From NCBI GenBank assembly GCA_029256105.1, contig JAQSYO010000012.1:1-64000 (forward strand): DNA of 64,000 nt, in the 5' to 3' direction. Position 1 is the first letter of the stretch. Every line of letters starts with the position of its first letter. The stretch is from Herbinix sp. Lineage in GTDB: Bacteria; Bacillota; Clostridia; Lachnospirales; Lachnospiraceae. A model generated the notes under the pieces. That model saw nothing but the letters and a program-made list of their open reading frames with translations. It did not search any database and was not told where the DNA came from. Made by a program: the position numbers and the translations under genes. Of this stretch, positions 1 to 64,000 are shown piece by piece.

Positions 1-59
1 TGTCTGAATGCAAGACGGCCGATACGTCCAAAACCATTAATTGCTACTTTTACTGCCAT
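1..59 (-). CDS. gap: Glyceraldehyde-3-phosphate dehydrogenase, N-terminal fragment (cut by window edge)
   Basis: Only the first 19 codons lie in the window. They read MAVKVAINGFGRIGRLAFR, the N-terminal NAD-binding Rossmann motif (INGFGRIGR) of type I GAPDH, the glycolytic enzyme that oxidises glyceraldehyde-3-phosphate. An AGGAGG ribosome site sits about 9 nt before the ATG. The rest of the gene lies to the left of the window. The identification rests on the first residues alone but the motif is very characteristic. Confidence 0.9.
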   Translation of the reverse strand, partial: MAVKVAINGFGRIGRLAFR

Positions 60-96
60 GATAATATTCCTCCTAATTGTTTAAATTTATAATATA

Positions 97-110
97 CTGT
101 CTAGTGACAG
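97..110. promoter_or_regulatory. Small inverted repeat in the gap leader/promoter
   Basis: CTGTC-TAGT-GACAG is a perfect 5-bp inverted repeat about 40 nt upstream of the gap start, next to an AT-rich TATATTAT stretch that could be the -10 region. It could be an operator or a small RNA hairpin. No known binding protein was recognised. Confidence 0.25.
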
Positions 111-286
111 CAATTAATCCAAATATTTACTTGGTTACATTGACAAAATTTTCTCAATCCAGATTTATTTTACCTAATTTAAGATAAAATATCAAGAGCT
201 TATTTCACTATTTCTTTAATATTATGAAAAAGTTTATATTTCATATGAAAAATTATGTTTTTTTGTGCATTATTAAAGTATCATTT

Positions 287-1951
287 TTATTGTAATTCAC
301 TTTCTACGTAGTTTACAATATTCAAGGAATGATCTGATATTCTTTCAAGATTTATTATTGCATCTATAAATACAACTCCGTTTTCTGGTGTACATAAGCC
401 TTGTGACAATCGATCTATATGCCGTTGTCTTAATTTGTCTTTCATATTGTCAACCTGTTCCTCTAGCCGTTCAACTTCTCTGATAAAATCAATATTCTCT
501 GTTTCTCTTGCTCTGATTGCATAATCAAAAGAATCAACAGCTGCGGTACACATCTCACTTAATTCATTATAAGCTTCCTCAGTCAAATAAACATTATTTT
601 TAATTTTTTCCAAAGCAAGATCTGCAAGGTTTTCTGCATGGTCTCCAACTCTTTCTATATTCGTAATGGTGTAAAATAGATTGTTTACTACCAAGTGTTG
701 TTTTTCTGTCAATGAAAGATTATTTATTTTAACCAAATACTCAGTTATTATTCTTTGGTGGGCATCAATAATTTTCTCAATTTCCAACACCTTCTCTGCT
801 TTTTCCTTATTATTCTTAAGAAGGGCTTCAACTGCTTCTCTTGCATTATCTAAAGTAATTTGTCCCATATGAACTACTTCTTTTACTGAGTTTTCTACAG
901 CAAAGGACGGGGTTTCGAGTATTCGTTCATCCAAATGTCGAAGTGTCACATGAATTTCATCATCATCAACCGTCTCGATTTTTGAATCATCAATAAATAA
1001 ACCAGATAATTTAACTAAATAATTAGCAAACGGGAAAAGTAAAATTGTATTACCTACATTAAATAAGGTATGGAATATGGAAATCTGTATACTATTAATT
1101 TTAGAAGCTGCAAATTCTTGATTAACTTTGAAAATAATAAACATTGCCGTACCAAAAACTACTGTACCTATAACATTAAAGGATAAATGTATAAAAGCCG
1201 CACGTTTTGCTGTTTTATTTGCTCCAATTGAGGATAAAATAGCAGTAATACATGTTCCAATGTTTTGTCCTAATGTTATAAATATTGCAGAGTTCCAATT
1301 TACTACACCTGTCATTGCTAAGGTCTGAAGAATTCCGACCGAAGCTGATGAACTTTGGATTATTGCAGTAACAATTGCACCCGCTATTACACCCAGAAAT
1401 GGATTTGTCCCAAGAACACGAAAGGCATTGACGAATATTGGTGCATCACTATAGGGTTTAATAACATCGGACATAAATTTGAGTCCAACAAATAATATAC
1501 CAAAGCCTATTATTATTTCTGCTATATCCTTCTTTTTTTGATTTTTAGTTATTAATACAGTAAATGCACCTACCGCAATCAATGCTGGTGCAAAAAAGTC
1601 GGGTTTAAAAACAGAACTCCATTCATTCATAGATACGAGCCAAGCTGTAACTGTAGTACCAATATTGGCACCCATAATTACACCAACCGCTTGTCCTAAA
1701 TTCATTATACCTGCATTTACGAACCCAACTACCATAACCGTAGTTGCTGAAGAGCTTTGAATAATACCTGTTACTACCGTACCTACAATGACTGCAACAA
1801 ATCGATTATTTGTCAAATACCCCAGCAAACGTTTCATTTTGCTACCAGCCGCTTTTTGGAGTCCATCCCCCATCAGATTCATACCATATAAAAACATACC
1901 CAATCCGCCGGCAAAAGCAAAAACTAATTTTAAAATCGTAAGAATACTCAT
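287..1951 (-). CDS. Na+/phosphate cotransporter with C-terminal PhoU-like domain
   Basis: A 554-residue membrane protein of the Na/Pi cotransporter II (NptA-like, PF02690) family, expected to import inorganic phosphate with sodium. Two inverted copies of the family's QSSSA motif are visible (GIIQSSSATTVMVVGF near residue 63 and AIIQSSSASVGILQTL near 200), within about eight hydrophobic segments in residues 1-315. Residues 340-554 are a soluble helical PhoU-like domain (ERVGDHAENLADLA and ERISDHSLNIVNYVE repeats), the usual bacterial fusion. The ATG has a GGGAGG site 6-7 nt upstream. A direct repeat resembling a Pho box lies about 95 nt upstream, consistent with phosphate-starvation control. 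Transcription is separate from gap. Confidence 0.9.
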   Translation of the reverse strand: MSILTILKLVFAFAGGLGMFLYGMNLMGDGLQKAAGSKMKRLLGYLTNNRFVAVIVGTVVTGIIQSSSATTVMVVGFVNAGIMNLGQAVGVIMGANIGTTVTAWLVSMNEWSSVFKPDFFAPALIAVGAFTVLITKNQKKKDIAEIIIGFGILFVGLKFMSDVIKPYSDAPIFVNAFRVLGTNPFLGVIAGAIVTAIIQSSSASVGILQTLAMTGVVNWNSAIFITLGQNIGTCITAILSSIGANKTAKRAAFIHLSFNVIGTVVFGTAMFIIFKVNQEFAASKINSIQISIFHTLFNVGNTILLFPFANYLVKLSGLFIDDSKIETVDDDEIHVTLRHLDERILETPSFAVENSVKEVVHMGQITLDNAREAVEALLKNNKEKAEKVLEIEKIIDAHQRIITEYLVKINNLSLTEKQHLVVNNLFYTITNIERVGDHAENLADLALEKIKNNVYLTEEAYNELSEMCTAAVDSFDYAIRARETENIDFIREVERLEEQVDNMKDKLRQRHIDRLSQGLCTPENGVVFIDAIINLERISDHSLNIVNYVESELQ

Positions 1952-2023
1952 AAATCCTCCCTGTTAAAATATCGTTATATGTGTTTTTATAACATACATT
2001 TTTATTCTAACACATTATTTATT

Positions 2024-2060
2024 GTATAATCTACGTATAATTTGTAAAGTCTGTGTAAAG
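2024..2060 (-). promoter_or_regulatory. Candidate Pho box and -10 element for the Na/Pi transporter
   Basis: On the minus strand the heptamer CTTTACA occurs twice with an 11-bp period (plus-strand 2054-2060 and 2043-2049), one helical turn apart, as in PhoB/PhoP boxes. A TATACA hexamer (2024-2029) follows 13 bp downstream. Position upstream of a phosphate transporter fits activation by PhoP~P. This is pattern matching only. Confidence 0.45.
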
Positions 2061-2082
2061 TTTCAATTAGGGAGGTATGTAT

Positions 2083-2109
2083 TCCCAATGACAATATATG
2101 TCATCAGGG
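2083..2109. terminator. Hairpin between the Gly-rich gene and the Na/Pi transporter
   Basis: ATGACA-atata-TGTCAT with flanking CCC/GGG pairing forms a short hairpin just downstream of the 2129 stop codon. It lacks a good U-run, so it is a weak terminator candidate or an RNA-stabilising structure. Confidence 0.3.
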
Positions 2110-2128
2110 ATTGATTTCTAATAAATAC

Positions 2129-2593
2129 TTAATTTGTCTTACCTGAACTACTTGAATTATTTGAACTTACTTTATTCAATGTTTTTCCGGAACTACCTGA
2201 GCCTCCAGCATTACCTGACATATCAATACCATTTAAATTACCTGGACTCCCAGAACCTCCAGGGCTTCCAAAATCACCTTTATAGCCAGCACCACCAATC
2301 ATTCCCATGCTACCAGCATTTACAAATGCATCATCTATTCCAGACATGCCCTTATCTCCAAACATTCCTGTATTGGCTGAAAGTCCTGAACTACCTGTCA
2401 AACCTAAACTTTCTTGACTTGCGGTTAGACCAGATTCATTATAGGAATCATCAGCTCCAATAGACCCATTTGAATCTCCCGATAATCCAGAACCTCCAGG
2501 GCCACCAGTCTTTCCTGAATTCCATGATTTAATTGAATTAACTGATTTGTCCGAATCATTTGTCATTCCTGAGGGCCTTGAATTACTTGCCAT
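2129..2593 (-). CDS. Gly/Ser-rich low-complexity protein, probable spore surface component
   Basis: A 154-residue protein dominated by G, S, N and D with GSGxxG and GGPGGSG runs. It has no signal peptide, membrane segment or recognised domain. The composition resembles structural, assembly-type proteins such as spore coat or exosporium proteins. Its ATG overlaps the stop codon of the upstream gene (TAATG), so the two are translationally coupled, and that upstream gene shares the Gly/Ser-rich tail. The plus-strand reading frame through the same DNA (Leu/Tyr/Asn repeats) is rejected as a shadow. The function is inferred only from composition and neighbours. Confidence 0.6.
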   Translation of the reverse strand: MASNSRPSGMTNDSDKSVNSIKSWNSGKTGGPGGSGLSGDSNGSIGADDSYNESGLTASQESLGLTGSSGLSANTGMFGDKGMSGIDDAFVNAGSMGMIGGAGYKGDFGSPGGSGSPGNLNGIDMSGNAGGSGSSGKTLNKVSSNNSSSSGKTN

Positions 2594-2982
2594 TACTGAA
2601 GACCCCCTGAGCTGCTTGACATTCCTGAGCTCCCGGAGCCACCTGACATACCTGCTCCAGTACCTTTTGACAAGCCCATATTTTCCGAGCCTGCAGCACT
2701 AGCACCCATACCCGCGCTTCCTGACCATCCTGAACTTCCTGAAAAAACAGATTTTAGGGTATTAATCTCATTTTGAGATGCTTGTCCGGACGGTTGATAA
2801 TAATTTTTGTTTTTCGCAATTGTATATAGCTCATATTGAGATGTTTCAGCTTCATTTCTCATTTGTTGCAAAGTTGATCTTAAATTTTGATTTTCTGTCT
2901 GAGATATCATATCAGTATAAGTTTTTAAACCTGAATTTAGTGTATTCAACGCATCTGAAACCATTGCTTTTTCTTGCATCAT
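2593..2982 (-). CDS. Spore coat CotF-like protein with Gly/Ser-rich tail
   Basis: 129 residues. Residues 1-80 form an amphipathic helical segment (MVSDALNTLNSGLKTYTDMISQTENQNLRSTLQQMRNEAETSQYELYTIAKNKNYYQPSG) that resembles the C-terminal part of the CotF-like coat family, including its ending in YYxPS. Residues 85-129 are a Gly/Ser/Ala/Met-rich tail. CotF-type proteins are assembled into the spore coat. Two ATGs in tandem follow an AGGAGG site. It sits in a three-gene run with a small helical protein upstream and a Gly-rich protein downstream, next to spo0A. The CotF assignment is from recalled sequence character, not a search. Confidence 0.6.
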   Translation of the reverse strand: MMQEKAMVSDALNTLNSGLKTYTDMISQTENQNLRSTLQQMRNEAETSQYELYTIAKNKNYYQPSGQASQNEINTLKSVFSGSSGWSGSAGMGASAAGSENMGLSKGTGAGMSGGSGSSGMSSSSGGLQ

Positions 2983-2996
2983 AGTTCGTGTACCTC

Positions 2997-3182
2997 CTAT
3001 TGTAAAAACTGTAAGATTGTTTGTCTGTTTTTTTCACAAGATTGTGCTGATTTTTCAAAAAATTGTTTTACATTTTGATCCTGAGCATTTTGAGCATAAT
3101 TACGATATTTCTCGACATCCGCTTCACCAAATTGTAATAAATGTCTTACGTTTTGTAATTCAACTTCACTTAGATTTGTCAT
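2997..3182 (-). CDS. Small helical CotF-associated protein
   Basis: 61 residues starting MTNLSEVELQNVRHLL. This start is preferred over an upstream in-frame ATG at 3209 because AAGGAGG lies 8 nt before it, whereas the longer start would place that site inside the coding region. The protein is almost entirely helical (LRHLLQFGEADVEKYRNYAQ-type heptads) and looks like the N-terminal half of ferritin-like or CotF-like helical bundles. The next gene, 14 nt downstream, carries the complementary helical segment, so the pair may form one split bundle. Role in the spore coat is inferred. Confidence 0.55.
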   Translation of the reverse strand: MTNLSEVELQNVRHLLQFGEADVEKYRNYAQNAQDQNVKQFFEKSAQSCEKNRQTILQFLQ

Positions 3183-3238
3183 GATAATTTCCTCCTTTTT
3201 ATTTGTCATACAGAAATTATTATCTCTAGCCAGTTAAA

Positions 3239-3269
3239 AAATTATGTATTAACTTGAAGTCATATATTG
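3239..3269 (-). promoter_or_regulatory. Possible sporulation (SigE-like) promoter for the three coat-type genes
   Basis: The minus strand reads CAATATAT, a 15-bp gap, then CATAATTT, about 57 nt before the first start codon of the group. This resembles the SigE pattern (MATATT, 14-15 bp, CATACANT) with two mismatches in the -10. It is a weak match, supported by the type of genes it precedes. Confidence 0.3.
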
Positions 3270-3285
3270 GATAGTACATTCAAAT

Positions 3286-3331
3286 AAAAAAAGAGTAGGC
3301 AGCATTTATTAATGCATGTCCACTCTTTTTA
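3286..3331. terminator. Terminator downstream of spo0A (bidirectional)
   Basis: AAAAAAAGAGT ... ACTCTTTTT with additional inner pairing (GCATT/AATGC) forms a hairpin flanked by A and T runs on either strand. It lies about 40 nt past the spo0A stop and can also stop plus-strand transcripts. Confidence 0.7.
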
Positions 3332-3368
3332 TCCCCAATTTAACTTATTATTAATATATTATTGCCTA

Positions 3369-4169
3369 TTACATTCTTAATTTATATTCCAAACGGATTT
3401 TATCAGCAATTAATGCTACAAATTCTGAATTTGTCGGTTTGCCCTTCCCATTGCTAACCGTATAACCAAATAATTCATCAATCGTATCCATCTTACCTCT
3501 GCTCCATGCAACCTCAATAGCATGACGAATCGCTCTTTCGACTCTGCTTGGTGTTGTCTTATGACGTTTTGCGATGGAAGGATATAATAGTTTTGTAATG
3601 GAATTTAACATTTCCGCGTCGTTGACTGACATCATAATTGCGTCACGTAAGTACTGGTAGCCTTTAATATGTGCTGGTACACCAATTTCATGAATGATAT
3701 TTGTAACATCTGATTCTAAATTTCTTTCCATATAAGCACTCTTATTTTCATAAGCGCTAACTCTATGATTATCAATAAGTTTATTGTGATAGTCACCTTT
3801 TATCTGCTTAATTCTTGACAAAATAATATTATTGTCAAATGGTTTCATAATGTAATAATTTGCACCTAGTTCAAATGCATTTTCTGTTACCCCTTCTTGT
3901 CCAATTGCTGTGATTACTATAAAAGAAGGAGTTTTCTTGAATTCCGAGTCTCTTCTTACCTTTTCCATTACACCAAGCCCGTCTAGCTTTGGCATAATTA
4001 AATCTAAAAGTACAACATCCGGTTTTTTCTCCTTGATCATGTCTAAAGCATCAAGTCCATTTTCCGATTTTCCAACAACCTCGATATCTGAATCCTCTTT
4101 TAAGATATCCTCGAGTAGATTCACCATCCTCTCATTGTCATCAACGATAGCTACATTAATTTTACTCAT
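3369..4169 (-). CDS. spo0A: Sporulation master regulator Spo0A
   Basis: 266 residues, the usual length. Residues 1-120 are a receiver domain with the acidic pocket D10/D11, phosphoacceptor D56 (VVLLDLIMP) and K109. Residues ~150-266 are the Spo0A-specific DNA-binding domain, with the recognition helix [15 protein letters not shown] conserved to the letter in Spo0A. When phosphorylated it binds 0A boxes to switch cells from growth to sporulation. A GGAGG site precedes the ATG. A strong SigA-type promoter lies about 165 nt upstream and 0A-box-like sequences lie further up, consistent with autoregulation. The spoIVB-spo0A order is the classical one in endospore formers. Confidence 0.98.
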
Positions 4170-4333
4170 TTACTTTTCAACCTCCATTACATTTTTTTGT
4201 TCTTCTCCATAAAATAGTTCCTTATTGTCCCCATTCCCATTTTGATTCTATGCCTAGGGTTGTCCGTATTTCAAATTTCACTTATCGTGAACAATTGTGT
4301 AGCACTTTTGGTTTCATGTTGTTTTATGATATT

Positions 4334-4362
4334 ATTATACATCTTGCACAATAGAGCGTCAA
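4334..4362 (-). promoter_or_regulatory. SigA-type promoter of spo0A
   Basis: On the minus strand TTGACG (-35, 4357-4362), a 17-bp spacer, then a perfect TATAAT (-10, 4334-4339). The predicted start is near 4327, giving a leader of about 158 nt before the spo0A ATG. This is one of the best consensus promoters in the window. Confidence 0.75.
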
Positions 4363-4561
4363 TAATTATCGCAATAGCAAATTAAACAAAATATGGATAA
4401 CATAATATGACTTTTATTATTAATATTTTACATTAATAGTCATTAAACAACAATAAAACCATAAAAACTACATCTTAAGTGACTTTTTTCTTTCTAAGCA
4501 TCTGTAAATATTTGCCATACATGAATTATATATATAACATTTCAAACTATCAAACGTTTCT

Positions 4562-4578
4562 TGTCGCACCATTCGACA
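4562..4578. promoter_or_regulatory. Candidate 0A boxes upstream of spo0A
   Basis: TTCGACA at 4572-4578 is an exact 0A box (TGTCGAA on the minus strand). TGTCGCA at 4562-4568, in the opposite orientation, has one mismatch. They lie about 210 bp upstream of the SigA-type promoter. Spo0A~P autoregulation is known in Bacillus, and here it is inferred from the motif only. Confidence 0.4.
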
Positions 4579-4729
4579 CCGAAATAAGGGAAAATATGGA
4601 TGATAAAAACGTAACCACAACATTTTGTATTATTGGAAAATATAAACAATTAATATGCTGTAATTTTGGAATAAATCGACTTGTATTATAAATTATTTCG
4701 TCGACTTCTTTTTATAACAAAAGATATCC

Positions 4730-6013
4730 TTATTCTAAATTATTTACCATGTTTTCTATGAAAGTACCGTAACCTTTCGTTGAATCCTGTATAAATACAT
4801 GCGTAACTGCACCTATTATCTTATTATTTTGTATAATTGGGCTACCACTCATTCCCTGTACAATTCCTCCTGTTAATTCAAGTAATCTTTTATCTGTAAT
4901 TCGAATTACGATTCCTTTACTATGATTACTGTTGCTCATATCCACGCTTTCAATTTCTATTTCATAATCCTCTACTTTATCTTCAATAGTACAGCGAATT
5001 AAAGCTTTACCCTTCTCAACTTCTTGTTTTAGGCCTATTTTCATTGGTTCCACAGTCAAATTTTCATCATATTCGTTACCAACTCTTCCGAAAATACCTT
5101 GATACGTGTTTTCCTTAATACTACCGATTTTGTATTTATCGCTTTGTCTAATCATACCGATTAATTCACCTGGTTCACCTTCTTTTCCTTTAATGATGGA
5201 CATTATCTCAGCTGCATAGATTGACCCATCTTTTACATCCATAAGTAAACCAGTATCAATATCAGTTATTCCATGTCCCAATGCTCCAAACTGTCCATCT
5301 GTAGATACAAAAGTTAGTGTACCAATGCCCTGTGTATTATCACGAATCCAAGCTCCTATCATATATTTGCCACTCGTCGTTTTGACTGGAGATATCCTTA
5401 CTGTGAATTCTTCTTTATTTCTACGTATTAATAAGGCTACATCTTTCCCATTACATTTTTGGATTTCATCAATTAAATCCTTTTTCTTATTCATCCCCTT
5501 ACCATTAATCGCCAAGATATAATCACCTGATTTTAATTTATTATTGATGGGTTCGTGATTAAGGCCATCATCTCCTGTAATTTTACCGCTCCCTAAGACT
5601 AAAATACCATCCGTCTCAACATATATTCCAATGGGATAACCACAGGGAATTAACTCTGCAGTTTCAATAACATCTAGTGAGATGTTCTTAAAATCAAACA
5701 GTCCGAACAATTTTAAACTAACATTGTATTTACCGGTCTGTGAGGATTCCAATGTAAAGGGTCTGTTCATATCAATATTGATTTGATTTGAAGGAACTCT
5801 TAAATCATTAACACTGATAACTCCAAGATCATCCGTTTCAATATTTGCTTTAAATGGCATATTAAAATCGAAACTTTCTTGAGTACCTACTAACATTTTA
5901 ATTTCATCCGGTATACTTTTTTCTATTTTATAAATAGCAAAAAATCCGATTGCAAAAATATTTACAATGAAAAGGTAAATCAAAACCCTTCTATATATTT
6001 TACGTCTCCTCAT
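4730..6013 (-). CDS. spoIVB: SpoIVB serine peptidase (sporulation sigma-K checkpoint)
   Basis: 427 residues, almost identical in length to the Bacillus protein. It has an N-terminal membrane anchor (residues ~11-29), a PDZ domain (~125-205) and an S55 peptidase domain. The triad predicted by alignment with the Bacillus residues His236/Asp363/Ser378 falls at H247 (GALGHG), D374 and S389 (GMSGSP), a constant offset of 11. In the mother cell-forespore dialogue SpoIVB is secreted from the forespore and triggers processing of pro-sigma-K. The ATG is preceded by GAGGTGAAAGG. The recN terminator lies upstream, so it is transcribed on its own, presumably from a forespore promoter that I could not define. 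Confidence 0.96.
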   Translation of the reverse strand: MRRRKIYRRVLIYLFIVNIFAIGFFAIYKIEKSIPDEIKMLVGTQESFDFNMPFKANIETDDLGVISVNDLRVPSNQINIDMNRPFTLESSQTGKYNVSLKLFGLFDFKNISLDVIETAELIPCGYPIGIYVETDGILVLGSGKITGDDGLNHEPINNKLKSGDYILAINGKGMNKKKDLIDEIQKCNGKDVALLIRRNKEEFTVRISPVKTTSGKYMIGAWIRDNTQGIGTLTFVSTDGQFGALGHGITDIDTGLLMDVKDGSIYAAEIMSIIKGKEGEPGELIGMIRQSDKYKIGSIKENTYQGIFGRVGNEYDENLTVEPMKIGLKQEVEKGKALIRCTIEDKVEDYEIEIESVDMSNSNHSKGIVIRITDKRLLELTGGIVQGMSGSPIIQNNKIIGAVTHVFIQDSTKGYGTFIENMVNNLE

Positions 6014-6203
6014 CCTTTCACCTCATACCTTTTTCCTAGAAATTTAGTTTTTCATTCTATACATAGAAACATGGCTCTTCAAAATTTCATGGAAATTTTG
6101 GTTTTAAACATTTATTAAAAGCTTTTGTTTAACAAAATTATTGTCATTCGTAACTTTTTTGATGATCGCGCAATCTTTGGCATTATTCCACTTTTAAGCA
6201 ATC

Positions 6204-6234
6204 AAAAAAGGATATACATAGTATTGTATATCCT
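6204..6234 (-). terminator. Rho-independent terminator of recN
   Basis: AGGATATAC (6209-6217) pairs perfectly with GTATATCCT (6226-6234) around an 8-nt loop. On the minus strand it is followed by TTTTTT. It lies 30 nt after the recN stop. Confidence 0.85.
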
Positions 6235-6263
6235 CACTTTTAGTATTCTGCATTTTTCAATTT

Positions 6264-7949
6264 TTAAAGCTTGTATTTTTTAGTAGCTAGTGCTAATTCT
6301 TTCATTTCTTTTGCACTTTCTCTCACACGCTCCGTAATTTCAGCACCTCCAAGAATTCGAGATAACTCATTAATAGAATTTTCTTCATTTAATTCCATTA
6401 TCATTGTCTGGGTAGAAATACCATCTGTTTGCTTTTCGATAATATAATGTGAATCTGCCATCGCTGCTATTTGTGCAAGATGTGTAATACAGATTATTTG
6501 ATGATGCTTCGCAATGATTGATAGCTGCTCCGATACCTTTTGAGCTGTTCTTCCACTAATGCCCACATCTATTTCATCAAAAATCAAAGTTTCAATCTCA
6601 TCCTTATCTGCTAAAACTGATTTGATGCCTAGCATAATTCTGGAAAGTTCACCACCAGAGGCAACTCTTGACAATGGTTTCAAAGCTTCACCGGGATTCG
6701 TCGAAATAATAAATTCACCATCATCAAAGCCATTGGCTGAATAATGACCAGTCTGTTCAAATGTCATCTCAAACTTTACATCTAAAAAGTTTAAAGCAAT
6801 CAGTGCTTCACTAATTTTTTCGGTAAGTTCCTTCGCTTTTCTTTTTCTAATTTCGGATAACTGTTGAGACAAAAGATTTAATTTAGACTCAGCTTCTGTT
6901 AACTCTTTATTTAGCTTTTCCATATATACATCATAATCCCGATATTTATCTAATTTTAATTCGCAATCATGACAATAATTGATAATCTGTTCAATTGAAT
7001 TACCATATTTAGATTTTAAATGATTGATCGTATCTAAACGTTTTGTTACCTCCAATAGTTCCTCTTCCGGACTTTCCATATCAGATATATATTGTGACAA
7101 ATCTCTGTTTAAATCATTCAAAAGTTCGTCAATATCTGAAACTTGATTAAAAATCCCATTGATAGCCTCATCATACTCTGCTATCTTCGTTAGTAGACGT
7201 AACGCTCTTCCTACTGCATCACCTGCTGCAGTGGAATCATATCCGGTCAAACGATAAGCATTCTGCAACCCTTCAGAGATAGTATTCGAATTTGATAATT
7301 TCTTATACCGTATTGCTAGTTCAACATCCTCACCAGATATTAAAGCTGCTTTTAATATTTCATTTATTTCATAATCTAAAAAGGATATCTCTCGTAAACG
7401 CTTTTCCTCATCAATTCCCGCTTGATCATATTCCTGTTTTAATTTTACATAGTCTTTATAAGAATGCTCTAGTTCTTGCTTTATTGACCCGATTTCATCC
7501 TTTGCAAAACGATCTACAATCTCCATATGCTTTGCTTTATGTAAAAGAGACTGATGCTCATGTTGACCATGAATATCAATTAATAATCCTGCAATCGTAG
7601 TTAGTGCTGATGCAGTAACATTCTCACCATTAATTTTACATATACTTCTACCCGACATAATCTTCCTTGAAATGATGATTTGTTCGCCCTCAATCGGTAC
7701 ATCCAATTCTCTCATTGCAGCAAATATTACTTCATCCTTTGTTTCAAATACAAGCTCAATCAATGCATATTCTGCACCACTTCGAACGATATCCTTGTTA
7801 ATCTTCCCGCCAAGTGCCGCATTTACTGAACCAATGATGATTGATTTTCCGGCACCTGTTTCACCGGTCATAATATTTAGATGATCCTTAAAATATACTT
7901 CCACTTCATTAATAATAGCGAAATTTTTAACGTGTAGGCTGATTAACAA
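6264..7949 (-). CDS. recN: DNA repair protein RecN
   Basis: 561 residues, typical for this SMC-like ATPase, which is recruited to DNA double-strand breaks and helps recombination. The Walker A is GETGAGKS (29-36). The middle (~150-380) is coiled coil. The C-terminal head carries the ABC signature LSRVASGGELSRIMLGI, the Walker B TLIFDEIDVGISG and ITHLAQIAAMAD. The start is a TTG codon: GAGGG lies 7 nt before it and the family N-terminus LISLHVKNFAIINEVEV follows directly. A TTGACT/TATAAG promoter and a heptamer tandem repeat lie upstream. In many Clostridia ahrC/argR precedes recN, but here the upstream neighbour is unrelated. Confidence 0.97.
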   Translation of the reverse strand: MLISLHVKNFAIINEVEVYFKDHLNIMTGETGAGKSIIIGSVNAALGGKINKDIVRSGAEYALIELVFETKDEVIFAAMRELDVPIEGEQIIISRKIMSGRSICKINGENVTASALTTIAGLLIDIHGQHEHQSLLHKAKHMEIVDRFAKDEIGSIKQELEHSYKDYVKLKQEYDQAGIDEEKRLREISFLDYEINEILKAALISGEDVELAIRYKKLSNSNTISEGLQNAYRLTGYDSTAAGDAVGRALRLLTKIAEYDEAINGIFNQVSDIDELLNDLNRDLSQYISDMESPEEELLEVTKRLDTINHLKSKYGNSIEQIINYCHDCELKLDKYRDYDVYMEKLNKELTEAESKLNLLSQQLSEIRKRKAKELTEKISEALIALNFLDVKFEMTFEQTGHYSANGFDDGEFIISTNPGEALKPLSRVASGGELSRIMLGIKSVLADKDEIETLIFDEIDVGISGRTAQKVSEQLSIIAKHHQIICITHLAQIAAMADSHYIIEKQTDGISTQTMIMELNEENSINELSRILGGAEITERVRESAKEMKELALATKKYKL

Positions 7950-8011
7950 ATAATATCCCTCATTTCTATAGGAAAGTTTTTCGTAACAATATAATTTACC
8001 TTAAATTATAG

Positions 8012-8041
8012 CTTATAATACACAACTCATAAATGAGTCAA
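8012..8041 (-). promoter_or_regulatory. Candidate recN promoter with overlapping palindrome
   Basis: On the minus strand TTGACT (8036-8041), an 18-bp spacer and TATAAG (8012-8017). The palindrome ACTCAT-AA-ATGAGT (8025-8038) overlaps the -35 and could be an operator. It does not match the Firmicute LexA box. Confidence 0.45.
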
Positions 8042-8043
8042 AG

Positions 8044-8141
8044 CTCATATTTCATATCTCACATCTCACATCTCACATCTCACATCTCACATCTCATATC
8101 TCATATCTCATATTTCATATTTCATATTTCATATCTCATAA
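8044..8141. repeat. Heptanucleotide tandem repeat, 14 units
   Basis: Fourteen consecutive 7-bp units of the form CTCATAT/CTCACAT/TTCATAT can be laid out from 8044 to 8141. The core is five identical CTCACAT units (8058-8092) followed by CTCATAT and TTCATAT variants. It begins 3 bp upstream of the recN -35 hexamer. One strand is nearly all pyrimidine plus A. Such arrays change length by slippage. Confidence 0.9.
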
Positions 8142-8317
8142 ATCTATCTCTCGAATTAGAAACATATGTTCTGAATATATTGTATCATAATGGAAAAGTA
8201 GAATCAATCCTAACTTTAATTCCTTGTAGGAATTAACAAAAATAAGTATCTTTATTATTCAATATACCCATATTGCAACAAAACTAGTGAGGTAAAAACC
8301 CATTAATCAATTTAAAA

Positions 8318-8395
8318 TAAAAAAATTACTGCCGATAGAAAATGCAAGAAACGAGATATTCGTTATAATGCCTTTCGACTCAGCAGTAATTCTTA
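8318..8395 (-). terminator. Terminator of the BIG2-domain gene
   Basis: On the minus strand ATTACTGC, a long imperfectly paired interior and GCAGTAAT are followed by TTTTTTTATTTT. The structure starts within 10 nt of the stop codon at 8401. Confidence 0.75.
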
Positions 8396-8400
8396 TTCTA

Positions 8401-11400
8401 CTAATCTATTTTTACTACTTTTAACTTACAAGTGAGTTTCCTTCCATTTACAGTAGCTGTGATCGTCGCTTTCCCAACTGCTCTTGTACTTACATTTCCA
8501 TTTGTCACAACTGCAACCTGCGGATTATCGATACTCCAATTTACTGTTGTAGTCGCTCCTTCAACCTGAAGCGGATATGGATATGTTGTGTACTGTTCTA
8601 AGACTAGTTCCGTCATATTTAAACCAATTACGATAACTTCAATATTCGCAGTTTTCCCAGAATCAGTCATAACCGTTATATTCGCAGTTCCTGTTGATCT
8701 TGCGTAAATCTTTCCTGTCTTTTTATCAACTCTGGCGATTGCAGCATTATCCGAACTCCAGGTTGTAGAATCTGTTGACTCAGCAGGGTTAAGACGTACT
8801 TCAACTAGTTTATCTTCACCAGGTACCATAACCAGTCTTTTATCCATTAATGTAATTGCTGTTGATGGTAAACGATCACGAACTGCAACATAACAAATCG
8901 CTTTCTTACCTGTATTATCTTTTGCTTCTGCAACTATCGTTGCACTGCCCGCTTTTAATGCAGTTACTACTCCATCCTCATCTACGATTGCAACACTTTC
9001 ATCACTAGAGGTCCATCTTGCTGTTCGATAAGTAGAATTATTCGGCCTAATTGATACATTAAGTTCCTTACTATCCCCAACTAACATCGCCAGATATGCT
9101 TTGTCCAGAGTGATACTGTCAACCGGAGTAACAACCCTTACCTCACAGGTTGCTTCTACATCACTGCCATCCATAGCAGTTGCAGTAATTGTAGCATACC
9201 CGACTGCAATACCTGTGATTTTACCTTTTTGATTTACCGTTGCAATTCTATCGTTACTTGTACTCCAATGAACCTTTGGATTTGTAGCGTTTTCGGTCAT
9301 TACTGTAGCTTTTAATGTAGCGGTTTTCTTAATACCTATATTGTAGGTTTCATAATCAAGTTTAATTGTAGTGACACTCTCTCTTACGGTAACTACGCAG
9401 GTGCTTGAATATCCTCCATCAAGTGTAGTACAAGTAATTACTGTTACTCCACCCACTAAAGCGGTTATTTCGCCTTCCGCTGATATCGTTGCAATCTTTG
9501 GATTAGAACTTTTCCAAGTAACTCCTAGTTGCGTAGCTTCACTTGGCGACACTGATACCTTTAATTTAAATTCATCACCAACAAAAATAGTTTTTTCTGT
9601 GAAGTTTAGTATTAGTCCATCTACCGGCTCGGTGACGGTCACCTTACAATATGCAATTCCTCCTGCTTCTGTTCTAGCCATAATAACAGCAGAACCAGCA
9701 GCTTTTGCTGTAACTTTACCGTTTTCATCAACAACTGCGATCTTGGTCTCACTGGATTCCCATACCAAATTATTATCGGTACTATCCTTTGGAGTCAAGG
9801 TTGTCTTTATATAATAATATTCACCTGTTTTTAGGTTTAATTCTGTTTCATCAAATTTAACGGCTGTAGCAACTCGTTTTACTGTAATCGTACAGTATAC
9901 AGAATAACCACCATCTAACGATTTCAATATAATTACTGAAGTACCAACATTCTTGGCCGTAACCTTACCGGTAGCATCAACTGTGACTACGCTGGAATTC
10001 GTTGATGTCCAGGTTACTGCATTTGTACTGGCGTTGTTTGGAAGGATTACATAGGAAAGTCTTGCTGACTGTCCGACATACATTGTCTTTTCTTTCTCAT
10101 CTAGAGCTAAGGAAACAACAGGTATCTGAATTGTTATATTACAGATCGCCCTTGCTTTCGCATTATCGTCTGAGGTTGCAATAATCGATACCGAACCTGG
10201 CTTTAACAATGTAACTAAACCATTTGCATCTACCTTTGCCTTCGTCTCATCGGTAGAGCTCCAAGACACCGCCTTATTTATTGCATTTTCAGGATATACG
10301 GTGGCACGAATTTGTAAATGTTTCATAGATAAATCTACGATTACATCTGACTCTGATAATACAACACTCGTAACTGATTGTTGTATATTAACATGGCAAT
10401 AACCAACAACTACATTATCTTGATTAATTGCAGATATTACAGCATGTCCACCTGCAACACCCTGAATTGTGGTTGTCAAAGCACTTGACTCGACTATTTT
10501 TACAAGCTTTTCATTTGATGATTTCCAGGTTAGTGTTACACCACTTAAATTTTTAGGTGTTATTGTTGCATGTAAGGTAGTATATCCACCAATCGGTAAG
10601 GTTATTTCCTCCGGATCAACTACAATTGTCGCAACGGATTGCTGTACGGTAATTTGACAGGTTGCTTTTTTCACAATACCGTTAATCGTCTGCTTTGCTG
10701 TGATGGTTGCAACACCTGCTTTTACACCAGTTACTAAACCACCTTCTACCGATGCTATACTGGCATCACTAGTGGACCAAGTAATCGGCTCCGTGGGATC
10801 CGTTACGATGGCATTTAGCAATAAGGTTCCTTTCGTAAATAAAGTAGCACTGGTTTCACTAAGTGAAATCCCATCTATTACAGTGACATCAATATTAATG
10901 TTAATCGGATCAGTAGTATCAAAAAGATCATATTGGGATAAGTAGGATAAATGGATTGTTACATTACCCTTTTTTTTGGCAGAAATGATGCTTGTATTTG
11001 TATCAATAGCTGCAATATTGGCATTATCTGACGTATAGGAAAAAATCCCTGCAGCAGGTATATTAGAGTTTTCTAAAATACTATAGGTATCCCCAACTGT
11101 CATTACAAGGTTAATATCTCCAATATTAATTGGAACAACTATTTTCATATATGCATAAGGAGCATTCGTACTCCTAGTGTAACTTTCATTGGCAAATGCA
11201 TACACCTCATAAGTACCTGCTTTTACTTTGGTAAAGGATACTGCACCACTGATCTCACTGACGGAATATGACATCTTGCTGGAATCTCCCGCCGGAAGTT
11301 TTTTCTTCGTACTAACGTCATATACTTCCCACTTAAGATTAGCAGCTCTTGTTGCATTGGACTCAATTACAAAATTAGAGGGTACTCCATTGGCGACAGA

Positions 11401-12189
11401 GGGCGCTGTATAGTCCGCTGAAGAATTAACAGGGCCGGTGGGTAAACCATAATCTAAACTAAATTTGGGCTTCACTACTACTCTCATAGTTATCTTCATC
11501 GGTTTATCCTGTGTGGACATCGTATTACTGGTCGCCGTAATCGTAGTACTACCAGCACCGACGGCTTTCACCTTACCCTCCGCATTAACCGTGGCCACTC
11601 CTTCTTTATCACTCTCCCAGATTACTGCCGAAGTTGCAATAGCAGCTCCTGATACCGGAACAACGGAACCATCCGGATTATAATCAACATATTTTAAAAA
11701 TATTGGTTTTTCATCGTTTATCGTATCAATGACCAAGATTTGCTCATTCGTGGTTGTTGCAGTAACCATTCCGGTTTTTTGATAGTCAAACTCAAGATCA
11801 ACTTTAACAGAACAGTTAATGGTATAAGAAAGTGTACCCGAAGTTACAATAGCGGTAATTGTGGAATAACCGGGTCCTTTCCGAATTAATTTCACAAAAT
11901 TTGAGGGAGTAGAGGGGTCTGATTCTAGAGTAACAACTCCTGGTTCAGATGAAATCCATTTAACAGTGGAGGAATCAGCCCAACCCACCGCCGTAACATT
12001 AAGCAAAACCTCTGGCCGCGTTAACACATATTCAGATCCAGCATTTTTAATTGTACTATTAAATACAAAATAATAATCCGGTAGTGTAGCACTTGATGCC
12101 TGCTCACTAGCTCCACTAAAATTTAAAAGTACAATTGTTAAAAGTAGGCTGAACACAAAAGTAAAGCCAATTTTTTTTGTTATTTTCAT
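8401..12189 (-). CDS. Secreted protein of about 14 bacterial Ig-like (BIG2) domains
   Basis: 1262 residues from the ATG at 12189, chosen because GGGAGG lies 6 nt upstream; an in-frame TTG at 12204 would precede that site. Residues 1-30 are a signal peptide (KITKKIGFTFVFSLLLTIVLLNFSGASEQA). The remainder is a string of ~80-90 residue Ig-like domains with the BIG2 signature (xVTWxSSNxxVATVDxxGKVTAxxxGxxTITA). About ten are canonical. The first four are more divergent and the third has a longer insert. No sortase motif, SLH domain, catalytic domain or membrane anchor is visible, so it is probably released or held by carbohydrate/protein binding. Its own terminator and large flanks suggest a single-gene unit. 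BIG2 domains occur in adhesins and in cell-surface carbohydrate-acting proteins; the actual ligand is unknown. Confidence 0.9.
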   Translation of the reverse strand: MKITKKIGFTFVFSLLLTIVLLNFSGASEQASSATLPDYYFVFNSTIKNAGSEYVLTRPEVLLNVTAVGWADSSTVKWISSEPGVVTLESDPSTPSNFVKLIRKGPGYSTITAIVTSGTLSYTINCSVKVDLEFDYQKTGMVTATTTNEQILVIDTINDEKPIFLKYVDYNPDGSVVPVSGAAIATSAVIWESDKEGVATVNAEGKVKAVGAGSTTITATSNTMSTQDKPMKITMRVVVKPKFSLDYGLPTGPVNSSADYTAPSVANGVPSNFVIESNATRAANLKWEVYDVSTKKKLPAGDSSKMSYSVSEISGAVSFTKVKAGTYEVYAFANESYTRSTNAPYAYMKIVVPINIGDINLVMTVGDTYSILENSNIPAAGIFSYTSDNANIAAIDTNTSIISAKKKGNVTIHLSYLSQYDLFDTTDPININIDVTVIDGISLSETSATLFTKGTLLLNAIVTDPTEPITWSTSDASIASVEGGLVTGVKAGVATITAKQTINGIVKKATCQITVQQSVATIVVDPEEITLPIGGYTTLHATITPKNLSGVTLTWKSSNEKLVKIVESSALTTTIQGVAGGHAVISAINQDNVVVGYCHVNIQQSVTSVVLSESDVIVDLSMKHLQIRATVYPENAINKAVSWSSTDETKAKVDANGLVTLLKPGSVSIIATSDDNAKARAICNITIQIPVVSLALDEKEKTMYVGQSARLSYVILPNNASTNAVTWTSTNSSVVTVDATGKVTAKNVGTSVIILKSLDGGYSVYCTITVKRVATAVKFDETELNLKTGEYYYIKTTLTPKDSTDNNLVWESSETKIAVVDENGKVTAKAAGSAVIMARTEAGGIAYCKVTVTEPVDGLILNFTEKTIFVGDEFKLKVSVSPSEATQLGVTWKSSNPKIATISAEGEITALVGGVTVITCTTLDGGYSSTCVVTVRESVTTIKLDYETYNIGIKKTATLKATVMTENATNPKVHWSTSNDRIATVNQKGKITGIAVGYATITATAMDGSDVEATCEVRVVTPVDSITLDKAYLAMLVGDSKELNVSIRPNNSTYRTARWTSSDESVAIVDEDGVVTALKAGSATIVAEAKDNTGKKAICYVAVRDRLPSTAITLMDKRLVMVPGEDKLVEVRLNPAESTDSTTWSSDNAAIARVDKKTGKIYARSTGTANITVMTDSGKTANIEVIVIGLNMTELVLEQYTTYPYPLQVEGATTTVNWSIDNPQVAVVTNGNVSTRAVGKATITATVNGRKLTCKLKVVKID

Positions 12190-12307
12190 TACATTCCCTC
12201 CCAAAAAACCTAGTCATATAGAATATATCGGCAATTAAAATGGATTTAATTAGTTTAATTACCTATAATTTTAAATGTAATTTTTGGCACTTTTGTGTCA
12301 ATATAGT

Positions 12308-12351
12308 AAGAAAAATGGGAATGTCGGAAAGAGTTCTCCGGCATTCCCATC
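12308..12351 (-). terminator. Terminator of the metal-ATPase operon
   Basis: On the minus strand GATGGGAATGCCGG pairs with CCGACATTCCCAT around a short loop and is followed by TTTTT. It begins 3 nt after the ATPase stop codon. Confidence 0.88.
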
Positions 12352-12353
12352 TT

Positions 12354-14501
12354 TTATTTTATACGCATGGCTCTCATTGCATTAAAAAGTGCTATCAATG
12401 CTACACCAACATCGGCAAAGATTGCAAACCATATGGAGGTGATATCAAGAAAGGCTAGAACCATGATTAAGGCCTTAATTCCAAGTGCAAAGATTATATT
12501 TTGTGTTACGATACTTTTTGTTTTATGAGCAATCTTGATAGCTGTTGCAATCTTACTGATTTCATCATTCATGATAACAACATCCGCTGCTTCAATTGCT
12601 GCATCGGAACCGATACCGCCCATAGCAATACCAATATCTGCACCAGCAAGTACCGGAGCATCATTTATTCCGTCTCCGACAAATACGATCTTGCCTTTAC
12701 CAGCCGCCTGCTTCTTGTATTTCTCAAACCAGGCAACCTTATCTTGTGGTAATAGCTCAGCTTGATATTCATCCACTTGACAAAGTTCAGCGATTTCTTT
12801 GGCTGTATTTGTATGATCCCCGGTCAACATAACGGTATGTTTTACTCCTAATTGCTTTAGGGCAATCATGGTTTCTTTCACTCCAGATTTAATCTCATCC
12901 GATATCAAAATATAACCAAGGTATTTGTTATTCTTCGCTACGTGAACAATACTACCGGTGGCCTCGGTAAGGGGTGTGAGAATATCAAATTTACGCATCA
13001 GCTTTTCATTTCCTGCGTAAATGACATATTCTCCACACTCAGCAACTACTCCGTGCCCCGCCAGCTCGGTGATTTGCGCTGTCTCAATGCTTAAGGTCTC
13101 TATATCATTAGAATTATTATTTTTATTATAATAAGATAGGATTGACTTCGCGATAGGATGTGTGGAATGATTTTCTGCAATCGCTGCGCTGTAAATCAGC
13201 TGATCAATATCCACTCCCTCTGTCGGGCATACCTTAGTAACTTTGAAAACTCCCTTTGTAAGGGTTCCTGTCTTATCAAATACAATGGTATCTACCATTT
13301 TTAAGGCATCTAGATAATTGCCACCTTTGATTAAAATGCCTTGTTTCGCTGCACCACCAATACCACCAAAGAAGCTGAGTGGAATGGAAATAACGAGGGC
13401 ACAAGGGCAGGATATAATTAGAAAGCTTAATGCACGATATAGCCAATTCGTAAAGGTACCATATCCCAGCAATGGTGGAACTACTGCAACAGCAACTGCA
13501 GCAAATACTACAATCGGAGTATAATATCTAGCAAATTTGGTGATGAATTTTTCACTCTCTGCTTTTTTACTGCTTGCATTTTCTACTAACTCTAATATTT
13601 TGGATACCGTCGCTTCTCCAAAGGGCTTTGTTACCTTAATTTCCAATACACCACTCGTATTGATAGTTCCGGATAACACAGTATCTTCAACCTCTACCTC
13701 TATCGGTACACTTTCACCGGTAAGTGCTCTCGAGTCAATGAAGCTGGTTCCTTTTACAACAATTCCATCAAGTGGAACTTTCTCACCCGGTTTTACTAAT
13801 ATAAGATCGCCAACTTCAATCTGTTCCGGTGCTACAACACTTATGGTATCACCTGTTATTTTATTGGCATAGTCAGGTCGGATATTCATTAAACCTGCGA
13901 TGTCTTTCTTCGATTTATTAACTGCTTTCTCCTGTAGTAGTTCACCTACTCCGTAAAACACTAGGACAGCGATTGCTTCTACTCTCTCACCAATGAGAAA
14001 GGCACCCAGGGATGCAATTCCCATAAGGAAATTTTCATCAAATATATCGCCTTTACGAATGTTTTTTATCGCAGCAGATAGTACTTCATAACCAGCTAGT
14101 ATATATGCAACAATAAAGAAAGCAGTTTTCATACCATTTGATACATTAACTACCGAAAATATAATTGCCAAAGCGACTGCTATTCCCAGACGTAGAAAGT
14201 ACGTTCTCATCTCTTCCTCCGCTTCCTGCTTCTTATTAGATGCAGGCTGTTTATCCATCTCCTCCTTCTCCGTTAAATCCAGGACTTTTACTGAGGGTTC
14301 GTGGGAGGCAACAATCGTTTTAACCTTTTTCGTAATATCTGTGACTCCTGTATCTTGTAGTGCGATGCTTAGTTTATTATTCATCATATTAATACTGGCT
14401 TCTGTTACCCCTGATAGATTACTGACCTCTTTTTCAATTTTTGCTGCACAGTTTGCACAGCATAGACCATCTAAAATATATTCCTTATTCTCCATACCCA
14501 T
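12354..14501 (-). CDS. cadA: Zn2+/Cd2+-exporting P1B-type ATPase (CadA/ZntA family)
   Basis: 715 residues. An N-terminal heavy-metal-associated domain carries C15-x-x-C18 (GLCCANCAAK). The membrane metal site is C365-P-C367. The phosphorylated Asp is D409 (DKTGTLTKG). The A-domain TGES lies at 261-264 and the hinge is GDGINDAPVLAGADIGIAMG. The last membrane segment contains FADVGVALIALFNAMR, the DxG motif characteristic of the Zn/Cd (P1B-2) subgroup rather than the copper one. It pumps Zn/Cd/Pb out of the cytoplasm using ATP. Its ATG follows the regulator's stop codon by one base and uses an AGGAGGG site inside the regulator's end, so the two genes are coupled. Metal specificity is inferred from motifs. 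Confidence 0.93.
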   Translation of the reverse strand: MGMENKEYILDGLCCANCAAKIEKEVSNLSGVTEASINMMNNKLSIALQDTGVTDITKKVKTIVASHEPSVKVLDLTEKEEMDKQPASNKKQEAEEEMRTYFLRLGIAVALAIIFSVVNVSNGMKTAFFIVAYILAGYEVLSAAIKNIRKGDIFDENFLMGIASLGAFLIGERVEAIAVLVFYGVGELLQEKAVNKSKKDIAGLMNIRPDYANKITGDTISVVAPEQIEVGDLILVKPGEKVPLDGIVVKGTSFIDSRALTGESVPIEVEVEDTVLSGTINTSGVLEIKVTKPFGEATVSKILELVENASSKKAESEKFITKFARYYTPIVVFAAVAVAVVPPLLGYGTFTNWLYRALSFLIISCPCALVISIPLSFFGGIGGAAKQGILIKGGNYLDALKMVDTIVFDKTGTLTKGVFKVTKVCPTEGVDIDQLIYSAAIAENHSTHPIAKSILSYYNKNNNSNDIETLSIETAQITELAGHGVVAECGEYVIYAGNEKLMRKFDILTPLTEATGSIVHVAKNNKYLGYILISDEIKSGVKETMIALKQLGVKHTVMLTGDHTNTAKEIAELCQVDEYQAELLPQDKVAWFEKYKKQAAGKGKIVFVGDGINDAPVLAGADIGIAMGGIGSDAAIEAADVVIMNDEISKIATAIKIAHKTKSIVTQNIIFALGIKALIMVLAFLDITSIWFAIFADVGVALIALFNAMRAMRIK

Positions 14502-14502
14502 C

Positions 14503-14868
14503 CTAACCCTCCTCGATATGCTCTAGTCCAACCTCTAATATGCTCTTCACATGTTCATCCAATAGTGAATAGTATGTGACCTTTCCATCTCTTCGATATT
14601 TCACCAGATTAACTTGTCGTAACGTCTTTAATTGATGCGAAATCGCTGACTTTGTCATATTTAAAAGAACTGCCAAATCACATACGCACATTTCTTCATT
14701 GTCAAGTGCCCATAATATTTTGATACGAGTACTATCACCAAACATCTTAAAAAAATCAGCCAGATCATACAACTTCTCATCCTCTGGAATAAGCTTACTG
14801 ACTTTTTCTACCACTTCCGCATGAATAACTTCACAATCACATATTGCAAATTTATTATCTTGATTCAT
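14503..14868 (-). CDS. ArsR/SmtB-family metal-sensing repressor (CadC/CzrA-like)
   Basis: 121 residues from the ATG at 14868, which has GGGAGG 7 nt upstream; a longer in-frame start at 14922 lacks this. The N-terminus contains CDCEVIH, resembling the CadC Cys-containing metal site, and the winged helix carries ELAxLLNMTKSAISHQLKTLR with the CVCDL metal-binding helix (ELCVCD box, here EEMCVCDL). It should repress the downstream ATPase until Zn/Cd/Pb binds. A promoter with an inverted repeat just downstream of the -10 lies 150-190 nt upstream of the start. Both metal sites appear intact. Confidence 0.92.
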   Translation of the reverse strand: MNQDNKFAICDCEVIHAEVVEKVSKLIPEDEKLYDLADFFKMFGDSTRIKILWALDNEEMCVCDLAVLLNMTKSAISHQLKTLRQVNLVKYRRDGKVTYYSLLDEHVKSILEVGLEHIEEG

Positions 14869-15115
14869 CGATAACCTCCCTTTCTTTGATTTCATTCGGC
14901 ATTTTCTACTTGTGGAAATCACTACTTATTTGCAAGTACTTATACTGACCATAATCAATTGACTGATAATATGATCATAATCATTATATCCCTCAGTTGT
15001 TCAGTTGAGTAATTGTTCAACTGTTTGATTGTATTATATTCCATCTTTGTTAAAAATGCAACTTGTTTTTAAAAGAAATTACAAGAAAGTAGACTTTTAA
15101 TACAAAGCAGACGAG
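14869..15115. promoter_or_regulatory. Promoter and operator of the arsR-cadA operon
   Basis: On the minus strand TTGCAT (15056-15061), a 17-bp spacer and a perfect TATAAT (15033-15038) form a SigA-type promoter. Directly downstream is CAGTTGA-8-TCAACTG (15002-15023), a 7-bp inverted repeat that spans the likely transcription start, the usual place for an ArsR-family operator. A second imperfect palindrome of AT-rich sequence lies at about 14965-14990 in the leader. Confidence 0.65.
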
Positions 15116-15208
15116 TTACATATTCTTTAAAGATCGTTCTTCTTCATCTTCTTCATCTTTTTCTTCTGCAAATGATATATTTACAATAAACGCTGGGCTT
15201 TGTCTCAT
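15116..15208 (-). CDS. Tiny ORF or gene remnant with acidic tail
   Basis: A 30-residue frame, MRQSPAFIVNISFAEEKDEE and a further acidic/basic tail, ends in ATGTAA. The frame stays open a little upstream (NSGRRVLG), which suggests either the C-terminal remnant of a longer lost protein or a small peptide. No clear ribosome site is present. I do not recognise the family. Confidence 0.2.
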   Translation of the reverse strand: MRQSPAFIVNISFAEEKDEEDEEERSLKNM

Positions 15209-15268
15209 TCCGAGGACTCTACGTCCGCTATTTTATTCAATGGAAGTATGGGGTTAAAATAAACTCAT

Positions 15269-15320
15269 AAAAAAGCCAAGTTAATAGGTTTCTCTAAAAT
15301 CGTATTGACTTAGCCTTTTT
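15269..15320. terminator. Bidirectional terminator-like hairpin
   Basis: AAAAAAGCCAAGTTAATA (15269-15286) pairs with TATTGACTTAGCCTTTTT (15303-15320) over 17-18 bp with G-U pairs. It has U-runs on both strands but no confident gene directly before it on either strand. Confidence 0.6.
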
Positions 15321-15403
15321 CAAAATGTATCCTTGGCGACAGACTTGCAAGATTATTTGATTATAATTACGGTATACTCGAGGGAAAAAACAAGGAGGAA
15401 CAA

Positions 15404-15826
15404 ATGATTAATTTAACTAATTTGAATAAACAACATGGCACGATTACAATTGAAATACAAAGCATATTATCCGAAGTAGAGAAGGATGTAGCTCACATAG
15501 ACGCAGCTGCGGCGGCTTACCATATCAGTATCTTGGCTGGTCAACTAAAGATGCATCTACTGCATGAAGATAAATTTTTATACCCGGAATTGTTATTAAG
15601 TTCTGATGTGCATATGAAGGAATTGACTGATCTGTATATAAAAGAGATGGGTAGTTTGGCAGAGGTATATACGAAATATAAGAATTGCTATAATACAAAG
15701 AATAAAATAAACGAGAACATTCCACTGTTCCAGCAAGATACCATAAAAATCATGAAAGTCTTGAAAAACCGTATTGAAAAAGAAGACACTGAATTATACC
15801 GCTTAATACAGGAGAAAAATATATAA
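15404..15826 (+). CDS. Hemerythrin-like (HHE) domain protein
   Basis: 140 residues, all helical. It shows the HHE-type spacing of histidines: H11 (NLNKQHGTI), a second His in the helix around residue 45, and HLLHEDKFLYPELL with H-x3-E near residue 55. The family binds a non-haem di-iron centre and acts in oxygen, NO or iron handling in the cytoplasm. AAGGAGG lies 6 nt before the ATG. It is one of only two plus-strand genes in the window and is flanked on both sides by terminators, so it is monocistronic. The exact ligand set was not verified. Confidence 0.75.
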   Translation: MINLTNLNKQHGTITIEIQSILSEVEKDVAHIDAAAAAYHISILAGQLKMHLLHEDKFLYPELLLSSDVHMKELTDLYIKEMGSLAEVYTKYKNCYNTKNKINENIPLFQQDTIKIMKVLKNRIEKEDTELYRLIQEKNI

Positions 15827-15842
15827 TAAATAGGAACAAGCA

Positions 15843-15895
15843 AAACCCAATATAGGACACGCAGAAAACTAATCTGTGATTGCTATACTGGGTTT
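15843..15895. terminator. Convergent terminator between hemerythrin-like gene and MATE gene
   Basis: AAACCCAATATAG ... CTATACTGGGTTT forms a stem with one mismatch and is placed between two convergent genes. T-rich sequence follows on the plus strand (TATATTATATT). Confidence 0.7.
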
Positions 15896-15903
15896 ATATT
15901 ATA

Positions 15904-17229
15904 TTACATCATAGACATCCCTCGATACTTCTCCTTGTGGAAGCGGGTCAGGAAACAGATGGACCGAAATACCCAGTCAATTGTCATCGCAACCCAGACA
16001 CCCAATACCCCCATATGAAGGAGAATAGCAAGTACATAACTTAATCCAATTCTCCACAGCCACATAGAGATCATTGAAACCCACATAGTGAATTTTACAT
16101 CGTTTGCAGCACGTAATGCATTCGGTAATGCAAAGGATAGTGGCCAAACAATTGAAGAAAGTATACAATGATAAATAATTAGATTAGTTGCTATTTTAGC
16201 TGTTTCATCCGTGACATCATAGATTTTTAAAATTATTGGTATTAGGAAAATTAGAATAACATTCAAAGCACTCATAATCATCATTGATATCTTTATAAGC
16301 TTGTAGGTATAATATTTTACAGCATCATAGTCAAAGGCACCAACACAGCGACCGACAACTGTGATCAACGCTAAACCCATTGCTGAACCCGGTAATACAC
16401 TAATTCCACCAATTGAACCTGCAATCGCATTCGCAGTAATTGCTGAGGTACCTAAGCTAGCCGTTATGCCTTGTACCAATATCTTACCAACTTGGAACAC
16501 ACTATTCTCCATACCATTCGGGATGCCAATTTGAAGTATTCTTTTTATCATTACGATATTAATATGAAAGCTACGGATTGCTTTTATATGAATGGGATGT
16601 TTCTTATTCCTTAAAAGAATAAACAATACAACAGCTGCAAAAGATCTGGATATCAAGGTTGAAATTGCCGCTCCCGCAACTCCCATGTTAAATCCAAATA
16701 TTAAGATAGCATTAACGATTATATGAATTACGTTCATGAAAAAGGCTACCTTCATAGAAACCTTGGAATTACCCATGGACCGAAATAATGCTGCACATGC
16801 GTTATAAATTGCAATAAAAGGATATGACATTGCAGAATAAAAAAGATAGATTCTGGCATTTGCCATAACATCCTCACTTACTTCTCCAAAGAGTAAATTC
16901 AAAGCAGAATTACCAAATATAAATGCAATCGCCAATAAAACAAAGGATAATGATAATATAGTAGCAATCAGTTGTTCGCCGGCGATACAGGCAGATTTCT
17001 CATCTTTGTGGCCTAAAAATTGAGCTGAAACAACGGCACCTCCAGTTGCCAACGCACCGAATAAGCCAATAAGCAGTACGTTCAAAGAATCCACTAGTGA
17101 TACGCCTGATACTGCTGCCTCTCCCACTCTTGTTACCATCATACTGTCAGCCAACCCAACTGTCACCGCCAGCATCTGTTCAATAATTAACGGAACTATA
17201 AGCCTTAATAAATCTTTTCTAGTAAACAT
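15904..17229 (-). CDS. MATE-family multidrug/toxin exporter
   Basis: 441 residues with about twelve hydrophobic segments arranged as two six-helix halves, typical of the MATE (MatE, PF01554) family. N-terminal signature: LIVPLIIEQMLAVTVGLADSMMVTRVGEAAVSGVSLVDS. Members export cationic drugs or metabolites in exchange for Na+ or H+. GAGGCGATAGG precedes the ATG. The 5' leader can fold into hairpins that include a terminator-like one (17262-17302), suggesting conditional expression. Substrate unknown. Confidence 0.88.
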   Translation of the reverse strand: MFTRKDLLRLIVPLIIEQMLAVTVGLADSMMVTRVGEAAVSGVSLVDSLNVLLIGLFGALATGGAVVSAQFLGHKDEKSACIAGEQLIATILSLSFVLLAIAFIFGNSALNLLFGEVSEDVMANARIYLFYSAMSYPFIAIYNACAALFRSMGNSKVSMKVAFFMNVIHIIVNAILIFGFNMGVAGAAISTLISRSFAAVVLFILLRNKKHPIHIKAIRSFHINIVMIKRILQIGIPNGMENSVFQVGKILVQGITASLGTSAITANAIAGSIGGISVLPGSAMGLALITVVGRCVGAFDYDAVKYYTYKLIKISMMIMSALNVILIFLIPIILKIYDVTDETAKIATNLIIYHCILSSIVWPLSFALPNALRAANDVKFTMWVSMISMWLWRIGLSYVLAILLHMGVLGVWVAMTIDWVFRSICFLTRFHKEKYRGMSMM

Positions 17230-17261
17230 CCTATCGCCTCTATGTATTCATATTTAAATAT

Positions 17262-17324
17262 AAAAGGGGGAAACCTCCCTTCACTATAAGTCGGCTGCCC
17301 CCGTATACCCTCTAGAAAGTATAC
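17262..17324 (-). promoter_or_regulatory. Structured 5' leader of the MATE gene with possible attenuator
   Basis: On the minus strand GTATAC-10-GTATAC (17303-17324) is followed by GGGGG ... CCCCC (17266-17302) and then TTTTA. The second hairpin resembles an intrinsic terminator about 35 nt before the start codon. No known riboswitch class (guanidine, yybP, preQ1) was recognised in it. Confidence 0.35.
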
Positions 17325-17523
17325 TATATAAAGTATCGTTTTATCACTTTTTGTTCTGTTATGACTAGCTTCTAACGATTGAATCCTCTTACATGGCTAT
17401 TTTCAATCATATAAATTATGTCATATTTTATTAATTGTTCTTAAGTCTACCATAGTGCTTTGGTAAAATCAAGGTTGAACTCCTGTTTCGACAATGTTTA
17501 GTTAATCCTCTTTCCGATGTTCG

Positions 17524-18195
17524 TTAAGTCGTACTGAGGAGCTTACTAACGGAATTACACCTCAAAGCATGCACTAATTCACTAGATGTCTGAAGCTCGT
17601 TTACGAAAACGATTCCACCCCTAGCCAAATCCTCGGTCTGATGAAAATCAGAGCCAGAACTCATCAATAATCCATTATCTACGGCAAATTGATGGGCTTT
17701 ATCATTCCTAGAATTATGTCTCGGGTTTCCATTATACACTTCAACTCCATGAAGGTCCTGAGGATCTGCCACTATCATCCCCATCCGATAGGGATGCGCT
17801 TGGAATATCAGAATATCTTCTTTCGCGATAAGTCTTTTAAAGTTTTTTATGCCTAATTTATATAGCTCCGGATTTTCAATTAAAAATTCCTTTGTTATTC
17901 CAAAAACCAAATAGTCACTTGGATTTTCTGTAAACCGAAGTTCTATTCCCAGTAATACCTTCAATCCTAATTTATTACCTTCTTCTCTTGCGTTCCGATA
18001 TCCTTGAAGATAACGGTTTATCTTATATTCCCAAGTAGTTTCCCCCAAATTGTCGAATAGCTCCTGGTAATAATGATCTGTAATAACAATTCCATCATAT
18101 CCTGCCTCTTTATATAGCCTGACAGCATCTCTGGCACCAATTTGTGCGCAAAGGCTCGTCTCCGCTGTATGAACATGTGTGTCAAATTTATACAT
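17524..18195 (-). CDS. PHP-domain metal-dependent phosphoesterase
   Basis: 223 residues starting MYKFDTHVHTAETS. The start at 18195 is used because GGAAGG precedes it, and the longer frame to 18252 would begin inside a perfect hairpin. The PHP metal ligands are visible: HVH near the N-terminus, ITDHYY, FQAHPYR, and GSDFHQTEDLARG near the C-terminus. The family includes histidinol phosphatase-like and nucleotide phosphoesterases; the substrate here is unknown. It lies after the chemoreceptor gene with a hairpin between them. Confidence 0.82.
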   Translation of the reverse strand: MYKFDTHVHTAETSLCAQIGARDAVRLYKEAGYDGIVITDHYYQELFDNLGETTWEYKINRYLQGYRNAREEGNKLGLKVLLGIELRFTENPSDYLVFGITKEFLIENPELYKLGIKNFKRLIAKEDILIFQAHPYRMGMIVADPQDLHGVEVYNGNPRHNSRNDKAHQFAVDNGLLMSSGSDFHQTEDLARGGIVFVNELQTSSELVHALRCNSVSKLLSTT

Positions 18196-18241
18196 TACTC
18201 TTTCCTTCCCCTTTCTCTTTCCATAAATATATGAATAAACT

Positions 18242-18273
18242 GAGAATGACATTTCGATTGAAATGTCATTCTC
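18242..18273. terminator. Perfect 14-bp hairpin between chemoreceptor and PHP genes
   Basis: GAGAATGACATTTC-GATT-GAAATGTCATTCTC is fully complementary with a 4-nt loop. It lies 28 nt after the chemoreceptor stop codon. The trailing sequence is only moderately T-rich, so termination may be partial. Confidence 0.65.
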
Positions 18274-18300
18274 GTATCCTTGCTTATGTGTTTATTACAG

Positions 18301-20481
18301 CTAATCGACCTTAAATACACGAACTGTTTCTTCTAATATGATAGCATCATTGCTTAACTGTTGTACTACATTATTTAACTTGTTCACTTCTTCTAATTGC
18401 TTTTCCGCTGTGACACTAAGCTGTTCTGCTGCCGCTGCAGTTTCCTGTGCTGTTGCTGATATGCTCTCAATGGCACCCAAGGTATCATCCTTTGCATGTT
18501 CAATCCCTTCAACTCCAAATGCAATCTGATTCAGATTATCGGATAGATTTTCCACATGCTTATTAATATCTGTAAATACATTAACAGTACTATTTAATGC
18601 TTCTTCCTGAGATAGCACGATGCTTTGGGCGTACTTTGCAGTATCTACAGTCTTCTTTGTTTGGTCTTCGATTTTATGAATAATCTTACCAATCTCATTG
18701 GAGGCTTTCAAGGATTGCTCCGCTAATTTTCGGATTTCATCTGCAACCACAGAAAAACCACGACCGTATTGACCAGCTCTGGCTGCTTCAATGGAAGCAT
18801 TCAAGGATAACAAATTAGTCTGTGCAGATATCTCATTAATCGTTCCAATAATGCCGACAATCGAGGAGGATTCCTTTTCCAGGTTCTCAATCGCTACAAT
18901 AACATTGCGCGTAATCTCCGTTGTGTCCTTGACCTTCCTACCCAGATTATCAACAATCCCGATTCCGTTATTTACAATTTCTTTTGTATTACTTGCAATT
19001 TGTTCTATGCTATGTGTATTGCTATATAATGAATTAATTCGCTCTGCCAAATCTGCCATTTGATGTAAGCAGCTCTCTGCATCTACCGCTTGTTGCGTTA
19101 CCCCCTGCTCAATATCACCAACAGCCTCCGAGATGTTTTGTGTTGCTGTAACTAAGATATTAGAGCTTTCTGATACGTTCGCAGCCGATTGTGACACGGT
19201 ATTACTTATTCCTGCCATCTTCTTAATCAGTCTCATCATGCTACCAATCATATCATTAATACTCTTGCCAAGAATCTGAAACTCATCTTTTCTTTTTATC
19301 GAAGTTACAATCGTCAAATCCCCAGTTTCTGTTTTCTGCAGAACCTTATTGATTCTTTGAATTGTACCACTAAAACCTGTTGCCATAAAGGTACCGAGTG
19401 CAATGGCAATGATACTTGCTAAAATAACAACAATTAATGTGATATTTCTAACCTCTTCTGCCTGCTTTACGATTACTCCCTTCGGGATAACAGCACATAA
19501 GAGACTACCACTCGTACTTATTTTTGAATAGGCAAATAAATATTCGCCATTGTCAAAATCAACATACTCGTACCCTTCATTACCCTCTACATTTTTCAGA
19601 GCTTTCGCATAATAATCCTGCTCTGTAAACTTATAATTCTCTGGCACGGTTCCATTTACAATTTCTCTGCCATCGCTCGTAATAAATGCTATGACACTTC
19701 CCTCTGGTAAACCGCTTCCTGCCAGTGTATCCTTTACATAGCTATAGGATACATCAAGTACTATACAACCGATAGGTTTATTCGATGCACTATTTAAATA
19801 TCTCATATAACTAATCGCATACTTATCTTCAGAAGTCATCGATTGTAAATCCAGATATGGATGTCTCCCTACCCATATGTCTTTCCCATTACTTTCGGCA
19901 AAGATTGCACCTTCTTCACCAGCAACAAAATCATCATATACCAGCCTGGCACTCAGTGTTCCATTTCCGGAAATACCGGTTCCATAATTGGCAAGTAGAT
20001 AAATATTAGCAACATAATCTTCTGACAATATATTTGTAGTGATCGAGGCTTGTATTTCTCGAAATCTGCTTATCTCTTCCATATTGTCCTTCTTATATTG
20101 ACCGGAATAATAGCTTTGCAATATCTTATCAGAATTAAGCAGCGCTGCCTTGGAAGAGATAATATCAAATCCAAAGTTAAGATACTTCGTCATATTTGAC
20201 ATATTTGAAAGAGTAGAATTTTCATAGCTTCCAATGAGGCCATCCGAGGCTTTTGAATAGGATAACGTACCCAGAACAATGATTAAAATAACCGGTACTA
20301 GAAATGCCATAATTAATTTTGACCGAATGCTGGTTAAACCTTTCAAAACATACTTTGTCATATATTTATTTATCTTCTCATTTCTTATACTATTTGGTTT
20401 ATCCTGTACAATATTCTCTGTTCTCTTCTCTGTTCTCTTATCGTTTCTTATGTATTTTGTAATTTTCATCCCCAAGTTCAT
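18301..20481 (-). CDS. Methyl-accepting chemotaxis protein with Cache-type sensor
   Basis: 726 residues. A ~50-residue charged N-terminus precedes transmembrane helix 1 (~55-75), followed by an extracellular sensor of ~270 residues that looks like a double Cache domain ([47 protein letters not shown]). Then come transmembrane helix 2 (~350-372), HAMP, and a cytoplasmic signalling domain with the hairpin tip [19 protein letters not shown]. Cache sensors bind small ligands such as amino acids or organic acids. The ligand is not predictable. The ribosome site before ATG 20481 is poor; an in-frame ATG four codons later is equally possible. Confidence 0.92.
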
Positions 20482-20543
20482 TCTAATTTATCTTGTATGA
20501 TTTCTGTTAGTACAAGCTCATACTTCTCCTTCCCTAACTAAGG

Positions 20544-22046
20544 TTAAATCGTACCGTCCCAAGTCGAAACTTTTGTATTCTTCATCTCATCTTCATTGAA
20601 CCAACGGGTAGTTACACATTTACATTCTGTAAAAAAGCGAATACCGTCCTTACCCAGGCAATGTAAATCTCCGAAAAATGAATTCTTATGACCGGAAAAC
20701 GGAAATACACCAATCGGTACCGGAATTCCCACATTAACTCCTACCATACCACCATGAGTTCTGGTAGCAAATTCTCTTGCGTAATAGCCATTTTGCGTAA
20801 ATATTACAGAACCATTGGCAAACGGATTATTATTCATAATCGCTAAGCCTTCTTCAAAATTCTTAACTCGCTTGATGCATAGCACTGGACCAAATATTTC
20901 AGAGGTACCAATCGACATATCCTCGGTGACATAGTCAAAGATGGAAGGCGCCAGATAGAAGCCGTTTTCATAATTGTCGACCTTAATGCTTCTTCCATCG
21001 AGTACAAGTTTCGCACCCTCGTCTATTCCCTTTTGAATCCAGTTCAGGATATTGTCCTTATGCTGCAGATTAATTACCGGTCCTAAATCAGAGGACTTGT
21101 CATATGCTGGTCCTATCTTTAATTGCGTTGATAATTCAACTAATTTTGCAACTAGCGCATCGGCAATTGACTCTTCAACAACAACTACAGGTAATGCCAT
21201 GCAACGTTCTCCGGCACAACCAAAGGCTGAATTAATAATTCCTGCTGCACTTCGATCGATAGGCGCATCACTCAGCACTAATGCATGGTTTTTCGCTTCA
21301 CATAGAGCTTGCACTCGCTTACCATGTTCTGCAGCAATCGAATAGATGTGTTTTCCAACTGCAGTCGTGCCTACAAAAGAAATTCCATTAATATCCGGAT
21401 GTGTTAGGAATAGTTCCGCTTCTCTTCTGCTACAGGTTATGATATTTAGCACACCATCCGGTAGACCAGCTTCTTTGTATAGCTCTGCAAATCGTAATGC
21501 TGTTCTGGGTGTTGAACTGGATACCTTTAAAATTATTGTATTACCTGCAGCAATACACATCGGTGCCATCCATCCCATTGGGATCATCGCCGGGAAGTTA
21601 AACGGTACGATCCCTGCAAATACACCGATGGATTCCCGATATAATGAGGTGTCAAAGCCTGTTGAAGTATCCATCATTGCGTCCCCTAGGATGAGACTAG
21701 GTGCAGAGCAAGCGAGCTCCGTTCCTTCCTTGGCTTTTAATACGTCTCCCATAGCTTCTTCCCATACTTTTCCGTGCTCTTGTGCCACTAAATAAGTCAA
21801 TTCAGCCATATGCTCTTCAATTAATTGACGTAATTTATATAAAACCTGTACACGCTTTACAATGGGAACTTTTGACCAACTCTTATATGCATTCTTTGCA
21901 ATTTTTATTATTCCTTCTACTTCTTCGGCAGTACAGCAGGGTACCATTGCTGTAACTTCTCCTGTGCTTGGATTGTATACTTCAGTATAGTTGTTCGTTT
22001 TTGATTCCAGATACTGGCCACCAGCAAAATATTTTAATTTTTCCAT
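20544..22046 (-). CDS. iolA: Methylmalonate-semialdehyde/malonate-semialdehyde dehydrogenase (CoA-acylating) IolA
   Basis: 500 residues, aldehyde dehydrogenase fold. The catalytic cysteine is in SAFGCAGERCMALPVVV near residue 285, the typical MmsA/IolA context (C-A-G-x-R-C-M-A), with PFNFPAMIPMGWMAP upstream. It converts malonate semialdehyde from the inositol pathway to acetyl-CoA, CO2 and NADH. It is the last gene of the minus-strand iolJ-C-B-D-E-A run. The only ribosome site candidate (AAAGG) lies about 14 nt upstream, weaker than for the other iol genes. Confidence 0.93.
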   Translation of the reverse strand: MEKLKYFAGGQYLESKTNNYTEVYNPSTGEVTAMVPCCTAEEVEGIIKIAKNAYKSWSKVPIVKRVQVLYKLRQLIEEHMAELTYLVAQEHGKVWEEAMGDVLKAKEGTELACSAPSLILGDAMMDTSTGFDTSLYRESIGVFAGIVPFNFPAMIPMGWMAPMCIAAGNTIILKVSSSTPRTALRFAELYKEAGLPDGVLNIITCSRREAELFLTHPDINGISFVGTTAVGKHIYSIAAEHGKRVQALCEAKNHALVLSDAPIDRSAAGIINSAFGCAGERCMALPVVVVEESIADALVAKLVELSTQLKIGPAYDKSSDLGPVINLQHKDNILNWIQKGIDEGAKLVLDGRSIKVDNYENGFYLAPSIFDYVTEDMSIGTSEIFGPVLCIKRVKNFEEGLAIMNNNPFANGSVIFTQNGYYAREFATRTHGGMVGVNVGIPVPIGVFPFSGHKNSFFGDLHCLGKDGIRFFTECKCVTTRWFNEDEMKNTKVSTWDGTI

Positions 22047-22164
22047 ATTGATTCCATGCCTTTCGTTGTTTATTCTTATCCCTAAAAGTAACTATATTTA
22101 ACTATCTATTTTCATTAGCATTTAATTTCTATTTTCATTACAAATAACATTTTAGATTTTTAAA

Positions 22165-23061
22165 TTATAACTCAATCATTTTGCTTATATAATTGCGTGC
22201 CATCTTCGCATATTGAAATGGATTTGCCTTCGCTGGATCTTGTTCTGCCTCTATGAGCAGCCATCCTTCATAACCACATTTCTCTAATTCTGCAAATACG
22301 GATGTAAAATCGACACAGCCATCTCCCGGAACGGTAAAGGTTCCTTCGCGTACTGATTTTAAAAAGGACCATTTACCCTGTGTTGCCTTATTCAAAACAT
22401 CTTCTCGAACATCTTTTAGATGTACATGACCAATTCTATCCGGATACTTCTTTAATATGTAAAGCGGGTTTTCTCCCGAGAAGGTAAAATGTCCTGTATC
22501 ATAGCATAAAAATACAAGATTTTTATCCGTATTCTCCATTAAACGTTCTGTTTCTGCGATTGTCTGAACACCGGTACCCATATGATGATGAAAACATAGT
22601 TTGAAACCACGATTTACTGCAACTTTACCAAGCTTATTCAATCCTTCACATAATCTATTCCATTCTGCATCCGTGAAATATACTTTATTATCAAAGATTG
22701 ATAGTTCTTCCTTCCCCTGCACAGAATAGCTCTGCTCTGAAATATTTATGCGGTTTGCTCCAAGGGCTTCAAGATAATCCAATTCTTTGATAAATTCCTG
22801 CTCCGTCTCTTCGTAAGGTTTTGTAACTAAAAAAGAAGAAAACCATTTACTAGCTATTCTCATTCCCCTAAGATCCAAAGCCTCCTTCAGAACGGCGGTA
22901 TCCTTGGGATATTTATTACCAACTTCACATCCGGTAAAGCCTGCAAGCGCCATCTCACTGATGCACTGTTCAAAGGTATTGTCGCCTCCTAATGCGGGCA
23001 TATCATCATTCGTCCATCCAATGGGTGCAATTCCAAGCTTAATATTATCTTTACACAACAT
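22165..23061 (-). CDS. iolE: Inosose dehydratase IolE
   Basis: 298 residues, matching the Bacillus enzyme length. A xylose-isomerase-like TIM barrel starts IKLGIAPIGWTNDDMPALGGDNTFEQCISEMALAGFTGCEVGNKYP, the characteristic IolE N-terminus. Metal-site motifs CFHHHMGTGVQ, YDTGHFTFSG and GHVHLKDVR are present. It dehydrates 2-keto-myo-inositol to the trihydroxycyclohexanedione. GGAGGG precedes the ATG. It is separated from iolD by a 243-bp gap holding a 20-bp tandem repeat. Confidence 0.95.
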   Translation of the reverse strand: MLCKDNIKLGIAPIGWTNDDMPALGGDNTFEQCISEMALAGFTGCEVGNKYPKDTAVLKEALDLRGMRIASKWFSSFLVTKPYEETEQEFIKELDYLEALGANRINISEQSYSVQGKEELSIFDNKVYFTDAEWNRLCEGLNKLGKVAVNRGFKLCFHHHMGTGVQTIAETERLMENTDKNLVFLCYDTGHFTFSGENPLYILKKYPDRIGHVHLKDVREDVLNKATQGKWSFLKSVREGTFTVPGDGCVDFTSVFAELEKCGYEGWLLIEAEQDPAKANPFQYAKMARNYISKMIEL

Positions 23062-23160
23062 ATTTTTGTCCCTCCATTATTATGAATATGGTCAATTCAT
23101 TGCTAATTCCTTATAAAATAAAAAAACAGCTTTATTCCTTATTCTTTATTACTATAGCTA

Positions 23161-23300
23161 AATCCATATTAATGTAGCTTGATCCTTATTTATGTAGCTT
23201 GATCCTTATTAATTTAGCTTGATCCTTATTAATATAGATTGATCCTTATTTATTTATCTTGATCCTTTTAAAATAGTGTAATCCTTATTAATATAGCTTT
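23161..23300. repeat. 20-bp tandem repeat between iolE and iolD
   Basis: Seven head-to-tail units of 20 bp, consensus GATCCTTATTAATATAGCTT (one unit each at 23161, 23181, 23201, 23221, 23241, 23261, and a shifted one at 23281). The central four differ by 1-4 bases. There are no unique spacers, so it is not CRISPR. On the transcribed strand each unit carries AAGGATC. It lies inside the iol operon, directly after the iolD stop. Confidence 0.92.
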
Positions 23301-23304
23301 ATCA

Positions 23305-25236
23305 TTAATACATTCTTGCATTTTTTAAATGTTGCTCTTTCTCTTCATAAGCGGACTTAATATTTTTATTCGTGTCACTGTCACCGATTCCAACATGCCA
23401 CCAAGAACCATAACCATCCGTCATTGATTTTGGTAAAACCTTAATATCAATTAGTACTGAGTTATCGATATTTTTAGCTTCCTCTAAGGCAGTGATCAGT
23501 TCATCCATCGTTCTTGCTGAATAGGTGGTCATGCCGTAGCCTTGCCCAATCATAGCGTAATCAGTCGCTATCAAATTGCCGTCCTGTTTGTGCGATTTAT
23601 CATTACGATAGCGAAACATTGTCGCCAAACTGCCAATGCCTTTTCCCATTTGTAGATTATTAATACAGCCAAACCCACAATTATCAAAAAGTAAAACCGT
23701 AATCTTCTTGTCTTCCTGAAGTGCGGTTGCTATCTCAGAATGAAGCATCATAAAGGAACCATCCCCTAACATTGCATAACAAGCGCGGGTAGGCTCGGCT
23801 AGCTTTGCCCCTAATGTGGCAGCGATTTCATATCCCATGCAGGAATACGCATACTCCATATGATAGGAATCCTTCGCCTCCGTGGTCCACATTCGTTGCA
23901 AATCTCCCGGCAGACTTCCGGAAGCACCTACAATAATTGCATCCTTTTCAATATGTTCACGAATAGCACCAATCGCTGCCGTCTGGGTAATGCTACCTCC
24001 GGTAGCCTTAATAAATTCCTCTTCTACTCCTGCTTCCTTGGCTTTCACTAGAGAACTGTAGCTGCTATCATAGGTCAGTGCTGTTAAAAGTTCCATTTCC
24101 TTCTCCCAGCTTTGCTTTGCATCCAGAATTTCTGTAGTATAAGTGGTTTTATAATCTGTTTTATCTAGTAATGATGTAATTGCTTCGATGCCTTTTCTTG
24201 CATCTGCGACAATTGGAAATGCATCTAATTTCTCAGCATGATATCTTGATACATTAAGGAGCACAAATTCGACCTCCGGATTTCGGAATAATTCCTTAGA
24301 TCCAGTGGTAAAATCCGTTAGTCTAGTACCAATACCGATGATTAAATCTGCACCAGAAGCAATCATATTAGCCGCATAATTACCGGTTACTCCTACTCCC
24401 CCAAGATTTAAGGGATGGGAGGAAGAAATCACACTCTTACCTGATTGTGTCTCAGCAAAGGGTATATTATATTTTTCACATAGCTGAACTAATTGTTCCC
24501 CTGCTTCTGAATATCGTACTCCGCCGCCGAGGATTACCATCGGTTTTTTCTTTTTTTGAATTAAATCAACAGCTTCCTTAATCTCATATTCATCCGGTGA
24601 TATTCTAGCGATCCTATGAACTCGTTTCTTGAAAAAATAATCCGGAAATGCAATTGTTTCTCCCTGTACATCTTGCGGTAAGGTAATACATACACCACCT
24701 GTTTTCTCCGGATCCGTTAGAGCACGCATGGCATTCAGCAAAGCGCTCATTAATTGTTCCGGACGATTAACACGGTCCCAATACCTTGATACCGGTCGAA
24801 ATGCATCACTGGTTGTTATCGTGGCATCATGGAACTGTTCGATTTGTTGTAATACCGGATCTGGTTGTCTGGTAGAGAAGGTATCTCCTGTGAACACTAA
24901 TAAAGGTACATTATTCGCTGTTGCATCTGCAACTGCAGTAATCATATTCGCTGCTCCCGGACCAATGGAGGATGCGCAGGCGATAATTCTTCTGCGATTG
25001 CTTTGTTTTGCAAAGCCAGCAGCGGCGTGAGCCATTCCCTGCTCATTTCGACCTTGGTACACCTTTAAGCCCTGCGGATTTTCATCCAGAGCTTGGCCTA
25101 ATCCACATACAATCCCATGACCAAAGATGGTAAAAATGCCTTCGACAAACTTTTCCTCCTTACCATCCAAGCTAATATACTGATTATCCAGGAATTTAAC
25201 CAACGCCTGGCCTACTGTCATTGTTAATTTAACCAT
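23305..25236 (-). CDS. iolD: 3D-(3,5/4)-trihydroxycyclohexane-1,2-dione hydrolase IolD
   Basis: 643 residues (Bacillus enzyme ~637). A thiamin-diphosphate enzyme of the acetolactate synthase fold that opens the ring to 5-deoxy-glucuronate. N-terminal region: [40 protein letters not shown] with the ThDP glutamate (NEQGMAH). The C-terminal ThDP motif is [18 protein letters not shown] ... [20 protein letters not shown] lies before the ATG. iolB ends 18 nt upstream, indicating co-transcription. Confidence 0.96.
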
Positions 25237-25254
25237 CGTAGCTCCTCCTTCATA

Positions 25255-26019
25255 TTATTCCGATAATAACCATTCGTGTAACGGATCATTGTCACGTGTT
25301 GTCCAAGGATTATTATAAAGATGACGAATCATCCAACAATAATACATGTTATATCCCGGTGCAGATGCTTGCGGGTGTGTTAATCCACCCGGAATGGAAG
25401 TTGCACATCCGTCTGCCACCTTATACACGTTCTCTCCTATAAATGCAGCTCCAAAACCCTGTGGTCGGTCAAATTTATAATAATAAACTTCTGGTTGTTC
25501 ATGGCTGTGAGGAATATAGCTGGACCATCTACCCGCCTTCGTTATTACCTCACCCATTACCATATTGGAATAAGGAGCATTTTTATAATCAAACACCGTA
25601 AGCACTTCTCTCTTCGCCGTGCCTTCCCACTGAGTTTCTCCCATTAATTCAATTTTACAATCCTCTGGTTTATAGTAATGAGGAGAAAAGGTAGTACCAT
25701 TCGTTGTAGACTGCACTAATATTTCACTGTTATGTAAGGCTGTTATCTTTATTTTTGTGTCCTTGCAAACATGCAAGCAATATGGCGGTTGCTTAAAAAC
25801 CTCCGATCGTTCTGCCACTTCGGTACTTGATAACCATTGGTATTCCACCATACCTTCTAATAATAAAATAGCCGTTTCCTTCTCTTTTTCTTCAAATTCC
25901 AACACGTTACCCTTGTTCATTCGATAGATTGTGATATCCATCAGCATTTCCTTATTGATTCCATTCATGCGGGATACAATTTTTTCCCCTTTCGAATCAA
26001 ACTTCAAATAATCCAGCAC
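25255..26019 (-). CDS. iolB: 5-deoxy-glucuronate isomerase IolB
   Basis: 254 residues from a GTG at 26019. This start is chosen because GGGAGG lies 7 nt before it; the apparent ATG at 26034 overlaps that site. Double cupin of the KduI/IolB family with the conserved metal motif SHEQPEVYYYKFDRPQGFGA and the C-terminal SIPGGLTHPQASAPGYNMYYCWMIRHL. It isomerises 5-deoxy-glucuronate to 2-deoxy-5-keto-gluconate. It sits between iolC and iolD in the operon. Confidence 0.94.
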   Translation of the reverse strand: MLDYLKFDSKGEKIVSRMNGINKEMLMDITIYRMNKGNVLEFEEKEKETAILLLEGMVEYQWLSSTEVAERSEVFKQPPYCLHVCKDTKIKITALHNSEILVQSTTNGTTFSPHYYKPEDCKIELMGETQWEGTAKREVLTVFDYKNAPYSNMVMGEVITKAGRWSSYIPHSHEQPEVYYYKFDRPQGFGAAFIGENVYKVADGCATSIPGGLTHPQASAPGYNMYYCWMIRHLYNNPWTTRDNDPLHEWLLSE

Positions 26020-26088
26020 AATTACACCTCCCATAAATATTGGCGAGCATTCTTCTGACAGATAATTTTCTTGCCTGTCTATACAAGA

Positions 26089-27105
26089 CTACACTCTAGC
26101 TATCATATCCCCATACTTTAATTTACTGTCTATAATAAAACTTTTCACCATTTCTACCGAGGGCATATCCTCCGAGCAGGCATGGCTAGCTACCAATAGT
26201 GCTGCTGAGGCACTACCAAATTCTAAGCAGTCAATGATATCCCATCCCTCAAACAGTCCATAGAGGAAGGCCGAAGCATATCCATCCCCCCCACCAAAGG
26301 ATTTTAGCAGCTTAACCGGAAACGGTTTAATTCCATAATTACTACCATCCTTCAAGTAAGCAGTTGATCCCTTCTTACCATGCTTTATAACAACAATCTT
26401 AGCACCTTCTTTATGCCAAAAAGCTGCTGTTTGAGCATCCGTACAATCAGGAGCTATAAGCTTTTGCGTCAAATCAAACTCTTCTCGCGAACCAAGAATA
26501 ATATCACTACTCCTTGCAACCAGAGAATAGTAAATTGCAATTTCATCTGCATTCTTCCAGTTATACGGTCGGTAATCAATATCGAATACGATTATGGTAT
26601 TATGCTTTTTCGCAAGTGACATTGCTTTTAATGCTGCTTCTCTACTCGGACTCATAGCCAAAGCTGTTCCCGATATTAAAATAGCTTTCGAATTCTTTAT
26701 GTATTCCTCCTCAATGTCAGCTACCTCCAGCTGTAAATCTGCAACCTCATTCCGATACATCAAAATACTGCTTTGTGTTTCACTCAGTATCTCCGTAAAG
26801 GTAAGTCCTAACTTTTCCCCGTTCTTGCACCTGCTAATATGTTCTGTGTCAATTCCTTCTTTACGAAAGTAATTTACTACAAAATCACCAAACTGGTCAT
26901 CAGAAACCTTTGCAATAAATCCCACTTTCCTTCCAAGTCTTGCCATTCCAACCGCAATATTGGCTGGGGAACCTCCAAGATACTTCTTAAAGGTGGTACT
27001 TTCCGAAAGAGGTTTGAAGTAATCAACCGGATTAAAATCAATTGCAATTCTTCCAATCGGTATAATGTCTAATAATCTGTCTTTTGGAAATTCGATAACA
27101 CCCAT
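26089..27105 (-). CDS. iolC: 5-dehydro-2-deoxygluconokinase IolC
   Basis: 338 residues starting MGVIEFPKDRLLDIIPIGRIAIDF. GGAGG lies 7 nt before this ATG, and the longer frame to 27177 would run into iolJ. PfkB-family sugar kinase: KYLGGSPANIAVGMARLG near residue 50 and the anion-hole/catalytic-base motif SFGGGDGYASAFLYGL near residue 285. It phosphorylates 2-deoxy-5-keto-gluconate with ATP. It starts 4 nt after iolJ ends, so the two are tightly coupled. Confidence 0.95.
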   Translation of the reverse strand: MGVIEFPKDRLLDIIPIGRIAIDFNPVDYFKPLSESTTFKKYLGGSPANIAVGMARLGRKVGFIAKVSDDQFGDFVVNYFRKEGIDTEHISRCKNGEKLGLTFTEILSETQSSILMYRNEVADLQLEVADIEEEYIKNSKAILISGTALAMSPSREAALKAMSLAKKHNTIIVFDIDYRPYNWKNADEIAIYYSLVARSSDIILGSREEFDLTQKLIAPDCTDAQTAAFWHKEGAKIVVIKHGKKGSTAYLKDGSNYGIKPFPVKLLKSFGGGDGYASAFLYGLFEGWDIIDCLEFGSASAALLVASHACSEDMPSVEMVKSFIIDSKLKYGDMIARV

Positions 27106-27109
27106 CACA

Positions 27110-27958
27110 TTACCTCCACGCTTTTCCATTACTATTAAAAATATTGATATGATTTGTAACATTTTTATACATTCCATCTACCATTCTAGAACTAAGCTTA
27201 AAGTAATCTCGTTTTTCCTCACTACAATAGTGACGAGCTTCTTCTTCCACTGCCAGGAAACTAGCTGTTGCAATATTGATTTTGCGGATGCCTAATTCAA
27301 TACTCTTTCGAAAATCCTCCGCACTTATACCGGAACCCCCATGTAATACCAGCGGGACTGGAACCAATTTCTTCGTTTCTGATAATATATTAAAATTAAG
27401 CTTTGGTTCTTTTGTATATAAGCCATGGGCATTTCCTATTGATAAAGCAATTGCATCTACTTTGGTACTCTCATATAGTAGCTTTACCTCTTGTGGGTTT
27501 GAGTAAAACATTCCGTTATCTGTGGTACCGTCTTCACTCCCGCCAAGTTGACCGACTTCCGCTTCCACTGATGCGCCATAATCATCCGCCATAGCCTTAA
27601 CTTTCACTACCATTTCTATATTCTGCTCGATTGGTAAATGTGAGGCATCAATCATAACTGAAGTAAATCCCAGTTCCAGTGCAGCTCTAATAGCAGTAAG
27701 GTCAAGTCCATGGTCAAAATGTACTGCTATTGGAACCGAAGAATTCTTTGCTGCAGCAATCATCATGGGTCCAATGAGGTGTAATGGCGAATAGGGAAGC
27801 CTTACTTGAGCAATTTGCAAAATTACAGGGGAAGCCTTTTCTTCCGCAGCTCGTATAACTCCCATAACCATTTCCATATTAGCAACACTAAAAGCACCAA
27901 TACCATAATTCACTTGTTCTGCATTTATCAAAAGCGATTTCATATTTACTAGAGACAC
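27110..27958 (-). CDS. iolJ: 6-phospho-5-dehydro-2-deoxy-D-gluconate aldolase IolJ
   Basis: 282 residues from a GTG at 27958 (MSLVNMKSLLINA). AGGTGA lies 8 nt before it, and this fits the class II aldolase N-terminus better than the upstream GTG at 27970. Zinc-dependent class II aldolase: HFDHGLD, SVMIDASHLP, EVGQLGG, ALSIGNAHGLY, LVLHGGSGIS and KINIATA are all in order. It splits the phosphorylated intermediate into DHAP and malonate semialdehyde. Its placement next to iolC identifies it as IolJ rather than glycolytic Fba. It is the first gene of the operon, with a promoter at 28054-28083. Confidence 0.92.
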   Translation of the reverse strand: MSLVNMKSLLINAEQVNYGIGAFSVANMEMVMGVIRAAEEKASPVILQIAQVRLPYSPLHLIGPMMIAAAKNSSVPIAVHFDHGLDLTAIRAALELGFTSVMIDASHLPIEQNIEMVVKVKAMADDYGASVEAEVGQLGGSEDGTTDNGMFYSNPQEVKLLYESTKVDAIALSIGNAHGLYTKEPKLNFNILSETKKLVPVPLVLHGGSGISAEDFRKSIELGIRKINIATASFLAVEEEARHYCSEEKRDYFKLSSRMVDGMYKNVTNHINIFNSNGKAWR

Positions 27959-28036
27959 ATATACACTCACCTTTCTTCCTTTTTGAGGAACATATTAGCT
28001 CCTTTCGCAGGAACTTATTTATAACTTATTAATCAT

Positions 28037-28083
28037 TTAACAATAAGTTAACATATATATCATCATTAGTCAATTAAAATCAA
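28037..28083 (-). promoter_or_regulatory. iolJ operon promoter and candidate operator
   Basis: On the minus strand TTGATT (28078-28083), an 18-bp spacer and TATATA (28054-28059). Just downstream, CTTATTGTTA (28038-28047) lies within the palindrome TTAAC-aataa-GTTAA (28037-28051). The same 10-mer occurs immediately downstream of the iolG -10 element, so it is the best operator candidate for the adjacent DeoR-type regulator. Confidence 0.55.
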
Positions 28084-28148
28084 ATTTTTTAGTGCGTATT
28101 ATTAGCATATAACAACGAATTAATAGTATTTTATAGTAAAGTTAATAA

Positions 28149-28195
28149 AAGCTCCTTAATTCAAAAGTATAAGTGTTATACTGAACTAGGAGCTT
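28149..28195 (-). terminator. Terminator of the DeoR-type regulator gene
   Basis: On the minus strand TAAGCTCCT-a-GTTCA pairs with TGAATT-AAGGAGCTT, followed by TTATTAA. It lies about 50 nt after the regulator stop and separates it from the iolJ promoter. Confidence 0.7.
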
Positions 28196-28241
28196 ATATA
28201 GTCTTTTCTGTATATTGAATAGGAATGCAACCTTTATTGTA

Positions 28242-29021
28242 TTATATTTCGTCCGTTATTTGCGCTATCATGACTTCTACTTTCTTTTTCTCACATAGAT
28301 CAAGCAGTTGTGTATCTACATAACTGTCAACGATAACTTTACTCAAATCAGATACATTTGCATAAGTGAGCATACCACTCTTCCCATACTTTGAAGAATC
28401 AATTAGTAGATATACTTCTTTGCATTTCGCAATCGCTGCCTTTTTTATCTCATACTCCAGTGGTGATGCATTTGTCACCATACCATTTACATCAATACCG
28501 GAAGAAGCCATAAAAACTTTTTTAATATTATATCGCTCTAAGGTGCGGATTGTATCTGCTGAAACAAAGGAATTTGTTTTTCTTTCAAGGGTACCTGGTA
28601 AACATATCACATTAATATCCGGTAAGGATATTGCTCGATTAATTGCATTCAGATTATTGGTTAATACGGTAACATTCTTACATTCTCCCATATAATCCAC
28701 CATATACATGGTTGTTGTCCCTGAATCGATATAAATGATATCACCATCTTCAACTAGTGATGCTGCCGCTCTACCTACTGATTTCTTCCCTTGGATATTC
28801 TTGTTTTGCCTTTCATCAAACGGAATAAGACTCCCCTTTTGATTACTGCATACGCCGCCATAAACCTTTCGAATAATACCCTTACTCACGAGTTGTGCGA
28901 CATCCAAACGAACGGTATTCATTGATATATCAAAGGTAGTACGCAATTCTTCCATAGACACCAAATCATGTGCTAATATATACTCTTCCATTTGTTTAAT
29001 ACGAAATGATTTCATCCCCAT
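28242..29021 (-). CDS. iolR: DeoR-family transcriptional regulator, probable IolR
   Basis: 259 residues from ATG 29021, with GGAGG 8 nt upstream. Residues 1-60 are a DeoR-type winged helix (QMEEYILAHDLVSMEELRTTFDISMNTVRLDVAQLVSKGIIRKVYGGV). The remainder is the DeoR sugar-phosphate sensor with IYIDSGTTTMYM and the NNLNAI/GTLERKTNSF motifs. In Bacillus, IolR of this family represses iol genes until 2-deoxy-5-keto-gluconate 6-phosphate accumulates. Position between the iolJ operon and iolG strongly suggests the same job. The symbol is inferred from context. Confidence 0.88.
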   Translation of the reverse strand: MGMKSFRIKQMEEYILAHDLVSMEELRTTFDISMNTVRLDVAQLVSKGIIRKVYGGVCSNQKGSLIPFDERQNKNIQGKKSVGRAAASLVEDGDIIYIDSGTTTMYMVDYMGECKNVTVLTNNLNAINRAISLPDINVICLPGTLERKTNSFVSADTIRTLERYNIKKVFMASSGIDVNGMVTNASPLEYEIKKAAIAKCKEVYLLIDSSKYGKSGMLTYANVSDLSKVIVDSYVDTQLLDLCEKKKVEVMIAQITDEI

Positions 29022-29202
29022 TAAGCTATCCTCCATTTACTTTTGATCCTTAGTTATAATAAACACTAATATAACCAACATGTTTTAGCAAGTATTTTCT
29101 AATTCTTTCGCAAATTTAATTATATCTTACCATATTTCACATATAAATCAATACATGACAATATAATTTGTTATATTTTTAATATATTCTTGTTAATTCT
29201 TA

Positions 29203-29248
29203 TTGATGTTCTAAGATTATTATGCTATAATCTTATTGTTATTAACAA
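29203..29248 (+). promoter_or_regulatory. iolG promoter with operator-like palindrome
   Basis: TTGATG (29203-29208), a 17-bp spacer and a perfect TATAAT (29226-29231) form a strong SigA-type promoter. CTTATTGTTA (29232-29241) follows directly and TTGTTA-T-TAACAA (29236-29248) is a perfect palindrome, well placed to block initiation. Confidence 0.72.
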
Positions 29249-29282
29249 AAACATACCAATTTAAACGAAAGGATATGAAAAT

Positions 29283-30296
29283 ATGTTAAATATCGGTATT
29301 ATTGGCGCTGGAAGAATCGGTAAAGTCCATGCGGAAAGTATTACTTATCATGTAAAGGAGGCTAGGGTTGCTGCTATTGCGGATCCTTTCATGAATGAAG
29401 CAACGATTTCGTGGGCTACTAGCTTAGGTATTCAAAAGGTAACGACGAACTATCAGGATATTTTAAATGACAATAACATTGATGCTGTGTTGATTTGTTC
29501 CTCTACAGATACTCACGCTGATATCGCAATTGAAGCTATAAAAGCAAATAAACATGTCTTCTGTGAAAAACCTATTTCTCAGGATTTATCTAAAATTAAA
29601 GCAGTTATGGACGCACTAAAGAGTTCTAATGTAAAATTCCAAGTTGGGTTTAATCGTCGTTTTGATCATAACTTTGAGGCAGTACATGCTGCAGTTGCAG
29701 CTGGTACAATTGGTGATGTACATATTGTTAAGGTAACCTCTAGAGATCCTGATGCTCCACCCGTGGAGTATGTAAAAGTATCCGGTGGTATGTTCTTAGA
29801 CATGACGATTCATGATTTTGATATGGTTCGTTATTTAACTTCTAGCGATGTGGTTGAAGTTTATGCCAATGGCACTTCCTTAGTAAACCCTGCAATCAAA
29901 GAGGCTGGCGACATCGATACCGCAATCATCACAATGAAGCTTGCAAATGGTGCCCTTGCTGTAATTGATAACTCTCGTAAGGCAGAGTATGGATATGATC
30001 AACGTGCGGAAGTATTTGGTTCAAAAGGTCAAGTTGCAGTTACAAATGATTCAAATTCTACTGCTGTAATTAGTACCGCCTCCGGTGTGGCTGGTGAAAA
30101 ACCGTTATATTTCTTCTTAGAACGTTATATGGCTTCCTTCTCGAAAGAGGTCTCATTATTTGTGCAGGCAGTTATTCATAATACCGATGTTCCGGTTAAT
30201 ATAAATGACGGTTTACAGCCCGTTCTTATTGCGAAAGCAGCAAAAAAATCCTTGGATGAAAATCGTCCGGTTTTGCTTTCGGAAATCATTATGTAA
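29283..30296 (+). CDS. iolG: myo-Inositol 2-dehydrogenase IolG
   Basis: 337 residues, Gfo/Idh/MocA family. N-terminal Rossmann fold LNIGIIGAGRIGKVHAESI, the catalytic-lysine motif HVFCEKPIS near residue 96, NRRFDHNF, and the active-site GGMFLDMTIHDFDMVRYL with the conserved Asp/His pair. It oxidises myo-inositol (or scyllo/D-chiro isomers) to 2-keto-inositol with NAD+, the first step of the pathway completed by the minus-strand iol genes. It has its own strong promoter and a perfect terminator, so it is monocistronic and divergent from the regulator. AAAGGAT lies about 8 nt before the ATG. Confidence 0.93.
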   Translation: MLNIGIIGAGRIGKVHAESITYHVKEARVAAIADPFMNEATISWATSLGIQKVTTNYQDILNDNNIDAVLICSSTDTHADIAIEAIKANKHVFCEKPISQDLSKIKAVMDALKSSNVKFQVGFNRRFDHNFEAVHAAVAAGTIGDVHIVKVTSRDPDAPPVEYVKVSGGMFLDMTIHDFDMVRYLTSSDVVEVYANGTSLVNPAIKEAGDIDTAIITMKLANGALAVIDNSRKAEYGYDQRAEVFGSKGQVAVTNDSNSTAVISTASGVAGEKPLYFFLERYMASFSKEVSLFVQAVIHNTDVPVNINDGLQPVLIAKAAKKSLDENRPVLLSEIIM

Positions 30297-30334
30297 TTTA
30301 CTCATCTTTGATTTTTTGCCCTTCCTATTCTTTG

Positions 30335-30372
30335 ACAGTAGAGTGCGGTTTGTAGAAACCGCACTCTACTGT
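30335..30372 (+). terminator. Terminator of iolG
   Basis: ACAGTAGAGTGCGGTTT-gtag-AAACCGCACTCTACTGT is a perfect 17-bp stem with a 4-nt loop, followed by TGTTTGAGGGTTTATTTTATTT. Confidence 0.85.
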
Positions 30373-30439
30373 TGTTTGAGGGTTTATTTTATTTCACCCC
30401 ATAATCATAATGTTTTTCCCAAATTTGTCCTTGATCCGA

Positions 30440-31120
30440 CTATACTTCTTCAATAAAGTTTATACCTTCAGCACAATTAAGCAGATTTACGATTGATGTA
30501 TGTGGCTGTTTCTTTGGAAGCCGTAATGTAATCAATGCTGCAATTCCAATATCATCAACTGCATTGGATCTTGTAATTTCCAGATCATTTACCTTAATAT
30601 CACGCTCTTTTAAATATTCTACAAACTTACCAATATAAGAAAGCTTTTCAAATTCTACATATAGATTTAATACTTTTGTATCCGCCATTACACGTTCATC
30701 TATATTATGTAATGCAGCCATTGCCACAAATATCATAAAACAGCCAATGATTGCACCGCTGTAATATCCAATTCCAATTGCAAGTCCTATGCAAGCAGCA
30801 GCCCATAGTCCAGCAGCCGTTGTCAAGCCTTTCACACGATTATGTCCCGTTACTATAATTGTTCCTGCACCCAAAAAACCAATTCCACTGATTACTTGTG
30901 CTCCCATTCTTGCCGGATCTCCGGAGCCATATACTTTACATATATATTCGTTGGTCATCATAACTAAGGCAGCACCTAAACATACTAACATATAGGTTCG
31001 AAAACCCGCCGGCCTTTTCTTTCTACCTCTCTCAATTCCGAGAACGCCACCACACAAAAGCGCAAGCACTAATCTTAATAAGGTAGTCAATATTTCTAGC
31101 AAAGATAATTGCTCAAGCAT
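30440..31120 (-). CDS. MgtC/SapB-family membrane protein
   Basis: 226 residues. An N-terminal block of four to five membrane helices has the family signature LALLCGGVLGIERGRKKRPAGFRTYMLVCLGAALVMM and GIGFLGAGTIIVTGHNRVKGLTTAAGLWAAACIGLAIGIGYY (~15-130). It ends in a soluble ~85-residue domain of ACT-like character. MgtC proteins are linked with low-Mg2+ growth and modulation of the F-type ATPase or of pH/phosphate homeostasis; the role in clostridia is uncertain. GAGGG precedes the ATG. It stands alone between iolG and the glycosidase region. Confidence 0.85.
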   Translation of the reverse strand: MLEQLSLLEILTTLLRLVLALLCGGVLGIERGRKKRPAGFRTYMLVCLGAALVMMTNEYICKVYGSGDPARMGAQVISGIGFLGAGTIIVTGHNRVKGLTTAAGLWAAACIGLAIGIGYYSGAIIGCFMIFVAMAALHNIDERVMADTKVLNLYVEFEKLSYIGKFVEYLKERDIKVNDLEITRSNAVDDIGIAALITLRLPKKQPHTSIVNLLNCAEGINFIEEV

Positions 31121-31191
31121 TCCATTACCCTCTTTCTATTTGCTTGTTTTTATATGATTGTTAATGTTTTATATAAACCTTTTTGTAACTC

Positions 31192-31215
31192 CGGGGCTGT
31201 TTCACAACAACCCCA
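31192..31215. terminator. GC-rich hairpin between alpha-galactosidase and mgtC-like gene
   Basis: GGGGCTGTT-tcaca-ACAACCCC forms a short stem with one G-U pair, about 50 nt after the alpha-galactosidase stop. The following T-run is poor, so termination is uncertain. Confidence 0.4.
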
Positions 31216-31265
31216 GCTTCAACTATTAATAGCGATTGACTAGTTAAATCATAAGCTTATTTCTC

Positions 31266-33449
31266 TTAGATCGCTACGATATGAATTAATTTACCCAGAT
31301 AATCTCCCCACATATTTGCAATGTTGATTCCTGCGTACATTAAAGCTCCACCGCTAAGTTCTTCACCCGTTTCTTCAATTCGGTATATCGTGTCTTTTAA
31401 TAGCCCCTTTAGGTAAACTCTTCTTGTTCGATAATTTGGCCGTGCCGATACTTGTATATACGTAATCAGTGCTTCTTTTCCATCCTTTGATACCACACCA
31501 TAACAATCATATTCGTGATTATCATGATAAGAAGCAATGCGATAATAATTACCATTACGCACCAAATCATTATATTTATGATACATTGCTACCTGCTCCG
31601 GAATCATATCCCTATCTTCCTTTGGAATCTTAGTGATATCCAGTTCGTATCCAAACGTTCCAGCAAGCGCTACATAGCCTCTTGTTGAAAAAGGAGTACT
31701 TCTTCCGTTGGAATGACTCGGACAATCAGCAATATGTGATCCCATAGAAGATAGCGGGTAGATAAGAGCAGTTCCTTCTTGTATTCTTAAGCGCTCAATT
31801 GCATCCGTATCATCCGAGCACCAGATTTGAGGGCTGTAATATAGCATACCGGGATCAAATCTTCCTCCACCACTGGAACAGTTTTCAAGTAGTATATGGG
31901 GAAAATCGTGTGTGAGTCGTTCTTGTAATTCATATAAGCCAAGCACATAACGATGGTATAGTTCTCCCTGTCTATCCTCTGCAAGACAAATGCTTCCAAG
32001 ATCAGTAAGAGCACGGTTCATATCCCATTTAACATATTCAATATTCGCATCGGTTAGTATCTTGGATAAACTGCAATAGATGGCATCCCGAACTTCTTTT
32101 CTGGAGATATCAAGAACAAGTTGATTTCTTGCTAATGCGCCGGTACGGCCAGCTATCTGAATGGCATAGTCCGGATGAGCACGGTATAAGTCTGAATCCG
32201 GGGAAATCATCTCTGGTTCGAACCAGATACCTAATTTCATACCCAACTTGTTTACTTCTTCCGTAAGGTGTTTTAGCCCACCCTTTATTTTATTTTCATT
32301 TACTACCCAGTCACCTAGTGCGCAATTATCATCATTTCTTGTGCCAAACCACCCATCATCAATGACAAGCATCTCGATACCAACTTTGGAGGCTTCTTCG
32401 GCTATACTTAGTAATTTATCCGTATCAAAGTCAAAATAGGTTGCTTCCCAGTTATTAATCAATATCGGACGTTTTTTGTCCTTATATTCTCCACGGATTA
32501 AGTGATTACGGTATAAATCATGATAGGTTCTTGTCATACCGCCAATTCCCTCAGAGGAATAAACAAGCACCACTTCCGGAGCAGTAAAAGACTCTCCCGT
32601 CTCTAATTTCCAAGAAAAATCAACCGAATTAATTCCGATTGCTGTCCTGAGCATATTGAATTGAGTAATCTCTGCTTGAGCCATAAAATTACCGGAGTAT
32701 ACCAAATTAAGACCAAATACTTCACCTTGATCCTCATTGGCATCCGGTTCTAAAATGGCCATAAAAGGCTGCTCCTGATGGGAGGATACGCCACGCAAGG
32801 AGGATATCATCTGTTTCCCATCGGTAATCCTTTTTCGGTTAATCATACGTTCCTTCGACCAAAGACCATATAATGTCAGCATATCAAAATCTTTATTATC
32901 CATATCCAGGCACGCCGATAATACTTTCGTTAAATAGATTGCTTCCTTCGAAACATTCACAACTCGAACACTTCTTGCGATTACATCCAAGGCTTCAAAT
33001 ACGGTATATACCAATACAATCCGAAGCTGTAGGCTCTTATCCTCACAGGTTAATTCCAAAGTAGTGCAATCTTTCTCATCGCCAAAGGTCGCCGGGAGGT
33101 CTTGAAGCAACGGTTTTCCCTTATAAATCTCGTGCGATACATAGGATAAGCTGCAAGCCGAATGGCCGGACTTTGTTTTCACACTAAGGCAGGACTCACG
33201 AAAATCTCCAATTCCATGTGTTGAAAATTCCATAGGTAAGGAGTCCATAAATGACACCCTATCTCTATTGTTTTTCGATGGTACAATTTCCTCGCTACGC
33301 ATTAAATAGCGCATGTCCGTATCGATAATGGTTTTACCATAATAGATGTGACCAATAAAATTTTCTTCATCCACAATACCGATCATATAAGTAGATTTTG
33401 GTGTGTCAAGTTTAAAGACACGATTCTTTTCATAATATTGAATTCCCAT
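31266..33449 (-). CDS. Alpha-galactosidase, glycoside hydrolase family 36
   Basis: 727 residues from ATG 33449 (MGIQYYEKN), with GGAGG 5 nt upstream. Domain order is the GH36 one: N-terminal beta-supersandwich (~1-320), (beta/alpha)8 barrel (~330-640) and a C-terminal beta-domain. The nucleophile is D476 (YVKWDMNR) and the acid/base D546 (WCSDDTDA), a spacing of 70 as in the Geobacillus AgaA enzyme. VIDDGWFGTRNDD and ENCSSGGGRFDPGMLYY are also diagnostic. No signal peptide, so it is cytoplasmic and acts on imported alpha-galactosides (raffinose, melibiose or galactinol type). It is the distal gene of the transporter/glycosidase series. Confidence 0.95.
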   Translation of the reverse strand: MGIQYYEKNRVFKLDTPKSTYMIGIVDEENFIGHIYYGKTIIDTDMRYLMRSEEIVPSKNNRDRVSFMDSLPMEFSTHGIGDFRESCLSVKTKSGHSACSLSYVSHEIYKGKPLLQDLPATFGDEKDCTTLELTCEDKSLQLRIVLVYTVFEALDVIARSVRVVNVSKEAIYLTKVLSACLDMDNKDFDMLTLYGLWSKERMINRKRITDGKQMISSLRGVSSHQEQPFMAILEPDANEDQGEVFGLNLVYSGNFMAQAEITQFNMLRTAIGINSVDFSWKLETGESFTAPEVVLVYSSEGIGGMTRTYHDLYRNHLIRGEYKDKKRPILINNWEATYFDFDTDKLLSIAEEASKVGIEMLVIDDGWFGTRNDDNCALGDWVVNENKIKGGLKHLTEEVNKLGMKLGIWFEPEMISPDSDLYRAHPDYAIQIAGRTGALARNQLVLDISRKEVRDAIYCSLSKILTDANIEYVKWDMNRALTDLGSICLAEDRQGELYHRYVLGLYELQERLTHDFPHILLENCSSGGGRFDPGMLYYSPQIWCSDDTDAIERLRIQEGTALIYPLSSMGSHIADCPSHSNGRSTPFSTRGYVALAGTFGYELDITKIPKEDRDMIPEQVAMYHKYNDLVRNGNYYRIASYHDNHEYDCYGVVSKDGKEALITYIQVSARPNYRTRRVYLKGLLKDTIYRIEETGEELSGGALMYAGINIANMWGDYLGKLIHIVAI

Positions 33450-33547
33450 TGCAACCTCCATTTAATTACTATCTCACCTACACAAGTTTGAGTAAGAATA
33501 GTCAATTATGTTTATACAATACACTTACTCGTTCCAAAGGGATTATC

Positions 33548-34378
33548 CTAGATTTCGATTGACATACCATCGTAAGAAACAAGGAAACCATATTTATCCG
33601 CTTCAGTAACCATTTGGTCATGAAGCCAAAGTCCATTATGGGAAAAATGATTTACAACCCATACCGTGTTCTCATCCCCAAGTCCAAGCTCCGTCAGACG
33701 TTGTTTTTCCTTAACCGCATCAATTAATCCCATGTGATTTTTCCCATCCGGCTCGCTTTGCGTTGTGCAATCCAAGCTTACCAAATCAAGATGAACCTTA
33801 TTTGCTTTCAAATATTCAATGGTTTGTTCCGGAAATGCTCCTGTATCGTGTGCATAAAGTATCGTTTTACCATCCTGGGTAACTTGATAAAATAAACACT
33901 CTTCCTTTTTATCATGTAAAGCTAAAAGCGGAACGACAATATAATCTTTTATGGCGATAGGTTGAAAGGGTTCAGCATAATGAAATTTGAATTTGGATTT
34001 ATCTTCTCCCTCCTCAACACCAGGAACATCCATCCATATTTTTTCCTTCACTCTGTTGTTACCATAGACTTGAAAGATATTCGGTCTTTCGTGAGCAAAG
34101 GGATCTCGTAACAATTCGATCTCTGATGCATTAAAATGGTCCGAATGACTATGTGTTACCAAAAGGTTATCAACGGTACTAAGATCAAGCCCATAAACTA
34201 TACAATGCATATTGGTATCCGGTGTAAGATCAATTAATAGATCCTCATTAATCAAAGCTTGAGACCTTGTTCTTATATTTTTCCCTTTTAAATCTCGAGC
34301 AGCTTTGCATAAATCACAATTGCAAAACAAACCCGGCCAACCCTCTCCGGCTGCCGTTCCATAATAAGTTAATTTCAA
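33548..34378 (-). CDS. PhnP-like metallo-beta-lactamase-fold phosphodiesterase
   Basis: 276 residues. The MBL signature is H76-S-H78-S-D80-H81 (THSHSDHF), with YAHDTG and a C-terminal VVNHFSHNG. An N-terminal C19-N-C21-x2-C24 cluster with the GTxxxxGxPxxxCNCxxC arrangement is the extra zinc site of PhnP-type proteins, which hydrolyse 5-phosphoribosyl 1,2-cyclic phosphate in phosphonate breakdown. No phn genes are near, so here the substrate may be another cyclic phosphodiester from sugar or inositol metabolism (inference). It lies between a GH38-like gene and the alpha-galactosidase gene, same strand. Confidence 0.75.
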   Translation of the reverse strand: MKLTYYGTAAGEGWPGLFCNCDLCKAARDLKGKNIRTRSQALINEDLLIDLTPDTNMHCIVYGLDLSTVDNLLVTHSHSDHFNASEIELLRDPFAHERPNIFQVYGNNRVKEKIWMDVPGVEEGEDKSKFKFHYAEPFQPIAIKDYIVVPLLALHDKKEECLFYQVTQDGKTILYAHDTGAFPEQTIEYLKANKVHLDLVSLDCTTQSEPDGKNHMGLIDAVKEKQRLTELGLGDENTVWVVNHFSHNGLWLHDQMVTEADKYGFLVSYDGMSIEI

Positions 34379-34431
34379 TATTTTCTCCTGCCTTTCCGCA
34401 TATAAGTAACCCTGTTCCTTATTTAAAACAA

Positions 34432-34466
34432 ACAGTAGAATGAAAGTATCACTAGCATTCTACTGT
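34432..34466 (-). terminator. Terminator downstream of the GH38-like gene
   Basis: ACAGTAGAATG (34432-34442) pairs perfectly with CATTCTACTGT (34456-34466). On the minus strand it is followed by TTGTTTTAAA. It separates the GH38-like gene from the MBL and alpha-galactosidase genes and may reduce their expression. Confidence 0.72.
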
Positions 34467-34499
34467 CACAATTTGAACATATCCTATGTTCTTATTATT

Positions 34500-37025
34500 T
34501 TAAACCTTTTTTGTTAGAAGAAATGAATAAATTCCATATGGTTTCACATGAAAAGCATGTTCGTCTAAAGAGATTATTCCATCAACTCTATTCATTAAGT
34601 CAATCGGTGTGATCGAATAATTATTTATATGGAATTTTCTCCATGCCTCTTCTCCTAAAAGATCTTTAAATCTTAATATGATATTACCATCCTCTACTCT
34701 CGCGTTAATTAATTGCATATGTTCAGGGAATATACCAAACTCTTTGGTTAATTGATTTCCCGTAAGTTCAATACCTTCTTTTATCATTACTGCTTTTTCC
34801 AAGTTAAGGACTTCTTGCTCTTTATCATATCCGAACAACACATAACGATAACATAGGTCTCCACCAATCCATTGAGGAAAATTCGTTCCCCACATATTAT
34901 TGAACAGATTGAAATACATAACTGGTTCTACCGGAGTTTTATATTCTTTCAAATATTTATAAATTCCAGTGTCACCTAGCGAAACCAGAGGAGAATCCTT
35001 CGATACCACACATATTCCATTCTGATTTCCCATAGCAGAGATATAATTTTCCAAGCAATAAAACACGTGATTTGCGTCTTCTTGAATGTCATTCGCTGGA
35101 TCTAATACTACATTCGCTTTATTTATGAGATAGTGGGGTGAATTCTCCGCTAAGGGAATTAGGAAGGAGCCTGATTCTATGTATGGGGTTTCCTTTTTAT
35201 TCTTTAACCTCAAATTAACATATAATTCGTCCCCAGCTGGTGGCAAGGTCACCTCTATCGTAATCTGCTCAGCATCTCCATATTTCTCGACACTCTCCGT
35301 ATTTACATAGCGGAAAATAACAGTATCATTTTCAATTGAAAAGGATTGATACGTCGGGTTATAAGTTTTATGTTCACATTCCGGATAAGCTTCTCTTCCA
35401 TAATCTTGAACTCCCCAGGTAGAAAAGCGATATGCATAATCTTTTAAGTAGGTTGTTATCTCACTAATTCCATATCGATCATATTGATAAGAAAAGATTG
35501 ATTTTTGATTGCATTGTTTTAATACAACTGCATTCATTTTCTTATCATATAATTGTACGATATCACCGGTAATCTCCGAAAACCTCATGGAATAACGATG
35601 ATTCTCAATCGTAACAAAATTATCCATTCTTTTTATTGCAAGCTTTCCCTTCGGGGAATAGGTATCAACAATACGAAAGGGGATTGTGATAAACGAAGGT
35701 ATTTTCTTTACAAAACAAGCCCATTCTCCATCTATTTTCGTGATTTGAAGTATCTCGTTATTCATTTCTATAGCACAATCGGTAAAGTCTCGGTTCAAAT
35801 CTTTGAGTGATACCCAACCGGTAAATTCACTGCTATTAGGATTAAACATGGAGCTTACAGAATTACTTTTACTTTCCACCAGTAATTTCAACTCTTGAAC
35901 GGCAAGATCACTTTGGTACACTCTATCTCTCTGCTCCTGCCAGGAAGCCTCCATAAATTGATAGTTCTTTGCACTTTTTTCCTTTAAAAAATCCTTCTTA
36001 CGATACACACGGTCTTTGCCAAGCCACGTTTTTACATCCGCACCCCAGGTATGCTCCTCAAACAGACTGACCTCTTCGTAATACCGATTTAGTATCTCAG
36101 CAGCTTGATCCGTCTTATGTTCAGAATTCTCCAAATATTGTTTTGCTACCATCGCTTGAAGTCTTTTGCTTTTTTCTCTTTCCTCTCGAATTTTGCCAAC
36201 TTCCGCCGGATAGGAGCCAATCCCGTGAATCCAAGTATCCGCCAAATCCTTTGTTATCGTAGGAAGATCCTTTAAGTCACACTTTGATAAATCATTATAG
36301 AAATCATCCATAGTACCACATACGATTTCTGCCTCAGGATATTTTTTCTGTATGCGTTTCACCAAACTTTCAATCACTTCAACTGATTGAGGACCACAAT
36401 TATCTTGTGTCTGCATCAAGGCCATCCACACTGGATAATCCCAATCTTCAGGAGGAAGCAGCGAAGTTCCATATCCACCCTTGCTATACATTGTCAACAC
36501 ACGCTCACCACTTACCGCCTGCCAATGAAACAGGAAGGGCAGCTTTGGTGGATTGGCAAATTCATTACATCCAAGATGCAGAAATTTCACTCCTGCTCCG
36601 CTTAAAATAGCCGGCAGCATGATCCCATGCCCTGGAACATCCGTCATTTTAGCAGAAATTGAATAAGGTTTTTGATAGACATTCGAGAGTTCTCGTCCGA
36701 AACGAAGACCCTCAATATATTCCTCCGCACTGCAAAAATCGGTATGGGAGGTAAATGGTAACGCATGCCATACAATTTGACCTCGTGTTATTAATAAGTC
36801 CAGTTCGTTTTTCAAGTCTGCACTGCATCGCTCCGTTATTATCTTAAGAGGCCATGCCGGCATAGTCCATACATATTGCAGCTTGCCCATATGTTGCGTT
36901 GCTTTGCAGGTGGCGATTACCTCTTTTAACATTGAATTAGCATAATTATCAATTACCCTTGAGGATAAATCGGTAAATCCAATATCAAAATGTGTTTTAA
37001 ATACAAGTATTATTTTCTTAACCAT
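34500..37025 (-). CDS. Divergent GH38-fold (alpha-mannosidase-like, DUF5054-type) protein
   Basis: 841 residues from ATG 37025 (MVKKIILVFKTHFDIGFTDL), with GAGAGG 5 nt upstream. H12-x-D14 matches the metal-binding HxD of family 38 alpha-mannosidases, and D129 (AKMTDVPGHGIMLP) lines up with the GH38 nucleophile position (compare WLPDTFGYSASLP in the mannosidase at 47896). FEEHTWGADVKTWLG provides a conserved histidine. The C-terminal half (~400-841) is beta-rich as in GH38. I recall the arrangement as Pfam DUF5054, which I could not check. No signal peptide. Probably a cytoplasmic glycosidase on imported oligosaccharide; its sugar specificity is unknown. Confidence 0.7.
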   Translation of the reverse strand: MVKKIILVFKTHFDIGFTDLSSRVIDNYANSMLKEVIATCKATQHMGKLQYVWTMPAWPLKIITERCSADLKNELDLLITRGQIVWHALPFTSHTDFCSAEEYIEGLRFGRELSNVYQKPYSISAKMTDVPGHGIMLPAILSGAGVKFLHLGCNEFANPPKLPFLFHWQAVSGERVLTMYSKGGYGTSLLPPEDWDYPVWMALMQTQDNCGPQSVEVIESLVKRIQKKYPEAEIVCGTMDDFYNDLSKCDLKDLPTITKDLADTWIHGIGSYPAEVGKIREEREKSKRLQAMVAKQYLENSEHKTDQAAEILNRYYEEVSLFEEHTWGADVKTWLGKDRVYRKKDFLKEKSAKNYQFMEASWQEQRDRVYQSDLAVQELKLLVESKSNSVSSMFNPNSSEFTGWVSLKDLNRDFTDCAIEMNNEILQITKIDGEWACFVKKIPSFITIPFRIVDTYSPKGKLAIKRMDNFVTIENHRYSMRFSEITGDIVQLYDKKMNAVVLKQCNQKSIFSYQYDRYGISEITTYLKDYAYRFSTWGVQDYGREAYPECEHKTYNPTYQSFSIENDTVIFRYVNTESVEKYGDAEQITIEVTLPPAGDELYVNLRLKNKKETPYIESGSFLIPLAENSPHYLINKANVVLDPANDIQEDANHVFYCLENYISAMGNQNGICVVSKDSPLVSLGDTGIYKYLKEYKTPVEPVMYFNLFNNMWGTNFPQWIGGDLCYRYVLFGYDKEQEVLNLEKAVMIKEGIELTGNQLTKEFGIFPEHMQLINARVEDGNIILRFKDLLGEEAWRKFHINNYSITPIDLMNRVDGIISLDEHAFHVKPYGIYSFLLTKKV

Positions 37026-37142
37026 AGGAACCTCTCTTTTCACTTCTTTATCTTTTCTCTTTCTGACATGGTTCATATCGTAATATTACGAAGATATTGT
37101 TTCCTTTGGCCTATCTGTCAAATGTATTTAGATGGTCTGGGC

Positions 37143-37802
37143 TTATAACAAACCCAAACCCTTTAGCAATTTGTTAATTCTTCCGGGAATAATTACAACA
37201 AGCTCTTCCCAGGACACAATAATATTCTCCTCATATGGCACCAGATAAAATTCATGTTTTGGTTCAAAAGAAAACTGTTCTCTGATATAGGAGCACACTT
37301 GATAATCTATGTACGAATTTTTCATTATCAAGCCTTTAAACATATCCTTCACCAATAAACCATCAATTCCTGCCAGCTTATTACAAGAGGCTTCATATTC
37401 ACCGAACAACTTAAATAAATTTCCATCCGGAAACATAGCATGCTTCCCTGGCTGTACATAAATTGGCAAATGGGTCTCATCCTCGATAGCCCTCGTATAA
37501 CGATAACAATTCATATAGGATCCGTGTGCGCTTGCTTCACCATCACACACTTTGCCTTCATGGTCAACATATACCCAAAAATGTTCCAAATCGTACATAT
37601 GCTGAATGTCATAATCATAATAAAGCTGATATTCAATCACAAAAGAAACCTTTTCTTCCTCAATCCAAATATCACGATCAAAGGATGGACTTCTTTGGGA
37701 CTTGTGAAGCACACTGTATCCAATCTGATCGATTGAAAACGGTTCGTTTTTATCAAAATAAAGATGTGGTGCATACATTATTGCTAATTCTTTATCTGTC
37801 AT
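37143..37802 (-). CDS. Unrecognised 219-residue protein with His/Asp-rich conserved-looking core
   Basis: I do not recognise this family. The sequence starts MTDKELAIMYAPHLYFDKNEPFSIDQIGYSVLHKSQRSPSFDR. The core is YDYDIQHMYDLEHFWVYVDHEGKVCDGEASAHGSYMNCYRY followed by PIYVQPGKHAMFPDGN. The pattern acidic-LEHFWVYVD ... AHGSY ... VQPGKHAMF vaguely resembles the Vps62/DUF946 and NPP1 folds, which place His/Asp residues in similar loops. No signal peptide or membrane segment. It starts 16 nt after the HAD gene, inside the operon, so it probably acts on the same substrate. Confidence 0.65.
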   Translation of the reverse strand: MTDKELAIMYAPHLYFDKNEPFSIDQIGYSVLHKSQRSPSFDRDIWIEEEKVSFVIEYQLYYDYDIQHMYDLEHFWVYVDHEGKVCDGEASAHGSYMNCYRYTRAIEDETHLPIYVQPGKHAMFPDGNLFKLFGEYEASCNKLAGIDGLLVKDMFKGLIMKNSYIDYQVCSYIREQFSFEPKHEFYLVPYEENIIVSWEELVVIIPGRINKLLKGLGLL

Positions 37803-37818
37803 TTATACCTCCGTGTAC

Positions 37819-38385
37819 TTACGAATTTTTCACTAAGGATTTTGTCAAGATTAACCTGTTTTTGTACTGTAGATCCAATTGCTCCAGCAAATCATACAGC
37901 TCGGTAGGCTTTGCTGCTACGTAGTCTGGTGTTTCTTCTTCTTTTTCCGGCTGCATTACATAGCGCGGGCTGCAACTAAGTAAAATCGAGGTAATCCCTA
38001 TTCTATTAGCTCCTACAATATCTCTTTTGATATTGTTTCCAATCATAACAATGCGGGGTTTATCACATTCCTTTAGTCCTAACTCCTTCATCGCATGCAA
38101 AAACATTATCTCGGAAGGTTTTTCATAACCTAATTCTCCGGAAATTGCCTTGGCAGCAAAACAATAGTCCAAACCATTTTCGGTATAGATATTGTCAAAG
38201 GATGTTTTTGTTCCGTCTGCTACCAAGGCAATGGTATATCCGCTTTGATGCAGTTTTACCAGTGTCTCGCCAGCTCCTTCCAGCATTTTCGCATGAAGGA
38301 CTGTTCCATTTTCATCTTTTATCTCGGTAGATTCATCGACAATGGTATCTCCACTGTCAATAAATACGATCAGATCTTTTCTCAT
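37819..38385 (-). CDS. HAD-superfamily hydrolase (probable sugar/polyol phosphatase)
   Basis: 188 residues. Motif I is F-I-D10-S-G-D-T14, motif II-like VADGTKTS, motif III lysine in LGYEKPS and motif IV GNNIKRDIVGANRIGITSILL. In the standard DxDxT motif the second Asp (two residues after the nucleophile) is the acid/base, but here that position is Gly and the Asp is one residue later. The cap is small. A phosphatase acting on a phosphorylated sugar released by the neighbouring enzymes is the likely role. It follows oppF by 39 nt. Confidence 0.75.
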   Translation of the reverse strand: MRKDLIVFIDSGDTIVDESTEIKDENGTVLHAKMLEGAGETLVKLHQSGYTIALVADGTKTSFDNIYTENGLDYCFAAKAISGELGYEKPSEIMFLHAMKELGLKECDKPRIVMIGNNIKRDIVGANRIGITSILLSCSPRYVMQPEKEEETPDYVAAKPTELYDLLEQLDLQYKNRLILTKSLVKNS

Positions 38386-38424
38386 ATAAGTTCAACCCGT
38401 ATCCTGTAATGTACAATCAATATC

Positions 38425-39417
38425 CTATTCATGTACAATGCCAACCAGCTTCAATTCATCTGCTCTATGGCATGCCACAAGATGTCCCGGCTCCTTTTCT
38501 ATAAATTCAACCTCGTCGGTTTTACATTTGTCGATGCAATATTGGCATCTCGTGTGAAAAAAACATCCTGATGGAGGATTCGCTGGATTAGGTATCTCTC
38601 CTTGCAGCGGAATGCGCTCCATTATAATTGTAGGATCCGCAATTGGTACTGCTGATAATAACGCTTGGGTATAGGGATGAAGTGGAGATTTAAATAACTG
38701 TTCCGAAGACGTGTATTCCACCATCTTACCAAGATACATTACTCCAACTTTATCCGATATATGCTCAATAACAGATAAATCATGGCTTATAAATAGATAG
38801 GTTAATTGCAATTCCTCTTGCAAGTCCTTAAGTAAATTAACAACCTGAGCTTGCACCGAAACGTCAAGTGCAGATACCGCCTCATCACACACGATCAAAC
38901 GCGGATAGAGCACCAATGCTCTGGCGATTCCAATCCTTTGCCTCTGTCCACCCGAAAAAGCATGTGGGTAACGTTTTAGGTAACTGGGATTTAACCCCAC
39001 CTTAACAGCAATGCTTTTCACTCGCTCTTCAATTTCCTTCTTCGTAAGCTTGTAATTTGCTTTCAAGGGTTCTGATATAATATCAAAAACCGTCATACGT
39101 GGATCCAAGGAAGAAAACGGGTCCTGAAATATCATTTGTATTTCTTTTCTCACGGTTTTCATTTCTTTTTGATCAATTTTTTGTAAATCATATTCATTTC
39201 CGTCTTCTGCCAAATAGAGTACTTCGCCTTCTGTCGCTTCGATAGCACGGACAATACAGCGTCCAAGCGTCGTCTTGCCACAACCAGACTCCCCAACGAT
39301 ACCAACGGTTTCGCCTCTTTTTACTTCGAAGCTAACCTTATTAACCGCTTTCACATTCACTTTTTTTGAGGAGAATGTCTTGCTCATTTCCTTAATCTTT
39401 AAAATTGTCTCCGGCAT
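38425..39417 (-). CDS. Opp/Dpp-type ABC transporter ATP-binding protein (OppF-like)
   Basis: 330 residues. Walker A GESGCGKTT, Q-loop IFQDPFSSLDPRMTV, signature FSGGQRQRIGIARAL, Walker B LIVCDEAVSALDVSVQAQ, H-loop FISHDLSVIEHI. The C-terminal oligopeptide extension with the iron-sulfur-type cysteine cluster (GCFFHTRCQYCIDKC) is complete. It pairs with the next ATPase to energise uptake. Glycosidase neighbours and a GntR/LacI sugar-type regulator suggest the cargo is oligosaccharide rather than peptide. Confidence 0.93.
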   Translation of the reverse strand: MPETILKIKEMSKTFSSKKVNVKAVNKVSFEVKRGETVGIVGESGCGKTTLGRCIVRAIEATEGEVLYLAEDGNEYDLQKIDQKEMKTVRKEIQMIFQDPFSSLDPRMTVFDIISEPLKANYKLTKKEIEERVKSIAVKVGLNPSYLKRYPHAFSGGQRQRIGIARALVLYPRLIVCDEAVSALDVSVQAQVVNLLKDLQEELQLTYLFISHDLSVIEHISDKVGVMYLGKMVEYTSSEQLFKSPLHPYTQALLSAVPIADPTIIMERIPLQGEIPNPANPPSGCFFHTRCQYCIDKCKTDEVEFIEKEPGHLVACHRADELKLVGIVHE

Positions 39418-39429
39418 AACAAACCCTCC

Positions 39430-40440
39430 TTACTTGCTATTTTGCTTTAATAATGATGGCAGATCCCGATAACAGGCAACGAAATGTCCTTCTTCTACTT
39501 CTCTCAGACAAGGTTCCGCAGCACTACATATCTCTGTATCACGGTAGATACAACGATCATAAAAACTACATTTATTCTCTAAATTCATAGCCAGTGGTAC
39601 CGTGCCTTCAATCGAGAATAAACGCTCGTGTCCACCACCTATTTTATGGACCGATCCTAGTAAACCAATGGTATAGGGATGCAATGGATTCTTGAAGATA
39701 TCTTTTACCGGCGCTATCTCAACAATTTTACCTAGGTACATAACAGCTACTCTGTCACAAATCCTTGCAACAGTGCCCAGATCATGTGTGATATACAGAA
39801 TCGCCATGTTATATTCCTTTTGAAGTTGTTTCATCAATTCCAGAATTTGTGCTTGGATAGTTACATCCAAAGCTGTTGTAGGCTCATCCGCAATTAGAAG
39901 CTTTGGATTACAAATCAGCGCCATTGCAATCAATGCTCTTTGTAACATACCACCGGAGAACTCGTGAGGATATTGATTAAATCTCTTTTCCGGATTGGCA
40001 ATACCAACCCTGCGCATCGCTTCAATCGAAATCTCTTTTGCCTTTTTCTTATCCTTGGTAATATGTATCCGTACAAATTCAGATATCTGATGACCGATCG
40101 TAAAAAGTGGAGAAAACGAACTCATTGGCTCTTGAAATATCATGGAAACACTCTTTCCTCTGATACTTCTAATTTCCGTTCCACCAAATTTCATTTCCAG
40201 TAGATTTCTTGATTCACCTTCCTCGATAAAATTGATTTTACCCGTTGTAATACATTTCTTGTCATTAATTCCCATAATCGCTTTACTGGTTAAACTTTTA
40301 CCGCAGCCGGATTCTCCCACTAGACCAAGGGTTTCATTTTCGCGGATTGCAAAGCTTATGTCACGCACTGGGGTAAGTATACCTTCATCCAGTTTAATTT
40401 CTATTTTCAGATTCTCAACTACAACCACGTTATTTTCCAT
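39430..40440 (-). CDS. Opp/Dpp-type ABC transporter ATP-binding protein (OppD-like)
   Basis: 336 residues. Walker A GESGCGKSLTSKAIMG, Q-loop MIFQEPMSSFSPLFTIG, signature FSGGMLQRALIAMAL, Walker B LLIADEPTTALDVTIQAQ, and the C-terminal cysteine extension (CSFYDRCIYRDTEIC). Partner of the OppF-like ATPase, 12 nt from it and 12 nt from the upstream permease gene, so tightly operonic. Confidence 0.93.
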   Translation of the reverse strand: MENNVVVVENLKIEIKLDEGILTPVRDISFAIRENETLGLVGESGCGKSLTSKAIMGINDKKCITTGKINFIEEGESRNLLEMKFGGTEIRSIRGKSVSMIFQEPMSSFSPLFTIGHQISEFVRIHITKDKKKAKEISIEAMRRVGIANPEKRFNQYPHEFSGGMLQRALIAMALICNPKLLIADEPTTALDVTIQAQILELMKQLQKEYNMAILYITHDLGTVARICDRVAVMYLGKIVEIAPVKDIFKNPLHPYTIGLLGSVHKIGGGHERLFSIEGTVPLAMNLENKCSFYDRCIYRDTEICSAAEPCLREVEEGHFVACYRDLPSLLKQNSK

Positions 40441-40452
40441 TCCGTACCTCGC

Positions 40453-41646
40453 CTACTTATATGGGTCTGCAGCATCACGCAAACCATCGCCTAAAAAGTT
40501 AAATGCCAAAACTGCAACTACAACGTACAAAACCGGTATCAGCTTCCATGGACAGTTCGCAATATTACTGATACTTTGGCATTCTTGGAGTAAAACACCC
40601 CAACTGGTAGCTGGTGCACGCATACCCAACCCAAGAAAACTCATGGAAGTTTCACCTAAAATCATATTTGGTATACCTAAGGTCAAGCTCACAATCAGAT
40701 AACTCATAAATCCCGGTACCAAATGCTTTGTAATTATCTTGATGTCGGAAACTCCTGCGAGCTTTGCCGCCATGACATAATCTTCTTTCTTAAGTGATAA
40801 AAATTTACTTCGAACTGTTCTCGCTAAACTTGGCCAGCTTAGTAATGACATAATGATGGTAATGAACACAAAAACCTTTGTTACAGAAATACCAGCCGGG
40901 ATAGCTGCCGATAGTGCCATCCATAACGGCAATGTCGGGAATGACGAGATTACCTCAATAATTCTTTGTACCACCATATCAATTACGCCGCCATAATATC
41001 CGGATAAACCGCCAATAATGATCGCCAGTATAAAAGATATTACAGTTCCCAAAAGCGGGACTGTCAAGGAAACTTGACTACCAATTAAAATTCTCGAAAA
41101 TAAGTCACGACCCAATTTATCAGAACCAAAAACCATGAGACTGACCGGATCCTTACCCTCGGGTAAATTAGAATTGTCTACTCCAAATAGATGGAGATTA
41201 CTTTTGATTAGGCCCAAAAATTTATAAGAACTACCCTTTACGAAGAAGTCTATCGGGTAGGTTTGATCTTTATTCTCTTCAAACTTTTTATTTTGAAATT
41301 TGTCATAGGTTACATCATAATGATAAACGAATGGACCTACAAATTCGCCATCATGTACAAAATGAATTTTACTCGGCGGCGCGTTTGAATATGTTGCAGA
41401 ATAATCTTCTAATCCTTGTGGAGCAATAAAATTACCAAAGATAACTCCTAAATATAAAATGGCTAATAAAATAAAACTTATCACCGCCAACTTGTGTCTC
41501 AAAAGTTTGCGTCCCATCAACTGCCACTGAGAGGACATATAATATTTTTCCTGTTTTGCTCTCTTTTTTTCCAATTTTCGATTTTCTTTTTCTTCGTAAG
41601 TGGATTTTTTAAGAGCAGAACGTAATGTTTGTTCGTCTCGGCTCAT
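40453..41646 (-). CDS. Opp-type ABC transporter permease (OppC-like)
   Basis: 397 residues. A charged N-terminal extension of ~55 residues precedes TM1 (~50-75). A large loop of ~100 residues (~75-185) follows, then the BPD_transp_1 core of five helices with the EAA motif (MAAKLAGVSDIKIITKHLVPGFMSYL). The final helices contain GETSMSFLGLGMRAPATSWGVLLQECQS, typical of OppC/DppC. Its start codon overlaps the stop of the partner permease by one base. Confidence 0.9.
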   Translation of the reverse strand: MSRDEQTLRSALKKSTYEEKENRKLEKKRAKQEKYYMSSQWQLMGRKLLRHKLAVISFILLAILYLGVIFGNFIAPQGLEDYSATYSNAPPSKIHFVHDGEFVGPFVYHYDVTYDKFQNKKFEENKDQTYPIDFFVKGSSYKFLGLIKSNLHLFGVDNSNLPEGKDPVSLMVFGSDKLGRDLFSRILIGSQVSLTVPLLGTVISFILAIIIGGLSGYYGGVIDMVVQRIIEVISSFPTLPLWMALSAAIPAGISVTKVFVFITIIMSLLSWPSLARTVRSKFLSLKKEDYVMAAKLAGVSDIKIITKHLVPGFMSYLIVSLTLGIPNMILGETSMSFLGLGMRAPATSWGVLLQECQSISNIANCPWKLIPVLYVVVAVLAFNFLGDGLRDAADPYK

Positions 41647-42641
41647 TATTTACTTTCCTCCAGATATTTAATCCTTGGATCTAACACTGCCAGTAGCAAA
41701 TCGGAAATCAGCGTACCTGATACTACCAGTATCGCAGAGATCAATAACATGCCGCCTGAAAGATATACATCCTGTGATTGCAGTGCCTTGAGTAATATCG
41801 GACCCTGCGTCGGAAGCATCAGCACAATTGCAGTGATGGTCGAGCCATTAAATACACCCGAAATCATAGGTCCCAATCCACTAACGACCGGGTTAAGAAC
41901 CGCTCGCATTTCATACTTATAGGTTATTGTTTTTTCACTTACACCTTTTGCTCTTGTACACAATACATAGGGGCGTTCCTGTTCATCCAGCATTTGTGCA
42001 CGAATACTACGGATAAGTCCGCAGGTTCCAGACATACTGATCACGATGACCGGGATAACCAATTTTGATAGAAATTCCAAAAACGAAGACCAGGAGTGAA
42101 TACCACCTTCAGGAAACAGTCCCATCAGCGGTTTGCCAAACCATTTGTAGGATAGGAACATCAAAACGATTGCTAGTAAAAAGTGTGGAACCGCCATACC
42201 GATAAACCCAACGAAGGTATAGATATAATCACTTATTTGATACTGATGCTTCGCGGCATGTATCGCTATCGGAATGGAAATTGCATAAGTTACAACCAAA
42301 GTAATTAAGGAAATCATTAGTGTTGCACCGAGAGTCTCACCGATTTTTACTAACACACTTTGATTATAGTAGAACGAAACACCCCAGTCTCCTGTTGCGA
42401 TACCCTTAAGCCAATCCCAATATTGCACCAAAAATGGTTGGTCCACATGATACATTGCTCTTAAATTTGCTATGTCAGTTTGAGTTACCGTTTCTCCCTG
42501 CGCAACCATATTGTTCACTATGTTATCTACAAAGTCACCCGGAGGAAGCTGTATCACAAAAAACACAACGAATGTTATCATCAGCAATGTGAAAAAGGCT
42601 AAAATCAGCCTCTTACCAATATAGCTCCATTTATCATTCAT
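41646..42641 (-). CDS. Opp-type ABC transporter permease (OppB-like)
   Basis: 331 residues with six membrane helices and the usual OppB/DppB features: N-terminal RLILAFFTLLMITFVVFFVIQLPPGDFVDNIV, MSLITLVVTYAISIPIAIHAA, and the EAA loop CTRAKGVSEKTITYKYEMRAVLNPVV. It is the first of four genes in the membrane/ATPase block, preceded by the binding-protein gene and a strong hairpin. Confidence 0.92.
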   Translation of the reverse strand: MNDKWSYIGKRLILAFFTLLMITFVVFFVIQLPPGDFVDNIVNNMVAQGETVTQTDIANLRAMYHVDQPFLVQYWDWLKGIATGDWGVSFYYNQSVLVKIGETLGATLMISLITLVVTYAISIPIAIHAAKHQYQISDYIYTFVGFIGMAVPHFLLAIVLMFLSYKWFGKPLMGLFPEGGIHSWSSFLEFLSKLVIPVIVISMSGTCGLIRSIRAQMLDEQERPYVLCTRAKGVSEKTITYKYEMRAVLNPVVSGLGPMISGVFNGSTITAIVLMLPTQGPILLKALQSQDVYLSGGMLLISAILVVSGTLISDLLLAVLDPRIKYLEESK

Positions 42642-42685
42642 AATTCATCACCGTTAAAACCCTTCTCGAACATTCGTTTAATTAA

Positions 42686-42731
42686 GCAAAAAGATTGTAC
42701 AGCCCTATGCAGAGCTGTATAATCTTTTTGC
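42686..42731 (-). terminator. Attenuator-type hairpin between binding-protein and permease genes
   Basis: GCAAAAAGATTGTACAGC (42686-42703) pairs with GCTGTATAATCTTTTTGC (42714-42731), about 17 of 18 positions, loop of 10 nt, then TTAATTAAA on the minus strand. It follows the binding-protein stop by about 24 nt and probably lets the binding protein be made in excess over the permease. Confidence 0.8.
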
Positions 42732-42754
42732 ATTAACTGCCATTACAACTTGTA

Positions 42755-44857
42755 TTATTTTGCTAAATATAACTGTTCCGGACGCATCATGCTTACAAAT
42801 CTGTATTCGTCTGCATTGATAATGTTCGAAGGGAAGTTCTTTACATTATTATTAACAACCCAATTCACAGGTAATGGTGAAAGGAAACCAATAACCCAAA
42901 TATTATTCTTATGAAGATCATAAATCTTTTGAACATTCTCTGCCACTACCTGATCTCTCGTTGCACCTGAAGCTGTCTTTATCGCATCATAAGCATTGAT
43001 GAGTTCTAACATATCGCCAGTAGGTTCAATTCCGCCATTTGTAGTAGTCTTGCCATCCTCATACCATTTGCCATATGCACCATACCAGCAAGAGAAATTA
43101 CGCATCGGAACAATTGCATCAGGACGAATAGCAGGTGTTGATACACTTAATTTTGTAAAAACTGCTTCAACATCATTCGTAAGTATGGATTGTGGTTGTT
43201 CTGCATCCACTTTATCGGTTATTTTAACACCGATTGCTTTGTATGCAGACTGAAGCATTGCGATCCAATCGCCTTGAATAGATACATCACTATCTTTAAT
43301 ATTAATTATAATCTCAACATCTTTACTTGTGCCTTTCATCTTACGGTAAGTACCATCAGTACCATCCCAAGGCTCTGTTATTTCATCCAATAAGCTATTT
43401 GCTTTTGCTACGTCAAACTCTGTCCACTTATTCTGCCATTCAGCGTCATAACCAAAAGCGCCTTCCGGAACTGAAGCCTGTGCTGGCTTAGATTGATTGT
43501 TAAACAAAGTAGCGTTTACTAGATTTCTATCAACACTGATGGAAAGTGCTTCTCTGAAGCGAATATCCTGAAATAAAGCTCGCTTGTCCAAATCTTTCAC
43601 TGTCTGACATAAATCCAAGGACATATCATTGGACCAGTCAGTTGATATCCATTGCACCGGTGTATGTGTAGCTTGCGTTGCAGTTACAACGGTTGCATAA
43701 TCTGCAGGTTCCACTGTTGATAAATCAATCTCACCAGCAGTTTGCTTTAAAACTTTTTGATCATTATCATTGACAATTACGAATTTAAGGCTGTCAAGAT
43801 AAGGCAATTGACGTCCTTCGCTATCTGTCTTAAAGAAATAAGGATTTCTTACCAACTCATAGGTCTCGCCAACTGTATTCCAATTATCTTTCACTGCGAT
43901 AAAGCTTCTTACTTGAGGAACGATTGCATAATCCCAATTGTAATAACCGATATCCTTGCCCATGGTGCTATAATCTTCCCAGACTTTACCAAAGTCTGTA
44001 TTTGCATTTGCAATAGCCTGTTCTTCTGTAATAAGAGGGAAAGTCGGGTCATCTGCTACACCGTCTTTACGTGCAACATAATTTATGTAGAAATGTTTTG
44101 GTAGAAACATCCATTTATTATCTACCGCAACTGCAACCGGGAAATCTGGCTTCGGTGCTGCGAAAGTTACTGTAAAGGTGGTCTCATCTACTTTATCGAA
44201 CTTTGCCCAATAGCTCTTACCATCTTTCAATACTTGGTAGCAATTGTAAGGCTTTGAGGTATATGCTGGATAATAGCCTTCTGCATCTACCGCTACCGCT
44301 GTACGATCTTCATTCAATGCAGGTGTTGATACATGATCATAATAGAATATAACATCATCAACTGTAAAAGGTTCTCCATCCGACCACTTCATGCCTTCTC
44401 GAAGCTCAATGGTCCAAACAGTTGAATCTTCATTCGGATAAAAGTCCTTCGCAACGTTTGGTTCAACTTGACCAGAACCATCTTGTTTGAAACGGAAGAT
44501 ACCCTGCTCTGTAAAAGGTCCCCATCCCCAACGCGCTTGGTCATTTTGTAAATTTGTAATACTGCCACCATATTCACCAAGTGACATTACATCTGTTTCA
44601 ATCATTACATCATCTGCAACAGGGATACGTTCTGCCAATGCAGGAAGTGTTCCTGCAGCAACTTGTTCTGCTAACATCGGAGCTTCCTTCGCATCTGCAT
44701 CCGTAGTGCTTCCACCTGCATCTGTATCCGTATTCTCTCCCGCAGCTTTGGTTGGTGATGTAGTTTCATTTCCATCCTTTGTCGAATCTTTACCACATCC
44801 CGACAACATACTAATGACAAGAACTACTGATAGTATGAGTGCTACTACTTTTTTCAT
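42755..44857 (-). CDS. Family 5 extracellular solute-binding lipoprotein (Opp/Dpp type)
   Basis: 700 residues, long for the family. Lipoprotein signal peptide KKVVALILSVVLVISMLSGCGKD, with Cys21 as the lipidation site, followed by a Thr/Asp/Ala-rich linker of ~35 residues. Residues ~75-700 are an SBP_bac_5 domain (GPFTEQGIFRFKQDGSGQVEPNVAKDFYPNEDSTVWTIELREGMKWSDGEPFTVDDVIFYYDH; FREALSISVDRNLVNATLFNNQSKPAQASVPEGAFGYD). Related large binding proteins in Thermotoga and Lachnospiraceae bind oligosaccharides (established for several), which fits the glycosidases here. AAGGAGG precedes the ATG. A promoter is predicted at 45086-45114. Confidence 0.92.
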   Translation of the reverse strand: MKKVVALILSVVLVISMLSGCGKDSTKDGNETTSPTKAAGENTDTDAGGSTTDADAKEAPMLAEQVAAGTLPALAERIPVADDVMIETDVMSLGEYGGSITNLQNDQARWGWGPFTEQGIFRFKQDGSGQVEPNVAKDFYPNEDSTVWTIELREGMKWSDGEPFTVDDVIFYYDHVSTPALNEDRTAVAVDAEGYYPAYTSKPYNCYQVLKDGKSYWAKFDKVDETTFTVTFAAPKPDFPVAVAVDNKWMFLPKHFYINYVARKDGVADDPTFPLITEEQAIANANTDFGKVWEDYSTMGKDIGYYNWDYAIVPQVRSFIAVKDNWNTVGETYELVRNPYFFKTDSEGRQLPYLDSLKFVIVNDNDQKVLKQTAGEIDLSTVEPADYATVVTATQATHTPVQWISTDWSNDMSLDLCQTVKDLDKRALFQDIRFREALSISVDRNLVNATLFNNQSKPAQASVPEGAFGYDAEWQNKWTEFDVAKANSLLDEITEPWDGTDGTYRKMKGTSKDVEIIINIKDSDVSIQGDWIAMLQSAYKAIGVKITDKVDAEQPQSILTNDVEAVFTKLSVSTPAIRPDAIVPMRNFSCWYGAYGKWYEDGKTTTNGGIEPTGDMLELINAYDAIKTASGATRDQVVAENVQKIYDLHKNNIWVIGFLSPLPVNWVVNNNVKNFPSNIINADEYRFVSMMRPEQLYLAK

Positions 44858-45085
44858 TATTCTCCTCCTTTTTATTATACTTATCTATATACCTTTATAT
44901 AGAATAAGTAATGAGCATTGATTTCAAAGCATTGAATTACAGTATCAATTCATAATTTTGTATCGTGTTAGTTTATTTAAGCGTTCCCCTTAACATTTAG
45001 CGCTTTTCTTTCTCCCTCCTTATCGATTAATTACTTGTTGAACTATAATTACTTTTTTCATTAAATATATTTAACTTACATATTA

Positions 45086-45114
45086 ATCATATCATAATAA
45101 ATATAATTTGTAAA
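45086..45114 (-). promoter_or_regulatory. Promoter of the Opp-type transporter operon
   Basis: On the minus strand TTTACA (45109-45114), a 17-bp spacer and TATGAT (45086-45091). Upstream sequences TGTAATT ... AATTACGTA (about 45136-45161) form an interrupted inverted repeat that may bind the GntR/LacI regulator. Confidence 0.5.
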
Positions 45115-45295
45115 CAATAACTGAATTAATTTTATGTAATTTTGTTGTTATAATTACGTATATATTTCGTTAATTACATTCTGTATAGTCATTTTATACA
45201 ATTTATCACTATTATTTAACATATATTTTACTTTTTGAGTCACTAAGTATGTTTATTATACTTTTCATTAATCATAATTATAGTATATTATTAAA

Positions 45296-45345
45296 ACAAA
45301 AAAAGCTCAGATAAAAGAACCAAATTCTCCTATCAAAGCTTTCTT
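45296..45345 (-). terminator. Terminator of the mannosidase-MFS-regulator operon
   Basis: On the minus strand AAAGCT-TT-GATA-GGAGAA pairs with TTCT-TT-TATC-TG-AGCTTT around a short loop and is followed by TTTTGTTTT. It lies ~30 nt after the regulator stop. Confidence 0.72.
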
Positions 45346-45373
45346 TCATTGTATAATAAATTGGACCTTTCTT

Positions 45374-46468
45374 TTACTGTTGACCATTAACGAGTATCGC
45401 TGGTACCATAAAATCAGTTTCCGCAGTTGTACCATTAATCTGTGATAGCAATAATCCGACAATTTTTCTCGCCATTTCAACTTCATTCTGCTTCATATGT
45501 GTAATATCAAGCTCTTCCGGACCATCTACACAGCAAATCTTAATTTTCTCGCCAACCTCAGCCGATGTTCTTTTTGAAGCTTCCAGGATGGTAGACATCA
45601 GACTATATTCGGCACATACAATCCCATCGATCTCGTCTTTATGTTTATTTAAAAATTTTACTACGTTTTCAATATTTTCATCAACTGGTGGATGCTCATA
45701 TATATTCTCATCAAAGACTAATGCACATTCTGGTACGGTTGCAATAGAAAATTCGCTTGCCGCTTCATAAAAACCACTTTTTCTTTCTTGCAAGGAAGAA
45801 GTACCAATTATTTCGGAAGATATAAATCCCAAATTTCTGCAGCCTTGTTCCCAAAGATGTCTTACTAAGGTTTTTATAGCTTGTTTATTATCCGTTCTGA
45901 CTGACGGAACAGATATTCCCTCTAGCTTCTTGTCGATTACTACTACCGGAAAACCCTCTAATATCAATTTTAGGATTTTTGGATTATAATATACGCCATG
46001 ACAAGGCATAACAATAAGTCCGGCTATCTTTGATTTTACCAAGAAATCAATTTCTTCCGTCTCTTTATCTCTATTATAATAAGAAAACCTCATAATCGTT
46101 TTATAACCGTTCTCTTCTGCCATGCGATCAATTTTATAAAGCAAATCCAAGCCAAAAGAACTCGATACATGTTCCATAACCAGACCAATTTTTTTTACTA
46201 CGGGGCCGGAATTTTCTTCTACCGTTTCAGAAAAGGAGGTGCGTTCTTTCACAAAGGTTCCTACTCCAGGTATTCTTTGAAGTAAGCCATCATCTCTCAA
46301 CATGCTTAATGCTTTTTTGACCGTAATCATGCTAACGCCAAACTTATTTTTGAGTTCGTCGTCCGAGGGTATTTTCGTCCCTTCACCATAGACGCCTTCC
46401 TCTATTTTGTTTTTTAAATCTTCATATAATTGCATATATAAAAAATTGTCTCTGGCCAAGATTCGCAC
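45374..46468 (-). CDS. GntR-type winged helix fused to LacI-type sugar sensor (AraR-like architecture)
   Basis: 364 residues. Residues 1-75 are a GntR winged helix (LYEDLKNKIEEGVYGEGTKIPSDDELKNKFGVSMITVKKALSMLRDDGLLQRIPGVGTFV). Residues ~95-364 are a periplasmic-binding-protein/LacI effector domain (KKIGLVMEHVSSSFGLDLLYKI, IDFLVKSKIAGLIVMPCHG, VRTDNKQAIKTLVRHLWEQGCRNLGFISS). This architecture is that of AraR and relatives, which release DNA on binding a sugar. It is the last gene of the operon with the mannosidase and MFS genes and lies next to the Opp promoter, so it probably controls both. Confidence 0.9.
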   Translation of the reverse strand: MRILARDNFLYMQLYEDLKNKIEEGVYGEGTKIPSDDELKNKFGVSMITVKKALSMLRDDGLLQRIPGVGTFVKERTSFSETVEENSGPVVKKIGLVMEHVSSSFGLDLLYKIDRMAEENGYKTIMRFSYYNRDKETEEIDFLVKSKIAGLIVMPCHGVYYNPKILKLILEGFPVVVIDKKLEGISVPSVRTDNKQAIKTLVRHLWEQGCRNLGFISSEIIGTSSLQERKSGFYEAASEFSIATVPECALVFDENIYEHPPVDENIENVVKFLNKHKDEIDGIVCAEYSLMSTILEASKRTSAEVGEKIKICCVDGPEELDITHMKQNEVEMARKIVGLLLSQINGTTAETDFMVPAILVNGQQ

Positions 46469-46527
46469 CTCATTTATAATATTTAATATACTTTATTATA
46501 CAACATTATGTAAAAATTGAAAAGAAA

Positions 46528-47892
46528 TTATTGTATATTATGGTATCTTATTCTCTTTCCCGCGTGTGCCCAAGTGTTTTTCACAATAATGCAAACCACG
46601 GAACCAACTATCGCTAGGAAAAACCAAATAAAAATTGTCGTATTCCAATTATATATCTGAGATATTACACCAATCCCATAGCTTGACAAAGCGCTTCCTA
46701 CATAAGCCATGGAGTTAAGAATTCCTGTCACCGTTGAAACTTTACCTACACTTGTAAAATACAACGGTAGCAAACTGATAAACATAGTATTCGCACCAAT
46801 CATTCCTGTGGTAGTTACAGCTAGTAATAAAACTGCGATTAATACATGATACCTGCCGAATAAAATCAGCAGTAGCAGAGCTAATGCAGCAACCATAAAG
46901 CAAACTCCGGATGTTTTAATCTCATTCTTAAAATAATGCGTATTAAAATAGTTTGCAGCATACACTCCTCCCAAGTTAACGATTGGTAATAGCGTAGTAG
47001 CGAGTATGGAGGTCACTGAACCTAGGTTAAATATCTCCGAGATATAAGTTGGTACCCAGGTCATAACTCCATCCTTAAGTATACCTTGAAGGATAATACA
47101 AAACATAATTGGGAGCATACCTACCGATAAGAATATTTTCCATAGCTTTACCCGTTCCGTCTTTGTCCCCATATTACTTTCAATTATCTCTTCAGTAAAG
47201 CCTTCTTCGTCAGCTACTCTCTCAAATCTTCCAATTGCAATTAGCCATACAAATGATATCAAACTAATGATAACAAAGGAGGCCAAAAATACATTTCTCC
47301 AATTACTTAATCCAATTACAGCTGCTGCCATTAAATAAGCAGACAGTGTTCCTGCCGCCACTGTAGTGGACATAAAAATACAGGCTTTTTTGCATTGCTC
47401 CTTTGATAATCGATCAGATAAAATTTTAATAATTGGTGACCAGGTAAGCGATTGCGTAAAGCCATTGATACACCACAACAGTAGCATAGAATTACTGTTA
47501 TTAGCAAAAGTCATCATCAGATTGACGATTGCTGAACCGAAGATTCCTGCAAAGCCCATCCACTTTGAAGGAATACGATCCCCTAAAAATCCACTAATCA
47601 GCTGACCAAACCCATAGCAAAAAAAGAATCCGGTTCCTATCATTCCAGCTATCGGCTTTGTGAGAAAACCAACATCCACAATCTCATTCATCGATGCGGC
47701 ATAATTAAGCCTTCCTAAATAGGTGGAAAAATAAGCAATCCAACAAATCATTACGAAATATCGAATACTTGCCGGTGTCGTCAGCTTTTTTTTCATCTGT
47801 CTTATTCTCTTTGGTTTGGTTAGCTTATCAATATCTAATTGCGGATGCGAACGTTTACTGTTACGTATATTCATCGCCTCCCCCTGCCTCAT
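46528..47892 (-). CDS. OPA-type major facilitator (organophosphate/phosphate antiporter family)
   Basis: 454 residues, twelve predicted helices after a ~40-residue basic N-terminus. WIAYFSTYLGR61LNYAASM matches the helix-1 signature of GlpT/UhpT/UhpC (YxxYxxRxNxxxA) in which the Arg binds substrate phosphate. GFGQLISGFLGDRIPSKWMGFAGI is the MFS loop 2-3 motif. It probably imports a phosphorylated or phosphate-like metabolite, or acts as a UhpC-like sensor. The start codon lies 3 nt after the mannosidase stop, so it is coupled; a second in-frame ATG six codons later has GGGGGAGG too close to serve it well. Confidence 0.82.
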   Translation of the reverse strand: MRQGEAMNIRNSKRSHPQLDIDKLTKPKRIRQMKKKLTTPASIRYFVMICWIAYFSTYLGRLNYAASMNEIVDVGFLTKPIAGMIGTGFFFCYGFGQLISGFLGDRIPSKWMGFAGIFGSAIVNLMMTFANNSNSMLLLWCINGFTQSLTWSPIIKILSDRLSKEQCKKACIFMSTTVAAGTLSAYLMAAAVIGLSNWRNVFLASFVIISLISFVWLIAIGRFERVADEEGFTEEIIESNMGTKTERVKLWKIFLSVGMLPIMFCIILQGILKDGVMTWVPTYISEIFNLGSVTSILATTLLPIVNLGGVYAANYFNTHYFKNEIKTSGVCFMVAALALLLLILFGRYHVLIAVLLLAVTTTGMIGANTMFISLLPLYFTSVGKVSTVTGILNSMAYVGSALSSYGIGVISQIYNWNTTIFIWFFLAIVGSVVCIIVKNTWAHAGKRIRYHNIQ

Positions 47893-47895
47893 CGT

Positions 47896-50800
47896 TTAGT
47901 AGTTGACCTTCAGTGTAATAATCTCAAAAGCTTTGAAGTTTAATTCAATTTCTTGCTGTAATTCAATCTTATTTTCTACTTCTTCCAGCATATTTGTAAC
48001 AGCCAATCCTTTTATTTTATCTGTAAAATTTAATTTGGCTGTTGTATAGGTCCCTTCTGCTTCGTAAAGTCTTAAAATAAATGCTTTTTCATTCTCTTCT
48101 AGAGGTTTTACCGCTTCGATAATAATGTTATCTGCACTGATCTTTACAAGGCTAGCCTCATCATGTATTCCTGATACCACAATCGGTTTAATATTAAGCT
48201 GATATGCAGGCTTAATTACAGCATTTGCACTAAAGCCCTCCGTATGAGGGAAGAAGGAATAGCAGCAAGCATGTATCCCTTTATCTCCCTTGTAATCCGG
48301 TCTACAGCCACCCTTATGAAGCGACAATCTGATCTGTGATGCATTTACAGAAACTCCATATTTACAATCATTTAATACTGCAACACCATACCTAGTTTCA
48401 GATAAATCGGTATATTTATGATTGGATACTTCGAATTTTGCTTTTTCCACTGCCGTATTCCGATTGGTCTGACGCTTAATATATCCAAACTGTACTTCTT
48501 GCCTAACAAAATCAGAATGTATCGAGGTATCAAATGCAGTCTTTAAAAATCTGTGATTATCCTGCCAATTCATGATGGTATCAAACCTGACTTCGCCGCT
48601 ATCCGCATAAAAAATCATATCTTGTTGTAACGTAGAATTAGCCGTAAGTTTGTATTCACTTCTGATTCGGAACTCTACCTCACCATCAGCGACAACTTCT
48701 CTCGATATTAACGAAGCTTCATCTTTAAATTTTCCTTCGCAATCCGCATCCAAATCCCAGTTATCCCAGTCTTTCGGCACATCCTCAGCAATCAGAAGGG
48801 TATTGAAGGCATATCCTTCCCCTTTTAATTCGCGTTGTATTCTCTTATCAATAAATGAACTTATATAACCTTTTTCATTGAAGTTAGCAAGAACACAAGG
48901 TGTTTCTAGCTGGTTATCTTTCAACTCAAATACGGTTGCCTTCTGGATATATCCAGGTGTTAATTCCAAAACGATACTGGAAAAAGCAGGTATTACTACC
49001 CCGAATACTGCAAGCTTTTTATTACCGGAAAGTTCTGTAACAACTTGTTGTTTGTAGTCGCCTTTCACAATATAGCCTTCGAGATAGTCAAGATATAATA
49101 CGTCTGTTCTATCAAAGGATAATGTATTTATAATGGATACTGTGTATTCTTTCTGCGCCGGTCTCAATATATCCTTGATCAAAGATCTTGCATGTTCGAT
49201 CACTCCCGTAGTTTCCCTTATGGATTGTTCATGTGCTTGAGGTATACAGGTACCCGGTAAAATGTCGTGGAATTGATTTACTAACAAATCCTTCATAAGA
49301 GGATGAATTTTATCATCAGACGCAATCTTTGCGTTATTTATAGCATCTCTGACGGTTACATACTCAAGATTTCTCAACTCAATTTCTGCAAGGCGATTAT
49401 TCCTCTTGATGGTATGCTGATTGGTCAAGGTACCACGATGTAGTTCCAAATATAACTCTCCACTATAAGTAGAAGGATCTGTAATTGTTTCCTCCAAGCG
49501 GTTCATAAATTCACTTACGGTTATATGACTTGACTTCGGAAGACCTTCCACATCCCCCAGACGATTTGCCATTTCAATCATTTCAAACTCAGGACCACCA
49601 CCGCCATCACCAACACCATAAGAAAGCAGTCGCATATTTGAAACTGTTTTTTCTTTAATCGAATTCTTGCCACCACTCAGTATATTTTCCATCATATTTC
49701 TCGGATCCGGTCCTGAATGAGTTACATTAAAGTGAACCAGCACCTTTGTACCATCAAGTCCCTTCCAATAAAATGTATTATACGGGAAATCGGTGGTATC
49801 ACACCACGCCATTTTTGTTGTAAGAAAATACTTTACCCCACAGCCCTTCATAATCTGGGGTAGTGAAGCACTATAACCAAAGGTGTCTGGAAGCCAGAAG
49901 CAATCCGAGGTATAGTTAAAATTCTCTCGCGTAAATCGCTGCCCCCATAAAAATTGACGGATCATCGATTCACCCGATGGTATATTACAATCACATTCTA
50001 TCCACACTCCACCATTCGGCTCATATCTTCCTGCCGCCACCTGCTCTTTTATGTCTTCAAAGAGTTTTGGATAATACTCTTTCATCATTGCAGAATGATA
50101 TGCCGAACTCTGAACAAATTTATACTCCGGATATTGCTCCATTAAATTCATTTGATTGGAATAGGTTCTCGCACATTTCTTAATAGTTTCATTGATATCC
50201 CAAAGCCAAGCAGTATCCATATGAGAATGACCAATGAGTCCAGCATAAGGTGCCGACGCAGAGTTCTTCTCTTGGAGTACGATTTTTAGCAAATAGTTCG
50301 CTTCTTGTAATGCCTTCTCGAACGTAATTCTATCAATGCTTTCATAATCATAATATAAGATTTCATGTACCTGCTTTAATGTTTTTATTAGTTCGGCACG
50401 TCGAAAACTATTCGCATCCAATACAGCAACCATTTGATTCACTATTTTAAGGTTATAATATACATCACCAATGAAATCATTCTTTACGCATATTTCAACT
50501 TCTTGATAAGTAATTTTAAAATCATCATTTGGATTTGTTTCAAAAGGCTGAGTTCCAATTACATAATGGTGTGCATAATACTCAAGTGCAATCCCTATTA
50601 CCTCATTCTTTTTTACCTCTTGCTTTAACAGATCGCAATAATGATTGCCATGGTTCGCCTTACTAATTTTCGTACTAAAATTACCAAAAGGTTTGCCATT
50701 TACCCATAGTAATCCCTCATATCCATGAATTTTAGGATAGATAAATAATGTTTTTCCTTCACATTGTTCCGGAACGCTGTATTGGCCGAGAAACCAGCAA

Positions 50801-51000
50801 TAGGTCCCTTCGCCTTCCCAGGTATCTCCCATTTTACAGGGTGTAAAACAAGAATTATCCGGTATGGAATGGTATCTCCCATCCGTGTGAAACGCTCTCA
50901 TTGTTACATTATCAACTTTTTCAAATAATAATTGTTCTAATGTGGTTTCAAATCTGGTTAATTTACTTAACATCACGTCAATTTGTTTTTCTGTCAGCAT
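47896..51000 (-). CDS. Alpha-mannosidase, glycoside hydrolase family 38
   Basis: 1034 residues, typical of bacterial GH38. N-terminal domain ~1-245, then the catalytic (beta/alpha)7 barrel with the Zn site H260-x-D262 (GHSHMDTAWLWD) and nucleophile D372 (CFWLPDTFGYSASLPQIM). A helical bundle (~510-630) ends in LLVNQFHDILPGTCIPQAH (metal/His motif), and beta domains complete the C-terminus. No signal peptide, so it is cytoplasmic, cleaving terminal alpha-mannose from imported oligosaccharides. AAGGAG lies 6 nt before the ATG. First gene of the mannosidase-MFS-regulator operon. Confidence 0.94.
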   Translation of the reverse strand: MLTEKQIDVMLSKLTRFETTLEQLLFEKVDNVTMRAFHTDGRYHSIPDNSCFTPCKMGDTWEGEGTYCWFLGQYSVPEQCEGKTLFIYPKIHGYEGLLWVNGKPFGNFSTKISKANHGNHYCDLLKQEVKKNEVIGIALEYYAHHYVIGTQPFETNPNDDFKITYQEVEICVKNDFIGDVYYNLKIVNQMVAVLDANSFRRAELIKTLKQVHEILYYDYESIDRITFEKALQEANYLLKIVLQEKNSASAPYAGLIGHSHMDTAWLWDINETIKKCARTYSNQMNLMEQYPEYKFVQSSAYHSAMMKEYYPKLFEDIKEQVAAGRYEPNGGVWIECDCNIPSGESMIRQFLWGQRFTRENFNYTSDCFWLPDTFGYSASLPQIMKGCGVKYFLTTKMAWCDTTDFPYNTFYWKGLDGTKVLVHFNVTHSGPDPRNMMENILSGGKNSIKEKTVSNMRLLSYGVGDGGGGPEFEMIEMANRLGDVEGLPKSSHITVSEFMNRLEETITDPSTYSGELYLELHRGTLTNQHTIKRNNRLAEIELRNLEYVTVRDAINNAKIASDDKIHPLMKDLLVNQFHDILPGTCIPQAHEQSIRETTGVIEHARSLIKDILRPAQKEYTVSIINTLSFDRTDVLYLDYLEGYIVKGDYKQQVVTELSGNKKLAVFGVVIPAFSSIVLELTPGYIQKATVFELKDNQLETPCVLANFNEKGYISSFIDKRIQRELKGEGYAFNTLLIAEDVPKDWDNWDLDADCEGKFKDEASLISREVVADGEVEFRIRSEYKLTANSTLQQDMIFYADSGEVRFDTIMNWQDNHRFLKTAFDTSIHSDFVRQEVQFGYIKRQTNRNTAVEKAKFEVSNHKYTDLSETRYGVAVLNDCKYGVSVNASQIRLSLHKGGCRPDYKGDKGIHACCYSFFPHTEGFSANAVIKPAYQLNIKPIVVSGIHDEASLVKISADNIIIEAVKPLEENEKAFILRLYEAEGTYTTAKLNFTDKIKGLAVTNMLEEVENKIELQQEIELNFKAFEIITLKVNY

Positions 51001-51080
51001 AACTTTCTCCTTTTCACTACCCTTACATATTCTTTATCATAATTTTTATTTCGCTTATAATTGCATTTCACTCAACTAAG

Positions 51081-51094
51081 AAATACATGTATTT
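51081..51094. promoter_or_regulatory. Palindromic operator candidate upstream of the mannosidase operon
   Basis: AAATACATGTATTT is a perfect 14-bp palindrome about 80 bp upstream of the mannosidase start. Its size and position suit a dimeric GntR/LacI-type regulator, such as the one encoded at the operon's end. No exact copy was noticed at the Opp promoter. Confidence 0.4.
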
Positions 51095-51231
51095 ATGAGA
51101 TTATAAACACATCTTTATGCATCATTATATATTTAATATATTTAATATGTCAATGTTTTTATATAAGCTTTGTAAAATTTAAAACTTATTATTTCTTGCT
51201 GGATTTACATAGTTTTATACCAATAGAAAGA

Positions 51232-51255
51232 GATACCTTATATATAAAAGGTATC
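51232..51255 (-). terminator. Hairpin downstream of the sigma/anti-sigma pair
   Basis: GATACCTT ... AAGGTATC, followed on the minus strand by CTCTTTCT and on the plus strand by CCCCTTTTTT. It may terminate transcripts from the sigma operon, though it lies about 290 bp past its last stop codon. It is nearly identical in stem sequence to the hairpin at 52942. Confidence 0.5.
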
Positions 51256-51538
51256 CCCTTTTTTAATACAAAAGGATCAAATTGTAAAGAATTAATATTA
51301 CATGTACGAAACATATATGGCTACTCTATCCCTATTTCTCAACGTAAAAAGGTATTGCGATATGCCCCAAACATTTTTCTATTATGTAGATATTACATTT
51401 CCTGTTAAGCTGTCCACCCATTTTCCTTGAAGCTTACGTTCATATTTCGTCACGAAATAATTAATTATAAGGAGATACAATCTACACCATGTACCTCCTT
51501 CTGATTATACTATATTTATTAAAATACTCCGAATTTAA

Positions 51539-52324
51539 TTATAATATCCGTATCTCAATTTCAGTGAATGCATCTTCTCCCGAATGAACAAGAAGCTTCT
51601 TTTTTACAACCGATCCGTCCCTTAATTTTATTTCAGCTTTAATAACAAAATCCTCAAAATGATAAGTCCCCTTCTCGTCGGTAGTTGAAGCAACAACAAT
51701 TCCATACTGTTTATTCGCTTGCTCAGCGTACGTCACTGTATACGAGTTTCCGACTAATCTTGTTAAATGTGCAATTTCTTCACCCTCTCCATAAAATCCC
51801 GAAAGAAATTTCTCATCCTCTTGTATTTTATAATTTTTATATTCCTCCACTGGCATTGTAATGTTCTCAACATAATAAACGATTGAACTAGTTATATTGC
51901 CTCTCGTCACTTCCTTATCCGAACAGGTATAGGTAATCGTTTGAATCTCTTGCCCTTCCAGCCCTTCACAGGTAATATTGATGTTAAAATTAACCATAGA
52001 ATCAAAATAATTACCTTGAGTATCAATTGTAGAGGAACCCATCAATGGAATAGCATTCGTTTTTATATTGACATACTCATTACTTAACGGAATTCCATCA
52101 TTATCTGCAGCATAAACAGTCATCAATATCATAGGCTCAGTGGCTGGGAGTCCCTGCAAAAACAAAAAGACAAATACAGCAATTACTGCTATTGCATAGG
52201 ATGGTATCCATTTTTTATATTTATTTTTTTCGTTCTTATTGAGTTTCTTATATAGCATTTCCTCTATGCCAGCTGTCTTTACAACTATTTCACTCATTGC
52301 ATTTTTATACTCGCAAATATTCAT
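51539..52324 (-). CDS. Membrane protein, probable anti-sigma factor of the adjacent ECF sigma
   Basis: 261 residues. A cytoplasmic N-terminus of ~38 residues (MNICEYKNAMSEIVVKTAGIEEMLYKKLNKNEKNKYKKW) precedes one membrane helix (~42-60). A C-terminal extracytoplasmic domain of ~200 residues, beta-rich and without Cys motifs, follows. The topology and 20-nt overlap with the sigma gene match anti-sigma factors, resembling the DUF4179 type. GGAGG precedes the ATG. The signal sensed is unknown. Confidence 0.65.
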   Translation of the reverse strand: MNICEYKNAMSEIVVKTAGIEEMLYKKLNKNEKNKYKKWIPSYAIAVIAVFVFLFLQGLPATEPMILMTVYAADNDGIPLSNEYVNIKTNAIPLMGSSTIDTQGNYFDSMVNFNINITCEGLEGQEIQTITYTCSDKEVTRGNITSSIVYYVENITMPVEEYKNYKIQEDEKFLSGFYGEGEEIAHLTRLVGNSYTVTYAEQANKQYGIVVASTTDEKGTYHFEDFVIKAEIKLRDGSVVKKKLLVHSGEDAFTEIEIRIL

Positions 52325-52802
52325 ATTCTACCTCCAACATTTTTTTCAACAACTTTCTTCCTCTATGAAGTGTAGATCTGACAGTGTTTTCATTCATCTT
52401 TAAAATACTACTGATTTCCTTTATTGACATATCTTCATAATAAAATAAATGTATCGCAAGCCTATAATTAACAGGTAGCTTCATGACAGCATAAAATATA
52501 TCATTTTTTTCTGCATCTTCAAACGTATAAATATCTTCAAGTGGAATTTTTCTCGCATTCCATACGGAACGAAAAAACCTTTTGCATTCATTAATTGTTA
52601 CTCGTATCAGCCACGCCTTTTTATGTTCCTCCCCTTGAAATTCGGTTGCATCAGTCATGTATTTAATTAAAACATCCTGCAGGATATCCTCTGCAGTTGC
52701 CTTATCTTTTGTATAGGAAAGGGCTACTTTAAAAATTCTATCCGAATGTTGATCGATTGTTTCCGTAATTTCGCTTTGAGTACGTACTCTCTCCTTTTTC
52801 AT
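52305..52802 (-). CDS. ECF-type RNA polymerase sigma factor
   Basis: 165 residues with only sigma regions 2 and 4. Region 2: IFKVALSYTKDKATAEDILQDVLIKYMTDATEFQGEEHKKAWLIRVTINECKRFFRSVW. Region 4: LPVNYRLAIHLFYYEDMSIKEISSILKMNENTVRSTLHRGRKLLKKML. This is the SigV/SigW-like ECF group found in Firmicutes. Coupled with the overlapping membrane protein, it should respond to an envelope signal. Its targets are not evident in the window. Confidence 0.92.
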   Translation of the reverse strand: MKKERVRTQSEITETIDQHSDRIFKVALSYTKDKATAEDILQDVLIKYMTDATEFQGEEHKKAWLIRVTINECKRFFRSVWNARKIPLEDIYTFEDAEKNDIFYAVMKLPVNYRLAIHLFYYEDMSIKEISSILKMNENTVRSTLHRGRKLLKKMLEVEYEYLRV

Positions 52803-52941
52803 TGCAGCCTCCTTTCATTAGTAACATCCTTTATAAAGTTATAATGTTGCACTAGAGCATCAAAATTATTTAATACATTTTCGATTATAACAAGGTTTCC
52901 ATTATATAACAATAATGTCAATTGAACTTACTGTCGTAAAA

Positions 52942-52971
52942 AGAGATACCTTTTATCGCAAAGGTATCTCT
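52942..52971 (-). terminator. Terminator of the DUF975 gene
   Basis: AGAGATACCTTT-tatcgc-AAAGGTATCTCT is a perfect 12-bp stem, followed on the minus strand by TTTTT. It lies about 110 nt past the DUF975 stop codon. Confidence 0.8.
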
Positions 52972-53082
52972 AAAATTTTTGTTTCAGATAATCTTAATTC
53001 CATTTCAAATCTTCTTGCTAGTAGAATGATGATGATCCTCTTCATATCATTAACGTAGGTTTAGGCGTAGGTGTCCTCCTAG

Positions 53083-53772
53083 TTAATATGAAAAATTGGT
53101 TTCACTACCGGAAACCTCAAGATAAAAAGCTGCTACTGCCGCATTGATATAAGGATGCAGCCATAAAATTCCAATCCCAAAGGTAAATAAGCAAAGAATA
53201 AACCATCCGATAAAGCTAATCTCAAGACAGAAAAGTCGCCATTTATTTCCTCTCATCATTTCCTTTGACTGATTAATCGCATCTAAGATACCCATGGAAG
53301 GATTCTCTTCTAGTATATAAAACGCCATAGAATAGCTATATGCTGCAATAATTCCAGGGATGATAAACAGCAACGACCACAAAAAAGTAAAGATTGCAAT
53401 AACGATACGTAATCCCAAAGCTTTCCAAAACAAATCAAACTTCGAAAACAAATCATTAAATTGCGGATTTCTCCCATTAATTAAATTCTTATTAAAACGG
53501 CAATAACCGAGTTCAATTGCTCCTCCAAAGAAAAATGTAATTAAAAACCAAATACTTATAAAAGCTACTAATCCTATGAAAAAAGGGAATAGAAAACTAC
53601 CCAAATCAATATTAAATATTTGATCAGATTCCCTCCATTCGTGGTTCGAAGAACTTCCTCCTCTGGAACTGGCACCTAATAATGCTGCGATAAAGCCTGT
53701 GCCTATGGCAAGTGCCCAGTTACCCCTAAGAGCTTCTCTTGCCTTTTTACGAAAATCAGCTGCATACGACAT
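53083..53772 (-). CDS. DUF975-family integral membrane protein
   Basis: 229 residues from ATG 53772 (MSYAADFRKKAREALRGNWALAIGTGFIAALLG), with GGGAGG 8 nt upstream; the longer frame to 53829 has no site. Five to six hydrophobic segments and the family motifs (N-terminal ALRGNWxxAI, internal GYCRFNKNLINGRNPQFNDLFSKFDLFWKALGLRI, ILEENPSMGILDAINQSKEMMRGNKWRLFCL) identify DUF975 (PF06161). Function unknown; often found near envelope-stress genes. Single gene with its own terminator. Confidence 0.85.
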   Translation of the reverse strand: MSYAADFRKKAREALRGNWALAIGTGFIAALLGASSRGGSSSNHEWRESDQIFNIDLGSFLFPFFIGLVAFISIWFLITFFFGGAIELGYCRFNKNLINGRNPQFNDLFSKFDLFWKALGLRIVIAIFTFLWSLLFIIPGIIAAYSYSMAFYILEENPSMGILDAINQSKEMMRGNKWRLFCLEISFIGWFILCLFTFGIGILWLHPYINAAVAAFYLEVSGSETNFSY

Positions 53773-54010
53773 GTTGTTACCCTCCCTATTATTTAATGAA
53801 AGCGTTAACTTTACTTTTAACATATTCATAGTAGCAGTTTTTTACTACCATTTCAATAAATGCAAGAAGTTCTAATGTTTCTAACCAAGGTTTAATACTT
53901 TATATGAACAAAGGAAGAGACCGACTTCATAGTTGTGAAATTAACCTCTTTCTTCGTTACTTTGCTAAATTTGAGATACACTACAATTTATAGTCCTTGG
54001 TGTAAATCTA

Positions 54011-54820
54011 TTAACCAATAAATTTCGCTAACACATCATTGAACTCATCCTTCTGGTCATAGAAGGATCCATGCCCACTAAATTCAAATGGGATTAGTTT
54101 GGAATTTTTAATTAATTGATTTTGTATTTCACCCATTTGAAATGAAACAACTTTATCATGAATGCCATGAATAATCAAAGTTGGAACACGAATTGCTTCC
54201 AGATCAGTAAATAGTACTTCCTTTAACCATGTATTTACTATCGCAGCTGTTGCCCAGCCAGCTGCTTGTAATCCCAATTGTAAAAACCAATCAGAAAACG
54301 CTTCGGAGGTATGCTGGTAAAAAAACATATCGCCAAAATCTCGAAGCATTTTAGGCCGATCCGTATAGGTTCCTTGAATTAATTGTAATATTGCTTCTTT
54401 GTCTGCTCCATATGGAAAGTTAGGACGTTTGATAACGCTTGGAGCCCCTGCAGCAAAAAGAGCGAGCTTTGATACCCCATAGCCTTTATGGCGAGCCATA
54501 TATTTAATCGCAATTGCTCCTCCGTTGGAATGCCCGGCTAAGGTAATATTTGATAACTTTAAAGTATCGATCACTGCTCTAACATCATCTGCTAAGGTTT
54601 CATAATCGTAACCGTGAAACGGCTTGTCTGAATTGCCAAATCCTCTAGTATCTATACCGATACATCGATACCCTAGCTTCGGAAGCTGGTTAAATTGATA
54701 CTCAAACAATTTATAATTTCCAGGCCAACCGTGCAGAAATAAGATAACCTTCTTACTCTCAGGGTTAAGATCCTCAACATATATATTTACGTTAGGTTCT
54801 ACCGCAACATAATAACCCAT
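54011..54820 (-). CDS. Alpha/beta-hydrolase fold protein
   Basis: 269 residues. Oxyanion loop LHGWPGNYKLFEYQF, IDTRGFGNSDKP, nucleophile elbow LAGHSNGGAIAIKYM (Ser near residue 98), acid in IIHGIHDKVV and the catalytic His in FEFSGHGSFYDQ. The pattern matches haloperoxidase/esterase-like hydrolases. No signal peptide. Monocistronic; substrate unknown. Confidence 0.88.
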   Translation of the reverse strand: MGYYVAVEPNVNIYVEDLNPESKKVILFLHGWPGNYKLFEYQFNQLPKLGYRCIGIDTRGFGNSDKPFHGYDYETLADDVRAVIDTLKLSNITLAGHSNGGAIAIKYMARHKGYGVSKLALFAAGAPSVIKRPNFPYGADKEAILQLIQGTYTDRPKMLRDFGDMFFYQHTSEAFSDWFLQLGLQAAGWATAAIVNTWLKEVLFTDLEAIRVPTLIIHGIHDKVVSFQMGEIQNQLIKNSKLIPFEFSGHGSFYDQKDEFNDVLAKFIG

Positions 54821-54972
54821 TATATATCCTCCATAAATGATATTCCTTTAATATTTTATTCAATAAACATAAAACGGTGAAATCTTACTAACTTAAGAAT
54901 ATAGTAGAATTATGTTGATTCTTAGGTACTAGTTCTTCAAACATTTTATAACGCTTATACTTACCAAAAAAC

Positions 54973-55009
54973 CTCCTATTCTATCGTAGAAACTTCGATA
55001 AAATAGGAG
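54973..55009 (-). terminator. Terminator of the membrane protein gene
   Basis: CTCCTATTCTATCG pairs with CGATAAAATAGGAG (one mismatch) and on the minus strand is followed by GTTTTTTGG. It lies ~190 nt after the stop at 55198, beyond the 11-bp repeat. Confidence 0.75.
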
Positions 55010-55040
55010 ATTAAGTTGAAATTTGACAGTAACATGACTA

Positions 55041-55106
55041 TGGTCTGTCAGTGGTTTGTCTGTGGTTTGTCTGTGGTTTGTCTATAGTTTAGCTGTAGTT
55101 TGGCTG
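55041..55106. repeat. 11-bp tandem repeat, six units
   Basis: Six contiguous 11-bp units with consensus TGGTTTGTCTG: 55041, 55052, 55063, 55074, 55085 and 55096. Units 2 and 3 are identical and the outer ones differ by 1-4 bases. The array lies in the 3' untranslated region of the minus-strand membrane protein gene. Confidence 0.92.
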
Positions 55107-55197
55107 TAACCTCTAATTTATACTAATCATCCAAATTTTTACTTCAATTCAATGATTAACACTTTCCTTAATAGATCTCATAGACTTTTGTATCATT

Positions 55198-56034
55198 TTA
55201 GATATTATTGCCATCCCCATAATTATTCCAATTATTATTGTTGAATTTATTAACATTATCATTATATAGTATAAAAATTGCAGGAAGAATGACAATGCTT
55301 ATCATAGAAAGTAATATTAAAATTATATAATAACTAGGTGTAAAGATTATCCCTCTCGACACCTTATTAAAATTAATCATTACATTCGTAAACGTAGGAA
55401 TACATAATAACAATATTACTAATAATAGCTTCCAATAATTTTTTACACCTGCTTTTGCTCCATTTTTCAACCCTTGAATCACCCCTATATCATCTATAAA
55501 GATCGATGGGAACCATAATATAATAAACGGACTGGTAACGCAAACTAAAGCAGTGGTAATCGAAGTAGTTATTATGCTTACGGAATAAATCGACTCTGCA
55601 CCGTGAACCATCATTATTAATGTAACCGGCACAATCATTATCGACAATACGACAGATATGCCTACAGAAAATGCTATGAGTAAGAGCATCGCAAGTAATA
55701 CCCTAACAAAATATTTTTTAAGTCCGGGCAAAAAGGAATTTATGGAAGTCTTTCCTTGCACAACTGCTTCAGTAATCATATTGCCATAACCGGCAAAGAA
55801 TAATAAACCCAATATACTTATTAATGCTAGTGCAGTTAGTAACTTCATCATCGTTATGCCATAAGCAATAAAATCAAAATTAGTTGGATTCGTATTATAG
55901 AACTGGCTCATATCCCTTGGATAAAGTGCAAATACTATCAGGAACATGACTACCAGATATCCTACGTAAAGAATGATTATGCTAGGATTCCTCTTAAGAA
56001 GATTGATTGATTTTTTTAACATATAAATACCCAT
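55198..56034 (-). CDS. Six-helix membrane protein of unknown function
   Basis: 278 residues from ATG 56034 (MGIYMLKKSINLLKRNPSIIILYVGYLVVMFL), with GAGG 6 nt upstream; the longer frame to 56208 runs through structured leader sequence. Six hydrophobic segments, a YGNMITEAVVQGKTSINSFLPGLKKYFVRVL segment typical of membrane proteins resembling DUF975/YIP1-like 'glycerophosphoryl diester phosphodiesterase membrane' domains, and an Asn-rich tail. I do not recognise a specific family. It lies between the alpha/beta hydrolase and an ABC-2 exporter. Confidence 0.65.
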   Translation of the reverse strand: MGIYMLKKSINLLKRNPSIIILYVGYLVVMFLIVFALYPRDMSQFYNTNPTNFDFIAYGITMMKLLTALALISILGLLFFAGYGNMITEAVVQGKTSINSFLPGLKKYFVRVLLAMLLLIAFSVGISVVLSIMIVPVTLIMMVHGAESIYSVSIITTSITTALVCVTSPFIILWFPSIFIDDIGVIQGLKNGAKAGVKNYWKLLLVILLLCIPTFTNVMINFNKVSRGIIFTPSYYIILILLSMISIVILPAIFILYNDNVNKFNNNNWNNYGDGNNI

Positions 56035-56048
56035 GCCTTTCCTCAAAA

Positions 56049-56108
56049 CCTGCAAGCTTTGGGCTGCAGGCACAAATTTGCGTGTGAAAAATCTTGATTT
56101 TTCACACG
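56049..56108 (-). promoter_or_regulatory. Two-hairpin leader of the membrane protein gene
   Basis: CGTGTGAAAAATC-tt-GATTTTTCACACG (56081-56108) is a perfect 13-bp stem and CCTGCA-10-TGCAGG (56049-56070) is a second stem. The second ends about 15 nt before the ribosome site. Tight tandem hairpins in a leader suggest RNA-level control or mRNA stabilisation. No known riboswitch was recognised. Confidence 0.45.
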
Positions 56109-56222
56109 ATACCTCTTTTTGAATGTTATTACTTCTCGATTTATTCTGTTTTATTTTTCTCGCACTTACATTATTATTGTACAACGAATGATTGTAAAAT
56201 AATACCATTAAATGCTTAATTA

Positions 56223-57026
56223 TTAATTTCCTACGCTCTCATACAGTGTCAGACCCTTGCGAAAAAGTTTAATGGATAGATATACACTATAAACTGAGAC
56301 AATGGGAACAAACCACATAATCTTTGCCCCTAGGCCTTTGTCCAATAGTAGTGAAACAGGGAAAAAGCTTACAAATGCATAGGGTACAAGAAAAGTTACA
56401 ACAAATTGGATTGCTTTGGGGTAGATTGTAATCGGATATTTCGTATATTCTCCAACATTATGTATTAAGTTTCCGAATGCATTACCTGGAGCCTTTGTCC
56501 AAAAGGTGATACAGTTTGATGCTAAGATAACAGCTCCTCTGATTGGCAGCGCTAGAATAAATAATAAAAAACACAACAGAATACTAGTCAACGTGATCTT
56601 ATCGGAGCAATGTAGGAATGCTGTAATAAAAATAACCGTCCCAGATATCAAATTACCAATTCCATGTAATCCTATCTTTGAAGCAAATACTTGAAATACC
56701 ACCGGCAACGGTTTGATCAACAGATAGTCCATATCGCCACGCAGATAAAGACCATTAATCGTCCAAGGACCCTCAAAGAATATCTCTCCAAATCCAATGG
56801 TAAAATTCATCATGGAATATACCAATACAATTTCCCAGTATCCCCATCCATTAATCTCGTGCACGTTAGTAAATATTCCCCATATCGTAACTAACCCAGC
56901 AAATTGCATTATAAAAGATGCAACAAACTGAACGAAAAAGTCTAGCTGATACTCCAGCAGCCTCTTCAGCTCTTGACTGATATATCGTTTGTATAAATAA
57001 ACGTATCGTTTAAATTTTTGTCCCAT
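56223..57026 (-). CDS. ABC-2 type exporter permease (PF06182-like), second subunit
   Basis: 267 residues from ATG 57026, with AAGGAG 6 nt upstream; the apparent start at 57041 is a TTG before that site. Six membrane helices with family features FVQFVASFIMQFAGLVTIWGIFTNV, FGEIFFEGPWTINGLYLRGDMDYLLIKPLPVVFQVFASKIGLHGIGNL and NCITFWTKAPGNAFGNLIHNVGEYTKYPITIYP. It belongs to the ABC2_membrane_6 group and pairs with the neighbouring permease. Confidence 0.88.
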   Translation of the reverse strand: MGQKFKRYVYLYKRYISQELKRLLEYQLDFFVQFVASFIMQFAGLVTIWGIFTNVHEINGWGYWEIVLVYSMMNFTIGFGEIFFEGPWTINGLYLRGDMDYLLIKPLPVVFQVFASKIGLHGIGNLISGTVIFITAFLHCSDKITLTSILLCFLLFILALPIRGAVILASNCITFWTKAPGNAFGNLIHNVGEYTKYPITIYPKAIQFVVTFLVPYAFVSFFPVSLLLDKGLGAKIMWFVPIVSVYSVYLSIKLFRKGLTLYESVGN

Positions 57027-57086
57027 ACTTATCTCCTTCAATGAACTGAATTGAATATAGTAACTCTTTTCTCTATCAGGTATAGT

Positions 57087-57884
57087 TCAACCACCATATA
57101 TCGTAACTTTTCTAATGCAGATAGAAAACAAGACTTTTCCAAGCAAAAACAAAATAATAATCCATGCAATTTCCTTCAAAAACATAACTCCTATTTGTGA
57201 AAGCTGCACCTGATTTAGAAAAATGGATGCCGGAACGGATACGATATATTGGAACGGCATATTCTTTAAAATACTTTGGCACCATTCCGGGAAAAATAAT
57301 ATTGGTACCAAACCTCCTGAGCACAGGTTTGTAATTGCAGCCCTTGCCCATTGTATACCCATATAGGAGGTTGTTATAAAGGTAAGTAAGGAAAACAAGT
57401 AAACGACCCCAAATTTAATAATTAATGCAAAAACAATACTTACAAGAAAACAAATCCAGGTCAGGAAATCCTCCGGCAATGGAATTTGAAGTGTTATTAT
57501 TAAAGCAATCGATGCAACTGTTATCACAAGAGCCTCAAATATTGACGAACCAATTGTTTCTGACAATCGTGCAAAGTAAAAATTAAATGGTTTGATTAAA
57601 TCCATGGCTACGCTACCATCTAATATCTTTCTTGATATGGCAGACTCGGAATACCAGGACAATAAGGTATTGCACATAAAAGCCACCAACAAATATCCTT
57701 TCATACTTTCCCAAGAATAAATGGATACCATATCCTTACCCGCAAATACTGCTTTCCATAGAAAAAAAGAAGAGATAAATAATAGTACCGTAACCATCAT
57801 TGATATAAAAAAGTTAGATCGATAAGCAACCGTCTGCTGTGTAGAGGTTTTAATTAACGTTATGTATTTTTTATATTTCCGCAT
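57087..57884 (-). CDS. ABC-2 type exporter permease, first subunit
   Basis: 265 residues, six membrane helices. KKYITLIKTSTQQTVAYRSNFFISMMVTVLLFISSFFLWKAVFAG and ISRKILDGSVAMDLIKPFNFYFARLSETIGSSIFEALVI resemble the second permease, so the pair likely arose by duplication and forms a heterodimer. Lies between the ATPase gene and the second permease on the same strand. Confidence 0.88.
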   Translation of the reverse strand: MRKYKKYITLIKTSTQQTVAYRSNFFISMMVTVLLFISSFFLWKAVFAGKDMVSIYSWESMKGYLLVAFMCNTLLSWYSESAISRKILDGSVAMDLIKPFNFYFARLSETIGSSIFEALVITVASIALIITLQIPLPEDFLTWICFLVSIVFALIIKFGVVYLFSLLTFITTSYMGIQWARAAITNLCSGGLVPILFFPEWCQSILKNMPFQYIVSVPASIFLNQVQLSQIGVMFLKEIAWIIILFLLGKVLFSICIRKVTIYGG

Positions 57885-57920
57885 TTAGACTTCTCCTCTG
57901 GTGAAAAATTATCAAACATT

Positions 57921-58946
57921 TCATAAATCACAAGTTGCCTGCATTGCTTGCGACAAATTACCGGAATACATCTTCATGATAACTGTTTCTATCTTAGGTT
58001 CGTCAATTTTAAAATCTAAAACCTCATAATCCTGTGTAAAAATATTTAATAACTGAGTAGCCCTTGTCTCAAATCTGTTAAAATTTATCTTAATCATATT
58101 AGTATTTTCTAGAATCTCGTATTGAATTGTCGGATAATCCTGAAGCCGTTTTTTTGCGTCCAGAATGGGAGTTGTCGTTTCTATTGTAATGGCTCGTTCC
58201 TTGGCATAAGTATCCTTCATTTCTGCAAGATTACCATCATAAATTAAGGATCCTTTATCTATAATTACAATCCGTTCACAGATGTCCTCAATGTCCTCAA
58301 GATCATGTGTCGTCAAAAGTACAGTTGTATGATTGGAATGATTTAACTCCTTAAGAAACTGGCGAATCTTTTTCTTAATAACGATATCCAGCCCAATGGT
58401 AGGCTCATCCAGATACAGAATCCGTGGCTTATGAATAAGTGCTGCGGCCAAATCCGCACGCATTCTCTGTCCAAGAGATAATTTCCTTGCTGGTAAGTAC
58501 AAAAATTCCTCCATATCAAGAAGTGTAACTAACATATCTAGTTGATCGCGAAACTGCGCTTCCGACAATTCATAAATATCACGAAGCAGTGTGTAGGTTT
58601 CTCTAATCGGGATGTCCCACCAAAGTTGGGTTCGCTGCCCAAAAACTACACCGATATTCTTCGCATTTTCTATCCGCCTCTTAGAAGGTTCTACCCCACA
58701 TATACGTACCACACCTGAAGTTGGATGTAAAATACCTGTCATCATCTTGATTGTGGTGGATTTCCCTGCTCCATTCGGTCCTACATATGCAACAGCTTCA
58801 CCCTCATTAATATTAAAATTAATATTCTTTACCGCTTCCTTTGTAACATATTCCTGTGTAACAATATGTCGTAAGGCTCCTGCTAAACCTGGTTTTTTCA
58901 CTGCTTGTTTAAAAACCTTATTCAACTGTTCCACTTCAATTATCAT
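57921..58946 (-). CDS. ABC-2 type exporter ATP-binding protein
   Basis: 341 residues. Walker A GPNGAGKSTTIKMMTG, Q-loop VVFGQRTQLWWDIPIRETYTLLRDIY, signature LSLGQRMRADLAAALIH, Walker B ILYLDEPTIGLD, H-loop LLTTHDLEDIEDICERIVII. The Q-loop sequence GQRTQLWWDIP is characteristic of the NatA/DrrA-like members that pair with PF06182 permeases. The C-terminal ~90 residues are the usual accessory domain. First gene of the three-gene operon. Confidence 0.93.
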   Translation of the reverse strand: MIIEVEQLNKVFKQAVKKPGLAGALRHIVTQEYVTKEAVKNINFNINEGEAVAYVGPNGAGKSTTIKMMTGILHPTSGVVRICGVEPSKRRIENAKNIGVVFGQRTQLWWDIPIRETYTLLRDIYELSEAQFRDQLDMLVTLLDMEEFLYLPARKLSLGQRMRADLAAALIHKPRILYLDEPTIGLDIVIKKKIRQFLKELNHSNHTTVLLTTHDLEDIEDICERIVIIDKGSLIYDGNLAEMKDTYAKERAITIETTTPILDAKKRLQDYPTIQYEILENTNMIKINFNRFETRATQLLNIFTQDYEVLDFKIDEPKIETVIMKMYSGNLSQAMQATCDL

Positions 58947-59039
58947 TAGTTCAATTCCCCCGAATTTCTTATTTATTGTAGTTAATATTTAACACGATTC
59001 TTCAATAATAGGAACAAATATTCTATTACTCATTTAATA

Positions 59040-59067
59040 ATTTTAGCAGATAATGTATAAATTGCAA
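59040..59067 (-). promoter_or_regulatory. Candidate promoter of the ABC-2 exporter operon
   Basis: On the minus strand TTGCAA (59062-59067), a 16-bp spacer and TAAAAT (59040-59045), about 95 nt before the ATPase start. Confidence 0.4.
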
Positions 59068-59238
59068 ACATTTTTTCCCATTCCGTCTACGATTTACTTA
59101 AATTTACATGCTTTAATTTTATGAAACAAGAAGGTTCAGGCATTAGTTCAATACTATTCCTGCCTTCTGAAGAAATGCCACTAGCAATTAAAATGAAAGA
59201 ATCCGAAATTATAAAAACATTATGATAGTAATCGTACG

Positions 59239-59294
59239 AAAAAAACTTCTATTTTGCTCGTATAAATAACATTTAGCATTAATAGAAGTTTTTT
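59239..59294. terminator. Terminator of the GH94 gene
   Basis: AAAAAACTTCTATT pairs perfectly with AATAGAAGTTTTTT over a 27-nt loop. A- and T-runs on both arms allow termination on either strand; on the minus strand it follows the stop at 59376 by ~80 nt. Confidence 0.75.
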
Positions 59295-59375
59295 ACATTA
59301 TCCTATATTTAATCGTTTGATGAATCAATTCAAATAATTCTATTTCCTAATCGTAACTGCTTCTTGCTCATGCTC

Positions 59376-61811
59376 CTATACAATAATGATATGCGTTTTT
59401 CCATCATCCATAAGTTTTATCTTGTTTCCTATTACTTTTTCATTGTCAAGCATTACTTCCTGTGTAGACAATACTCCTTTACTTCTACTCTGTATTTTTA
59501 TATCGTATACAGTTGACCTGTATTTATACTGTATTGAATAGTCGCCAAAGCTTATCGGTGTCGCAGGATCAATCACAAGATAACCCTCCTCTTTTCTTAC
59601 CCCCAAAAACCAGTTAACCAAACCTTGATACATCCAACCTGCCGAACCGGTGTACCAGCTCCACCCACCTCTTCCCGTATAAGGAGGGCTTAATGATATG
59701 TCAGCTATCATTACATAAGGTTCTTTTTCATATCTCATGGAATCTCTTTTATTCAATGTGATGTGAATCGGATTTAACATGGTAAATAGGGTATGTGCCA
59801 TTTTATAATCTCCTATCATCGCACTGGCTATGGCAAGCCATACAGCAGCGTGGGTATACTGACCGCCATTTTCTCTAATTCCAGGATAATAGTTCTTGAT
59901 ATACCCAGGATTTTTACTGGTTTTATTAAAGGGTGGAGCCAGAAGCAGGGAGATTGATTCTTCTTCCTTAACTAAATAACGCCAGGCAGATTGCATCGCG
60001 GTTAAGGCTCTATCTTTGTTAGCACCTTTCGATATCACGCTCCAGGACTGACTTATTGAATCAATTCTGCATTCATCATTTTCTTTCGAGCCCATCTTAG
60101 TTCCGTCATCATAAAATGCTCTAAGATACCATTCTCCATCCCAGGTATGCTCCTCAATGCTATGGATTAAAGCTTCTCTTTTTTGTTCCAGTTCCTTTGC
60201 ATATTCTGGGTCATTTTCATAATAACAAAGTGGTATAAAATCCCCAAGCAGGGTGTATAAAAACCATGCCAGCCACACGCTTTCTCCGGTTCCCTCTATT
60301 CCCACTTCATTCATGCCATCATTCCAATCACCGCCACCCATTAAGGGTAGACCATGTATCCCAAACCTGGTAATTTGGATTGTTTTCTTGCAATGTTCAT
60401 ATACGTTATCTACCACATCAGAAATTTCTGGCGTAAACATGATATCATGTTGATTTTCTTCAAGTACCGGGCCTTTAATGTAGGGAACATTGTCTTTTAA
60501 TACATTGTAATCCCCTGTACCTCGAATATACGCTGCAGTGGCATAAGGCAACCATAATAAATCATCGGTTATTCTTGTACGAACCCCAACCCCCATAGGA
60601 GGATGCCACCAATGTTGAACATCACCCTCTACAAACTGCCGGCTGCAGGCGATGAGAATTTGGTTTCTTAAGGCACTTGGATTCGTTAATATCAGGGATA
60701 GGGTATCTTGAAGCTGATCTCTGTATCCATAAGCACCTCCACACTGGTAAAAGGCTGCTCTCGCATTTATTCTACAAGAAATTGTTTGGTATAAAAGCCA
60801 CCCATTTACCATAATGTCTATCGCTCTATCTTTTGTATTAACCTGGATGGTTCCTAAGGTCTCTTCCCAATAAGCTCTAACCTTTTCTAGCTCTTTTGGA
60901 ATCATTGAAATATCCTTATACTTATGACGAAGCGCATGTATTTGACCAAAATCACTACTCTGCCCAAGCCCAAATACCACAGTTTTACTTTCCTTTGGTC
61001 CTATTGCAACGGATACCTGTATGGCACCACAGGAGTCATAGCATACTCCTGTATTACAGGACAGCTTTGTATCTGCACCCTGTGGATTTAATATAGATCC
61101 TTTCGGTCCAAGGAATTCTTGTCTATCGCCGGTATACCCCTTTATCATCTCACTTGAGAAGATAAAAGCATTACTATTATTAAAATTAAAGGTATATAAA
61201 TTTTTAGCATTTAAATATTCATGCTCATTGTTATATGAGGTTAAAATATATGGATTCGTGTGCTCCCTTTGCGTGCCTAGAACCCACTCCACATAATAGG
61301 AAAGGCACAGATATTTCACCTTATCCGAATTATTCGTCAGCTTAAGTTCCCAAAGTTTTAGCGGTTCCTCCAGAGGAGTGAATACGGTAAGTTCTTGACT
61401 GGTGTTCGCTTCCTCATGTAGAAATTTGGTATACCCAAAGCCATGTCTCGTAAGGTAGGTTCCCCGATCTGTTCTTCCAAGGGATACGGGAGTCATGATG
61501 TCTCCCGTTATTTCGTCCAATATATAGATTGCTTCTGAGGCTTTGTCGCTCACCGGGTCATTGGACCATGGTGTTATCTTATTCTCTCTACTATTATAAG
61601 CCCAAGTAAACCCGGCTCCTGATTCCGATATATGAAACCCAAAGTTCTTATTTGCTATAACATTAATCCAAGGAGTCGGTGGTTTATTGCTTCCTTCCAG
61701 AAGAACTTCATATTCTCTTCCCTCCTCTATAAAACCGCCAAATCCATTGAAAAATTCATAGTTTTGACCTGCTTCTTTACTTTGTTGTATTGGTATATTC
61801 ACAGAATCCAA
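59376..61811 (-). CDS. GH94 (glycosyltransferase-36) phosphorylase-type module of cyclic beta-glucan synthase, separate polypeptide
   Basis: 811 residues from a TTG at 61811 with AAGGAGG 8 nt upstream; an ATG at 61841 in frame, 2 nt after the upstream gene's stop, has no site and is the alternative. Residues ~5-290 are the GH94 beta-supersandwich (NGFGGFIEEGREYEVLLEGSNKPPTPWINVIAN, SGAGFTWAYNSRENKITPWSNDPVSD). A linker helix follows, and the (alpha/alpha)6 barrel begins with GGAYGYRDQLQDTLSL and HWWHPPMGVGVRTRITDDLLWLPYATAAYI. The general acid is the Asp of LMGGGDWNDGMNEVG. The sequence corresponds to the C-terminal third of NdvB-type cyclic beta-1,2-glucan synthase, where it trims glucan by phosphorolysis. 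Alone it could act as a beta-1,2-oligoglucan phosphorylase. Confidence 0.85.
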   Translation of the reverse strand: MDSVNIPIQQSKEAGQNYEFFNGFGGFIEEGREYEVLLEGSNKPPTPWINVIANKNFGFHISESGAGFTWAYNSRENKITPWSNDPVSDKASEAIYILDEITGDIMTPVSLGRTDRGTYLTRHGFGYTKFLHEEANTSQELTVFTPLEEPLKLWELKLTNNSDKVKYLCLSYYVEWVLGTQREHTNPYILTSYNNEHEYLNAKNLYTFNFNNSNAFIFSSEMIKGYTGDRQEFLGPKGSILNPQGADTKLSCNTGVCYDSCGAIQVSVAIGPKESKTVVFGLGQSSDFGQIHALRHKYKDISMIPKELEKVRAYWEETLGTIQVNTKDRAIDIMVNGWLLYQTISCRINARAAFYQCGGAYGYRDQLQDTLSLILTNPSALRNQILIACSRQFVEGDVQHWWHPPMGVGVRTRITDDLLWLPYATAAYIRGTGDYNVLKDNVPYIKGPVLEENQHDIMFTPEISDVVDNVYEHCKKTIQITRFGIHGLPLMGGGDWNDGMNEVGIEGTGESVWLAWFLYTLLGDFIPLCYYENDPEYAKELEQKREALIHSIEEHTWDGEWYLRAFYDDGTKMGSKENDECRIDSISQSWSVISKGANKDRALTAMQSAWRYLVKEEESISLLLAPPFNKTSKNPGYIKNYYPGIRENGGQYTHAAVWLAIASAMIGDYKMAHTLFTMLNPIHITLNKRDSMRYEKEPYVMIADISLSPPYTGRGGWSWYTGSAGWMYQGLVNWFLGVRKEEGYLVIDPATPISFGDYSIQYKYRSTVYDIKIQSRSKGVLSTQEVMLDNEKVIGNKIKLMDDGKTHIIIV

Positions 61812-61843
61812 ATCATTTGCCTCCTTTCCTTTCTGAATCATCT

Positions 61844-64000
61844 TTATTCTTCAATAATTTCAGTTAGATTATCCTTGACATTTCTAAAGTAGATTCCTGT
61901 TTTTTCGGAAAATACAACCCTAGCGACCGTTAAGAGCAAATCAATCTCTGCGGGAATCATCTGATAAGAATGCAACATGAAAAGACTTGGCCTTTCGTTG
62001 CTCGTCTCGTAAATTCTTAGGGAGGTGGTAATATCATTAATCAAATCATCCACTTCCTGCATATAACCATGCTTTGCATCACTTAAAATAATAAGATCCA
62101 CAATAACACGATTAATTCTCAAATATTCATAAGCCTTCAGAACATCCTTTATGACGCCCGCTTCCTCTATCGATTTTACTCTAAGAAGTAGAATAGGATT
62201 ATCACCTGATACACCAAATCGCCATAGGAAACTTTGATTTTTAAAGTTTCTCCTTATATTTTCATCCGGACCTCTGTAATAACCGGAAGGATAGAAGATT
62301 GGACTGATTAAATCCTGAAAAGCGTTCATCTGCGGCCTCGAGATTTCAAGGTATTTCAGTTCAATCTCCGTTTGCAGTCTAAACTTCTCAAATATATCAT
62401 CAATTCGATAAGCAATTTTTAACTCTTCTCCAATTTTTATTGCTTCCTCCTTGTTTTGACACACGCCCGTTATAAATGAAATACAAGCCGTTTCACCCAC
62501 TCCTAAGGAAATACTAACACGCAAGCTCATAATCGGATCGTTACAAAAACCGGAAAGATTGGAAAGTGATATGCTGTTTACAATCGCATCCGGGTTTTCA
62601 AGTGAATTATTTCTCCCGATAAATTTAAGTCTATCATTCTCGTATTCCACTCTTTTTATTGGTATCGTTTGTGATTTGACCATATGCATAAGGTATGGAT
62701 TGCCACTATCCTTTTTACTTCGTCGCTTTGAAAGGAAGATTGATTGTTCTTCTAAAAATTCGCTTTCAATAAAAAGCTTATTAAACGCAGGATGACTTAA
62801 TTCTGCAAGATGGCTATCACCCACAACTTCAAGATAACTTGTGATTTCAAATTGCTTTCCCTCTTTTCCATTATTCGTTAAGGTAACTTTACGTATCTCT
62901 ATATTATGATTAGGATCAAGGCTGACCACTGTACACGAAGTAATATCCCCATCTCTTCTCTTAAATTCAGCTTGATGAGGAGAAAATATAACCTGATATT
63001 CATCCGGCTCTGTTCTTGTCGGATGATAAGCTGTGCTCCAGTACTTCCCTTTATTGATATCCTTTATATAAATATAGTTCCCCGTATTCGCATAAAGATC
63101 TGCTCTCCAGCGGTAGAGCATCATATTCTTGTAACTGCTAAAACCATCTCCGTCTGAAGTGATCATTAGGGAATATTTATTGTTAGAAAGGTAGTTTGCT
63201 ACGGGTATTTTCGGTGTAACACTGTTGACATAGCGGTTACTAAACACGTCTTCTCTGAAATATATCTTACCAATTTTAATTGTATATCCCCGCTTCGCAA
63301 TCGATATTAAATGGGATTGCCGCTTTTCTTCTAGCAGAACTTCAGTAGCTTTTACCATAGCTTCAGAATGGAATCTTTTCCGTATGATACCATGATTTAG
63401 AAAATTATTAATTGCCACTAAATTCATACCTTGATGGTGAGCCATAAAAGACCTTACAATGCAATACGGTGTCATTTCCACAGCATCCGGTCCATTAAAA
63501 TCAATTGCTTCATAAAATCCATATTCACCAAATGCACCTAACTCACTTAATTTTCTAAGATTTGATAAGCAGTCCTCACTCCCATATTCAATCGCTAGCA
63601 TGGTAGCATAAGGAGCTACCACTAGGGAGTTTTTACGTACCGGTTGTAATCTTAGTTTTGGAACTCCAAAAGCTTTATATTGGTAATTTGAATTAAGGTC
63701 AAAACGAAAATACTGAGATTCAGAGATACCCCATGGTATTCCCATTTCTTTTGCATAATTCATTTGTTGCAATACTGCCGCTTTTGATGATTCCGCATAT
63801 ACCGAACCTTCAAACTCTTTTAAAACCAGATTTGGCATTAAATATTCAAACATCGTCCCACTCCAAGAAACAAAGCATGGGATACCTTTTACTATTGTAA
63901 GTGGTCTTGCTAGCTTGTACCAATGTCTTAAGGGCACTTCGCCCATCGCTATTGCCAAAAAACTTGTTAATGAGGATTCAGACGCCATTAAATCATAGCA
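61844..64000 (-). CDS. Cyclic beta-1,2-glucan synthase (NdvB)-like protein, C-terminal part, 5' end outside window
   Basis: The reading frame is open through the right edge: 64000-63989 encodes CYDL directly before MASESSLTSFLAIAMGEVPLRHWYKLARPLT, and YDLMASESRLTSF-type sequence is the normal interior of NdvB, so the Met at 63988 is not the start. About 718 residues are visible. The first ~240 are a glycoamylase-like domain (PF10091 type: WSGTMFEYLMPNLV, WGISESQYFRFD, APYATMLA, YGFYEAIDF, RSFMAHHQGMNLVAI). Residues ~260-700 are a GH94-type beta-sandwich and helical region. In one-piece NdvB a second GH94 module follows; here translation stops (TAA at 61844) and the module continues as a separate gene in a different frame. 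The membrane glycosyltransferase part, if present, lies to the right. Confidence 0.83.
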   Translation of the reverse strand, partial: CYDLMASESSLTSFLAIAMGEVPLRHWYKLARPLTIVKGIPCFVSWSGTMFEYLMPNLVLKEFEGSVYAESSKAAVLQQMNYAKEMGIPWGISESQYFRFDLNSNYQYKAFGVPKLRLQPVRKNSLVVAPYATMLAIEYGSEDCLSNLRKLSELGAFGEYGFYEAIDFNGPDAVEMTPYCIVRSFMAHHQGMNLVAINNFLNHGIIRKRFHSEAMVKATEVLLEEKRQSHLISIAKRGYTIKIGKIYFREDVFSNRYVNSVTPKIPVANYLSNNKYSLMITSDGDGFSSYKNMMLYRWRADLYANTGNYIYIKDINKGKYWSTAYHPTRTEPDEYQVIFSPHQAEFKRRDGDITSCTVVSLDPNHNIEIRKVTLTNNGKEGKQFEITSYLEVVGDSHLAELSHPAFNKLFIESEFLEEQSIFLSKRRSKKDSGNPYLMHMVKSQTIPIKRVEYENDRLKFIGRNNSLENPDAIVNSISLSNLSGFCNDPIMSLRVSISLGVGETACISFITGVCQNKEEAIKIGEELKIAYRIDDIFEKFRLQTEIELKYLEISRPQMNAFQDLISPIFYPSGYYRGPDENIRRNFKNQSFLWRFGVSGDNPILLLRVKSIEEAGVIKDVLKAYEYLRINRVIVDLIILSDAKHGYMQEVDDLINDITTSLRIYETSNERPSLFMLHSYQMIPAEIDLLLTVARVVFSEKTGIYFRNVKDNLTEIIEE

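Follow-up and report, generated by a model that had tools for sequence, protein, structure and literature searches.

The 841-residue DUF5054 protein described here, encoded in a 64,000-nucleotide stretch of a Herbinix sp. contig (JAQSYO010000012.1; hereafter, the window), is best read as a cytosolic, zinc-dependent, retaining exo-alpha-glycosidase with a GH38 fold, which would act on an imported, possibly phosphorylated oligosaccharide (probability about 0.64). The data show the fold, the conserved residues and the gene linkage, while we infer the zinc, the chemistry, the order of steps and the phosphorylated substrate. A preliminary description of this DNA had proposed a second, highly diverged GH38-fold protein, likely of an under-characterised glycosidase group; this claim holds in substance, and the recurrent cassette in which the gene was found is a new element beyond it. 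Pfam assigns no function to DUF5054, and the combination of a GH38 fold, an intact metal site, an altered -1 pocket and a cassette gives a short, testable list of substrates.

The gene and its start

The plus strand of 34500-37025 carried stops throughout, and the frame for 841 residues ran on the minus strand, from 37025 to 34500 (Table 1); the preliminary description had given no strand. Relatives start at the residue equal to the 37025 start, and an alternative in-frame ATG at 37076, which would give 858 residues, was without a GAGAGG-type site. In the AlphaFold2 model the first barrel strand comprised residues 4-10, in agreement with the earlier statement that the protein starts directly with the catalytic fold and lacks the N-terminal domain of the classical mannosidase at 47896. 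As residue 4 already lies in this strand, a signal sequence has no space, and the protein is probably cytosolic.

Table 1. Positions of the cassette genes and of the active-site residues of the DUF5054 protein in the window
Feature	Position	Strand	Remarks
GH36, melibiase-type alpha-galactosidase	31266..33461	minus	also in L054, L059, L063
PhnP-like metallo-beta-lactamase-fold (MBL) hydrolase	33548..34378	minus	adjoins the DUF5054 gene in L052, L061 and L063 as well; fragment in L059
GH38-fold DUF5054 protein, 841 aa	34500..37025	minus	residue 4 opens the catalytic fold; probably cytosolic
E324-H325-T326-W327-G328	36042..36056	minus	H325, fourth metal ligand (dGMII H471); T326 at dGMII D472 position
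D208, predicted acid/base	36402..36404	minus	profile pairs D208-N209 with dGMII D340-D341
Y185, invariant	36471..36473	minus	possibly the SpAms1 Y460 equivalent, from order only (PMC7609781)
D129, predicted nucleophile and metal ligand	36639..36641	minus	dGMII D204
H12-F13-D14 metal motif	36984..36992	minus	dGMII H90, D92
Ribosome-binding-like site GAGAGG	37031..37036	minus	5 bases before start codon at 37025; read directly
219-aa protein, weak NLP-like fold match	37143..37802	minus	relative fused to DUF5054 C terminus in L055
HAD-like hydrolase, non-canonical motifs	37819..38385	minus	linked in 10/18 loci
ABC transporter ATPase, OppF-like	38425..39417	minus	
ABC transporter ATPase, OppD-like	39430..40440	minus	
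ABC permease, OppC-like	40453..41646	minus	
ABC permease, OppB-like	41646..42641	minus	
SBP_bac_5 family solute-binding protein of importer	42755..44857	minus	
GntR/LacI-type regulator	45374..46468	minus	recurrent with cassette

Fold and family

Comparison with the GH38 and DUF5054 models, as proposed in the preliminary description, placed the protein in DUF5054 (PF16477; 57.4 bits against a curated cut-off of 37.6, E 3e-15), while Glyco_hydro_38N (PF01074) scored 23.2 bits, just under its cut-off of 25, and reached 27.4 bits only when pieces were summed in a genome search; Glyco_hydro_38C and 38C2 matched weakly. The DUF5054 model leaves out the barrel, spanning just what follows it, and has no function attached. 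A search of the PDB with the single sequence returned no relative, and it was the profile search alone that gave matches: a profile of 15 relatives matched Drosophila Golgi mannosidase II (dGMII, PDB 1qwu, E 2.4e-7). A profile-profile comparison with two GH38 proteins gave a probability of 97.6%.

The AlphaFold2 model, built from an alignment of 28 sequences taken from the window and fetched loci, was confident (pLDDT 92.2, pTM 0.93). When compared with the PDB by Foldseek, its best 40 matches were all GH38 alpha-mannosidases, nearly full length (best E 6.5e-35, TM 0.68). By model and Foldseek, then, the GH38 fold is present, with its alpha/beta barrel, helix bundle and beta domains. Since the -1 Trp and Asp of GH38 are replaced (see below) and the Glyco_hydro_38N score falls under its cut-off, we file the protein as a DUF5054 family member with a GH38 fold, not as a proven member of GH38; it represents a GH38-fold subgroup, probably with a different -1 specificity. 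The group is indeed under-characterised, as had been supposed: it keeps the fold, ligands and nucleophile and passes the DUF5054 cut-off, no paper in the collection searched names DUF5054 or PF16477, and searches for a new GH38-like family and for PHP/CehA yielded nothing relevant.

Active site

The preliminary description had placed H12-x-D14 and D129 at the GH38 metal and nucleophile positions and added the His of an HTWG motif, which is H325. In the profile of 15 relatives, H12, D14, D129 and H325 align with the four zinc ligands of dGMII (H90, D92, D204 and H471). Profile alignment and the near full-length fold match together indicate that the four residues would meet at one metal. Among 28 relatives of 18-67% identity, all four are invariant, as are Y185, D208, N209, D263, W265, E324, T326, W327 and G328. 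For the four residues, invariance and alignment together go far beyond chance. Retention of the catalytic residues is not what one expects of a pseudoenzyme, and this possibility was rejected on their invariance.

In the acid/base region, D208 is invariant and in the right place, at the position of Ams1 D493. The profile, however, puts D208 on dGMII D340 and N209 on D341 (the dGMII acid/base), so that D208 is a predicted acid/base and N209 might take this part instead. In Ams1 the zinc ligands are H290, D292, D402 and H615, with D402 the nucleophile and D493 the acid/base, and the sugar is contacted by W295, Y460 and D616 (PMC7609781). The ligands and nucleophile are kept in the DUF5054 protein, but W295 is replaced by F/Y17 and D616 by T326, so that a GH38 mechanism is likely while the -1 sugar contacts, as aligned, would differ. 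The same holds against dGMII, whose -1 contacts W95 and D472 are F/Y17 and T326 in 28 of 28 relatives (F17 and T326 in the window protein). These replacements lend indirect support to the specificity of its own that had been proposed for the group, and they make plain terminal alpha-mannose improbable as the -1 sugar.

Relatives and distribution

Close relatives (group 1) were rare: with a threshold of E<=1e-100, the order yielded them in four genomes out of 392, own genome counted, and 14 group-1 loci came from the public genome collection. The own genome carries a 67% paralogue on another contig (C33, locus L035), and the motifs recur in two further groups that are less closely related. Viral contigs were searched and gave no relative of the DUF5054 protein. 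Glyco_hydro_38N matched at ten places in the whole own genome, which is thus rich in GH38-fold enzymes.

A recurrent cassette

The recurrent partners of the DUF5054 gene lie at 31-46 kb of the window and comprise an ABC importer, HAD, MBL, GH36, the 219-aa protein and a GntR/LacI-type regulator. Group-1 loci were compared by six-frame searches (18 loci, window included), and 16 of the 18 carried either a HAD gene (10: the window, L052, L053, L054, L055, L057, L059, L060, L061 and L063) or a CehA/McbA-type PHP metallohydrolase gene (6: L035, L036, L056, L058, L064 and L065), never both; L062 and L071 (39% identical) were without either. The gene was mostly directly upstream of that for DUF5054, the PHP gene of L035 lying about 5 kb downstream. 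On the tree, HAD and PHP need three changes each, of which well-supported branches force at least two, and the two types thus interchange at least twice. That the two are mutually exclusive and have been repeatedly exchanged suggests that they serve the same step, most simply phosphate removal.

Other partners were more restricted. The PhnP-like MBL gene co-occurs with HAD in four loci, one of them the window, and as a fragment in L059, where the match (12283-12690) covers 50 residues and then runs directly into GH36, so the gene is cut off or the contig misassembled there. The 219-aa protein co-occurs with HAD in four loci, besides the fusion to the DUF5054 protein in L055; GH36 was found in four loci, and importer genes, of SBP5/Opp or CUT1 type, were usual. 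Across 14 control loci (213 kb), taken from GH38-like groups at greater distance, there was no HAD, no MBL and no 219-aa protein, and only one partial PHP match and one GH36.

Four relatives of the MBL protein retain its metal motifs (THSHSDH, AHDTG, NHFSH and a His after the first of these), with HxHxDH and the further His/Asp ligands present, but against the PhnP equivalog model the protein scored 56.5 bits with a cut-off of 272, and is therefore PhnP-like, not PhnP. In all relatives the HAD motifs depart from the canonical, as DxGDT (Gly at D+2), VADG (Ala in motif II) and GNNxxRD (Asn in motif IV), and the protein may be a specialised HAD or no phosphatase. The 219-aa family matched no Pfam or NCBIfam model; its residues H68, D71, E73, H74, H93 and H121 are invariant, and its best fold matches in the PDB were nearly all NLPs, at a probability of 0.99 but E 3.5e-3 and TM 0.32 (NLP sequence profile, E 0.31).

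Sugar loci carry members of the 219-aa family whether or not they have a DUF5054 gene (the window; L055:12521-13171, fused; L085-L089). The same genome encodes a paralogue 40% identical to the PhnP-like MBL (L105:1538-2431), which adjoins a gene that by eye resembles an ADP-ribosylglycohydrolase, a second glycosidase pairing with this MBL type. The 67% paralogue in L035 (10894-20000) sits in the other type of cassette, with a CUT1 importer and PHP, and adjoins a GH1 6-phospho-beta-glucosidase-like gene.

Surroundings of the cassette

The preliminary description had put both GH38-type proteins in the same locus. Both are in the window, but the gene at 47896 is about 11 kb from the DUF5054 gene and adjoins an MFS gene of its own (46528); a single operon of the two was considered and ruled out on these grounds. 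It encodes a classical Ams1-class GH38 enzyme whose catalytic domain is preceded by about 250 residues, in part a jelly roll like that of Ams1, and which keeps both -1 residues (W265 and D579). In this pair (window 46528-51000) the MFS transporter has organophosphate antiporters (PgtP/GlpT) as relatives, a hint that the substrate may be phosphorylated or acidic here as well.

On the other side of the cassette (20544-30296) is a myo-inositol cluster with an iolA-like dehydrogenase, iolE, iolD, iolB, iolC, an aldolase, a DeoR regulator and iolG. Anaerocolumna sedimenticola (L052) has the same order, which the other loci do not show. An inositol-phosphate glycan was considered as substrate and rejected, as among the loci read the iol cluster was adjacent only in these two; since they share gene order, the adjacency may be inherited order only.

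Proposed function and alternatives

The substrate would enter via the SBP5/Opp ABC importer encoded next to the gene. As in GH38, a zinc ion bound by H12, D14, D129 and H325 would chelate two adjacent hydroxyl groups on the -1 sugar, and D129 would attack C1 to form a glycosyl-enzyme, with D208 presumably acting as acid first and base second, until water frees the sugar with its configuration retained. GH36 would take off alpha-galactose, and HAD with the PhnP-like MBL (PHP in other genomes) would take off phosphate or open a phosphodiester. The -1 sugar is likely one with a cis-diol, a modified mannose, lyxose or similar, and the presence of GH36 suggests alpha-galactose in the substrate.

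In L056 a gene for a D-lyxose/D-mannose isomerase overlaps the end of the DUF5054 gene, and in the L061 cassette a separate GH38 relative of mannosylglycerate hydrolase lies beside it; these point to a mannose-like sugar, although the cases are few and the isomerase link is from a single locus. Taken further, the cassette may encode the breakdown of a phosphorylated or phosphodiester-containing alpha-glycoside by a pathway not described before, with a DUF5054 enzyme specialised for that substrate and two interchangeable routes of phosphate removal (HAD with or without the PhnP-like MBL, or a single PHP), a proposal that we regard as tentative and less likely than not. Phosphate is here read from the enzyme families only, and the PHP and MBL families include hydrolases of esters, amides and lactones as well. 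If the link to phosphate is true, it would be a route for gut, rumen and digester Clostridia to use phosphorylated glycans.

An unlikely but serious alternative is an ordinary, diverged alpha-mannosidase acting on imported oligosaccharides, with HAD, PHP and MBL as general scavenging enzymes. The entire fold and metal site are as in GH38, which such an enzyme would share, and the isomerase pairing in L056 and the GH38-type genes near the DUF5054 gene in L057 and L061 would suit it; yet none of the 28 relatives retains the counterparts of W95 and D472, the Glyco_hydro_38N cut-off is not reached, and the linkage to HAD or PHP is too regular for unrelated genes. We consider it improbable that the protein is a transferase or phosphorylase-like enzyme that moves a glycosyl group to phosphate or another sugar on the same fold: GH57 4-alpha-glucanotransferases were the next Foldseek matches after GH38, enzymes of phospho-ester families adjoin and the -1 pocket is altered, but the GH57 match was far weaker (E 2e-13 against 7e-35) and no phosphate-binding motif was identified in the protein. 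A non-catalytic GH38-fold protein, such as a sensor or binding subunit, is very improbable, for despite the low similarity to characterised enzymes and the fruitless single-sequence search, the metal ligands, nucleophile and D208 do not vary even in relatives as little as 18% identical.

Comparison with known systems

The exo-alpha-glycosidase reading can be set against several known systems. With the GH38 alpha-mannosidases (dGMII, Streptococcus pyogenes SpGH38, PDB 2wyi, and Schizosaccharomyces pombe Ams1), the DUF5054 protein shares the fold over nearly its full length, the zinc ligands, the nucleophile and an Asp in the acid/base region, but at about 10% identity and with W95 and D472 of dGMII replaced; the Ams1 class, moreover, has an N-terminal domain where the DUF5054 protein has none. 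MngB, the GH38 mannosylglycerate hydrolase, is cytosolic and acts on a 6-phosphorylated mannoside. It is a GH38-fold enzyme like the DUF5054 protein, although the latter gave no match to the MngB model, and the MngB relative of the L061 cassette is a separate gene.

In the C-P lyase pathway, some genomes use other enzymes in place of the MBL phosphodiesterase PhnP, and phnPP offers an alternative route (PMC10574752, PMC8774927). The exchange of HAD/MBL and PHP in the DUF5054 cassette resembles this replacement. The cassette showed no C-P lyase genes, however, and its PHP is of CehA/McbA type, matching the phosphoribosyl cyclic phosphate model only weakly (E 0.0057).
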